Source: Candidatus Auribacter fodinae
GTDB lineage: Bacteria > Auribacterota > Auribacteria > Auribacterales > Auribacteraceae
Length of the DNA stretch: 44,104 bases
NCBI GenBank assembly: GCA_003599815.1
Contig: QZJZ01000030.1
Coordinates: 1 to 44,104, forward strand
Direction of reading: 5' to 3'
Position numbers and translations under genes: made by a program. Below are positions 1-44,104 of the stretch, one piece after another. The notes beneath the pieces are model-generated. The model was not told where the DNA came from. It worked only from the letters and a program-made list of their open reading frames with translations, and did not search any database. The number at the start of each line of letters is the position of its first letter. The first letter of the stretch is position 1.

Positions 1-11
1 CTCCCTGACAT
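1..11 (-). CDS. 5' end of an unidentified gene running off the left edge
   Basis: On the minus strand an ATG at 11-9 opens a frame reading Met-Ser-Gly that leaves the window. It is preceded by an exceptionally good Shine-Dalgarno stretch (AAGGAGGAGG, roughly 20-33) at normal spacing, which is why I call a gene from so few codons. Function cannot be assigned. The AT-rich upstream sequence (roughly 60-230) differs in character from the RHS core next to it and could be the edge of an insertion sequence, but no second terminal repeat is visible inside the window. Confidence 0.4.
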
Positions 12-229
12 AAATACCTCCTCCTTTTTTGGGACCATAGTATTGATGCCAGTATATCAATTCTTATCAGAAATTGTCATTAAGTTATGCAGAGGTCTTA
101 ACTAATGCATTTTATTGATGAAGGTAATGATTTCCAAAGCGAACTCACTTATCAATGAGATTATACTCATTTATCAATTTAAAGATATGCTCGATACAGA
201 ATAATTGTATATAACTTAAATCATAACGA

Positions 230-509
230 TCACAAAGAACTACTTTTATGTTCATCGCAGAGGAAAGTATGGTAGACATCCTTTCGTAGTCTATATAGCA
301 CATACTGGCTCGTCACCACACCCGCGTCGTCGTATTCAGCGATGCACTGCGCGCCGTCATACACATACGCTGTCAAAGAGCCGTCGACGATCACATACAC
401 CCGCTTGCCGTTGCCATTGTACATGAATTTTTCGTGACGCACAACCGATTCGTTGTCGAGGTAATGCACATCGGTGAGCCTGTTCAGCGCGTCCCACGTG
501 AATATGGTT
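230..509 (-). pseudogene. Orphan RHS core fragment
   Basis: This is a piece of RHS core standing alone downstream of the toxin/immunity pair. From 509 to 298 it repeats, almost base for base, the segment 2136-1925 of the large RHS gene (the region with the HYLDNESVVRHEK and AYVYDGAQCIAEY motifs). After 298 the reading frame diverges and ends at a stop at 230 after about 20 unrelated residues. A TGA directly precedes the homologous segment and there is no start signal, so it is unlikely to be translated alone. Detached core pieces like this are known from RHS and WapA loci, where they let alternative toxin tips recombine onto the main gene. Here no DPLGL motif or recognisable toxin follows, so it is best read as the scar of an earlier tip or a truncated duplicate. 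Confidence 0.75.
298..509. repeat. 212-bp direct duplication, copy 1
   Basis: Copy 1 of a same-orientation duplication. It begins at GCACATACTGGCTCG and ends at ATATGGTT, colinear and without length change relative to 1925-2136, with only a handful of substitutions (for example around 324-331, 408 and 499). The high identity implies a recent duplication or continuing gene conversion. Confidence 0.85.
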
Positions 510-528
510 CAAAAAACGTTGTATGTCA

Positions 529-822
529 CTATATTAAAAAATAAATCCTTATAAGATGAATTGCTACGTATATTAGAAAGTACATCAAAAATTCCCATAA
601 AATGTTCTTTTTGGTATACTCTCCTTTTACGATTAAAGCATAAATTACCAGAGACAATGTTGTGACTGGTAATAACCATATTACGGAAGCTATAACAAAA
701 AATATAACATGACCCATTTCATTAAATGGTCCAACATAATATAAGACAAATTGCATAAAGGTACAGAACAGGATTGCAGGAATGAAGTTAATTAATATTC
801 TATATATAGCTTTTTTTATCAT
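529..822 (-). CDS. Small multi-pass membrane protein, candidate immunity to the RHS lipase tip
   Basis: The product is about 97 residues and very hydrophobic. Three to four membrane spans can be drawn (around ILINFIPAILFCTFM, VIFFVIASVIWLLPV, TLSLVIYALIV and the C-terminal FLMYFLIYVAIHLI). No family is recognised. The start is placed at the ATG at 822-820, which overlaps the RHS stop codon as ATGA. The AGGAGG at about 834-839, inside the last RHS codons, is about nine bases from this ATG but only three from the alternative ATG at 828. The overlap predicts translational coupling to the RHS gene. Position directly behind a polymorphic toxin tip, small size and AT-rich composition are what immunity genes of such loci show. 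The immunity role is inferred from position only. Confidence 0.6.
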   Translation of the reverse strand: MIKKAIYRILINFIPAILFCTFMQFVLYYVGPFNEMGHVIFFVIASVIWLLPVTTLSLVIYALIVKGEYTKKNILWEFLMYFLIYVAIHLIRIYFLI

Positions 823-1545
823 GGACATCTTCCTCCTTTGACTGAATAACTAGTATTTTGAAGAGCAGTTTTTACTCCAGAAGAAAAGACATTTGGATCA
901 TTAAATTTGCTATGAGATACAAATGGGTCCGAACCTGTCTCAACTTGAATATTTTGAGCACCGGGAATTTCTCTTCTGGCTGGTCCCACTTCAAATTGAT
1001 TTACCGATTGATTATCCGCCGCACTTAACGGGATATTATAGGAAGTATTGGAAAAAATGGAAGATTGTGCAGGAACAGCATATTGCTTGGGTAAAGCATC
1101 TCCTCCACTGATCTGCACCATGTCTGATGTATCGTATAATTGAATATGCGTATCGACATTGTTCCTGTTATATTTAGTTAAGTAGTCATCTCTAACGGGT
1201 GTGCCTGCCGTGACAACGGTGTTAAATTTGGCACCATACGACGTTGATTCCATAATCACGTTTCCACCGTGACTATGTCCATATACCGTTATATGAGCAT
1301 TCTTATCCATTGCTCTTATTTGGGATGCCAGATCGTTCAAACCTTTAGCGCCGTCTGTTCTTGCGGCACTATTATTTGCCCCTGACCATATTAATGTCAT
1401 TGTATTGGTGTCCTTGACACCTAAAGTACTTTCAAGCTCTTTTACAAATTGACTATTGCCTTTTGACCAGTCAGGAATATTCATGTCGCTATTGCCATTT
1501 TTTATATTTGTTCCCGGGACTACGATAAGCCAGTTTTCCAATCCT
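819..1545 (-). other. Toxin tip: alpha/beta-hydrolase (lipase-like) domain of the RHS protein
   Basis: The tip follows directly after the DPLGL motif that ends RHS cores. It opens with a hydrophobic strand (WLIVVPGTN) and has the nucleophile elbow VYGHSHGGNV with Ser2875. An Asp at about 2925 (YDTSDMV) and His2995 (VSHSKF) complete a plausible Ser-Asp-His triad in the usual order. The pattern resembles class 3 lipase or phospholipase-type hydrolases used as antibacterial effectors. The DNA is AT-richer than the core just upstream (1,560-2,150), as expected for an exchangeable cassette. The membrane-lipid substrate is inferred, helped by the integral-membrane candidate immunity protein. Confidence 0.7.
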
Positions 1546-4500
1546 AAGGGATCTATGAGCAGTATCGGGTTATTCCCCACAAAAACAAACTCATTCGGGC
1601 CGTCGATAAAGCCCATCGGGTCACGCGATATGAACCGCCCGAGCGATGCGTCATAATACCGCGCTCCGAAATACGACAGCGATGTCGATGCGTCAAACCG
1701 CTTGGACGAGAATAGCATATCGTTGTCCGCACTGCCCGACTGATCGATCACCGTGCCGAACGCATCATAGCGGTACCAGTTCACCGCGTCGCCGGAACTG
1801 TCCGCGATATCAATCACATCACCGCGCCAGTTATAGCAAAAATACCGGGTTGTGGCTGAAAAATTCGTGCCGCGCGTCTCGGAGCAGAGCATCGATCCAA
1901 CATCCGCGCCCAGCCCCATACCATGCACATACTGGCTCGTCACCACACCCGCAGAGTCATATTCAGCGATGCACTGCGCGCCGTCATACACATACGCTGT
2001 CAAAGAGCCGTCGACGATCACATACACCCGCTCGCCGTTACCATTGTACATGAATTTTTCGTGACGCACAACCGATTCGTTGTCGAGGTAATGCACATCG
2101 GTGAGCCTGTTCAGCGCGTCCCACGAGAATATGGTTTGCCTGCCGTTTTGCGATTTCATGATCAGGTTGCCGTTATTGTCGTAGGTGTAGCACGCATCCG
2201 AATCGGCATCCAGCGTGAGGGTAACACTTTGGGATTCGCAATCTTTGGTCGCTTCAATTGTGATGGGAGCGCCGCTGTTATGTGAATAGTTTTCGTGCAT
2301 GAAAACCCCGGTTTCGTCATTGATTACAGCGGCATTTTCATCAACGGTTACAGATCCTCCCAATCCCTGATACAATCCCCATATATCAAGTTGGGTCAAG
2401 CCTGATGTTGTTGTGTCTTTTACCAGTGTTGTGAGCTCGTTCAGCGTGTTGTATGTATAGGTGTTTTCCACTGATGCCGCGCCGTATATATCGGTCATTG
2501 CCGTACGGTTGCCGGTTCCGTCATACGTGTAGGAATGTTTGCCGATGGTTGAGTTTGTATCGTGAAAAACCTCTTCGATAAGCTGATTTTTCCTGTCATA
2601 ACGGTAAGCGGCAACGTACGATTGGTTGTCTCGTTCGGTGATGACACGTGTTTTGTTGCCGACAACATCGTATTCGTACCGCTGAGAAGATATGTCGCCA
2701 TTGGTAAGTTCAATCAGGCGGTCAAGAGCGTCGTAGCTGTATGAGACTGCTGTGCCGTTGGCGTATGTTTTGGTGTCGAGCAGTCCTCCGTAATTATAGT
2801 CGTATGAGGCAACCGGGACAGACGCGCCGTTAAGATATATTTCAGTCAACTGGTTCGCGTCATTATAGTAGTAGGTGACGGTTTGCGGCGCTGACGGATA
2901 AAGGGTGTCATTGTCAGGCACGAAATCACCTGCGCGGTTAATGCCCGTAAAGGTCATTTTAGAGCGGTTTCCCGCTTTATCGTAGGCATAGGTAACGGTT
3001 TTGTTGTCAGGCGCGATTTTTATGATAAGGCGTCCGTCATTATCGTACTTGTAAGATGTCATGCCTGTTGAATCAGCCATGCTGAGGCGGTTGCCGTCAT
3101 TGTCGTAGGCGAATTCCGCGTTAACGGTAAAGTCCGTAGCGCAGGAGGCAGTAATCAGGTTGCCGAGATCGTCATAGGTGAAGGTTATCGTATCAGCGTT
3201 CGGAGTAATTTTTTGTGTGATATTGTTTATATGATCAAAAGAAAAGTCTGTGATTTTTTGGTTAGCGGCAGGCCCGTCGATTTGTCTGACCGTTCTTCCG
3301 AGCCAGTCGGTTACCCATGTTGATTCCCGGTAATCGCTTTCGTTGATCTGAGCTTGCATTGTTTTTGCGAAGAAACCGTCATTGTCAAGGCTGTCGTTGT
3401 CCAGATAGGAATATTCATAGAGAATTTCATACCCGAGCGGATCAACGGTTCTTGTTATACGGTTAAGCTCATCGTATTCGTATTCAGTGACGTTATTGTC
3501 CGCATCGATAACCACGCTTTTGTTGCCCAGCTCATCGTATACGATATACGATACATTGCCCTCTTCGTCGTGAACTTCAGTCAGGCGGTTTAGCGCATCG
3601 TATACAAACACGGTAATTTTTCCGGTAGGGGAGATTTCTTTTGTTTTGTTGCCCATTGCGTCATATTCAAACTGTGTTACCCGTCCTTCGGGATCAATGG
3701 ATTTCACTAGTTGTCCGTTTCGGTCGTATTCCATACGTGTACTGTGTCCGTTCGGATCGATCACTTCGATAAGGCGTCCGGCGATATCGTATTTGTATTC
3801 AGTTACGATGTCATCGTCGTCGGAGGTGGTCATATTGACCGTTTCTTTGATCAATCTGTCATTGTCGTCGTATTCGTATTCAGTGACAACACCGTTGGGA
3901 TTGGTTTTGGAAATCACGTTGCCGCGTTTGTCGTAGGTATATGATTCCGAACGCAGGCCGTCGTTATCAGTATCATAGTGGGTGAGTGATTTAAGCAGGT
4001 ACGCGCCATTCCATTCGGTGGAATATACGTAAGAGACGTAACTTTGGAGTGTATCGTTGTCGTAATAATATTCTCGTGTTTTATTGCCGACAGCATCATA
4101 TTCGTAGGTGATCTTTGTATATTTCGATGCATAAACATAAGATTTTTGGGTTGTTACCTGATTACGATGGTTATAGGAAAAAGTTGATTTCGCAATTGTG
4201 TTGAGATCGCCATTTATATTCTCGATTGTTTCCTTCTGGAGAACGTTATTGTTGTTGTCATAGGTATAATGTGTTTCATACTGAATATAGTCGTTCCCAT
4301 CCTCAACAAAGTTAATCTGTTTACTGAGGCGGTTAGCTCCATCGTATTCGAACTCGGTGAAATTGCCTTTCTGGTTGACTACAAATATTTTGTTACCGAA
4401 AATATCATATTCAATGAGTGCGGTTTGAGATAGGGGATCCATAACTCCGAGAAGCGAATCGCTGTAATCATACAGATAGCTCATCATACCGCCGTTAGCG

Positions 4501-7500
4501 TCTAAGCTGGCTTTTCGGTTGTTATTTTTGTCATAAACAAACTGGCTTTTATTACCGAGCGGATCTACGGATTTGATAAGGTTATTGGCGTTATCATAAT
4601 AGAAAAGCTGAGAATTGCCGAGCGGATCAGTAACACGGATACGGTTGCCCCATTCGTCATATTCCATTTCCGTTTTGTTACCTTCAGGATCTGTTGAGGA
4701 TATCATGTTCCCGAAACGGTCATATTTGTAGCTGTAGGTTACTGCATCGGAAGTTCCGGCGGCAATGGTCTTTGAACTGATCAGGCCTTTGTTGTTATAC
4801 GTATATGTTTCTTTGTAAGTCGGCTGTGCAGGGTATGATTCGTTATCAGGGAAATAGGTATACCTTTCCTGAGCTGTAAGAGCACCGTTAAAATATGTTG
4901 AGCCATCATCGTATGTATACATTGTTTTGGTGTCTTCGGGATCAATAATCGTCGCGACTTTATTTTTACGTATCGGATCAGTGTCACTCGCGTATGTGTA
5001 TGTGGTAACTTCATTTTGATTTACAGTAACAGTATAGATTCTGTTGTACGTATCGTATGCGTAGTTCGTAACCGTTCCGTTTGGATCTGTGACGCTTGTC
5101 AGGTTGCCGTTGGCAGCCCATACTCTGGTGGTTGCTATATTAAGGGAATCTGAATCGAATCCTTTTTCTGTTGTTGAAATCAGGCGCAATGGATTTTGAC
5201 GCCCGGGCGCTTTGGGTATGGAATAGAATCCTACATCGTCTACAGAACCGTTATTGCCTGTATGATGCGTTAACTTTAATTGAGCTGAACCAGTTCCGGA
5301 TATCAAAGTAGTGGCAGTAACATTACTTTCCCTGTGAACAAGCAATCCATTCAGATACAGGGATAATTCGTTTTTCGCATCATCTAATATGACGGAAAGG
5401 TGATACCAGTTCATGTTGCTGTGACCACTGGAGGTTACTGTTAACGTTTTTGTTGCAAAAGCGGCAGTAACAGTTAATGAGTCTGGTGTTACCGGAGTCA
5501 ATTTGATGGTATGTGATCCCTCACTATAAATAGTGACCTGAGTTGTATCATTATCCGGATACTTAAACGAGAATTCTATGGTTTGGATAGCGTCCATAGT
5601 GCTTACAGGAACATTCAAATATGCAGAAGTACTGCCGAATACGCATGTTTGATCTGTGTATGTTAATCCTGACCCCGTTGCGGAAACAGCCTGGTTTGAT
5701 GCTGAATTGCTAAGGTTGCTGTCATTAAACGATAATATGCACTCACTATTTTTCTGGTTAAGATCTTCGAATTTGTATTCGGTTGTAGTTTCATATATGG
5801 AGCCGTTATCTTCATATATGGAATTATAGACGGTGTTTATTATTTCTCCTGAGGTAGTGTTGAGTGAGCCGTAAGCCATTCTGGATGCGTGTTTAGGGTT
5901 CGCATCAAACCCCATGGACATTCTTTGCTCGATGACTTGTTCGTCATCATAAATATTCTCAAGAATTCGGTTTTCGGGTTTGATTATGCGGCATAGATTA
6001 TGGGTGAGATAACCATCCTCAGAGCGGGCATATTCATATTGCGTTACCTTTCCCGCAGGATCGATTACTTTTACAAGGTTGAGAAGGTTATCATAGAAAT
6101 ATTGAACTTCGCGTTTATCGGACGAAGTAATCTTTGAGACGCGTCCTTCTCCCTCGTACTGGAAATCCACGTAACTGCCGCTTTTATTAGTGATGCGTTT
6201 AGGTAATCCATATCCATTATTATTGATATCACCTTCGTTATCATCATAGTATTCATATTTTAGATAATTGCCGTTCAGGTCTTCTGTTTCGGTAAGATAA
6301 AGTCGTTCTTTAACGACTTCACCATCTTTCATATGTTTCGCATATACAAATGTCTTTTTTAGGCCTGTATACGAATGATATACAAATGTTCCTGTTGCTT
6401 TATAAAAAACAATCTGGTTCCCGAGATAACTGGAAGATGCACCTACACCTGAGTCGGAAAAATTGGCAAGTTCAGGATTTGTCGCCAGATCCGGTTTAAG
6501 TGTCACTGTAGTATCATTATCAGAATAATAATTATATTCGATAACCGATCCGTCATATTCTGTGAGCCCTAGTACCATTGATTCTGGCTTAAGAGACTCA
6601 TTATCAGGATCATTAGCTAAATCCAAAGCAACAATGTTTGCCCAGAGATAGTAATTCAGGTTCAGCGTCCATCCGTATCCGATAAAATCGAATGATTCCT
6701 GTTGAGAAGAATAATTTCGTTTAATAACAATTGGCATGGTTCCCGGAATTTCAACATCAGTAGCTTCAGCAAGCAATTCACCGGTACGGACATCTACAGG
6801 ATCACTTGCCTGATTTATTTTGTTATTATTTGTTGGCGTTTCGGCAGGTTTAAATTCATGTCCAGCATATTGCGTACTGGTCTGTTTAGTCTCTGTTTGC
6901 TGGAAGACTACAGTGTTAGTTTGTTCCTTTTTTGTATAATTTCCAGGAGAAGAGGTATAGCTTTCTAGTATATTACCAATGGATTCCCATGAGCCCGGTG
7001 TATCCGACTTAACTGTACTGGTTACGTTATTAGATATTCCTGTTTGTTCTGCACTAGACGTTTCTAGATGTCCTTTAGATACAAGGGTTGATTCTGATTT
7101 ATAGCTGATTTTTTGTTGAATATGTCCGTTGGATGATCGGTGAACATCATAGTTTGATGAACTCGAAGAAGAAGAGGAAGATCCTTGAAAACCATTAAAT
7201 GAATCTTGATAAATATATGTTGTGTTTAAATTTATCGATGGTCTTCCACCATTAATTTGTTCACCGCTACCATTTAAAATAACATACCCAGTTCCTGTGG
7301 TTGTTATGATTATATAACCTGTACCAATAGAGACGCCTGCTTCACTTTCGTTAGTAAGTCGTTTAGGTATTAAAAAAATGTCATTTTCTGTTCCTGCTTC
7401 TTGGAAATGATTGTAAATGAAAGTGTAATCAACAACGTTATCGTTGTCAAAAATGCCTAATAAGCCACCTTGGCTATCAACATAATTTGTATAATTTGCT

Positions 7501-9896
7501 CCATTAATATAATATAATTGATTGTCAGAGGCCTCTTGTGCCAATCTTAATGTTTTCATTGTAGATAGAGCATGAATAGAGAACATATCCTTGAAAACTT
7601 TATGTTCATGTGCAGAGCCTGTCATCCCTCTAATTAACCCGAAATTTGCTTCACTCTGTTGATTATTTAAGCGCGACCAAGATAATTTTTTATTATACAC
7701 ATCTAATTTATATGTACCACTTGTCCAAATATTATCAACTTGAATAAGTTGCTGAACCATCATAGCGTTAGAGAAATAAGTAAAAGGCAAAATGTTCATT
7801 ACATTTGCTAATCGTTCCATAGAAAAATCATAGTCGCAGTAATACTGGACACCGATATTATACAAAATTTCTGTCACAGGCGCTTCTGAACATTCATTAG
7901 CCGTACCAGCATCAATTTTCTCTTCCAAATTTTTTAGTTTCTTAAATCTGGATGCGAGCAGTGATGTGGGGGCTTTATTATAATCAACAAAAATGGCCAC
8001 AAACGCACCAGTGGCTTCGAAAATAGACGTTTCTTCTGGAAAATAAGAAGTTTCGAAATTTTGTGGAACTCTATACTCGACAATAATATTAAGTGTTTCT
8101 CTTTCTGAACCATTGTCGAAAAGTTTTTGTGGATTTGTATATGTTGGACTATTAAAAACTTCTCCCTCGATACTCAAGAGCGGTATTAAACAAGCAACAT
8201 TTTGATCATTATTATATTCATAAGTTATCTTTTCAAAATAGTTATTGCCGCTGTTTCCCGTTGTCTCTTTTACATCGTATTTAAGTGCAATGCGTTTATT
8301 ATATAATGTGCACAAAGGGCGTATAAAATCAACAGAAGTGCCGCTATTGTTTTTTAGTAGTTTTATAGAATCATTATCTTTATCACAAACATTAATACGA
8401 ATTTGCCATTGTTCCGCTAAAGGGATAGAAGGTCGTTCATTACTAATGGAACGAATTAATATATCTGGAGACAATTCTGTCGGTAAGACATTAAGGTGCT
8501 GAGCAATGAGATCCCTTCTAAAAGTAAGGTCATCGATAGTATATTGCGGGTATTTTTCAGAAAGAAATGCTTTAAGATTCTCGAAATAAAGGTCATCAGG
8601 CATTTTTTCCACAGGAGCATGGATGTATTGATTAAAAAAGTCCAATGCATTGACCGACATATGTTCCGGTAATTTTACAGGAAAGACATTTTCATATTTC
8701 TTGTAAGCAGGATCTAAAGGTATCCAGCTAGATTCACCATTTTGTGAATAATGCACTTTATCCGAATAGGCTTCCGTATCAGCATCAACAATCGAATGTC
8801 CTCTTGTTGCGCTATATGGCATATATGCTTCAACCCAGACATGTTTCATAGATCTCTGAGTGGAACCCAAAGTAGTGCTATCAGTAATAAAATCTTTCAC
8901 GTAACCAGATACAGAGACTGTTTCGAAACCAACATCATAGCCTGCAAAACTATATAGATATCTCTTTTGCCCTGCATCACACTCAATTGAAACAGAGTCC
9001 TCGCCATTAAGGTAAAGAATAACATCGTTCCCAGATGTATAAACTGCGATCTGATATTCTTGGTTATTATTGATCCCCACACTATCGTATTCACCAGTTT
9101 CTAAATTTTCTAAAATAAGCCAAAGGTTTTGAGGTGTACTTCTATAACAGTATAAAACGATACCATCGTCTTCTTGATCACAATCTTGAAAATCGCCTAA
9201 TGTGTTCGAAAGCATCCAGATACTGATCAAAGGATTTACATCCTGTTCACAATTAATTTTAAATGAAAAACTATGTCGAAAATCACCAATCCCACCTTCC
9301 CCTAAATCTTTATAAATATAACAAGTGGTATTTGTATAAAGAAAATCTGTAAATGTTATCTGGTTATTCGATATTTGTACTGCATTGGTATCATTTTCCA
9401 TCTCAAACGTAGTATAGTCTTCTATATTACCTGTGAGATCCATAAAACTCAGAATTTCATTTGCAGTAACCTCAGACTCAACACCAATCCAGTTTAAAAG
9501 ATCATCATCTTCCAATTCAATATATCCTGTTACATAGCGACATGGAATACCGATTGCCCGATACATGGCTATGAGTAAGGACGATTGATCCCATGAGTTT
9601 GCGCGTTTTTCATATAGCGTACCGATTGCGCCGAGTTTGGAACCATAATACGGTACATAATCAATATTATTTTTAACCCATTCGTAAATTTTTACCGGAT
9701 CATGATTTAACTCTGCGACTTTTTGCTTGATCTCTTCGGTAATTATTGTGTCATCTGTTTCAAGAAGGTCATTGGTAGCATAGGACTGATCTTCTTTCAT
9801 ATATGCTGGTGTAATGGCCTGTGACACTGAACATTGCAAGCATATAAACAATACAGGTAGGATAAAAAGCATCACCTTGGTATTCAGTTTGGACAT
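819..9896 (-). CDS. Giant secreted RHS/YD-repeat polymorphic toxin with lipase-like C-terminal tip
   Basis: A 3,025-residue protein. A Sec signal peptide occupies residues 1-27 (cleavage near SQA), with AAAGGA at normal spacing before the ATG. Residues about 45-400 form a transglutaminase-like fold: RAIGIPCRYVTGY, then H352 in HVWVEAY and D395 in WIPLDPAY, but Ser101 stands where the catalytic Cys is expected. A LamG-like beta-sandwich is inserted at about 174-340. A linker with nine consecutive serines lies near 900-910, DUF6531 (DPVDVRTGE) near 1027-1066, and a second LamG-like domain near 1385-1560. YD repeats span about 1590-2770. The RHS core ends at ARYYDASLGRFISRDPMGF and DPLGL. The tip, about 240 residues, is an alpha/beta hydrolase with GHSHGG. 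The gene lies 35 bases behind the upstream giant gene, so the two are probably one operon. It is expected to be exported and to encapsulate its own toxin. Confidence 0.9.
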   Translation of the reverse strand: MSKLNTKVMLFILPVLFICLQCSVSQAITPAYMKEDQSYATNDLLETDDTIITEEIKQKVAELNHDPVKIYEWVKNNIDYVPYYGSKLGAIGTLYEKRANSWDQSSLLIAMYRAIGIPCRYVTGYIELEDDDLLNWIGVESEVTANEILSFMDLTGNIEDYTTFEMENDTNAVQISNNQITFTDFLYTNTTCYIYKDLGEGGIGDFRHSFSFKINCEQDVNPLISIWMLSNTLGDFQDCDQEDDGIVLYCYRSTPQNLWLILENLETGEYDSVGINNNQEYQIAVYTSGNDVILYLNGEDSVSIECDAGQKRYLYSFAGYDVGFETVSVSGYVKDFITDSTTLGSTQRSMKHVWVEAYMPYSATRGHSIVDADTEAYSDKVHYSQNGESSWIPLDPAYKKYENVFPVKLPEHMSVNALDFFNQYIHAPVEKMPDDLYFENLKAFLSEKYPQYTIDDLTFRRDLIAQHLNVLPTELSPDILIRSISNERPSIPLAEQWQIRINVCDKDNDSIKLLKNNSGTSVDFIRPLCTLYNKRIALKYDVKETTGNSGNNYFEKITYEYNNDQNVACLIPLLSIEGEVFNSPTYTNPQKLFDNGSERETLNIIVEYRVPQNFETSYFPEETSIFEATGAFVAIFVDYNKAPTSLLASRFKKLKNLEEKIDAGTANECSEAPVTEILYNIGVQYYCDYDFSMERLANVMNILPFTYFSNAMMVQQLIQVDNIWTSGTYKLDVYNKKLSWSRLNNQQSEANFGLIRGMTGSAHEHKVFKDMFSIHALSTMKTLRLAQEASDNQLYYINGANYTNYVDSQGGLLGIFDNDNVVDYTFIYNHFQEAGTENDIFLIPKRLTNESEAGVSIGTGYIIITTTGTGYVILNGSGEQINGGRPSINLNTTYIYQDSFNGFQGSSSSSSSSSNYDVHRSSNGHIQQKISYKSESTLVSKGHLETSSAEQTGISNNVTSTVKSDTPGSWESIGNILESYTSSPGNYTKKEQTNTVVFQQTETKQTSTQYAGHEFKPAETPTNNNKINQASDPVDVRTGELLAEATDVEIPGTMPIVIKRNYSSQQESFDFIGYGWTLNLNYYLWANIVALDLANDPDNESLKPESMVLGLTEYDGSVIEYNYYSDNDTTVTLKPDLATNPELANFSDSGVGASSSYLGNQIVFYKATGTFVYHSYTGLKKTFVYAKHMKDGEVVKERLYLTETEDLNGNYLKYEYYDDNEGDINNNGYGLPKRITNKSGSYVDFQYEGEGRVSKITSSDKREVQYFYDNLLNLVKVIDPAGKVTQYEYARSEDGYLTHNLCRIIKPENRILENIYDDEQVIEQRMSMGFDANPKHASRMAYGSLNTTSGEIINTVYNSIYEDNGSIYETTTEYKFEDLNQKNSECILSFNDSNLSNSASNQAVSATGSGLTYTDQTCVFGSTSAYLNVPVSTMDAIQTIEFSFKYPDNDTTQVTIYSEGSHTIKLTPVTPDSLTVTAAFATKTLTVTSSGHSNMNWYHLSVILDDAKNELSLYLNGLLVHRESNVTATTLISGTGSAQLKLTHHTGNNGSVDDVGFYSIPKAPGRQNPLRLISTTEKGFDSDSLNIATTRVWAANGNLTSVTDPNGTVTNYAYDTYNRIYTVTVNQNEVTTYTYASDTDPIRKNKVATIIDPEDTKTMYTYDDGSTYFNGALTAQERYTYFPDNESYPAQPTYKETYTYNNKGLISSKTIAAGTSDAVTYSYKYDRFGNMISSTDPEGNKTEMEYDEWGNRIRVTDPLGNSQLFYYDNANNLIKSVDPLGNKSQFVYDKNNNRKASLDANGGMMSYLYDYSDSLLGVMDPLSQTALIEYDIFGNKIFVVNQKGNFTEFEYDGANRLSKQINFVEDGNDYIQYETHYTYDNNNNVLQKETIENINGDLNTIAKSTFSYNHRNQVTTQKSYVYASKYTKITYEYDAVGNKTREYYYDNDTLQSYVSYVYSTEWNGAYLLKSLTHYDTDNDGLRSESYTYDKRGNVISKTNPNGVVTEYEYDDNDRLIKETVNMTTSDDDDIVTEYKYDIAGRLIEVIDPNGHSTRMEYDRNGQLVKSIDPEGRVTQFEYDAMGNKTKEISPTGKITVFVYDALNRLTEVHDEEGNVSYIVYDELGNKSVVIDADNNVTEYEYDELNRITRTVDPLGYEILYEYSYLDNDSLDNDGFFAKTMQAQINESDYRESTWVTDWLGRTVRQIDGPAANQKITDFSFDHINNITQKITPNADTITFTYDDLGNLITASCATDFTVNAEFAYDNDGNRLSMADSTGMTSYKYDNDGRLIIKIAPDNKTVTYAYDKAGNRSKMTFTGINRAGDFVPDNDTLYPSAPQTVTYYYNDANQLTEIYLNGASVPVASYDYNYGGLLDTKTYANGTAVSYSYDALDRLIELTNGDISSQRYEYDVVGNKTRVITERDNQSYVAAYRYDRKNQLIEEVFHDTNSTIGKHSYTYDGTGNRTAMTDIYGAASVENTYTYNTLNELTTLVKDTTTSGLTQLDIWGLYQGLGGSVTVDENAAVINDETGVFMHENYSHNSGAPITIEATKDCESQSVTLTLDADSDACYTYDNNGNLIMKSQNGRQTIFSWDALNRLTDVHYLDNESVVRHEKFMYNGNGERVYVIVDGSLTAYVYDGAQCIAEYDSAGVVTSQYVHGMGLGADVGSMLCSETRGTNFSATTRYFCYNWRGDVIDIADSSGDAVNWYRYDAFGTVIDQSGSADNDMLFSSKRFDASTSLSYFGARYYDASLGRFISRDPMGFIDGPNEFVFVGNNPILLIDPLGLENWLIVVPGTNIKNGNSDMNIPDWSKGNSQFVKELESTLGVKDTNTMTLIWSGANNSAARTDGAKGLNDLASQIRAMDKNAHITVYGHSHGGNVIMESTSYGAKFNTVVTAGTPVRDDYLTKYNRNNVDTHIQLYDTSDMVQISGGDALPKQYAVPAQSSIFSNTSYNIPLSAADNQSVNQFEVGPARREIPGAQNIQVETGSDPFVSHSKFNDPNVFSSGVKTALQNTSYSVKGGRCP
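1600..5120 (-). repeat. YD/RHS repeat array
   Basis: This stretch encodes many copies of the roughly 20-residue YD repeat (forms such as YDELGNK, YDALNRLTEV, YEYDELNRITR, YDNDGRLI). The repeats form the beta-spiral cocoon of RHS proteins. The DNA copies are diverged and show no long identical tandem units, so the similarity is mainly at protein level. Confidence 0.9.
1925..2136. repeat. 212-bp direct duplication, copy 2 (inside the RHS core)
   Basis: This is the in-gene partner of the orphan segment 298-509. It encodes the core stretch around residues 2587-2657, upstream of the toxin tip, so recombination between the copies would delete the end of the core, the tip and the candidate immunity gene. 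Confidence 0.85.
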
Positions 9897-9931
9897 AATG
9901 GATTCCTTTATGTGGTTAATGTATAATTTGA

Positions 9932-12900
9932 TTATTGCATCTCAAAATACCAGATCCGATGCTCTGGCGTATCGTTATCATTTATAAACGTCTCTTCATA
10001 TGATAAGCGGCTATTCTTGAAGTCCAAGCCATCCAGGACGCCATCTGATTCAGTTGTCGCATTAGTTATTGGTGATCCTGACAAAGGAAGAATTTCACTA
10101 TTAGCAAAATATATATTCGAGTCGTATTTACCATCGTCATTGAGATCTTTATCGCTGGTATATGCGATATCAACCCCAAAAATAGATTTGATAGAGCTAC
10201 TAAGGTGAATAGGTGATTTTTCACTTTCGTTTTGAGTGTCTGTCACTTGGTGTAAAGAGACAAATAGTGAGGTTTGATAATCAATATAAATGGTGACACG
10301 GTGCGGCGATGTGTTGTTTGTATAAGGAAATTCATCGGGAAGGGAAGAAAAACCAGAAATCCAATATCTTGTGTCACCACTTCCCCATTTTGTTTGTATA
10401 CCATTTGAATTGCAATGTACTACCAACCAGTATGTTTGATCTTTATGGATTTCTATGTCGTTTTCGAATTGAAATGTTTCTGTACTTGCCGTCGAGGTTG
10501 TTGCAAAGGTTCTTGCGTACGTTTGCTCCAGTTTCTCTCCCGGATAATCACCATCATTATCCAAATATAGTGCAATTTCTACAATGCTTGAGGCGTCAAC
10601 TCTAGCTATATACAATTTTACTTGGTTTGCTATACCATCATACTGTGCGGTATATGGTCCGAATGCAAATAAATTATCTGCCATAAAATTATTGGGCGAC
10701 GTACTTGGAATCTGGCTGTTTCCTAATTGTGTCTCAGACACATTGAATGGAGGTGGATTAAATTCAAGAGAATAGATATCAGAATTGATGTAGTAATTTT
10801 CTTCCTGATAATTCTTAGGTAACTCTAAAGTGTAACCTTCAAACAGTATTTTTGCTTTATTATCATCGTCAATATAAATAGAAGGGTTATCTGCAAGAAT
10901 GAAATTTTTACCATCATTATCAGTTAAGTCCAGCGTTAAACTGTAATATTCAATACCTGTGGTTGAATAATCCTGCGTTACCAACATCACCAGCTCGCCG
11001 AGTTCATCTGACGCGATGATATATTTAGTGTTTCCAATCTTTTTACAATCAGGATTATAGAATGATTTCTGGTAATATTCCTGGTTCCCTTCAGCATCAA
11101 GAAGCGTAAATTCTGCATCCTCAAAATAATGGTTGAAATTCAGGTCATAAAGCACATTTATGATGTTTTCACTCTGGCTGGATTGAATAACCAGATTTCT
11201 TGCGCCGTATCTATAAGATGCAAAAACAATGCTGTCATTATCAAACCAAGCAGGTTCCATATCGTTTACAAAGGTATCTGTAAACTGAGTTAAACCACCA
11301 TCATCCCATTTCCAGAGATTTTCGGTATAATCATCGTCATTGCTGGTAGAGGAGAGTTTGGTAGAGCAAAATACCAGTTCCGGCTCAGTTACAGAATCAG
11401 GATTCCATGATGGCGCTGCACAATAGTTCCCTTCGAAAATGCTGTTTTTGTCCCATTTATAAATCTTAATGGAAATGGACCCAGTCTTTGAGTTATTTGC
11501 AAGATCTGTTGCAGTTACTTGTAACGTATATGTACCTGAAGTTATTGATTCATTGTCCAGATCAAAAGAACCAAGGAATCCATTTATTACAGGAATGGTA
11601 GAATTGGGAATTGTAGCAGGGAACTCATTACTCTGACTATCAATGAGTTTAAGCTGATAAGATCCAAATAAGTCATCAGAGACAGTACCGAAAACAGAAA
11701 GTGTTTTGTAGCTGGAACCGCTATCATTATCTTTAATTGTACTTATAAGATGTCCGGTAACAGGGGAGGAAATCATTACATAAGGATCAGTCGAATCGTT
11801 GTTTTCAAGTTTGGTGGCGGTAATGTATAGTGAAGCGCAGTCCAAACTTCTTTTACTATCATTATCTAAGGAATAAACGCGAATTGTTTCAGGTACTGTT
11901 GTTAATGTATATTTTGCTGAAGTTTGTAATGTTGTGGCAAAGAATTCTGTTGCCTGAGTATCATTATCATAGGTTGCCAGTTGATATCCGAATACGTTTT
12001 GATCAAGCGGTGCTTGCCAGGAAAGCTGGATCGTATTATCGTTTAAAACGTTATAAGTAAGGTTGGTTGGTGCCCCTAAAGTGATATTTGTTGATTCGTT
12101 TTCGAATTCAGTGTTAATGATATACAATATCGTGGCTGCGGAGTTGTTGTCATTATCAGGGTCTCCGGAGACGTCTGCGCTAACTGTAATATTCACAGAA
12201 CCTTTTGTATTGGCTGGAACTGTAAAAATTTGTGAATACGAGTATCGTGCATAAGGCAACAATTTGAGCGTTGATCCTTGACTGCTGTTAACGGACATAG
12301 TTATGTTGCCCACGATAGTTTTGGATAAGTTGTGTATTTTCTGTTGGATATAGATTGTCTGCGCTTCAGTTGATGATAAGATTGCGTTGTTTTGAATTAT
12401 TTCTCCGTCACAGTCGAGTAAGCGGAGATCTTTGTTGTAAATAGCAATATCTTTAATTCCTGAAGAACTGTACTCTGCTTCTTGCCATACTCGGTTATCA
12501 ACTAATACAGCATATTTGTCTTCGTCGGATAGAGTAAACGGTATAGTCTCTGATACGATCTCTGTTAATGATCCTGTAGTGTTGGTTTTGCTATCAAATG
12601 ACACAAATTTCAGTTCATCTCGTTTTTTTACATAAAAACAGATGTCATTCCAGTTCGTACTGATATCAACATCAATACATTGTTGAGAGATCGAAATATT
12701 GGAAATCACAGGTATCGGAGCAGAATTTTCATAAATGCTTTTCAATATCAGACCGGTAAGATAAGGATCGCTTAAGCATGACCCTTCGTTATCTATTAAA
12801 GATTCAAGAGCAGAGATGGAATCATTTTCATTTTCTGAAATTGCGCCGTTTACTGTTGCATTTGTGGAGTTGTATCTGCGTAACGCAGATGTAACGATGG

Positions 12901-13651
12901 CTTTTTCCTGAATAGGACTATCATTATCAAGCATAGTTGCTAATTGTGTCTCAAGAAAGGTTTTCCCATCATTAGTAAGTTCTTCTATTTCTGATACTGT
13001 AGGTAATGGGGTACTCCCAAAATCTAAAAAATTTGAATCGTATGTTATAGGGAAAAGAGATTCCAGATAATCGTTATGTTCTTTCAATGTTTCATAGACA
13101 TAGGCTGTAATAATAGAACTGTCTTCCCGGTTTTCCCAGACAGACCCATTGAGTGCCGGATGAAAGGTTGACCATCTATATGTATCTTGGCTTGATTCAG
13201 GATCTTTTGATGTGTGTGATATGAGTACGCTTAATGCTTTTTGGATGACTTCATCGTTCATGTAGCCTGCTGAAAGAAGTGCGCGGACAGCCCAAATTGT
13301 ATCTGTAGGATTGGTTTTATAACCGTTATTTTCTCCCCAGCCGCCATCATCATTTTTGAAGGTCATTAGTTTTTCCAGAAGCAGGTCACAATTCATGCCT
13401 GCATGAGATAACACTACGATCTGACGTGCTATATATTCGGTATTGTTAAATTCTTGGGTCTGGATCCAATTTAAGGATTTTTCCAGTTTGGTATCAAGGG
13501 TTTGAACCAATCCTTCATTGGATAGGATATCTCTTGCCTGCATTAAAGATTCAGTAACAATCATTGTTGCAAGAGGAGAAGTAATGCTATCGTTATCAGA
13601 TTCATAGTTAGAATCATAGATAACTGTATCATTGTCTGTGTCTCCATACAT
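9932..13651 (-). CDS. 5'-truncated giant secreted repeat protein paired with the RHS gene
   Basis: The frame stays open to 13,804, but everything beyond about 13,650 is antisense to comM, so only about 1,239 residues are native. Counted from the Met at 13,651, residues about 25-320 are helical toroid repeats of the prenyltransferase/squalene-cyclase type ([11 protein letters not shown]). A CARDB-like domain lies near 420-515, an FN3 domain near 525-615 ([17 protein letters not shown]) and an Ig-like domain near 620-735. A TolB-like beta-propeller part follows ([23 protein letters not shown]), then a beta-sandwich near 965-1125 and a final segment with a calcium-loop-like DLNDDGKYD. There is no signal peptide, although the domains are typical of exported proteins, because the 5' end is missing. 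The stop lies 35 bases before the RHS start. The protein is rich in Asn-Asp-Ser/Thr tetrads. Its role is unknown; an accessory surface or display function for the RHS protein is a guess from gene order. Confidence 0.75.
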
Positions 13652-14534
13652 AATTATGGTAGGCCCTCCCGGTTCGGGGAAAACCATGCTTGCCCGCCGA
13701 ATTCCCACGATTTTGCCGGAAATGACTCTTGAGGAAGCCTTGCAGACTACCAAGATACACAGTATCATGGGGATGACGTCCGGAAAGCATTCGTTGATTA
13801 CCACTCGTGCGTTTCGCGCGCCGCATCATACCATATCCGATTCAGGACTGATCGGCGGCGGGACGTATCCTCGTCCGGGCGAGGTGTCACTTGCGCATAA
13901 TGGCGTTTTGTTTCTAGATGAGCTTGCAGAATTCAACAGGCATGTGCTTGAGGTAATGCGCCAGCCGTTGGAGGATGGTGAAGTAACTATATCGCGAGCA
14001 TCCGGCTCGGTCAAATTTCCTTCTCGTTTTATGTTAATCGCGGCGACCAATCCCTGTCCATGCGGGCATGCGAATGACCCGCGCCGGCAATGTAGTTGCT
14101 CGACAATGCAGATACAGAAATATATGTCGAAAATCTCCGGGCCGTTGCTTGACAGGATAGATATCCATCTGGAAGTGGCTCCTGTGGAGTACCGGGATTT
14201 ATCGAATAAGAAGGGCGGAGAAAGTTCCGCTTCTATTCGTGAGCGGGTGGTCAGGGCGAGGGCTGTTCAGGAACAGAGGTTTGTTAAACATAAGATATTC
14301 TGTAATGCGCAAATGAGCTCTGCGGCTATAAAAAAGTATTGCGAATTGTCATCAGAAAGCCAGTCGATTCTTAATACTGCCATGGAGAAACTTGGGCTAA
14401 GTGCACGGGCGTATCATCGGATATTAAAGGTTGCCCGAACGATCGCAGATCTGGAAGGTACGGAATTAATCAAAACGCCGCATATCCTTGAAGCGATACA
14501 GTATCGGTCGCTGGATAGGGCATATACGCATTAA
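13632..14534 (+). pseudogene. comM: ComM/YifB AAA+ ATPase, N-terminal half missing
   Basis: ComM is a hexameric branch-migration helicase of natural transformation, related to magnesium-chelatase ChlI subunits. What remains is the AAA+ module: Walker A GPPGSGKT (residues 11-18 of this frame), Walker [10 protein letters not shown], the cysteine cluster [26 protein letters not shown] and the C-terminal helical part ending [13 protein letters not shown]. Full-length ComM is about 500 residues and begins with a Lon-protease-like domain of roughly 190 residues, which is absent. The ATG at 13,632 falls in sequence belonging to the neighbouring operon and has no ribosome binding site, so this is probably a non-functional remnant unless the joint is an assembly error. 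Confidence 0.85.
13645..13655. other. Breakpoint joining the RHS operon to comM
   Basis: To the left, minus-strand codons continue the DND-rich extracellular protein. To the right, plus-strand codons from 13,650 match the ComM P-loop ([12 protein letters not shown]). The residues just before (SVSPY) do not match the expected ComM sequence, which normally reads like GGHN there. Both genes are decapitated at the same point and head away from each other, so the join is not an ancestral intergenic region. No repeat or insertion-sequence end is visible at the joint. Confidence 0.75.
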
Positions 14535-14627
14535 TACCCAGCTGACTTTCCTTGCTTTTTCTATACAATACGCTTGCTATTTTATTTCATGCGTTTATAA
14601 TTTCAGTAAACGGGAGATAAATATGTT

Positions 14628-14771
14628 ATGCGCGCGTTTGTATCCGCTTTGTTAATAGCAAGTGTAGTAATGATAGTAAGTGCCGGCTGTGCTAAGAAGA
14701 ATGCCGTTCAGACAGATGTATTGAAGTTTTCCAAATATCCCGTTGGCGCGAAATTGGAGTTTCCCTATTAA
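14628..14771 (+). CDS. Tiny lipoprotein (47 residues)
   Basis: The frame encodes a short signal sequence (FVSALLIASVVMIV) ending in the lipobox SAGC, with Cys21 as the lipidated residue, followed by only 26 residues (KKNAVQTDVLKFSK and a Tyr end). A GGGAG lies about 11 bases before the ATG. An ATG five bases earlier reads into a stop after ten codons. It sits between comM and the addB-like gene on the same strand. No family is recognised; very small lipoproteins of this kind can be entericidin-like or structural. Confidence 0.6.
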   Translation: MRAFVSALLIASVVMIVSAGCAKKNAVQTDVLKFSKYPVGAKLEFPY

Positions 14772-14804
14772 ACCATTGTTCATGCCGCCGGATGGGTCTC
14801 GTTC

Positions 14805-17801
14805 ATGACATCGAATCTTATTGAATCAATAGTAGAGTCTGCGTCATCATGGCTTATTTCAGGTTCACAGTTAAGCGGTAAGACAGGTGTCCTTCTTGGA
14901 TCCATAGCGCGTCTTGTTGCCTCAGAAAAAACGCAACCGGAGAATATTCTTTTTTTGCCCTGTACCGCAGGGCAAACATCTGCCGTTAGACAGAGACTGT
15001 CTGCCCTGACACCATTTCAGTACGGATATGGGCCGTTACATATCAGCAGATGCGGTGATTTCGCCCGCCGGATTGTCCTGAAAAACGGTATATATCATAA
15101 CGAGATAACACACCCACTGCGTGTCGATCTGTTTCAGTCTTCTAAAAAATATCTGGTGAAGCATATACTTACACAGTGCGCTCTGCCGGATTCGATTGGT
15201 TCCGCACACTCCCAATCACGGTTGGTTGAAGCAGTGGTTGACGGCATAACTTTTCTTGAAAATACAGGTAACATACCTCCAAAGTTTAAGCAGGGCAGTG
15301 AGATGGACTGGTTCAGGGAAGTTTTCGACCGGTATCGGCAATTATGTACAGAGCGTGGATTTCTGTATCGTGAACGTGCTTTGGATATTGCCACTAACTT
15401 GTTGATGTCAAAAGAGAAACTGCTTTTTCCACCTATACGTTTTATATTTGTGGACGATTATGAGAACCTGACACCGCAGGAATACGCTTTCATCCAAGCG
15501 TTATCAAAATATAAAGAGGGAACTGCCTGCATTCTGGCTGGCAATCCGGCGAATAGGATGCTGGCGTACAGAGGGAGTGTTGTTGTCAGGCATGCCAAGC
15601 TGATAAGTGATATGCAAATTCCGGAAAAACAAGTAGTGCAACTACCGGAAACACGTCGCAAATTTGCTCTGCAGGAAAGCCTTCGATGTCTTATGAACAA
15701 GGCGGGGCTGGAAGATGACGAACCCGGTTTATCTCTGGTTCCCGACGAGGACCAATCGGTACATGCCGTTTTTCTTGAACGCAGATACGATGAACCTGTA
15801 TTTATTGCCAGCAGGATACAATCGTTACTGCGTGACGGATATTCCCCCCCGGAGATAGCTGTCTTTCTGCCAAACTTATCCAAGGATGCGCACTTGTATT
15901 ATACGGTATTGACTCGAGCCGGAATACCCTGTCAGGTTCAATCGGGCACTGCATTGCACCTCACTGCGGTGTATCAGCTTGTTGAATGTGTGACGGCTCT
16001 CATTTTTGATCCGGATAATGACAACAGGGCGCGCCAGTTTGTACGATCAACTGTGTTTGGCGTAAAACACGACGAAATCGGACGTATGGAAATGATGGCA
16101 GGACGGGCACACCTGAGTCTTTTTTATGGATATGTACGATATGCGGATCATATATCTGATCGCGTTGTTCGCAAGCGGGTTATGGATGTACTGCTTTTGA
16201 TGCGAACTATGCAAAATAATCATGGGAATGTGGCGTTCCATGTATTTATTGAGCGATTGTTCAGTTGCTGTGACCTTTTTCGTGCGGAGATAATGAGTAA
16301 TTTAATAGAAGCCAATGCCGCTCAGATTTTGCTGTCGAGCTCTCAATTTTTTAGCGGATTCAAAACGGCGCTGGATGGAATTGAGCCGTTGCTAGATGAA
16401 TATGAGACCTTTAAACAATGGATTATACAACACTCCGTGCAGGGAATATCAGTGTCTGATCCCCCTGCAGTGAGGATTCTATCAGCGAATTCGGGTGAAT
16501 CGTTTTGTTTCCGTGCTGTTTTTGTCTGCAATGTGAACAATGCCGCGTTTCCTGAAAATGAAAGTGTGTGTATACCTTTGATACTCCGTAATGCCTCTAT
16601 TCGTGCCGATCAGTTTGTCGTTTCATCCAATAGTATCTACACCAATATAATAGCACGTTGTACAGATCAGCTTTTCCTGCTTTACAATCGTGAGGGAGGC
16701 GAAATGGCGCCTTTTTTTCAGTGCCTGAGCCGGAAGCCCTTTGCGAGAGTTTGTGAAAATGGTTCAGTTTTCTGTGTGTACGATAGGCCGGAGTATCTTA
16801 CTGATGAAAAATCACGTGTGCTATACATTCGGAAGTCCTTGCTTAAAATGAACGAGCCGGAGAAAGATCACATTGTCAAAGAAATACCAATCCCTTTTGA
16901 TAATTTTAGCATTAAGAAGCTGGCTTTTTTTCAGCGTGTTTCGGTGCCTGTCGATTATGTTTTCTCTGCTACTCGTTTTGATGATTATTTACGATGCCCA
17001 TGCCTCTTTTATTACCGCCATCTGCTCGGTATCGATACATTTGAAGAAACTGCGCGGGCATTATTTGGGAAACTGATGCATTCTGTTCTGGAAATCCTGC
17101 ATGGCACGTATCCGCACATTGCTGTTTTGCCCGAAGATCAGCGGGAAGATCTGCTTTTGTTCTGTCAGGGGATAATAAAGCGTATCCTGCCTGCTCATAG
17201 CGGGATAAACGATTTTACCAGAATGATTATAATGTCGCAGGCGGTTCATTGTATTGAGCGGTATCTTGATGCGATGACAGAAGAACTGCCGCTGAATATT
17301 GTTGCTGTTGAAAAGATCGTGAATTTCAGGCTAGATGATATACCTTTTACCGCAAAAATCGACCGGATAGATACACATGCATCTGGCGGCGTACGCATTA
17401 TTGATTATAAAACCTCTCTAACGGATGAGCATACAGAAATCAAACTGAAGAACATGGTAATGCCGACGGGCAAAGAAACCAGAGTGCAGTTGCCTGTCTA
17501 TTTTTTCGCTGTGCGGGAATTGATGCAGAATGCTCCTTCAGAACTGGGTATATTTTATTTGCAGGCAAAGTCAAAAGAAGGAGATCATATTTTTCATAAA
17601 GTGCTGTTGCAAATTGTGTCTGATAGTAACCGAAAAAGCCTGAGCAGGGATGAACTGGAAAGTATAAAGCAGTTTATACTTTCTGAAATTCACACTATGC
17701 AGAGCGGATTTTTCGTTATGCCTCCGCCAGCTCAGAACTGTCGTGATTGTGACTATGACTCTATATGCAGTCTGAGGAGGGGGTGTAATGCCGGCACTTA
17801 A
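14805..17801 (+). CDS. addB: AddB-like degenerate UvrD-fold / PD-(D/E)XK nuclease with Fe-S motif
   Basis: A 998-residue protein with the layout of AddB, the second subunit of the AddAB double-strand-break resection complex. The N-terminal P-loop is intact (GSQLSGKT, residues 20-27). The helicase-like motifs are eroded: motif II is DDYEN (217-221) instead of DEFQD, and the motif III region reads GNPANRMLAYRG (246-257). The C-terminal RecB-family nuclease has YLRCPCLFYY (C731), GKLMH (H759), KIDRID (D853) and IIDYKT (D867, K869). C979, C982 and C988 with C731 match the 4Fe-4S staple of AddB, Cas4 and Dna2 nucleases. No strong ribosome binding site precedes the ATG. The 3' end overlaps the next gene by 14 bases, so the two subunits are probably coupled and form a complex. 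Sequence divergence is large, so addB means AddB-like. Confidence 0.75.
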   Translation: MTSNLIESIVESASSWLISGSQLSGKTGVLLGSIARLVASEKTQPENILFLPCTAGQTSAVRQRLSALTPFQYGYGPLHISRCGDFARRIVLKNGIYHNEITHPLRVDLFQSSKKYLVKHILTQCALPDSIGSAHSQSRLVEAVVDGITFLENTGNIPPKFKQGSEMDWFREVFDRYRQLCTERGFLYRERALDIATNLLMSKEKLLFPPIRFIFVDDYENLTPQEYAFIQALSKYKEGTACILAGNPANRMLAYRGSVVVRHAKLISDMQIPEKQVVQLPETRRKFALQESLRCLMNKAGLEDDEPGLSLVPDEDQSVHAVFLERRYDEPVFIASRIQSLLRDGYSPPEIAVFLPNLSKDAHLYYTVLTRAGIPCQVQSGTALHLTAVYQLVECVTALIFDPDNDNRARQFVRSTVFGVKHDEIGRMEMMAGRAHLSLFYGYVRYADHISDRVVRKRVMDVLLLMRTMQNNHGNVAFHVFIERLFSCCDLFRAEIMSNLIEANAAQILLSSSQFFSGFKTALDGIEPLLDEYETFKQWIIQHSVQGISVSDPPAVRILSANSGESFCFRAVFVCNVNNAAFPENESVCIPLILRNASIRADQFVVSSNSIYTNIIARCTDQLFLLYNREGGEMAPFFQCLSRKPFARVCENGSVFCVYDRPEYLTDEKSRVLYIRKSLLKMNEPEKDHIVKEIPIPFDNFSIKKLAFFQRVSVPVDYVFSATRFDDYLRCPCLFYYRHLLGIDTFEETARALFGKLMHSVLEILHGTYPHIAVLPEDQREDLLLFCQGIIKRILPAHSGINDFTRMIIMSQAVHCIERYLDAMTEELPLNIVAVEKIVNFRLDDIPFTAKIDRIDTHASGGVRIIDYKTSLTDEHTEIKLKNMVMPTGKETRVQLPVYFFAVRELMQNAPSELGIFYLQAKSKEGDHIFHKVLLQIVSDSNRKSLSRDELESIKQFILSEIHTMQSGFFVMPPPAQNCRDCDYDSICSLRRGCNAGT

Positions 17802-20800
17802 CCCTGAACAGAAACTCATTGTTACTGCGCCTGCCAATCAGCCGCTGCTTATCACTGCGGGAGCAGGCACAGGTAAAACCCGTACGCTTATTGAGCGGTT
17901 TGTGCATCTTTACACAACGCATAAACTTAAACCGGATTCTATTCTTCTGCTTACATTTACACGTAAAGCGGCGGCTGAGATGAAAGACCGTATTCTCTCC
18001 ATGTGCGACCTCAGTCTGGCTGATCGTGAGCAACTCTGGGTGCATACCTTTCATTCTTTCTGCGCACGCATATTGACTGAAGAAGGCCTTGCAGGCGGGC
18101 AAGATAGCTTGGAGGCGATTGATACGGTAGAAAAACAGTTGCTGTTTGAGGATGTTTATACTGAACTGATGCAGTTACAGGGTGCATTTTCTTCTTTGGT
18201 TAATGAATTGTATATTATTAATCATATTTCTGGTTTCGAAACCTTTATGAATTTTTCCAGCACATTTATAGACAAGTTACGAGATCAACTGATCGAGCCG
18301 GCTGAATTGAAATCATGGATAGATAATGGCGATACGAACAGTCGGTCAATCCTGTTAAAACGCATTCTTTATATGCTTTACGTCCGATTTGAGGAGAAAC
18401 TGGAAGAACTTGGTGCGAGGGATTATCCGAAACTCATTATGGATGCCGTTAAGCTGTTGTCGTCGAATGAAGCGGTCAGGAAGAAGTATCGTGATAAGTT
18501 TGTTTTTGTGATGGTTGATGAGTTTCAGGATACAAACAGCGCTCAGTTTACATTGTTGAAATGCATTGCCGCGGAAGGCATAACCAATACCACTGTGGTT
18601 GGTGATCCCCGGCAGTCAATATACCAGTGGCGTGGGGCTGATCCTTCCAATATGAACTGGTTTCTGCAGACACCCGGTGTGAAGAAGGTGGAGCTAATCA
18701 GGAATTACCGTTCATACGGTGAGATTCTTGACTGTGCTCATTACTTACTGCAGAGTAACCCGCATTACAGAGGATATCGGAAACTTATTCCTGAACAAAA
18801 ACAGTATAAGGCAATTGCACCGGTCATTCATCTGTGCGGGGATTATTCGGTTGAACCATCGTTTGTGGCATCTCATTGTGCCTCATTGATTATGCGTGAA
18901 GGCTGTAAGCCGGATGACATTGTCATTCTTTTCAGGAAAATAAAAAATCAATCCGTACGTTATGAAACCGAACTATCTGCTTACGGACTTCCGTATTATA
19001 CCAGCGGCAGCGGTTCATTTTTTCAGCGTTCTGAAGTTCAGGATCTTTTTTCTTATTTCAGGGTTATCGCCGATTCGTTTGATAATGAAGCATTAATCCG
19101 TATTCTGATGCAACCGCCCTACAACATAGGTGACGCAGATATGTATGAGATGGTCCGACAGGCGAAAAAGGCTCATTCCTGTCTTCTGGAAATGCTGAAT
19201 ACCGAATCATCGTCTGATTTTTGCAAACGATTGCACTCATTTATTACGAGGATGGTTCGTATTACTGACTTAAAAAAATTGTTTTTCAGCATTATTCAGG
19301 AAACATATTTCGCAGAACTTCATTTAACTGAACCGATTTCTTCGGCGACATACAAGGATAGCGCCGCGCGATTTCTTGCGATTATTGAATCGTTCCAGAA
19401 ATATCATCAAGGGGAAGGGATATCACGGTTTGTCGCTTATTTTAAAAATGCCGCTTTTTCGTCTGAAGACGATGAAGAGTTGGAACGGATACAATCTCAA
19501 GGGTGCATACGGCTGATGACCTTACATAAAGCAAAGGGTTTGGAATTCCCTGTTGTTTTTCTTGTTGATCTGAAAAATTTTTATGATGGCAAGTCCAGTG
19601 TGGAAGCCGAATTCAAACAACAGGTGAGAGAACCTTTTCTTTGGGATGAACAGTCCCGCTCGTTCAGGTTTAAGAATACCGAGGAATACGATGCAGTTAA
19701 ACGAAACATCGTTGGCGAGCGTATGGAAGAGCTTTGGCGCCTTTATTATGTGGGAATAACACGGGCACAAGATCAGGTATACATTTCAGGGCGCGGGCTG
19801 GATACTATAAGGGCCGCTTTGGCATTATCTTCGAATGGGTTTATGGAGCATGACAGCATACCGCTAGTTGAGTACCAGCCGGAATCGGATACCTGCATGC
19901 CCAATATACATTCAGGAGTTGAAATCATAAAAAAACAGATTGAAACTCCCGTCACTTATCCACAATATAATGATCGGACGTTAGTTCTGAATTGTTCAAC
20001 ACTGCATACTTTTGTGGAATGCCCATATCGTTACTATCTTAAAAACATTGTTGGTGTTGCTGAATGTCGTGATAAGAAGGAAGATAGTATTCAGCATGCC
20101 GTGCTGGGAACGATTGTGCACGAAACGATTGAAGAATATCATGCGTTAGAAGGAATACTATCTATTGAGGAAATAGCTCTTCGAAAAATCGATGAAAGCG
20201 GAATGCCTGAATCAGTTTTACCAAAGGTTCTTGTGACTGATGCATTAGATTATTATACACAAACAAATCTGGCTTCAAAAAATGCGCAACCATTTGAATC
20301 AGAATATAAATTTACATTGATTGAGAAAATGCACGACAAAAATGTTGTCATAAATGGGGTTGTCGATAGGTTGTATCACTCTGATGGGCAATGCCGCATT
20401 GTTGATTTTAAAACAGGGATGCGAGGTACTGTTGATGATTACCGATTCCAAATGACGTTATATGCTCTGGCGTGCCATCGTTTATTCGGAGCAAAAAATG
20501 TCGTCGCTGAATTAGTCTTTTTGCATCAGAAGCGAATTGAAACGTTTGAAATTTCAGTGAACGATATAAGGGCTTTTTATGCATCGGTGATGGATATTGC
20601 GGACCGAATCCTGAGAAAAGATTTTTCCCCCTGTAAATCCGATGCATGCTGGTTTTGTGGTTTCGCGTCGTGTGAATATCGAATTGAAAGCCAGCCGTTG
20701 CAGGTAAATAAATGGCATGATGAGGAATCGTATTATTCATTTTATTACGATCTTGTTCAGGCTGAACAGGATTATGTTATTGAACAGGTATCGGCCGATA

Positions 20801-22374
20801 CACGGGTTAAAATTCAATTTGACAGTGTGCGTCCGGCTGAAAGCGGTTTTATAGTCAAATACAACCGTGACCCGTATGGATTACGATTACATGCCGGAGA
20901 TTTTATTCAGCTTGTATCATTGGTTGCTGATCCTTTAACGGTTCAGGTGAATGAAGTGGGGCTATCCTGTTTTATTCTGGCAATAAACATAATACGTGAA
21001 TGGAGAGACTATACTCATTGTGTATTGTCTGCAAACCCGTTATCATTTATTCGTATGAAAGACCATTTATTTTCGTTTATGGTTTCTCAGATGCCATTAA
21101 AGAACATAGTTCTAGAACATTCGCTACCTGAATTGGTACCCGCTTTACCCCATCATGATGGAAGCTCGCTGGATTGCTATCAGCAATATGCCGTTGAATG
21201 CGCAAAGAGATGTAGTGACTGCCTGATAATACATGGCCCTCCGGGTACTGGAAAAACCCTTGTTATCGCTCATATCGTTAAAAATGCCATTGATAGCGGT
21301 AAGAGGGTACTGGTATCCGCTTATACTAACCGCGCTGTTGATGGCATTATACTTAAACTCCTTGATTTATATGCGGATAAGGAAAATATTAGGAATGTGT
21401 CCGCTCGACTTGGAAAAGAATCTCTGGTTCACCCTGATGTGCGCGGGTGTTTGATTGATGAAGAAATGAGCGATGAGCGCATAGCTATGGATTTGTTGCA
21501 TAAGAATCTTGTTGCAGTCACTTCTGCAGGAGTTCGGGATCAATTCTTCTGTGAGTTTTTCGACATTGCGGTAATTGATGAGGCAGGGCAGATGCCTGAA
21601 CCTTTTGCATTAGGTATTGTGAATCATACCAGGTCGGTTATTTTGGTTGGTGACGACAATCAGTTGCCGCCGGTAATCGTCAGCGATTATGCCCGGAAGA
21701 ACGGCTTGGAAGTAAGCCTTTTTGAACGGTTGAAAAGTTTTCTTGAAAAACGGCGTCCTGAATCGGTTATCATGCTTCAACGGCAATACCGGATGAACGA
21801 GACGATTATGCGGTTTGCTTCAGATGAGTTTTATGAAGGGAAATTGCAGGCTGGTTCCGATGCTGTGGCACATCGAATGCTCTCTAATATTGATATATCA
21901 CGGTGTGGTAAAAAGTGGGTTTCTGAGGTTATCAAACATGACAAGAATATTGTAATGATAGAATTAACTGATTGTTTAAAAGATAGTTGCGATATTGTTG
22001 AGTGTATTTCTGAAATAGTAGTCCATGGTTTTCTGAAAGTTGGCATTAATCCGTCACAAATAGGTGTGCTCTCACCTTTCAGGGAAGAAGTGCAGGCTCT
22101 TAGCCGATCTTTGAGTATTGATGAGCTTGATATAGATACCATTGACCGTTTTCAGGGGTCAGATAAAGACGTGGTTATTCTTTCTCTTGGCTCTGATACG
22201 TCCGCACACAGCATGGATCGAAGAAGGATCAATGTTGCATTAACGCGGGCAAAATCAAAATTAATAATTGTCGGTAAAAGACCGGATGAATTATCATCGT
22301 CATTATATACGGGTTTATGCTCTTATATTCAGAAAAACGGATGTGTTATAGAGTGGCGCAAAGGGATACTTTAG
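17788..22374 (+). CDS. Triple fusion: UvrD-type helicase, RecB/Dna2-type nuclease and Dna2/UPF1-type helicase
   Basis: A 1,528-residue protein starting at an ATG with AGGAGGGGG upstream, inside the end of the addB-like gene. Residues 1-665 are a UvrD/AddA-type SF1A helicase: GAGTGKT (25-31), DEFQD (244-248), GDPRQSIYQWRG (272-283), HKAKGLEF (580-587), VGITRAQ (655-661). Residues about 730-965 are a PD-(D/E)XK nuclease: C745 in VECPYRYY, H778 in GTIVH, D860 in VVDR, D873 and K875 in VDFKTG, and C954, C957 and C962 as the Fe-S trio. A beta-rich segment follows (about 970-1115). Residues about 1125-1528 are a complete SF1B helicase: GPPGTGKT (1150-1157), DEAGQ (1264-1268), GDDNQLPP (1288-1295), QYRMN (1333-1337), DRFQG (1453-1457), VALTRAK (1483-1489). 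Residues 730-1528 alone have the layout of eukaryotic Dna2. All motifs of both motors look intact. Confidence 0.88.
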   Translation: MPALNPEQKLIVTAPANQPLLITAGAGTGKTRTLIERFVHLYTTHKLKPDSILLLTFTRKAAAEMKDRILSMCDLSLADREQLWVHTFHSFCARILTEEGLAGGQDSLEAIDTVEKQLLFEDVYTELMQLQGAFSSLVNELYIINHISGFETFMNFSSTFIDKLRDQLIEPAELKSWIDNGDTNSRSILLKRILYMLYVRFEEKLEELGARDYPKLIMDAVKLLSSNEAVRKKYRDKFVFVMVDEFQDTNSAQFTLLKCIAAEGITNTTVVGDPRQSIYQWRGADPSNMNWFLQTPGVKKVELIRNYRSYGEILDCAHYLLQSNPHYRGYRKLIPEQKQYKAIAPVIHLCGDYSVEPSFVASHCASLIMREGCKPDDIVILFRKIKNQSVRYETELSAYGLPYYTSGSGSFFQRSEVQDLFSYFRVIADSFDNEALIRILMQPPYNIGDADMYEMVRQAKKAHSCLLEMLNTESSSDFCKRLHSFITRMVRITDLKKLFFSIIQETYFAELHLTEPISSATYKDSAARFLAIIESFQKYHQGEGISRFVAYFKNAAFSSEDDEELERIQSQGCIRLMTLHKAKGLEFPVVFLVDLKNFYDGKSSVEAEFKQQVREPFLWDEQSRSFRFKNTEEYDAVKRNIVGERMEELWRLYYVGITRAQDQVYISGRGLDTIRAALALSSNGFMEHDSIPLVEYQPESDTCMPNIHSGVEIIKKQIETPVTYPQYNDRTLVLNCSTLHTFVECPYRYYLKNIVGVAECRDKKEDSIQHAVLGTIVHETIEEYHALEGILSIEEIALRKIDESGMPESVLPKVLVTDALDYYTQTNLASKNAQPFESEYKFTLIEKMHDKNVVINGVVDRLYHSDGQCRIVDFKTGMRGTVDDYRFQMTLYALACHRLFGAKNVVAELVFLHQKRIETFEISVNDIRAFYASVMDIADRILRKDFSPCKSDACWFCGFASCEYRIESQPLQVNKWHDEESYYSFYYDLVQAEQDYVIEQVSADTRVKIQFDSVRPAESGFIVKYNRDPYGLRLHAGDFIQLVSLVADPLTVQVNEVGLSCFILAINIIREWRDYTHCVLSANPLSFIRMKDHLFSFMVSQMPLKNIVLEHSLPELVPALPHHDGSSLDCYQQYAVECAKRCSDCLIIHGPPGTGKTLVIAHIVKNAIDSGKRVLVSAYTNRAVDGIILKLLDLYADKENIRNVSARLGKESLVHPDVRGCLIDEEMSDERIAMDLLHKNLVAVTSAGVRDQFFCEFFDIAVIDEAGQMPEPFALGIVNHTRSVILVGDDNQLPPVIVSDYARKNGLEVSLFERLKSFLEKRRPESVIMLQRQYRMNETIMRFASDEFYEGKLQAGSDAVAHRMLSNIDISRCGKKWVSEVIKHDKNIVMIELTDCLKDSCDIVECISEIVVHGFLKVGINPSQIGVLSPFREEVQALSRSLSIDELDIDTIDRFQGSDKDVVILSLGSDTSAHSMDRRRINVALTRAKSKLIIVGKRPDELSSSLYTGLCSYIQKNGCVIEWRKGIL

Positions 22375-22404
22375 TTTTTAAATAAAAGAGATGGAGAAAG
22401 AGTG

Positions 22405-22569
22405 ATGACTATTCCTAAATGGTTAAGAAGCGCTCTGATAATTTTTTTCATTGCGCAGACATTGATGCTCTCAGGATGCGCATTGCTGCTGATCGGCGCA
22501 GGCACTGGTGCATATATGTATGGGCGTCATGTGGAGAAAGAAGAAAATCTTGATAACGATGGGAAATAA
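22405..22569 (+). CDS. Small glycine-zipper lipoprotein (54 residues)
   Basis: A 54-residue protein with a signal sequence (LIIFFIAQTLM) and lipobox LSGC (Cys25). A short glycine-rich stretch follows (LLLIGAGTGAYMYG) and a charged tail that ends in LDNDGK. It resembles DUF3568-like mini-lipoproteins. GGAGAAAGAG precedes the start; a GTG directly before the ATG is an alternative start. It lies 30 bases after the helicase fusion and may be cotranscribed, but nothing ties it to DNA repair. Confidence 0.65.
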   Translation: MTIPKWLRSALIIFFIAQTLMLSGCALLLIGAGTGAYMYGRHVEKEENLDNDGK

Positions 22570-22646
22570 ACAACTCTGAAATACGCAGGAGTGTTTCGGA
22601 CAGAGGGTATTCTTCCTGCCAATATTATTATAAGGGTAAAGGGATC

Positions 22647-24542
22647 TCAGGCGATTACTTGTTTGATAATATTGCGCAGGTCATTAATGTTAAATGGCTT
22701 TGCGAGATAATCGTTGTCGATTGAATCAAGAAACTTATTGGTTTCAGGATCGTAGGTATCGCCAGTGGTGAATACCATTTTTTTCTCCAGCCCGGGAAAG
22801 TTATCCCGTATCCAGTAAAACAGGCTGGGCCCGTCCATGCCCGGCATGCGTATATCAGCGAGTATTGCATTGTAATTTTTTTGTGAGATCCTCGTTTTTG
22901 CCTGAAGCCCGTTTTCAGCAATATCAACCGAGTAGGTTTCTTCCAGAATATCTTTCATGACGTCACGCAGAGTTTCGTCATCTTCAATAATAAGTACTTG
23001 TGAAGCAGATTGTTCTGACGCTGGCAAAAGGTTATTTTCACGTTTGGCCGCAGAGGCAGAATCGGAAAATGGTATCGAGATGGTCACTTCAGTGCCTTTA
23101 TTCGCTTTGGTGTTGATCTTAATGGAACCATTATGGCTTTCAAGGAGGGTATACGCTATGCTTAATCCAAGCCCTACGTTATCCTTGTTAGATTTAGTAG
23201 TAAAAAACGGGTCGAAAATCTCGCTTTGAATATCTTCCGGTATACCGTTTCCTGTATCCACAATGGAAACGATACACATATTGTCGCTGGCTTTAGATGA
23301 AATGTATAGTTCGCCTCCAGTTAATTCCATTGCTTCATAACTATTGTTGAGAATATTCAAAAGCACTTTTGAGATTTGTTTTTGATCAATAAACAGAGGG
23401 GTAATCGCGGTACTTAATTTTTTGGTTATTTTTATATTTTTGCTCTGAAATTTATAATTCAGCAACGTTAATGTGTTATTTATTAAATCATTGATGCAGA
23501 TCGATTCTTTATGCTGTCGCGTTGTTCCCGGTGAAAAGTAAAGCAAGGATTCTATGATGGACTTCATGCTTTGAGCAGAGTCTTCGATATTTTTCATCCA
23601 GTTAAGACTGCGTTGATCGGTTGTTTTTGTCATAAGAAGCTGAGTATATGCGAGAACAGGACCGAGCCGGTTATTGAGTTCATGAGTTATGCCTGTCAGC
23701 AATTTACCCAGTGATGCGAGTTTTTCTGTTTGTATAAGTTTTTGTTCCAGCTCAACATTACGCGTAATATCGTTGATAAGCAGTAAAACGTGGTCGCCAT
23801 AGTCGGAAGATGTTTTTAGCAAATCAATATCAAGGTGCTTTTTCTGATTTTTGCGGTTGATATAACTTATTTTTGAAAACGAGATATGTTCGGAATTCTC
23901 GCTGACTTTTTTAATATGATCAATAAGTGATATATCAGAAAGAAATTCAGGATCGAACAGTTCCATTATTTTCTGCCCGATCAGTTCAGACGGATCAACG
24001 AAAAAGAAGTTCTGGCATTCCGAGTTGGCGTATGATATCTCCATCATTTGGTTGATGCCGATGACAGCATACGGTATGGTGTTGAGTATATTTTCGAAGT
24101 ATTCCTTTAAAGTCTGTACTTTTTTCTGAACTTCCTCTCGATGTTTCTGCCTCTGGTATTTATCAATGGATTTTAGCAGAATTACCGGCAGGGTCGAGAG
24201 ATATCCTTCTATTTTGAGAAGGTAATCGTATGCTCCGTAGTTAAGCGCTTCGTGGATGGTATCTTTGTCGTCTGAAACCGTCAGGAATATGATCGGAACT
24301 TCACATTGCAGTCCATGAAGCGTGTGCAATATTTCAAGTCCGTTCAACTGCGGGAGCATATAATCAACAACGAGTGCGTCATAGATGTTAGGATTTCCTT
24401 TAATGCGGTCAAAGAAATCCTTTCCGGTATAAAAAACATCAACTTCATATAACGACATGAAGTCTGTTAATGCTTTTTTTGCGAGAAATGTCTGATCTAC
24501 ATCGTCATCAATTAAGGCAATAAGAAATTTGTTTTCGCTCAC
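22647..24542 (-). CDS. Hybrid histidine kinase: receiver-PAS-HisKA-HATPase-receiver
   Basis: A soluble two-component protein of about 631 residues with no membrane segment. A receiver domain lies at the N-terminus (LIDDDVDQ, LVVDYMLPQLNG), then a linker helix and a PAS domain (about 150-260). The dimerisation/phosphoacceptor motif is ITHELNNRLGP, the ATP-binding domain has NNSYEA, DTGNGIP and GLGLSIAY, and a C-terminal receiver (IIEDDETL, ADIRMPGMDG, LAKPF) ends the protein. The order fits a phosphorelay in which the first receiver modulates the kinase. I prefer the GTG at 24,542 as start: AAAGGTGA lies six bases before it, whereas the GTG at 24,551 overlaps that site. The gene is monocistronic and convergent with the lipoprotein gene. 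No dedicated output partner is adjacent. Confidence 0.85.
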   Translation of the reverse strand: MSENKFLIALIDDDVDQTFLAKKALTDFMSLYEVDVFYTGKDFFDRIKGNPNIYDALVVDYMLPQLNGLEILHTLHGLQCEVPIIFLTVSDDKDTIHEALNYGAYDYLLKIEGYLSTLPVILLKSIDKYQRQKHREEVQKKVQTLKEYFENILNTIPYAVIGINQMMEISYANSECQNFFFVDPSELIGQKIMELFDPEFLSDISLIDHIKKVSENSEHISFSKISYINRKNQKKHLDIDLLKTSSDYGDHVLLLINDITRNVELEQKLIQTEKLASLGKLLTGITHELNNRLGPVLAYTQLLMTKTTDQRSLNWMKNIEDSAQSMKSIIESLLYFSPGTTRQHKESICINDLINNTLTLLNYKFQSKNIKITKKLSTAITPLFIDQKQISKVLLNILNNSYEAMELTGGELYISSKASDNMCIVSIVDTGNGIPEDIQSEIFDPFFTTKSNKDNVGLGLSIAYTLLESHNGSIKINTKANKGTEVTISIPFSDSASAAKRENNLLPASEQSASQVLIIEDDETLRDVMKDILEETYSVDIAENGLQAKTRISQKNYNAILADIRMPGMDGPSLFYWIRDNFPGLEKKMVFTTGDTYDPETNKFLDSIDNDYLAKPFNINDLRNIIKQVIA

Positions 24543-24613
24543 CTTAATCACCTTTGTAACAATTTTTTTAGATCGGTTACCAAAAATGATATTTTAGTAA
24601 AAAAATATTTTGT

Positions 24614-24653
24614 TTGCATTATATTTTTTCATCGATTATTCTTTTCGAATAAT
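24614..24653 (+). promoter_or_regulatory. Possible promoter with overlapping inverted repeat upstream of the NifU-domain gene
   Basis: TTGCAT at 24,614-24,619, 17 bases, then TATTCT at 24,637-24,642. An inverted repeat ATTATTC-N5-GAATAAT (24,635-24,653) overlaps the -10, and the 11-mer ATCGATTATTC recurs at 24,631 and 24,710. The sites lie in the 240-base gap between the divergent kinase and NifU genes. A repressor or activator site is possible; the match to consensus is moderate. Confidence 0.3.
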
Positions 24654-24782
24654 GAGGATTTTTGTGAAATCATTTTTATGACTCATAAAAATTGTTAAGG
24701 TTGAACCGGATCGATTATTCGTAATCTTATCTGTGCAGTAAATTACACAAAACGTTTAACACCAACTAAGAGGTATTTTTCC

Positions 24783-25007
24783 ATGTTAAAAGATAAAGTT
24801 CAGGCCGCTCTTAACAGAGTTCGCCCTGCGCTTCAGGCGGATGGCGGGGATGTTGAACTGGTTGGAGTAACCAGTGACGGTGTCGTTAAAGTAAAATTGA
24901 CTGGCGCTTGCGGCGGATGCCCCATGTCCCAGATGACATTGAAAATGGGTATTGAGCGGGAACTCAAAAAGTCAGTCCCGGAAGTAAAGTCTGTAGAATC
25001 AGTTTAA
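24783..25007 (+). CDS. NifU C-terminal-domain Fe-S scaffold protein
   Basis: A 74-residue stand-alone NifU C-terminal domain. It shows the family signature ALQADGGDVEL followed by LTGACGGCPMSQMT, whose Cys43 and Cys46 bind a 4Fe-4S cluster at a dimer interface. Such single-domain proteins (Nfu type) pass Fe-S clusters to target enzymes in the cytoplasm. The length is normal for the short form. AAGAGG lies before the ATG. Clients could include the Fe-S nucleases nearby or QueH, but gene position does not prove this. Confidence 0.92.
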   Translation: MLKDKVQAALNRVRPALQADGGDVELVGVTSDGVVKVKLTGACGGCPMSQMTLKMGIERELKKSVPEVKSVESV

Positions 25008-25042
25008 ACGGATTGTTTCGTAAACGATAAAAAGGATAAAGA

Positions 25043-27166
25043 GTGACAGCTATACACCGGAAACCGATTATATTCCTGTGGATGTGTGTCACTCTTTCTT
25101 TTTTTCGCTGTTTTGTCACTCCTGATACGGATCCTTTCTATATCTTATCGTTCTTTTACATAATCTCTGTGTTTTTTCTGTCCGGATGGTGTTTGTTTTC
25201 GTGTTTTTCTGAGTATATGGAAGCTGGTGATGGTATTGAGCATTTTGTTGTCAGTATTCTTTTATCTGTCACTATAACAGGATTACTATCGCTTACACTT
25301 GCCTGTGCATATATATTTTCGCTGTTCGGCGTATGGGCGGGAAATATGACAGTGCTTATTTGTGCGTATGTTTTTCATAGAAAATCGAATAAAAAATTAT
25401 TTCGGTCGTTCTCCATCACAAGGCGGTCAATCGCATTTCTACTGTTCCTTGTTTGTTTCTCGCCGTTATATCTTCGTCCCATGGAATGGATTATTGGGTT
25501 GCGTGACCCGGGCGTATATGCCAACACCGCTAAGTCAATCGCAATAAATGGATCGTTATCTTTTAGTAATGATCCGACTAAATATATTGACCCGCAAACG
25601 AATGCCTCAATATTTGCGTATCGATACGAAAAGGACTCAATGTTATTGCCCGGATATTATATTAAAAACTTTCAGTCCGGGTTGATTCAACCTCAGTTTT
25701 ATCATTTATACACTGCTTTGCTTGCAGTCGGATACTCGGTTTTTGGTTTTTCAGGAGTATTATGGCTGACACCGCTTCTTGCTTTAGTGAGCATGACTAT
25801 GTTTTTCTTTTTCATAAAAAGATTTACGAACTAGAAGTCAGCATATTTCAGCTTGGGTATTCTGTTGATTTCCGTGAATCAAGTGTGGTTTGCCCGTTAT
25901 TTTAACTCTGAGTTGCTGATGCAGTTTTTTGTATTCGGGTCAGCGCTGGTTTTAATGTGTAATGAGCTGAACCAATATTTTCGGTATATTGGAGCCGCGG
26001 TTGTTTTAGGATCCGCCTTTTTTGCCAGAATAGACGCTTTTCTTTTTTTGCCGGGGATACTTGTACTTATCCCGTTACTTTCCGAAAAGCGTCAACTTGA
26101 TAAAAGATTGATTTTTGTACTTGTGGCTGTTTTATTCTTTCTCCTTTCGATTGTATATGGAATTTCATACTGCCCGATGTACATTAAACCGAGGTTATTG
26201 GATCGCCTGAATAACGGGCTGTTTATCTGGTGCGGCGTTTTTCTGGGCGCAGGCATTTTCTGGAGCTATTTTCGAGGGCTTGGCAATACGATGGAAAAGG
26301 CAATCGGTTACGGTCCCTTTGTTTTAAATATTTTAAGCGGTATTTTGCTTTTATATGGATTATTAAAACGCAGATTCGTGGGTTCTGTATGGATTAGTTT
26401 ATATTTTCCGCATGCTGCTATTGCCGCTGGACTGGCAGGATTGGCGATCATTGCATGGAAAAAACGAAAAAACATGGGTGAGGAACGGATGATACTCATT
26501 TTTATGACCCTGACTTTTTTTGTGTGGTCTGTCATATTTTTGAGGGATCCTCAGATCCAGCCGGATCATTTCTGGGCAATCAGACGTTTTACAGCGTTTT
26601 ATATACCTTTTTTACTCTTTGGATTTGGTGCAGTATTTGGCCTATCTTATAACGGCTTGAAAATAATAAAAATTATGTTTCTCAGCATATTTTTCTGTTT
26701 TGCCGGATGGTATGCGTACCGCCATATACCCCAGTATAAACTTCACGGTTGCGGTGGAATACAGCAAACAATAAATACAATAAGCGAAGTTTTTCCTGAT
26801 AAATCAACAATATTTTTTATTGAGCCGCCTCCCGTATTATTTATTACGCCAATTTTTTTTAATACCCTGCATGAGAAGGAGAAAACTATCGTTCCTGTTG
26901 CGCATCCTACTCAATTTTATGCAGGGGATGCCGGTGTTGAAGGCATTGTACGCAATGAGCTTGAACAAGGAAGGCGTACGTTTATTGCATCCTACAAAGA
27001 CAAATATGCCGAATGTAATTTTAAGAATCTGCAGGCGAGGCATTATAAAACGATACCTATCATTCTTCCTTATGCTGAAATGACTAGAGATAGGCTCCCT
27101 TTCCGGATGAGAGAATCGTTTTATTCTATGATAATTGATGAACTTTTCCTGACTGAGAAGAATTAG
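25043..27166 (+). pseudogene. GT-C type membrane glycosyltransferase interrupted by an in-frame TAG
   Basis: Two consecutive open stretches, 25,043-25,834 and about 25,853-27,166, are in the same frame. They are separated only by the TAG at 25,832-25,834 and join into one protein of 707 positions. The first part has several membrane helices and the loop GLRDPGVYANTAKS, resembling the acidic first-loop motif of GT39/ArnT-like transferases that use lipid-linked sugars. The second part continues with further helices (VLGSAFFARIDAFLFLPG) and a soluble C-terminal end. The start is GTG with AAAGGA seven bases upstream. The second half has no ribosome binding site, so it is unlikely to be a separate gene. 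Either a nonsense mutation, a sequencing error or stop-codon read-through explains the structure. Substrate unknown. Confidence 0.8.
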
Positions 27167-27915
27167 CGCAGGGACTTCGATGTGTTTTTTGTGTGGTCAT
27201 TTTGATTTCTGATGAACCTGCGTCCTGTGACGAGTGAATGAACAAATCGCATGCCGAGCACTGACATTATCCATGCAATTCTCAAGACACTCAGAGGTTC
27301 GCTGACAACTTCGGCATTACCGTTTTTAACCGCGTGTATGATCGCGGGGATACTTAGCTCTGTCGCATCAATCAGGGAATAGGTCGACCCGAATTGGGCG
27401 ATACAGTGAGTATCAGAAGAACCGATAATAGTTTTTTTGAAATGATCGGATATGCATACAGCTTTTTTATTTGGATTCCAGAATCGTGTATAGAAGTGCG
27501 AGTATTCGACAGCGTCAAAACAGTCTATATATTCTATCAGCGCATCCCTCAAACATGAACCTGTCGGATAAAACGGGTGAGGAGCAACGATCAGTGAGCT
27601 CTCGTCCCTGTAATTTCGCAGAGATTCAAAAGAATCTATTTCCATATAGTCTTTGATATTGTACAGCAGAACATGTTTTTTTTCAATATTAAGCTCAACA
27701 CCGGGTATGAGCAGTATGCCCTTTGAGTGGGCGTAGTTAGTGATATTGCTATCGCTGTGCAGGTTATTATGATTGGTAAATGATAAAATCTCGTAACCTT
27801 TTTCAAACGCTTTGTCTATTATAGTATACGGCGATACCAGCCCGAACGGCCCGTATTCTATTTCGCGGGGGTCGGAAGCATTGTGAATGTGTAAATCTGC
27901 TTTGAATCTTGGCAT
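27163..27915 (-). CDS. PHP-domain phosphoesterase
   Basis: A 250-residue PHP-family metal-dependent phosphoesterase. Metal ligands are visible in DLHIHNAS near the N-terminus, LSFTNHNN, GVELN, APHP and SSDTH. The family includes histidinol phosphatase-like and nucleotide or oligonucleotide phosphoesterases; the substrate cannot be chosen from sequence. A hydrophobic stretch near the C-terminus (IAWIMSVLGMRFVHSLV) may bind the membrane. The stop codon overlaps that of the convergent glycosyltransferase gene by four bases. Only a distant GGGG precedes the ATG. Confidence 0.85.
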   Translation of the reverse strand: MPRFKADLHIHNASDPREIEYGPFGLVSPYTIIDKAFEKGYEILSFTNHNNLHSDSNITNYAHSKGILLIPGVELNIEKKHVLLYNIKDYMEIDSFESLRNYRDESSLIVAPHPFYPTGSCLRDALIEYIDCFDAVEYSHFYTRFWNPNKKAVCISDHFKKTIIGSSDTHCIAQFGSTYSLIDATELSIPAIIHAVKNGNAEVVSEPLSVLRIAWIMSVLGMRFVHSLVTGRRFIRNQNDHTKNTSKSLR

Positions 27916-28104
27916 GATATGCTCAACCCCTTCATAATGATAGCATTAATTATATTGGCATTTAATATTATCGTACTTTTTGTGTAAATTTTTATAAATA
28001 ACCAGGAGGTTTTAACGTCATTAATGATGAAATAATAACAAAAATCGTGTATCATGAATTTTTTATAAAAAACTAACTTTTTTAAATTATAATGAGGAGG
28101 CCGC

Positions 28105-29727
28105 ATGAAACGATTTATTGCAACAGTACTGGTATTAATGGGTCTGGTGTCTGGTTCCTGTGCTCAGGAAAAGATATCCATGCCTTATGGTAAAGATCTG
28201 TTTTTCAGCAGAGGAAAAGGCTCTCGTTCGCTCTGGATATGGAATACGATTGATATTTTACGAAAACCAGGCGAAAGGGATGCCCTGCTTCAATTCATTA
28301 AAAAACCGCATGGAACCGATCCTGAAATAAACAATCTGTATTTCAACGCGAATGTGAATTTTTTGCGGAGCGAGAAACTTCGCGAAGCTTTTATAGACCT
28401 TATAGTTCGCGCGCACAAGCAAGGCGTTACCGTACAGTATCTTGCAGGACATGCGGCGTGGGCATATCAGAACAGGGAAGTATTGGGTATTATTGAAGCG
28501 GTAAGTGAGTTTAACGCTTCGTTGTCTCCCGAACAGCGCCTTGATGGCGTCCATTTTGATATTGAACCGCACACCCTTCCGATGTGGAATAGTGACTCGC
28601 GTTTAAAACAGCGTTTCTTCCAGTCCATAAAGTTGTATGGTGAACGTATGCGTGAGCTCAACCCTGATATCGTGTTCGGCATAGATGTGCCGACTTTCTG
28701 GAATAAGGATGAAATCAGGCTTCTTGCTGAATCGACGGATTACATTACGTTGATGAATTATACCGACAATCGTGTTTTTAAATATAAACGCGCCAAAAAA
28801 TTTCTGGAAGTCGCGGATGAAATGGGCACTAAAATCGAGACAGGCGTCGAAACCCAAGGGCCTTCTGAAAAGTGGGGCGTAACTCCGCCTATCACGTTTT
28901 ACGATGAGGGAAGAGAATTAATGGAAGCACGGCTTGCTCATACTGAGAAGCTTATGGGCGTTCATGAATCTTATATCGGTATAGCGATTCATTATTATGA
29001 CTCGTACAAGAATTTCCAGAAAGAACGCAAAATTATTAAAGATACTGAGACGTATCCTGATCAGCCATTGATTACAATTCCGTTTCTTACTGTTCCGATC
29101 GCGGTTGATGGAAAATTAACTGAAGTTCCTGATAACGATGGAGTTATTGCTCTGGATGACAGTAAGTACGTGGTGTATGAAATAGCGCCGAAGTCGTGGG
29201 AAGGCCTCGATGATTTCAGTGTTATCGCGTATATTGGCTGGACAGAAACGGATTTGTATCTTGGGTTTGATGTGAAAGATGACAGTATCGTTCAGCCTTT
29301 TTCCGGAGAGGATATGGTTAATGGTGACCACCTTGAACTCTGGTTTGATACGGATTATGAAGGTGACGAATGGCAGAACTGGATCAGTGAAGACGATTTT
29401 CAGTTAGGGTTTTCACCGGGTAATTTTAAGGATGTAGCACCGAGCATATGTCTTTGGGCTCCTGCGTTGGAAAATGTTTCAACTCTTTCGATGATCGAAT
29501 ATAGTTCCGTAAAAACCGAAACAGGTTACCGCGCAGAAATGAAAATACCGTTTGAATTTTTTTCCGGGATGAAACCTGTTGACGGTACCCGAATACGCCT
29601 TAACATAGATCCCAGCGATTCCGATGGGCCGAATGATGTTCAGGAAGTGTTGTTGTCCAGTTCGATTTGTCGCCGTTACGGTAATCCCAGATCATTTCGT
29701 ACAGCGATATTTAAAAGGGCTCAGTAA
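28105..29727 (+). CDS. Secreted GH18-like TIM-barrel protein with C-terminal CBM9-like domain
   Basis: A 540-residue exported protein: signal peptide (ATVLVLMGLVSGSCA), a TIM-barrel-like region to about residue 330, and a beta-sandwich from about 345. The barrel carries DGVHFDIEPH with D147, D152 and E154, the DGxxxDxE arrangement of GH18 chitinase/endoglycosidase-like enzymes. LNPDIVFGIDVP and DYITLMNYTD look like further barrel strands. The second domain (TDLYLGFDVKDD, NGDHLELWFDTD) resembles CBM9 or DOMON-like carbohydrate-binding modules. A glycan- or peptidoglycan-related role outside the cytoplasm follows from this, but the substrate is unknown. GAGGAGG precedes the ATG. The gene is monocistronic and convergent with the hydrolase gene, overlapping it by seven bases. 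Confidence 0.75.
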   Translation: MKRFIATVLVLMGLVSGSCAQEKISMPYGKDLFFSRGKGSRSLWIWNTIDILRKPGERDALLQFIKKPHGTDPEINNLYFNANVNFLRSEKLREAFIDLIVRAHKQGVTVQYLAGHAAWAYQNREVLGIIEAVSEFNASLSPEQRLDGVHFDIEPHTLPMWNSDSRLKQRFFQSIKLYGERMRELNPDIVFGIDVPTFWNKDEIRLLAESTDYITLMNYTDNRVFKYKRAKKFLEVADEMGTKIETGVETQGPSEKWGVTPPITFYDEGRELMEARLAHTEKLMGVHESYIGIAIHYYDSYKNFQKERKIIKDTETYPDQPLITIPFLTVPIAVDGKLTEVPDNDGVIALDDSKYVVYEIAPKSWEGLDDFSVIAYIGWTETDLYLGFDVKDDSIVQPFSGEDMVNGDHLELWFDTDYEGDEWQNWISEDDFQLGFSPGNFKDVAPSICLWAPALENVSTLSMIEYSSVKTETGYRAEMKIPFEFFSGMKPVDGTRIRLNIDPSDSDGPNDVQEVLLSSSICRRYGNPRSFRTAIFKRAQ

Positions 29728-30638
29728 TTTCGTTCAAGCCTGTTGATAAAAGAAACGATTTTTTCGCAGATTATGTCTTTATCATAGTCTACAGGGATGA
29801 CATGGTTCGAACGAGTAACCCACATGATCTCTTTATCTTTTGAGCTGATAGAATTATAAATGAATTCAGTTCCTGTACTGCATACTACTTTGTCTTCTTT
29901 GGTATGAATTAGTAATGCGGGCTGATGGATGGAAGAAAGCGTTGTGCTGATTGCCTGTGCCATATCGAGCATGGAATGCAGTGGTTTGGTAGATACTGCG
30001 TCATAGCAGATATGTTTGTTGCGCTCAACAGGGTCATTAATATTCACATATGCCTCTGATTTCCAAACATAAGGGACAAAAGGAATAGAAAATTTGACGA
30101 GTGTTCCGGGTTGTTTCACATAAAAGTGATGACTGCTGAGACGAAAAAAAGGCGCTATTGCTGTTAGTCCCGCAATGTCATCATGCTCTGCTGATAATTT
30201 CAGGCTAAGCAGTCCGCCGAGAGAGAATCCGACAATATAGACCCGTTTATATCTATTGCGCAGAGCACTATATTCTTCAAGAACAGCAGTATACCACATT
30301 GAAGAATCTGAATGTTCCAAATCAGCAGGCCTCAGCGCATGGCCGGGCAGGAGCATTCCGCGTACTGTAAAGCCCTGTTTGTGTAACGACTTGGCAATAT
30401 ATACCATTTCCCGGGGCGTACTGGAAAAGCCATGTATTAGCAAAACAGCCGTGTTTTCAGAGGCTTCAAACAAAAAAGGATTCGCTTCAGGATAGATATC
30501 TTTTAGATTTGGCGCATTGGAATGACGTATCCGCCAGATTTTTACCGAATAGATTAGATACAGGGTTATTAAAAAGATGAGAAACGCGGCGAATATGAAT
30601 AAAAAAAAATTTTTATGGAACAAGAATAATCTTGCCAA
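29721..30638 (-). CDS. Membrane-anchored alpha/beta hydrolase (carboxylesterase/monoacylglycerol-lipase type)
   Basis: A 305-residue protein with an N-terminal membrane anchor (FFLFIFAAFLIFLITLYLI) and a hydrolase domain. The oxyanion-hole motif is LLIHGFSSTP, the nucleophile elbow GFSLGG, the acid lies in HTKEDKVV and the His in SNHVI. These match carboxylesterases of the Est30/monoacylglycerol lipase group, acting on short esters or lipids at the membrane face. The start is TTG at 30,638, inside the last codons of the upstream alcohol dehydrogenase gene (26-base overlap), so translation is probably coupled. No ATG alternative exists before the anchor. Confidence 0.85.
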   Translation of the reverse strand: MARLFLFHKNFFLFIFAAFLIFLITLYLIYSVKIWRIRHSNAPNLKDIYPEANPFLFEASENTAVLLIHGFSSTPREMVYIAKSLHKQGFTVRGMLLPGHALRPADLEHSDSSMWYTAVLEEYSALRNRYKRVYIVGFSLGGLLSLKLSAEHDDIAGLTAIAPFFRLSSHHFYVKQPGTLVKFSIPFVPYVWKSEAYVNINDPVERNKHICYDAVSTKPLHSMLDMAQAISTTLSSIHQPALLIHTKEDKVVCSTGTEFIYNSISSKDKEIMWVTRSNHVIPVDYDKDIICEKIVSFINRLERNY

Positions 30639-31650
30639 ATTGTTTTCCTTTTTCCATGCGTTCGGTGGCAGTGATTACGTCATCCATGGTATGGATCGAA
30701 TCGATAACCGGTTTCATTGCGTTGGTGTTGATTGTCTTCAGTACCTGTTGTAATTCGGATATGGACCCCATCGTTGATCCGTGGAGTGCAATCTGTTTCC
30801 AGTATAGTGAACGCAGGTCAAGCATCGCTTCCGGTCCGGTCGTTACGCCGCATAGCACAATGGTGCCGCCTTTTTTTATTATATTCAGGTTTGACTTCAT
30901 GGTTTCCGCGCCGACCGCGTCTATGATGAGGTCAACGCCGGCGGATTCCGTGTAGTCGGCAATCCAGTCGGCTATAGTATCCTCTTTGTAATTGATGGTT
31001 GCGTGAGCGCCGATAATGGATGCTTTTTCCAGCTTTGCATCAGATGATGAAGTCACAATCACATGTGCTCCGGCAGAGAGTGCGAGCTGTAAAGATGCCA
31101 GTGCAACGCCTCCACCTATTCCGTGTATTAAAACTATCTGTCCGGGAGATAGTTTTCCCTGTGTGAACAGCATTCGCCATGCGGTAAGATAGGTTAAAGG
31201 AAACGCCGCTGATTCCTCAAAAGAAAGGTGCTCCGGCTTTTTTAGTACATTTGCCGCTGGAACAGCCGCATATTGCGAAAATGTGCCCTGTCGGGTGAGC
31301 CCCATCAGTCCGTAATACGTGCATAAACTATGTTCACCTCTACGGCAGGCGGAACATATGCCGCAGTAGGTACCGGGATAAATGATAACTTCATCGCCTA
31401 CTCGCAGGTTGTGCAGTTCGCCAACCGACAGTCCGATTTCACGGATAACTCCTGACAAATCAGAACCGAGAATATGCGGAAACGTAAGCGCATTACCGGG
31501 GCGTCCCATACGTACCCATATATCGAGATGGTTTAAAGCAGTTGCCTTTGTTTCTATAATTACTTCGTCAGGAGAACAAACCGGATCGGGGAGTGATCCT
31601 GTATTTATTACTGATGGGTCGCCGTAACGTTTAATAAAACATGCTTTCAT
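30613..31650 (-). CDS. Zinc-dependent alcohol dehydrogenase / quinone-reductase family (MDR)
   Basis: A 345-residue medium-chain dehydrogenase. The catalytic domain has the GSDLSGVI segment and the structural-zinc cluster CGICSACRRGEHSLC with all four cysteines. The Rossmann part has IHGIGGGVALASLQLA (nucleotide loop) and IDAVGAE. Lys or Arg selectivity residues are not clear enough to choose NADH or NADPH. The start ATG follows AGGAGGTTATGAATA, a strong ribosome binding site. It forms a two-gene operon with the downstream hydrolase. The substrate alcohol is unknown. Confidence 0.9.
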   Translation of the reverse strand: MKACFIKRYGDPSVINTGSLPDPVCSPDEVIIETKATALNHLDIWVRMGRPGNALTFPHILGSDLSGVIREIGLSVGELHNLRVGDEVIIYPGTYCGICSACRRGEHSLCTYYGLMGLTRQGTFSQYAAVPAANVLKKPEHLSFEESAAFPLTYLTAWRMLFTQGKLSPGQIVLIHGIGGGVALASLQLALSAGAHVIVTSSSDAKLEKASIIGAHATINYKEDTIADWIADYTESAGVDLIIDAVGAETMKSNLNIIKKGGTIVLCGVTTGPEAMLDLRSLYWKQIALHGSTMGSISELQQVLKTINTNAMKPVIDSIHTMDDVITATERMEKGKQFGKIILVP

Positions 31651-31693
31651 TATTCATAACCTCCTGATGATTATTATTTTTGCATACTAAAAT

Positions 31694-31722
31694 TTGACAA
31701 ATCAAAAATCATGGGGTATATA
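31694..31722 (+). promoter_or_regulatory. Near-consensus sigma-70 promoter
   Basis: TTGACA at 31,694-31,699 (perfect -35), 17-base spacer, TATATA at 31,717-31,722. Transcription would start near 31,729 and run toward the small cysteine-rich gene at 31,811, leaving a leader of about 80 bases. Confidence 0.7.
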
Positions 31723-31770
31723 AATATTAAGAAAAGAGATCATAAAGAACGAACATTCCTCAACAAGAGA

Positions 31771-31807
31771 CTTCCTGGCGGTTAAATAAACCTTTTGCCG
31801 GAGGAAG
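31771..31807 (+). promoter_or_regulatory. Leader hairpin covering the ribosome binding site
   Basis: CTTCCTGGCGG (31,771-31,781) can pair with CCGGAGGAAG (31,798-31,807): six pairs, a small internal loop, then three GC pairs. The 3' arm contains GGAGG, the ribosome binding site of the ATG at 31,811, so folding would block initiation. Confidence 0.5.
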
Positions 31808-31810
31808 TCA

Positions 31811-31984
31811 ATGTATTGCCCCTATTTATTGAAAAAAGGACGCGTAACCTACAAGTGCCATTTTTTCTATTCGAACCTTAATTTCTTGAAGGCTGTTTTA
31901 TTCTGCAATACACCTTTGTGTTCCCGCTTTTGTCAGTCATCAGCTCTTTGCAGAAGAAAAAGAAGGACTGCCGCATCAGCATAA
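31811..31984 (+). CDS. Small cysteine-rich basic protein (57 residues)
   Basis: An ATG with GGAGG at good spacing opens a 57-codon frame starting MYCPYLLKKGRVTYKC. Six cysteines lie at residues 3, 16, 32, 37, 41 and 47, and the tail is basic (CRRKRRTAASA). The first half is hydrophobic and aromatic. It sits in a gap between two minus-strand genes, with its own promoter at 31,694 and a hairpin over the ribosome binding site. No family is recognised; a small metal-binding or nucleic-acid-binding protein would fit the residues. The arginine-rich end and lack of a known domain leave the alternative that it is a leader or non-coding RNA locus. Confidence 0.55.
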   Translation: MYCPYLLKKGRVTYKCHFFYSNLNFLKAVLFCNTPLCSRFCQSSALCRRKRRTAASA

Positions 31985-31996
31985 GTTTTTTACGTA

Positions 31997-33505
31997 TTAT
32001 CTACGCGAGCTTGACTGATACCTGAGTAGTTTTTGTTCACTGCTTGTCAACAGCGTTTTCACGGCATAGTCTTTCCACGCGTCCTCAAATTCTGCAAACG
32101 ACATACTTAAGACTGATTTAAACACTTCATCATTAGACAACTGTTCTCCAAATAATGCCAGTATTCGATGTAGTTTGTCCAAGCCGTATTTATCAATAAT
32201 AAAAGCGACAATAAAACATGATTCTTCATATGCCAGTAAGATTTTTTCTATATTTGACGGATTACGAATAGCATTGTTGAGTGCATGAAACGGAAAATAA
32301 GAATTTTTAAGCAGTGCTTTTTTCAGGTAGGCATATTCCGGTTTTTCACGCGAAAAGTATTCGGCTATACCTTCATTAAGCCATAGAGGAACATTATGCT
32401 CAGATATGCGGTGTACAACAAGATGTGTATATTCATGAAAAATTACGTGTTCAAGAGATTCAGCTCCGCCGGGCAAGAGGTTTTTGTTGTCTACGGGTAT
32501 ATGTATTTTACCGTCGTAAAGCCCGCCCGCGAAATGGGGGACATCCGTGCTGATAAAAAAAGAATCCGGTTCCGTGAGAATAATGACAACCGTTGATTCC
32601 GGATAATAAGAAAACTTTGCGCCGATGGTGTCATATGCTTTTTTAAGGTAGGAGGTTATCTCACGTAACCGTTTTTCAGGGATAGTATTGTCGTGGTGTA
32701 TTGCGAAAATATCACTGTTTTTTGCGTCTAAACTATCATAAATGGCGTATTCACGATTTAATCGGTCGTATAACTGCTGAAACAATTCATCGGATTCGCC
32801 AGTTTTCGCCAGTTCATCCCAGTATATTTTTGCTTTCGGCAACTGGTGTTTGTTGAACGCGATGTTACCCAGATAAAAAAGCGCTTTCGTGTGGTGAGGT
32901 ATTTTCATTAATGCAAACTGAAATTTTTCCTCGGCACTGCTGATATCATTTATGGATAGATACTCAATCCCCCAGAGAACATAAAGGTCTGCTATATCAT
33001 TGAGATATGCCCACACATCAACAGTGCCGAAAATGTCCGGCCGGCTCATAATAAATTTATGTATGTTAATTGCCTGAAGCCACTCTTTAGACTGATATAA
33101 TTGTTGGGCTTTTCCCCGCAGGATAGCTCGGTAATTATCGGTGATGGGCGATACCGGGGTAATGGTATATGCTTCTTCAATAACGGATAGAGCGGTGTCG
33201 TACTTGCCTTGCGAAGCCAGTTGTACCGCATAAGCGTTCAGTACAGAGGCAAATGACTGATGCAATGCGTCGTTATCAGGGTCAAGCATTTCACATTTTC
33301 TGAATAGTTCAATTGCGGCAGGATAGTTATTCGAATCAATATACGATTGGATAGACCGAAGGTAATCGTTTATTGTAGCAACGGTTCCTTGTTCTGCGTT
33401 TTCATCAGGCATCCTGTATGTTTCAGCATGCGCCGTCATAGATATCATCATTATTGCATACAGGATACCGGACAAGCAACGCTTCATGAAATATAACACA
33501 TTCAA
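31997..33505 (-). CDS. Exported TPR protein with gluzincin (HExxH) peptidase domain
   Basis: A 502-residue protein with a signal peptide (about 27 residues, ending AHA), TPR-type helical repeats from about 40 to 265, and a peptidase_MA-like metalloprotease domain. The zinc site is HEYTH (H357, H361), with the third ligand expected in WLNEGIAEYF some twenty residues later. The N-terminal repeats include the usual alternation of small and large residues (ALFYLGNIAFNKHQLPKA). GAAAGGGG is close to the first ATG, which I keep; a second in-frame ATG six codons later gives a tighter signal peptide. It probably acts in the periplasm; substrate unknown. Confidence 0.85.
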   Translation of the reverse strand: MNVLYFMKRCLSGILYAIMMISMTAHAETYRMPDENAEQGTVATINDYLRSIQSYIDSNNYPAAIELFRKCEMLDPDNDALHQSFASVLNAYAVQLASQGKYDTALSVIEEAYTITPVSPITDNYRAILRGKAQQLYQSKEWLQAINIHKFIMSRPDIFGTVDVWAYLNDIADLYVLWGIEYLSINDISSAEEKFQFALMKIPHHTKALFYLGNIAFNKHQLPKAKIYWDELAKTGESDELFQQLYDRLNREYAIYDSLDAKNSDIFAIHHDNTIPEKRLREITSYLKKAYDTIGAKFSYYPESTVVIILTEPDSFFISTDVPHFAGGLYDGKIHIPVDNKNLLPGGAESLEHVIFHEYTHLVVHRISEHNVPLWLNEGIAEYFSREKPEYAYLKKALLKNSYFPFHALNNAIRNPSNIEKILLAYEESCFIVAFIIDKYGLDKLHRILALFGEQLSNDEVFKSVLSMSFAEFEDAWKDYAVKTLLTSSEQKLLRYQSSSRR

Positions 33506-33528
33506 CCCCTTTCAGATATGGTCATATT

Positions 33529-33557
33529 ATAATATAACCCCGTATCTGTTTAGACAA
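33529..33557 (-). promoter_or_regulatory. Sigma-70-like promoter of the TPR-peptidase gene
   Basis: On the minus strand TTGTCT (33,557-33,552), 17 bases, TATTAT (33,534-33,529). It ends about 24 bases before the ATG of the peptidase gene, leaving a short leader. Confidence 0.5.
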
Positions 33558-33602
33558 TACATTTGTTAAAAGGGTTGGTATTGATCTAAAATCGTTCTGA
33601 AA

Positions 33603-33935
33603 TTAGAATATGGCGACGGTTTCTTCGGAATCGATATACAGAAAACGTCCGCAATTCTGGCAGACAGACATATCATCACTATAACTTAATAATGAATGCT
33701 GACTTGTTGGAAGATTAATAAAACATCCCTGGCAAAACCCGCCATTAGCGCGGACAATTGCGTCACCGTGTCTATGGTACAGCTTATAAAAACGTGTGAG
33801 AGTTTCAGTTGGGGTTTGTGTTTTGAGGAAAATAATTTCGTCTTCAATCTGTTTTCGTTGTGATTCTGAATTACATTTTTTCAAATCATTCTCATAACTC
33901 TGCAGTTTTACAAGAACTTCTACATTTGCTTTCAT
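33603..33935 (-). CDS. Short coiled-coil/C4 zinc-ribbon protein (zf-RING_7 type)
   Basis: A 110-residue protein: a charged helical N-terminal half (LQSYENDLKKCNSE, QIEDEIIFLK) and a zinc ribbon FCQGCFINLP ... VCQNCGRFLYI, with the two CxxC pairs typical of the C4 zinc-ribbon family (DUF164-related). Usual members are about 240 residues with a long coiled coil; here only a short helical part precedes the ribbon. The family is thought to bind nucleic acid or ribosome-associated partners, but function is not settled. CGGAG lies before the ATG. Confidence 0.8.
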   Translation of the reverse strand: MKANVEVLVKLQSYENDLKKCNSESQRKQIEDEIIFLKTQTPTETLTRFYKLYHRHGDAIVRANGGFCQGCFINLPTSQHSLLSYSDDMSVCQNCGRFLYIDSEETVAIF

Positions 33936-34425
33936 TTTACAATCTCCGTTTTTTTGTTTAGATTATGTATATAGTTACAAAAAGTTAATAATCGCTAAAT
34001 GCATTTTAATCAAAAAACAAATAAACTGGTCGATCCGATTAATCGCTTCTTATTGTAATGCTTAAAAGATAAAACTACCACCCGTCTCCTTTCTCTTTTA
34101 ACACTTATATTAATGTGTTAATCAGAAGACAGTAGTAAAATAATTACAATAATAAAATAAATTGAATAACCAAAATTAAAGCCAAGGTAAAAGTTCTAGT
34201 TGAAACTAAGCTGTTTTAACTTTAATTACAAAAGTTACTATATAATATAAATAAAATTAAGTCAACAAAATTTATTAGAAATGTTCCTGAATTGTGTGTT
34301 TGAAATGTGTATTTGATTGTCAGGTTTATATGGCTTAATTGCCAAAAATATAGTCAAAAAAGTATAAATGGCTGAATATGTCTGCAGAGTGTGTTTTTTT
34401 AGGCTATAAAAAAAATAAAAAATAT
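33936..34425. other. 490-base AT-rich intergenic stretch
   Basis: No protein gene is convincing here. A minus-strand promoter is visible at 34,237-34,265, which would give the zinc-ribbon gene a leader of nearly 300 bases. Within it are a weak inverted repeat (AACAC, ten bases, GTGTT near 34,098-34,117) and a purine-rich AAAGGAGACGGG near 34,080-34,095 that could serve a 20-odd-codon leader peptide. The rest is unpatterned A/T-rich sequence. Confidence 0.5.
34237..34265 (-). promoter_or_regulatory. Sigma-70-like promoter with long leader
   Basis: Minus strand TTGACT (34,265-34,260), 17-base spacer, TATAGT (34,242-34,237). The next downstream gene on this strand is the zinc-ribbon gene at 33,935. 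Confidence 0.5.
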
Positions 34426-34977
34426 TTAATTTTTTTTGCTGAAAATACAGCCGCAGTAGTTTTGGCGGTAAAAAGAGTATTGCTTAGCCATTTGCACTGT
34501 TTTTCGGAACCCATCATTTTTTTTGAAATTTTCTGCAAGAAATATAACGTTATGCAGTGCGGCTGTTTCTGCGCCAATGCGGTTTATGGTTTTAGCGCAT
34601 TTATGGGGACTGACGGTAAGTGTTGTCGTAACATACTTTATATTTTGGCTTTGAGCAAAAGTGCATGCTTTGTCAAGGCGCAGTTTAAAACAAATTTCAC
34701 AGCGTTTTCCTTTTTCCGGTTCGTTTTCATAACCGCGAACCGCATCAAAGAAAAGATCGGTGTCTTCATCACCGCAATATAAGGCATTGCCAGTGCCTCT
34801 GGCAAATCGTTCTATTTCATCAACGCGCAAAGCATATTCTTCATGTGGATGGATATTAGGGTTATAAAAATAAAGGATAGGGGTATAATCCTGCGAAAGA
34901 AGATCCACTACATATGGAGAGCATGGCGCGCAACAAACGTGAAGCAATACCTGTGGTTTTTGGCTTAAATTATTCAT
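34426..34977 (-). CDS. queH: Epoxyqueuosine reductase QueH
   Basis: A 183-residue cytoplasmic protein with the signatures of QueH, which reduces epoxyqueuosine to queuosine in the tRNA anticodon wobble position. Motifs: HVCCAPCSPYV near the N-terminus, YNPNIHPHEEY, the cysteine pair in RCEICFKLRLD and the terminal YCGCIFS. The vicinal cysteines and CxxC pairs hold the Fe-S and second metal site of the family. Length is normal. No clear ribosome binding site is seen before the ATG. QueH replaces the cobalamin-dependent QueG in many anaerobes. No other queuosine gene is in the window. Confidence 0.95.
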   Translation of the reverse strand: MNNLSQKPQVLLHVCCAPCSPYVVDLLSQDYTPILYFYNPNIHPHEEYALRVDEIERFARGTGNALYCGDEDTDLFFDAVRGYENEPEKGKRCEICFKLRLDKACTFAQSQNIKYVTTTLTVSPHKCAKTINRIGAETAALHNVIFLAENFKKNDGFRKTVQMAKQYSFYRQNYCGCIFSKKN

Positions 34978-35064
34978 AAATATCTGATATTAAGTTAAAT
35001 AAAATAACAGTTACGTGTTAATGTCCCCGATAATTTATAAAAAAGCAACATTATTAATTGGTAG

Positions 35065-35811
35065 TCAACGCCTGAATTTTCTATATACGCTGGAATAAAA
35101 ATTTTCTGGAACTGTTTGAGCGACAATGGCAAGCAGTTTCCAGCGTTTTGTTACATACGCCACTTTTTTCTTTTTGAGCGCCGCGTCAATAATCTGACGT
35201 GCGGCTTTTTCCGGGCTGGCCACCCAAAATTTGGATTTTATATCGGCAACCATGGGCGTATCCACAAATCCCGGACGTATGTCTGTAACTGAAATATCAC
35301 CGTACTCCCTGCATTTTTGTCTGAGCCCGGACATATAGTTTGAGATGCAGGCTTTCGATGCGTTATATGCCGGAGATAGGGCGCTTCCTTTTAAACCGGC
35401 TATTGATGATATCCCTACCAGGGAGCCGTGCCTTGCTTTGATGAAATGGTCAACCGCTACATGCGCCATAGCGATAAAACCGCACACATTAACCGCTATC
35501 GTGTTTAGATCATTAGCTGTAAGGAAATCGCGGTTATCTATACGTACTCCTGAATTTATAATAATCATATCAGCGCCCTGCATTGAGCAGATCAGTTCGC
35601 GCAAGGTGATGCATGCTGTTTCAGTATCGGAGACATCCATCTGACGGATATATGATGGTGTTTTCAGCTCGTTCTGGAGATGTTTCATCGGTTCCAAGCG
35701 CCGGGATGCCATTCCTACGGTGTATCCTCTTGCGGAGAGTTCTTTGACCAATGCGTAACCGATTCCAGAACTTGCTCCAATAACGATCGCTTTAGAACGG
35801 GTGTCAGGCAT
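35065..35811 (-). CDS. Short-chain dehydrogenase/reductase
   Basis: A classical SDR of 248 residues: the nucleotide loop IGASSGIGYAL, the IINSG segment, catalytic Ser in GISSIAGLKG and YNASK with the catalytic Tyr and Lys, then DIRPGFVDTPM. Oxidises or reduces a hydroxyl/carbonyl with NAD(P)(H); an Arg-rich turn (ASRRLE) after strand two suggests NADPH. I place the start at the ATG at 35,811 because AAAGGA lies nine bases before it; the ATG at 35,829 has no ribosome binding site. Substrate unknown. Confidence 0.88.
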   Translation of the reverse strand: MPDTRSKAIVIGASSGIGYALVKELSARGYTVGMASRRLEPMKHLQNELKTPSYIRQMDVSDTETACITLRELICSMQGADMIIINSGVRIDNRDFLTANDLNTIAVNVCGFIAMAHVAVDHFIKARHGSLVGISSIAGLKGSALSPAYNASKACISNYMSGLRQKCREYGDISVTDIRPGFVDTPMVADIKSKFWVASPEKAARQIIDAALKKKKVAYVTKRWKLLAIVAQTVPENFYSSVYRKFRR

Positions 35812-35863
35812 TTGGAAGGATCCTTTCATTCATTATAATATTGTGGTCAGTATAATAAAAAAA

Positions 35864-35896
35864 AGCGGAACAAACCATATTTAAGTTTGTTCCGCT
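35864..35896 (-). terminator. Rho-independent terminator after cheW
   Basis: AGCGGAACAAAC (35,864-35,875) and GTTTGTTCCGCT (35,885-35,896) form a perfect 12-bp stem with a nine-base loop. On the minus strand it is followed by eight T residues, so it terminates cheW transcripts; the A-run side also gives a partial signal for plus-strand transcripts. Confidence 0.92.
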
Positions 35897-35946
35897 GTAA
35901 AAAACTATAATTGCGTTTCATCCGGTGATGAAACGTCAACAAAAGA

Positions 35947-36423
35947 TTATGCTTTTACGCTTTTATCAAGCTGTTTCAGTTCGTTTATGCTCAGAATCGT
36001 GTTCAGATCGAGCAAGATAATGAGTCGTTCGCCTATTTTTCCAACGCCTGACAGGAATTTTGAGTCCAGCCCTGCGATTGACGGAGGAACGTCATCAATG
36101 GAGTTGCCGGATAATCGGACTACTTCAAGGACTGAATCAACGATAACGCCCAATGTGCGTCCTTGTATTTCGACCACTATAATACGTTCGTCTTCTTTTT
36201 CTCCGCTCGGAGTAATGTCGAAACGTTTACGAAGGTCGATGATCGCTGTTACACTGCCGCGCAGGTTTATAATACCTTCCACAAAGTGGGGAGCTTTAGG
36301 GACGCGGACTATTTCTATAACACGGTTAATTTCACGAACCTGTTCGATACTCACTCCGTATTCTTCTTTGCCCATTTTAAACGTTACGAGCTGCAGTTCC
36401 TGATCGACTTTTGTTTCTGCCAT
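35947..36423 (-). CDS. cheW: Chemotaxis coupling protein CheW
   Basis: A 158-residue CheW. It links chemoreceptors to the kinase CheA in the cytoplasmic array. Visible family features: LVTFKMGKEEYGVSIEQVREI at the start of the first beta-barrel, the IINLRGSVTAIIDLR segment, VDSVLEVV and the closing LIILLDLNTIL. AAGGAGGAAG precedes the ATG. It stands alone between its own terminator and the sigma-54 activator gene; no cheA or receptor gene is near, so the rest of the system lies elsewhere. Confidence 0.93.
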   Translation of the reverse strand: MAETKVDQELQLVTFKMGKEEYGVSIEQVREINRVIEIVRVPKAPHFVEGIINLRGSVTAIIDLRKRFDITPSGEKEDERIIVVEIQGRTLGVIVDSVLEVVRLSGNSIDDVPPSIAGLDSKFLSGVGKIGERLIILLDLNTILSINELKQLDKSVKA

Positions 36424-36580
36424 AGTATCTTCCTCCTTACGATTAGTTACTCTATAACTTTACAGTATTTTTGTCGGATATTTCGGTGATTTTCTTAACT
36501 AATATTATCAAAATTTATCATTGTCCTGATCGATATTAATTGTTACAAAACTACGTTTTTATGTACCAGTCGTTTTATTT

Positions 36581-38437
36581 TCATAAGGAAATATGGTACA
36601 TCTTCAGCTTTTCATAAAGGGTGGAACGTTGTATGCCGAGCAGTTCGGCGGTCAGTTTTTTGTTCCATCCGGTATGATTTAATGTATTAAGAATGTGTTC
36701 GCGTTCCACGTCTATCAGGGTTTTTATATCTTTATTGCCTTGTGTTTCGTTGGTAGTCAGCTTGAACGGCAGGTCTTCCGGTAAAACAATATTGGAATTG
36801 CCGAGTACAACCGCACGTTCTATACAATTTTTCAGTTCCCTTACGTTGCCCGGCCAGTGATAATTTTTCAGCATATGTTCAGCTTCAGGAGAAAACTGGA
36901 GTATTTCATGTGCTGTTTTTGTGGTATATTTCTCAAGGAAAAAGAGTGCCAGCGGCATAATATCTTCACGACGTTCTCGCAGGGGAGGAATATCGATTTG
37001 AATGACATTTAAGCGGTAGTAGAGGTCTTCCCGAAATGCGTTGTCCGAGATTGCCTGTTCAAGATTCCTGTTAGTCGCGGCAAGCACACGCACATCAGTA
37101 GAAAAACTTTCGATTCCTCCGACCCGCTCAAAAGTACCCAGTTCAAGTACACGGAGCAATTTGACCTGGCTTTCAGGGCTAAGTTCGCCGATCTCGTCAA
37201 GAAAAATGGTTCCGCCGTTTGCGATTTCAAATCGGCCTTTTTTTGGGGCTATAGCGCCGGTAAACGCACCTTTTTCGTGTCCGAACAGCTCGCTTTCCAG
37301 AAGGTTTTTGTTGAGTGCGCCGCAGTTGACACAGATAAAGGGTTTGTCACGGCGTGCGCTGTTATAATGTATTGCCCGCGCAACCAGTTCTTTGCCTGTT
37401 CCGCTTTCGCCGCGAATCAGCACCGTAGTGGAGTCGGTTAGGGATAATTTGTTTATCATCTCGAAGATACGATGGATCTGAATGCTGTTTCCAACCATAT
37501 TGTATTCATGCTGTAAGGCTTCCTGCAGCATTTCATTCTCGTCCTGAAGCCGCTGATAAAACTGGATGTTTTCGATTGCTATTGCGGCTTGGTTAGCTAT
37601 AACGGATAAGAGGTTGAGGTCTTTTTCGCTGAAAATTCCTGACTGCATTCTGCTGTCAAGATGGATCACGCCCAGCATCTTATTAATTGTACCCAGAGGA
37701 ACGCACATTGCCGACCGTATATTATTTTGTATGATGGTCATTTTATTTGGAAAACGGGGATCGCTCATCGCGTCTTTGGTTATGATGGCTACTTTTTTAC
37801 TGTATACCTGATTTGCGATGGTCTGGCTGACACAGATATCCTCACAGATACCCTCGCCACTGCTAAGAGATATTTCCGGTTCCAGTCGTTTGCTTTTTTT
37901 GTTATACAGCAGAAGAGTTCCACGTTCAGCAGGTATGACTTCGAATATCAGTTCCAGAAGGGTTTTCATGAGGTCAGAAATTGTTCTGTGCGAATGAATG
38001 GCGGAATTGACTTTGTACATCAGGTCAAGATTGCTCGCTATTTTTTCTATGGAAATATTTTCCACGTTAACAACCATTGTTCGAACGTTATTTGAGAAAT
38101 GTGTTGATCCGCCGCGTTTTTGGCCATCTTCTTCTTTTTGTTCGATATGAATATGTACGGAAAAAACGGTTTCGCCGATTTTAACTTCATCTGACGGCTG
38201 TAAGAGTACAGGTGCGCCAATAGGTGACCCATTAACGCATGTTCGGTTTTTGCTGTTTAAGTCCTCGACATGGATACCTTGTTCGTCAACAAAAACGGCG
38301 CAATGCTGGCGCGACACGGTTAAGTCGTTGACCGGTATATCGCTCGACCGATCTCGCCCGATAGTAATCCGTGGCTGTTCGGTGAGTATTCTTTTACCTT
38401 TGTCCGGGCCATTTTTTACGGAAATACAAACCGTCAT
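36581..38437 (-). CDS. FHA-GAF-AAA+-Fis sigma-54-dependent transcription activator
   Basis: A 618-residue enhancer-binding protein. Residues 1-100 are an FHA domain ([30 protein letters not shown]), which binds phosphothreonine. Residues about 140-310 are a GAF domain. The AAA+ domain has RGESGTGKE (Walker A), [13 protein letters not shown] with the intact GAFTGA loop that contacts sigma-54, FLDEIGEL (Walker B) and ATNRNLE. The C-terminal Fis-type helix-turn-helix is [17 protein letters not shown]. It should activate sigma-54 promoters in response to a Ser/Thr kinase and a small ligand; targets are not visible in the window. It is divergent from aroF across a 171-base gap. Confidence 0.93.
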
Positions 38438-38608
38438 AGTGATGCTTCTCCAAAGATATTATATTTGCACGAAAAAGTTGTATAATTGAACGATGAACTT
38501 ATGTATAATTTTTCTCACTACAATGTATCGGCAAAAAAAAACAGATTTTTACTTATGAATACAGTGTGTGCTGTTTTTTACCGTCACTTTTAAAGGAGAT
38601 ACGTCAGT

Positions 38609-39637
38609 ATGATCGTGGTAATGAAACATGGTGCCTCGTCTGAACAGATAGATATAGTTATCAAGGAAATAAATCAGTTTGGGTACAAAGACCATCCTAT
38701 TTATGGGGTGGAACGAACTGTTATCGGTGCCATAGGTGATGAGCAGTCAAAGTGGAAGCTGATGGATATACTTGCGCAGTTACCGGGTGTCGATCAGGTA
38801 ATCCCTATCATGAAGCCGTACAAACTGACCAGCCACGAAGTAAAACAGCAGCGTTCCGTTATTGCAATTAATAAGGATGTGTCTATTGGCGGGGATAATA
38901 TTGTTGTGATGGCAGGCCCATGCTCTGTGGAATCCGAGGAACAGATTCATGCCGCGGCTCAGGCGGTAAAAACGGCTGGAGCGAAAGTGTTGCGAGGTGG
39001 AGCATATAAACCCCGGACATCGCCGTATGACTTTCAGGGACTGGGGGAAGAAGGATTGCGGATGCTCCGGGATGCCGGGCGCGCGTACGGCATGCCCATT
39101 GTTACCGAAGTGCTCCGTGAACACGATGTCGATACTGTGGCGAAATATGCGGATGTTTTACAGATAGGCGCACGGAATATGCAGAATTACGGGTTGCTGA
39201 AAGCTGTCGGGCAGTTGAAAAAGCCGGTACTTCTGAAACGCGGACTTGCCAATACGGTCAAAGAGTTTTTAATGTCAGCGGAATACATTCTGTCTCAGGG
39301 AAATTACAATGTTCTGTTATGTGAACGGGGTATCAGGACTTTTGAAACAGCGACCCGCAACACATTGGATCTTGGCTGTGTCGCTGTTTTGCGGTTTGAG
39401 ACGCATCTGCCGGTCGTTGTTGATCCCAGCCATGCGGCAGGGCAGTGGAGCTTGGTTGCTCCGCTGGCTCGAGCAGGGCTCGCCGCTGGCGCTGATTCTC
39501 TTATTGTCGAAGTTCACCCTAACCCTCACGACGCGCTTTCTGACGGAGCGCAATCGCTGACCCCAAAAAATTTTGATGCACTTATGGAGAGCCTTGTCAA
39601 GATTGCGGAAGCATGCGGGAGAACACTTATACGGTGA
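38609..39637 (+). CDS. aroF: 3-deoxy-7-phosphoheptulonate (DAHP) synthase, AroF/Thermotoga type
   Basis: First enzyme of the shikimate pathway, condensing phosphoenolpyruvate and erythrose 4-phosphate. It has 342 residues. An N-terminal ferredoxin-like regulatory domain (about 1-70) is the feedback site in this subfamily. The barrel has [49 protein letters not shown] and [10 protein letters not shown]. These cover the metal and substrate residues, and the order is complete. AAAGGAGA precedes the ATG. It overlaps the following gene by 25 bases and heads the operon with glgC. Confidence 0.96.
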
Positions 39638-41418
39638 AGCATCTGAATCTTTCCACCCGGTATATCATTATTCTTGCCCTTGCTGTTGTAATCGCGTACA
39701 TAAACAACTTGTGGAACGGGTTTGCGTATGATGATATAAGCGTGATCGCGGAAAATAAGTACCTTGGCGATGCTTCCAATGTCACGGATTTATTCTCGCC
39801 CCGCTATTTTAAAGTGTCAGGGGAGCAATCATATCGTCCGCTGGTAACCTTCTCGTATATGGTTGGTCATCGTATATGGGCAAAGAACCCTGCAGGCTAT
39901 CATTTCATAAACACCTTATTTCATCTCCTAACGGTGCTCACATTATTTATGCTGGGCATACAACTGACCGGATCAAAAATGGCGGCCTTCTGGGCGGCTC
40001 TGCTGATGGCGTGCCACCCCCTGATGACTGAAGCGGTATGTTCCATTACATTCGGTGAGGATGTTATGTGTACATTTTTCTTTCTTTACTCATTATCGCT
40101 CTATATTAAGTTCAGGCAAAGTGAGTCGATATGGCTTATTCCCGTGATCGGAACAAGCTATCTTTTTTCTCTCGCCGCAAAGGAAATGGCGTTTGCCTTT
40201 GTACCTCTGATTGGATTATATGAACTGTTATATTATAAAAAACCTCGGTCTCTGCCCTTTTGGATCACAGCGTTAGCATCGATTGTTATTGTAGCAGTAT
40301 TCTTTGCACTGGCACGGTTTGTTTGGCTAAGGCATCCGGCCGGTGATGATTTTGATACCGTGCAGTTTTCTGTCATAACGATGATAGAAAGTTTACTGAC
40401 ATATCTGCGGTTGTACTTTTTCCCTTACGGGTTGCAGGCATTGTATTACCATACACATCTTCTGAAAAAATGGCATGACATCCTGTTAGCTGTTATCGCT
40501 GTCGGAATTATGATATATGCACTTGTAAAACTGAGGCCGCTGAAACAATCGTTGTTTCTTATTGGCGCCACGTTGATTTGTTTGAGCCCTGTTATGAATA
40601 TTTATCCGGTTCGCCATCTGGCGGCTGAGCGGTACACGTATCTTCCGGCATTTGGTGTATTTTTATTTATAGCCGTTGCTTTTGAAACAGCGGTGAAACT
40701 GTTTCCTTCCAAGGTGGTACTACCTACTGTTCTTTTGGTAGTTTTTCTGTTCATATCAGGAACCGTCACTCGCAATGCGGTTTGGAAAGACAATTATACT
40801 CTCTGGCTTAATACCACACGAAGTAACCCGTATCTTGCCGAGGCGAATTACAGCCTTGCGCACGCATATCAGTCGAAAGGCGAAATTGATAAGGCGATTG
40901 TCATGTACAAGCGAGCTATTGACAGGCGTGAAAATTACTTTGATGCATATATAAACCTTGGCCGAGCGTATGTAGAAAAAGGTTTACAGCGAGAAGGAAT
41001 AAACGTATATTTAACTGCGTTGAAAATTAAGCCTAACAGTTTTGTTGTGCATTATAATCTTGGTATTGCGTACGATCATGTTGGCGACGACGAGAAATCG
41101 CTGTATCATTTAAACAGGGCGAAAGAGCTAGAACCCTCCAATCCTGCTGTGTGCAGTGCACTTGGCGCTTTCTATATCATGCGGGATGATGCAAACAAAG
41201 CGGAATATTACTGGCTGGAAGCGATTCAGGTTGATCCCGCCTATATTCAGGGCTATGTCAATCTCGGCAGTTTATACGCGAATCAGAAAAATTTTAAAAA
41301 GGCTCTTTATTTCTGGCATAAAGCTCTGGAAATAGATTCTGCATATGAGCCGGTATTGAATAAATTACGGTTGTTAAAACGTGGAGAACAATTAAATACT
41401 GAGGAGAAAACCCGATGA
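39613..41418 (+). CDS. TMTC-like membrane glycosyltransferase with C-terminal TPR repeats
   Basis: A 601-residue protein with about nine or ten membrane helices in residues 15-390 and TPR repeats from about 405 to 580 ([57 protein letters not shown]). The first extracytoplasmic loop carries FAYDDISVI, matching the acidic pair of GT-C O-mannosyltransferase-like (TMTC) proteins. It probably transfers sugar from a lipid carrier to protein or glycan; acceptor unknown. The ATG at 39,613 lies in the aroF end. A GTG at 39,634 overlapping the aroF stop as GTGA is an equally possible start. Confidence 0.82.
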
Positions 41419-42680
41419 TGAAAAATGTTCTGGCTGTGATTCTCGGAGGAGGCCGGGGAACCCGCCTTTACCCGTTAACCAAAGACCGGTCAAAACCGGC
41501 TGTCCCGCTGGGGGGGAAATACCGGTTGGTTGATATACCTATCAGTAACTGTATTAACAACGGGGTAAAAAAGATATATGTTTTGACACAGTTTAATACG
41601 GCCTCTTTGCATATGCATATTAACCGTAGTTTTGCATTTGATATTTTCTCAAACGGATATATTGATATTCTGCCTGCTGAGCAAACGTTGACCAGTGAAA
41701 AATGGTATGAAGGAACTGCTGATGCAGTCCGCCGTAACTTGCGTCATTTTGTCGATTCAAGTATTGATACGGTGCTGATTCTTTCCGGTGACCAGTTATA
41801 TCGTATGAATTTTCATCAGATAGTGGCGTACCATAAAAAGAACAATGCCGATATTACGATATCCGTACTTCCTGTAGAACGGGAAAAAACCGCTGGTTTT
41901 GGTATTCTGAAGGTGAATAAAACAGGGAAAATTACTGATTTTGTAGAAAAGACTAAAGACCCCAAAATTCTCGATGAGTATAAAGTTCCTGATATGAGTC
42001 TGTTTAACCCGAGTGGAACGCTCAACCCTGATAAACAGTATCTTGCGTCAATGGGTATATATGTATTCAAAAGAGATATTCTCGATCCCGTTCTTGATAA
42101 CGACATGACCGATTTCGGCAAACACATCATTCCGTACGCCATAAACAAATTTAATGTGTATGCTTTTCCGTATGAAGGTTACTGGGAAGATATTGGAACG
42201 ATCAAATCTTTTTATGAGGCAACATTGGATCTTACAAATGATAATCCGGCATTTGACTTTTTTGATCCTGATGCGCCGGTATTTACACATCCGCGCTTTC
42301 TCCCTTCTTCAAAAGTGAAGGATTGCACTATTTCCTCATGTATTATCAGTGAAGGCTGTAAGCTGACCAAAGCTGAAATCAAACATTCTGTTATAGGTAT
42401 CCGCAGTAACATACGGGAAGGTTCTTATCTTGCAGATTCGATCATGATGGGACAGGATTATTATGACGAGAACGGTACGACAGGGAAGATACCAATGGGG
42501 CTTGGTCGAAATTGTCATATCGAACGCACGATTATAGATAAAAATGCTCGTATAGGTGATTGCTCAGTCATTAAATCGAAAGCGGGAGAACCTGACGCTG
42601 ATTTTGATAACTACTATATACGCGATGGTATTGTGATTATCCCGAAGAATGCGGTCATTGAGCCGGGTACGATTATTTAA
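41415..42680 (+). CDS. glgC: Glucose-1-phosphate adenylyltransferase
   Basis: A 421-residue ADP-glucose pyrophosphorylase, the committed step of glycogen synthesis. It shows the nucleotide signature LGGGRGTRLYPLT, SKPAVPLGGKYRLVDIPISN, WYEGTADAVRRN, SGDQLYRMN, the sugar-phosphate site FVEKTKDP and YWEDIGTI. The C-terminal beta-helix domain is complete (IERTIIDKNARIGD). GAGGAG stands eight bases before ATGATG, and the start overlaps the preceding stop as ATGA, so it is coupled. It is the last gene before the hairpin at 42,697. The other glycogen genes are not in the window. Confidence 0.96.
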   Translation: MMKNVLAVILGGGRGTRLYPLTKDRSKPAVPLGGKYRLVDIPISNCINNGVKKIYVLTQFNTASLHMHINRSFAFDIFSNGYIDILPAEQTLTSEKWYEGTADAVRRNLRHFVDSSIDTVLILSGDQLYRMNFHQIVAYHKKNNADITISVLPVEREKTAGFGILKVNKTGKITDFVEKTKDPKILDEYKVPDMSLFNPSGTLNPDKQYLASMGIYVFKRDILDPVLDNDMTDFGKHIIPYAINKFNVYAFPYEGYWEDIGTIKSFYEATLDLTNDNPAFDFFDPDAPVFTHPRFLPSSKVKDCTISSCIISEGCKLTKAEIKHSVIGIRSNIREGSYLADSIMMGQDYYDENGTTGKIPMGLGRNCHIERTIIDKNARIGDCSVIKSKAGEPDADFDNYYIRDGIVIIPKNAVIEPGTII

Positions 42681-42696
42681 ACGTAGTTTATTTATA

Positions 42697-42733
42697 CTGA
42701 ACGTGTGCGGACATATTTCCCGCACACGTTCAG
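42697..42733 (+). terminator. 14-bp perfect hairpin after glgC
   Basis: Arms 42,697-42,710 (CTGAACGTGTGCGG) and 42,720-42,733 pair perfectly around a nine-base loop, only 16 bases after the glgC stop. No T-run follows, so it may be an RNA-protecting 3' structure or a weak, Rho-assisted terminator rather than a classical one. Confidence 0.65.
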
Positions 42734-42910
42734 GGACGTAATCATTCTGCTTTAGTTTCCCATCTTCGTGAAAATCCATTTCAACATTTGTGTATTCCTT
42801 CAATGTGGCTGTATCTCCGGTGAAACGCTTTTTTGTCTTTTGGTACTTATCTTGCTTATGTAGGCAGGATGTATATAAGCTTCATCATAATATAAGGTTA
42901 TAGTATATAG

Positions 42911-44104
42911 ATGAGAACTCCACAGTATAGCGACAGTGGTATTTTGGACGTTGTACATTTTTTTGACAGTGTGCAGAAATGCGCAACAGAAGAGGACGCG
43001 TTTTCCGCGTTTTGTGAATATGCGCGTTCTATTGTCGAAATGACTCATTGCACTTTTTGGCGCGGTAATTCCGGCGATAAAAGTGTATATATGTTAGAGT
43101 GGCATTCAGCCGTCCCCGCTCCGAAACCAAAATGGAAGTCTATTCCCGATCAGCTCTGCAATGAAATGCTCTCCAAAGAGCATGACTGTTGTTTCGTGTC
43201 GTCTTTTCTGGAGAATACACTTGTAATTCCCGTACGAGTCTTTAATCAATACGCTGGTGTGTTGGTTTTAAAAGCGGATCATCTGATGTCGGCAAAACAG
43301 GAATGGCATAAACTGTATCTTGCCGCAAATTCGTTCGGTTCTTGCCTTATTCATCATGAACAGGTGTTTCAATTACAGGAACAGGAAGAACTGCTAACCG
43401 GTACAAAGGAATATCTTTCTGATGTACTGGAGAATATGGTGCATGGCGTTATAAGCCTGGATGAGACTGGCAGGATAACTACATACAGCAGGGGGGCAGA
43501 GTTACTGCTGGAGTTGCCGATGAAATCCGTGATCGGGCATAATTACAAAATTGTGTTTCCGAAAGAAATCAGCGCAGTGATCGATCAACTTAAAAAACGC
43601 ATTGAGTCAGGACTGGTTGTTGTTGAAGGCGAAGCTGACTATGTATTACAGGGCACATATTCAATACCTATCAAGTTTACCGCGTCATTACTGCGTGACA
43701 AAAAAGGGAAAGAAAAGGGTATTGTACTGGTGTGTAAAGATTCCTCATCGGTAAAACGGCTTGTAGCGTTGCAGGAATTGCGCAAAATGAAATCGGATTT
43801 TTTGTCTATCGCTTCCCATGAGTTCAAAACTCCTCTGAATTTGATTACAGGTTCTGCCGGGTTGCTTGATGAGGAAATTGTCGGGCCGTTGACTGACAAA
43901 CAGCGCCGGCTTGTGCGACTGGTCAAGGAAGGGAGCCAGCGGTTGAAAGATCTTATCACTGATTTGCTTGATATAACACGTCTGGAACACAATGTTTCTT
44001 GCGCTGACGAACAGCTCAACCTGTCTGATGTTTTGGGTGAAGTCCTTATCCTTCTTGAACAACAGGCTTTACAAAAACATATCTCAATCGAAACACAGTT
44101 TGCA
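42911..44104 (+). CDS. GAF-PAS sensor histidine kinase, cut by the right edge
   Basis: The frame opens at the ATG at 42,911 and continues without a stop for 398 codons to the end of the window. Residues about 10-165 look like a GAF domain (CTFWRGNSG, LVIPVRVFNQYAGVLVLK). About 180-295 is a PAS domain (VLENMVHGVISLDETG). The phosphoacceptor motif is SIASHEFKTPLN with His303, followed by the dimerisation helix (GLLDEEIVG, LIKDLLDI-like turns). The ATP-binding domain lies beyond the edge. No transmembrane segment appears, so it senses in the cytoplasm. Only a weak TAAGG precedes the start. Confidence 0.85.
   Translation, partial: MRTPQYSDSGILDVVHFFDSVQKCATEEDAFSAFCEYARSIVEMTHCTFWRGNSGDKSVYMLEWHSAVPAPKPKWKSIPDQLCNEMLSKEHDCCFVSSFLENTLVIPVRVFNQYAGVLVLKADHLMSAKQEWHKLYLAANSFGSCLIHHEQVFQLQEQEELLTGTKEYLSDVLENMVHGVISLDETGRITTYSRGAELLLELPMKSVIGHNYKIVFPKEISAVIDQLKKRIESGLVVVEGEADYVLQGTYSIPIKFTASLLRDKKGKEKGIVLVCKDSSSVKRLVALQELRKMKSDFLSIASHEFKTPLNLITGSAGLLDEEIVGPLTDKQRRLVRLVKEGSQRLKDLITDLLDITRLEHNVSCADEQLNLSDVLGEVLILLEQQALQKHISIETQFA

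Follow-up and report, generated by a model that had tools for sequence, protein, structure and literature searches.

A reading frame of Candidatus Auribacter fodinae that appears to join two different helicase motors to a nuclease raises the question of where such a protein comes from and what it would do in the cell. The frame lies in a stretch of 44,104 nucleotides (the window), and an earlier note made from the sequence alone had drawn attention to it.

Domain architecture of the fusion protein

The frame runs unbroken on the forward strand from an ATG at 17788 to a stop codon at 22374, with a product of 1528 aa. Pfam matched UvrD-helicase (residues 4-292, E 3e-73) and UvrD_C (302-667, 5e-44) in its N-terminal half, PDDEXK_1 in the middle (734-961, 2e-28), and AAA_11 (from 1128, 6e-32) and AAA_12 (1307-1498, 1e-37) in its C-terminal half, all well over cut-off. 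The two helicase motors and the nuclease described in the earlier note were found where it had put them. The features of the locus are collected in Table 1.

Table 1. Features of the two-gene locus in the window (residue numbers are those of the 1528-aa fusion protein)
Feature	Position	Strand	Basis
Partner gene, 998 aa, degenerate UvrD-like motor and PDDEXK_1 nuclease	14805..17801	+	Pfam, alignment of three orthologues, motif scan
Overlap of partner and fusion genes, 14 bases	17788..17801	+	
Fusion gene, 1528 aa, UvrD-type SF1A motor, nuclease and Dna2-type SF1B motor	17788..22374	+	
SF1A motor, residues 1-670	17788..19797	+	Pfam, NCBIfam scores, motif scan
PD-(D/E)XK (PDDEXK_1) nuclease, residues 731-966	19978..20685	+	Pfam, orthologue alignment, profile comparison
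C745, first of four predicted Fe-S cysteines	20020..20022	+	Invariant in three orthologues; pattern as in PMC7430649
C954-C957-C962, other predicted Fe-S cysteines	20647..20673	+	Alignment, motif scan
Spacer, residues 967-1125, most likely SF1B 1B beta-barrel and stalk	20686..21162	+	Profile of three spacers
SF1B motor, residues 1126-1500, Dna2-type	21163..22287	+	Pfam, motif scan, family scores

The SF1A motor carries Walker A (AGAGTGKT, 24-31), motif II (DEFQ, 244), GDPRQ (272), LHKAKGLE (579) and TRA (658), and the SF1B motor carries GPPGTGKT (1150), DEA (1264), GDDNQ (1288), QYR (1333), QGSD (1456) and TRA (1486). Genome searches recovered full-length orthologues, at about 39-41% identity, in two further genera of this family (G001, 40% in the search, whose copy is also public as JAHDNF010000003.1, and G002, 41%), and we aligned them with the protein of the window genome (G000; three draft assemblies, 1568 columns). 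Every motor and nuclease motif is intact in all three. The nuclease residues H778, D860, D873-K875 (DFK, 873-875), Q888 and Y892 are invariant. The four-cysteine iron-staple pattern across the nuclease was likewise confirmed at the residues named before (C745, C954, C957 and C962): the first three are invariant and the fourth is present in each orthologue, with a spacing of CxxC-x4-C or CxxC-x5-C. An Fe-S cluster can be predicted from this family pattern, which is not specific to Dna2, being found also in AddB and Cas4 (PMC7430649).

Identity to the window protein was 42-43% for the SF1A motor, 35-39% for the nuclease, 26-27% for the spacer and 47% for the SF1B motor, and from this conservation every domain of the fusion appears to be under selection. 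The appended SF1B motor is the best-conserved domain among the three genera, unlike what would be seen in a relic.

Kinship of the N-terminal motor and the nuclease

Among the NCBIfam models, the N-terminal motor scored highest with PcrA (TIGR01073, 333 bits), followed by Rep and UvrD, with AddA at 206 and RecB at 156 bits. The AddA models TIGR02785 and TIGR02784 gave 206 and 179 bits, below their cut-offs of 708 and 861, and the protein does not end as AddA does, 560 more residues (the SF1B helicase) following motor and nuclease. In a tree of SF1A motors the fusion is placed away from the AddA proteins found in the same phylum, on long branches with weak deep support. A same-phylum AddA as the direct ancestor of the N-terminal half, which we considered, finds no support in this tree, the deep order of which is uncertain.

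The Pfam model of the Dna2 nuclease (PF08696) had no match in the fusion at 0.01 and did match a bacterial Dna2-like control (L151). A profile built from the three fusion nucleases recovered AddB/AddA proteins as well as fusions of UvrD with a nuclease in Patescibacteria; the Dna2-like protein L174 was not among its matches. The PF08696 result and the profile comparison exclude a eukaryotic-like Dna2 nuclease, and judged by its sequence the enzyme is kin to those of UvrD-nuclease proteins (AdnAB/AddAB), not to Dna2. The earlier note had seen AddA and Dna2 sharing one nuclease. This is right as layout and wrong as ancestry, since the motor is nearest to PcrA/UvrD/Rep and the nuclease is not that of Dna2; rather, a helicase-nuclease would have acquired a Dna2-type motor at its end.

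Two further UvrD-like proteins of about 1060-1080 aa, in G001 (L144:1790-4966) and G002 (L145:1950-5183), have a related frame in G000 (L038), close to the end of contig C91. As candidates for a second AddA they were rejected: the one scanned with Pfam has a PHP domain and a UvrD domain and no nuclease match. Their N-termini match TIGR00375 at 130-136 bits, under the cut-off of 327, and they are possibly a damage-specific endonuclease joined to UvrD. Separately, an Ozemobacteraceae contig carries tandem UvrD-plus-nuclease genes (L042:1764-8196; 1104 and 1044 aa), a pair that resembles AdnAB in a lineage other than Actinobacteria.

The C-terminal motor and the spacer

The SF1B motor of the window protein scored 173 bits with mouse DNA2, 130 with SMUBP-2 and 125 with NAM7/Upf1, and a profile including the orthologues gave 248 against 190. 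The order of these scores is informative because a control, the bacterial IGHMBP2-type helicase L125, gives the reverse (DNA2 177, SMUBP-2 312). As for a RecD-type motor, TIGR01447 (recD) reached 51 bits with a cut-off of 310, and RecD2 70 with a cut-off of 500. By sequence score, then, the C-terminal motor is of Dna2 type, and the Dna2 layout that had been noticed from about residue 730 onwards holds for both the linear order (nuclease, spacer, SF1B) and the kind of motor.

A beta-rich spacer between nuclease and motor had also been proposed. The spacer is there, and it seems to be part of the SF1B motor rather than a separate element. Searched as a profile, the three spacers match L125 in its N-terminal region at 18.3 bits (best of 1000 shuffles, 3.9), with the pattern GD-V...FxRMxxxLxxF...LKxxxLE shared with IGHMBP2-type helicases. 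Since the match falls at the corresponding place in those helicases, the spacer is most likely the motor's own 1B barrel and stalk. Compared with the central region of the bacterial Dna2-like proteins L174/L151, it gave an hhalign probability of 4%. A structure model of residues 690-1528 (839 aa), built on a three-row alignment, is of low confidence (pLDDT 54.6), too poor to place domains, and leaves the spacer without a clear fold; its best Foldseek match, across nuclease and motor, is Dna2 (5eaw, E 1e-28), with nearly the whole target aligned, which we take only as a supporting hint.

The bacterial Dna2-like proteins used here are themselves of varied build. L151:901-4965 (G227) encodes 1355 aa in which a protein kinase domain is combined with a nuclease of Dna2 type (PF08696) and an SF1B helicase of Upf1/Dna2 type. 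L174:1-2955 / L175 (G571) encodes a helicase-nuclease that matches PLuB_AAA (NF040671) over nearly its full length, scores well under the cut-off of that model, and is probably Bad-like.

An upstream partner gene with a degenerate motor

The earlier note overlooked that the fusion is the second gene of an operon. Directly upstream lies a gene for a 998-aa protein (Table 1), which adjoins and overlaps the fusion gene in all three genomes; the 14-base overlap in the window may couple their translation. Its UvrD-like region (residues 12-258 by Pfam) has a Walker A (GSQLSGKT, residue 20) that keeps the lysine. Its motif II reads DD, motif V (HKxKGxE) is absent from the three aligned orthologues, and the arginine of motif VI is lost in one of them, so that, like those of AddB and RecC, this motor has probably lost its activity and its role is probably structural. 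The nuclease (residues 720-988) is intact at H759, D853, D867-K869, Q895 and Y899, with four cysteines at 731, 979, 982 and 988. A structure model of the partner, also from a three-row alignment (pLDDT 41.2), was too poor for domain placement.

The partner is adjacent to the fusion and combines a helicase-like fold with a nuclease, as a second subunit of the AddAB/AdnAB type does. Since its likeness to AddB in NCBIfam is distant (26 and 29 bits with TIGR02773 and TIGR02786, under family cut-offs of 904 and 487), we base its assignment as an AddB/AdnA-like subunit on its position in the operon, the arrangement of its domains and the motifs that it has lost. It is this gene that would place the fusion in a resection complex, and it makes the finding stronger than first described. 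Partner and fusion are the only full-size proteins recovered by a PDDEXK_1 search in each of G000, G001 and G002, the one further match being a weak 278-aa frame in G002. In other families of the phylum, tandem pairs with the ordinary size and order of AddB and AddA were found in G006 (L147), G014 (L148) and G019 (L146).

Comparison with known end-processing machines

Like RecBCD of E. coli, the two proteins would bring together a 3'-5' SF1A motor, a 5'-3' SF1B motor, a RecB-family nuclease and a partner whose helicase fold, like that of RecC, is probably dead. RecD, however, belongs to another SF1B family and forms a subunit of its own, whereas here a Dna2-type motor is fused to the nuclease subunit; and RecC is not known to have the nuclease residues or the cysteines, whereas the partner keeps both intact. 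The locus shares with AddAB its two genes, its two RecB-family nucleases and a subunit that combines a degenerate motor with Fe-S-type cysteines. It differs in the number of motors, AddAB having one (PMC5030094). Further differences are that AddA stops at the nuclease, that AddA of B. subtilis is not known to have the cysteines, and that the SF1A motor here is nearer PcrA/UvrD. As in mycobacterial AdnAB, both subunits have a UvrD-like motor and a nuclease, but AdnAB is without an SF1B motor, the partner motor here is degenerate, and sequence similarity to AdnA is weak.

Eukaryotic Dna2 and bacterial Bad have the same order of nuclease, spacer and SF1B motor, a four-cysteine nuclease and, by score, the same type of motor; unlike the fusion, they are without an SF1A motor, and the nuclease of the fusion is a PDDEXK_1 of the AddAB/UvrD-nuclease kind that PF08696 leaves unmatched. 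Finally, end resection in humans likewise combines helicases of the two polarities when DNA2, a 5'-3' motor joined to a nuclease, works with BLM or WRN, but there the 3'-5' helicase is a protein of its own and belongs to the RecQ family of SF2. We regard the fusion as a new architecture within a known kind of machine (RecBCD/AddAB/AdnAB), not as a new kind of system.

A model for DNA end resection

UvrD/PcrA motors move 3'-5', and there is precedent for a bipolar machine in RecB (3'-5') and RecD (5'-3'). The bacterial Dna2-like protein Bad runs 5'-to-3' (PMC7430649), and for human DNA2 paired with BLM or WRN, functional analogy to bipolar machines of the RecBCD type has been proposed (PMC5030094). 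With polarities predicted from these families, we think it likely that the operon encodes a RecBCD-like bipolar end-resection complex in which the fused Dna2-type motor takes the role of RecD.

The two overlapping genes would give the DNA-end-processing complex of the family, with the job of RecBCD, AddAB or AdnAB. Subunit 1 (998 aa) would contribute a degenerate motor and an active nuclease, and subunit 2 (1528 aa) two active motors. Of these, the UvrD-type motor would run 3'-to-5' along the 3'-ended strand of a broken end and the Dna2-type motor 5'-to-3' along the 5'-ended strand; since opposite polarities on opposite strands amount to movement in the same direction, a single chain would draw in both strands together, a task that RecBCD divides between RecB and RecD. 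The nuclease of subunit 2, which lies between the motors in the chain, might cut behind the UvrD motor, the strand fed to the Dna2 motor, or both; the other strand would fall to the partner nuclease, and RecA would be left with a 3' tail. Several steps of this model are inferred: the joining of the two proteins in one complex, the engagement of one end by both motors, the assignment of strands to the nucleases and the outcome in repair.

An alternative, which we judge unlikely, is that the operon is an AdnAB-like resection pair whose SF1B domain has a supporting role, as a clamp, as a loop-extruder or in clearing RNA or protein from the path of the complex, and is not a second translocating motor. 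In its favour, both subunits share the UvrD-plus-nuclease layout of AdnAB, and the nuclease is like those of UvrD-nuclease fusions; the Upf1/IGHMBP2/Dna2 clade includes RNA helicases, and in Dna2 the nuclease precedes the motor and inhibits its translocation (PMC7430649). However, the SF1B domain, with its motifs all intact, is better conserved than any other part of the fusion, and its sequence is nearer to DNA2 than to SMUBP-2 or Upf1, which are RNA helicases.

In our estimate it is somewhat more likely than not that the operon encodes a third, independently evolved bipolar end-resection machine of bacteria, with both motors and a shared nuclease in one chain, combining the solutions of AddAB/AdnAB and of Dna2 and replacing RecBCD/AddAB in this lineage. 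In that case bipolar drive would have been gained more than once, here by fusion of a different second motor. RecBCD is the textbook two-motor end processor, and the fusion lineage would be an independent natural experiment, in which the fixed tether makes the coordination of the motors testable within one chain. The fusion would also link bacterial end resection with the eukaryotic resection by Dna2 plus a helicase.

Distribution and genomic context

A junction profile running from the fusion nuclease to the C-terminus (A3) found full-length matches in the three genomes of the family (G000, G001 and G002) and in none of 41 genomes from the rest of the phylum. Overlapping samples of other families, several hundred genomes in all, gave no full match except in G384, which is the public copy of G001. 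In these larger searches scores were computed for the top few candidates of each genome, and the search of GTDB contigs covered the matches listed for short seeds, so that rare copies may exist elsewhere. The open-access literature yielded the bacterial Dna2-like Bad (PMC7430649) and no description of such a fusion; the earlier note, too, knew of no described system of this form.

The operon is kept in all three genomes although its flanks differ: in G001 these are pur genes and a gene for a YgiQ-like radical SAM protein, and in the window a histidine kinase and fn3 and RHS ORFs. Its presence in every family genome examined, away from defence genes and as the only full-size RecB-family nuclease pair, lends little support to a role in anti-phage defence in place of housekeeping repair, which we hold to be very improbable. 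SF1 helicase-nuclease proteins are known in defence systems, and the best PADLOC matches were GajB and an RT-associated helicase for the UvrD part and MkoA for the SF1B part, but these matches are limited to single helicase domains. Moreover, no recognisable defence genes lie nearby, and the reading of the locus as a defence island found no support. The family genomes contain no other nuclease pair of the AddAB/RecBCD type, an A3 scan of 2.9 million viral contigs found no relative, and none of 72,556 plasmids had a record covering 80% of the fusion protein. That two neighbouring genes were joined by an assembly or sequencing error has a negligible chance, the window assembly being fragmented (105 contigs) but the independent G001 and G002 orthologues running full length without a stop through residues 1000-1125, where the earlier note had asked for a frame break to be sought.

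Around the operon, the gene directly downstream of the fusion, on the opposite strand (22647-24551), encodes a hybrid kinase with PAS, HisKA, HATPase and response regulator domains. A 3025-aa ORF on the reverse strand (819-9896) combines a transglutaminase-like domain with RHS repeats, and two adjacent forward frames of 263 and 437 aa (25043-25834 and 25853-27166) are without a Pfam match.

Follow-up and report, generated by a model that had tools for sequence, protein, structure and literature searches.

Leaders that sequester the Shine-Dalgarno (SD) sequence include, besides those of toxin mRNAs, autoregulated ribosomal-protein leaders and RNA thermometers. Among the toxin mRNAs, a type I toxin mRNA studied in Helicobacter is a close parallel to the leader reported here, since in it, too, the SD in front of a small gene is reported to be sequestered by a stable hairpin (PMC6733600). 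The present gene differs from SD-sequestering toxin, thermometer and ligand leaders in that its protein is not toxin-like in sequence, its leader shows no thermometer behavior in the folding model, and it has no Rfam family match above the cut-offs. Lineage-specific families of small proteins from uncultured bacteria have been collected in the GMSC small-ORF catalogue and as the FESNov families, and our gene resembles their members in being short, conserved within one lineage, and kept beside the same gene (PMC11364881, PMC10849945). Small zinc-finger proteins of prokaryotes, represented by the C(P)XCG micro-proteins of Haloferax and by Brz of Halobacterium, offer a second likeness, namely a length under 70 amino acids and several cysteine residues (PMC11241148, PMC2253796). 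Unlike those Haloferax and Halobacterium proteins, however, the protein described here is bacterial, lacks a CxxC or C(P)XCG motif, and is only a putative metal binder.

A small cysteine-rich gene and its neighbors

The window, that is, the whole 44,104-nucleotide stretch of DNA that was analyzed, is one whole contig (C23) of the 3.54 Mb genome of Candidatus Auribacter fodinae (G000). A first-pass annotation had described a promoter, a leader hairpin, a GGAGG sequence, and a 57-codon frame, arranged in that order on the plus strand between minus-strand genes, and we found all of these elements to be present (Table 1).

Table 1. Coordinates of the small gene, its leader, and the adjacent genes in the window
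Feature	Position	Strand	Basis or remark
ADH-like gene	30613-31650	-	left flank of the gap
Intergenic gap	31651-31996		both flanking genes on the minus strand
Candidate sigma-70-type promoter, TTGACA-N17-TATATA	31694-31722 (TTGACA 31694-31699; TATATA 31717-31722)	+	read directly
Leader hairpin holding the ribosome-binding site	31769-31809	+	folds; 5' arm identical in G001
Shine-Dalgarno GGAGG	31800-31804	+	read directly; 6 nt before ATG; identical in G001
57-aa Cys-rich basic protein, coding sequence including stop (ATG at 31811)	31811-31984	+	G001 homologue; pN/pS
TPR-repeat gene encoding a Peptidase_MA_2 domain	31997-33505	-	Pfam; tail-to-tail with small gene
Short zinc-ribbon (Zn_ribbon_9) protein gene	33603-33935	-	Pfam; third member of block kept in G001

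A homologue search with the small protein, as the annotation had recommended, gave one strong non-self match when run in six frames against 59 genomes. This match (E 4.0e-12) lies in genome G001, from another genus of the same family, and its identity across residues 1-55 is 45%. The window and G001 frames align without gaps and neither contains a stop. Their 72 nucleotide differences fall at codon positions 1, 2, and 3 in the proportion 16/21/35, with pN of 0.32 and pS of 0.90. Of 55 residues, 25 are kept versus a null mean of 15.4; when the 72 differences were redrawn at random 5000 times, a fraction of only 0.0002 of the draws kept at least as many residues, and 94% acquired a stop. Each of the other five frames carries stops in both sequences. 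Because this conservation is specific to the frame (pN 0.32, pS 0.90, no stops), we regard the frame as protein-coding and discard a chance frame or an RNA gene. Judged by its conservation, then, the frame is a genuine protein gene, and the proposal of a real gene is borne out by the frame, start, position, and leader hairpin that persist in a second genus. The sign by which an RNA gene was to be recognized, a broken frame beside a kept promoter, appeared in reverse, with the frame kept and the promoter less conserved.

The two proteins are 55-57 amino acids long, start identically with MYCPYL, and share C3, C16, H17, C32, C37, and C41, giving the cysteine spacings C-x12-C, C-x15-C, C-x4-C, and C-x3-C. 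The six cysteines first described do occur in the window copy (positions 3, 16, 32, 37, 41, and 47), but the sixth is not a conserved position, which leaves five Cys and one His common to both copies. Similarly, the label Arg-rich suits the window copy only, and the trait shared by the pair is a basic tail of Arg or Lys. No CxxC pair occurs in either protein, and hence neither has the two CxxC-type knuckles that define a zinc ribbon or C(P)XCG protein. Searches of Pfam and NCBIfam with the small protein returned 0 matches, PHROGs gave one weak match (E 0.3, to the relative's protein only), and the best hit of a PDB profile search was unconvincing (E 0.23). A structure model of the small protein had a low-confidence mean pLDDT of 60.2, and reading by eye revealed no obvious membrane segment. 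Given the five shared cysteines, the Cys-adjacent histidine, and the basic tail, the small protein plausibly depends on metal or thiol chemistry and may bind nucleic acid. Metal binding is read here from the Cys/His pattern, in proteins with no CxxC pair, family match, or confident model.

In the window, 12 nt separate the stop of the small gene and the end of the TPR/peptidase gene. In G001 the small gene also stands tail-to-tail with a TPR/peptidase homologue that is 35% identical (E 2.2e-84), the stops being 6 nt apart, and a homologue of the zinc-ribbon gene (51% identity, E 5.7e-34) adjoins that peptidase gene. The far side of the small gene differs between the two genera, with the ADH-like gene in the window and, in G001, a gene that we take from its sequence to be metE-like; the best ADH homologue of G001 sits on a different contig. 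Therefore, the conserved unit is a three-gene block. G002, from a third genus of the family, gave no zinc-ribbon match at E <= 1e-5, and the peptidase gene has at best a remoter counterpart there, at 30% identity. No comparable small frame was found in G002, including beside this peptidase match, although missing assembly could equally explain the absence of the block. A leader peptide or upstream-ORF attenuator is expected to have a same-strand gene just downstream, but in both genera the gene that follows runs convergently. We also found no own-strand terminator-like site after the small gene.

Other large genes were seen elsewhere in the window. A very large minus-strand frame (822-9896, about 3024 aa) has RHS repeats, DUF6531, and a transglutaminase-like domain. 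On the plus strand, two adjoining large genes (14805-22371) pair UvrD-type helicase with PD-(D/E)XK nuclease domains, and the second of them (about 1527 aa) has an extra C-terminal AAA_11/AAA_12 helicase part, by eye an unusual fusion. Two further frames, of about 1238 aa (9938-13651, minus strand) and 414 aa (25919-27160, plus strand), had no Pfam match at E <= 1e-5.

Distribution of the small gene

Across the 59 genomes, 31 gave some match to the protein at E <= 10, and beyond the two copies the best E was 0.0048, with matches that were partial or interrupted. A DNA search with the intergenic gap gave matches at E <= 1 in 45 of the 59 genomes, those besides the window being short (best E 0.0018, 41 bases). 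A two-row profile built from both copies reached E <= 0.01 in 4 of 44 genomes of the phylum, comprising the two copies and two others at E 0.004 and 0.005, and it matched a second place in G000 (E 0.007). All three extra matches are partial, and after viewing their loci we read them as chance. When the profile search was extended to 384 genomes, 3 were matched at E <= 0.001, namely the two copies and G283 (E 7.7e-4), whose match is partial, contains an internal stop, and was likewise put down to chance. The N-terminal pattern ATGNNNTGYCCNTAYYTN occurred at 18 places in 14 of 43 genomes; translation of all 18 gave a Cys-rich frame only at this gene in G000 and G001. A peptide-pattern scan of 84,980 species yielded 30 stretches, of which 1 was a relative, the G001 gene itself (record 'Bacterium isolate R3-B46'), and the same scan of viral contigs yielded 83 stretches and 0 relatives. 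Tblastn against plasmids and phages gave none at E <= 1, and a literature search found no paper naming R3-B46 or JAHDNF in the library covered. On this sequence evidence the gene is, so far as seen, most likely restricted to one bacterial family, in which it occurs in two genera. None of the collections searched returned a convincing match to the small-protein family; it belongs to a kind already known, orphan small proteins with leaders for translational control.

The leader hairpin and the candidate promoter

The leader of the small gene is about 82 nt long and contains a 41-nt hairpin, GACTTCCT...AGGAAGTC, composed of an outer helix, GACUUCCU/AGGAAGUC, and an inner helix, CGGU/GCCG. The G001 leader likewise forms a two-helix hairpin around the ribosome-binding site (CUUCCU/GGGAAG and CAGG/CCUG). 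Identical in both genera are the 12-nt block AGAGACTTCCTG of the 5' arm, the loop ATAAAC, the GGAGG, and AATGTAT at the start, while the 42 nt preceding the hairpin are just 40% identical. A conserved helix that includes the SD, the hallmark of SD-sequestering leaders, is therefore found in both genera, as seen in two sequences only. The covariation that had been proposed as a check is seen in part: read by structure, 2 of the 4 inner pairs have changed on both sides with pairing kept, but this is a single comparison of two sequences in which MAFFT places a gap in the 3' arm.

In short segments, shuffled sequences folded as well as the native one in 3 of 200 cases for the window and in 0 of 200 for G001, but a longer, 101-nt window segment was unexceptional (44 of 200 shuffles as good, z -0.77). 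By fold energy, each of the two leaders is equaled by 1 of 28 background leaders, for which one simple criterion was applied to the window and to 12 kb of G001. Together, these folding models make it likely that the hairpin exceeds chance, and a conserved hairpin at the ribosome-binding site is well supported.

The promoter claimed upstream is present as a sequence, TTGACA and TATATA being separated by a 17-nt spacer, but promoter-like sites in the surrounding 9.5 kb occur at chance frequency (29 versus 27.4 expected). The candidate is outside the listing of that scan because the scan demands a terminal T, which its TATATA does not have. The aligned G001 site, TTGTAT-N17-TATACT, agrees with it at 3 of 6 bases in the first box and 4 of 6 in the second, at equal spacing. 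A promoter for the small gene is plausible, yet it is the weakest part of the anatomy, not rising above chance frequency. Separately, a promoter-like site for the ADH-like gene was seen on the minus strand (31700-31673, TTGTCA-N16-AATAAT, 10/12), overlapping the candidate -35 box of the small gene back to back.

Probable control of translation and competing explanations

The explanation that we favor, at about even odds (roughly 0.5), is that of a genuine, family-restricted small gene whose translation is lowered by the hairpin and restored when something relieves it, and whose product works with metals or thiols. The stable leader hairpin would engulf the ribosome-binding site and keep translation low, and a protein, possibly the gene's own product, or a trans-acting RNA that binds or unfolds the hairpin would raise it. 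The basic product of 55-57 aa would probably use its five shared Cys and one His for metal binding or thiol chemistry. Translation of the small gene is probably regulated; repression by the hairpin, its relief, metal binding by the cysteines, and any link to the peptidase are inferred. In a far more speculative form, which we consider improbable, the two proteins would represent a novel family of small RNA-binding proteins that sense metal or redox conditions through Cys/His and act on their own leader stem-loop, a sensor and switch in a single gene whose product, by its metal or redox status, would open or clamp the hairpin over the ribosome-binding site.

Several candidates for a trigger or a wider regulon were considered. 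Rfam 15 gave 0 matches in the window above the curated cut-offs, and its best sub-threshold match (E 1.2) reached 14.3 bits where 45 were required. The idea that other genes share the leader as a regulon was rejected: searched as a strict sequence pattern in the three genomes of the family, GACTTCCT-N8-30-GGAGG occurred at 3 places, two of them at this gene, and a control pattern also occurred at 3. The G001 hairpin (L023 1677-1710, minus strand) has ACAGGAU in its loop and inner part, which resembles the CsrA-site consensus. Since the window copy lacks ACAGGAU, the reading as a CsrA site was dropped.

The most serious competitor, which we consider possible though clearly less probable than a regulated gene, accepts a real small gene and denies that its hairpin is a switch; the hairpin would stabilize the mRNA or have another conserved role, and translation would be constitutive. 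Consistent with this view, pairing of the GGAGG is not extreme: compared with 18 background genes that have a recognizable SD, its mean exposure in the two leaders comes 7th and 9th from the bottom. In addition, accessibility of the start codon is near one half (0.47), and no trigger emerged. Strong masking of the GGAGG is accordingly only moderately supported. Against it stand the unusual stability of the two hairpins and the conservation of the 5' arm, which pairs with the SD region and is better preserved than the rest of the leader.

A type I toxin-like gene, in which the folded mRNA restrains the peptide and an antisense RNA silences it, is improbable. The antisense RNA would be the convergent peptidase transcript or would start on the minus strand within that gene. 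The leader does cover the SD, the convergent gene is 12 nt away with no strong terminator between, and a promoter-like minus-strand site is present at 32181-32152. That site, however, is one of 3 found versus 2.4 expected, and in G001, where the scan found 4 sites versus 5.1 expected, the plus strand inside the peptidase gene from 4900 on, which points toward the 3' end of the small gene, has none except 5472-5499 at the very end. Moreover, the protein is Cys-rich and basic, with no membrane segment obvious by eye.

Temperature had been suggested as a trigger for the hairpin alongside metal and a small RNA, and a small gene under an RNA thermometer is an even less likely explanation. The position of the hairpin over the SD would suit a thermometer, but in the ViennaRNA model the probability that the GGAGG is unpaired moves between 20 and 75 C only from 0.27 to 0.34 in the window and from 0.40 to 0.49 in G001. 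Because exposure barely shifts in either genus, the GGAGG of the window copy staying covered throughout, a thermometer is unsupported and temperature was set aside. The poorest explanation, that a decayed gene or a non-coding RNA happens to contain an open frame, could appeal to the silence of the family libraries about the small protein and to its presence in two genomes only, but it can hardly be reconciled with frame-specific conservation across genera, the kept start and Cys positions, and the stops in all five other frames.

Although the family libraries searched miss the small gene, both it and the leader hairpin that belongs to it have been conserved across genera. Should its product act on its own leader, the locus would constitute a compact and testable sensor-switch. 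As it stands, it represents a further orphan small-protein family with a clear anatomy.
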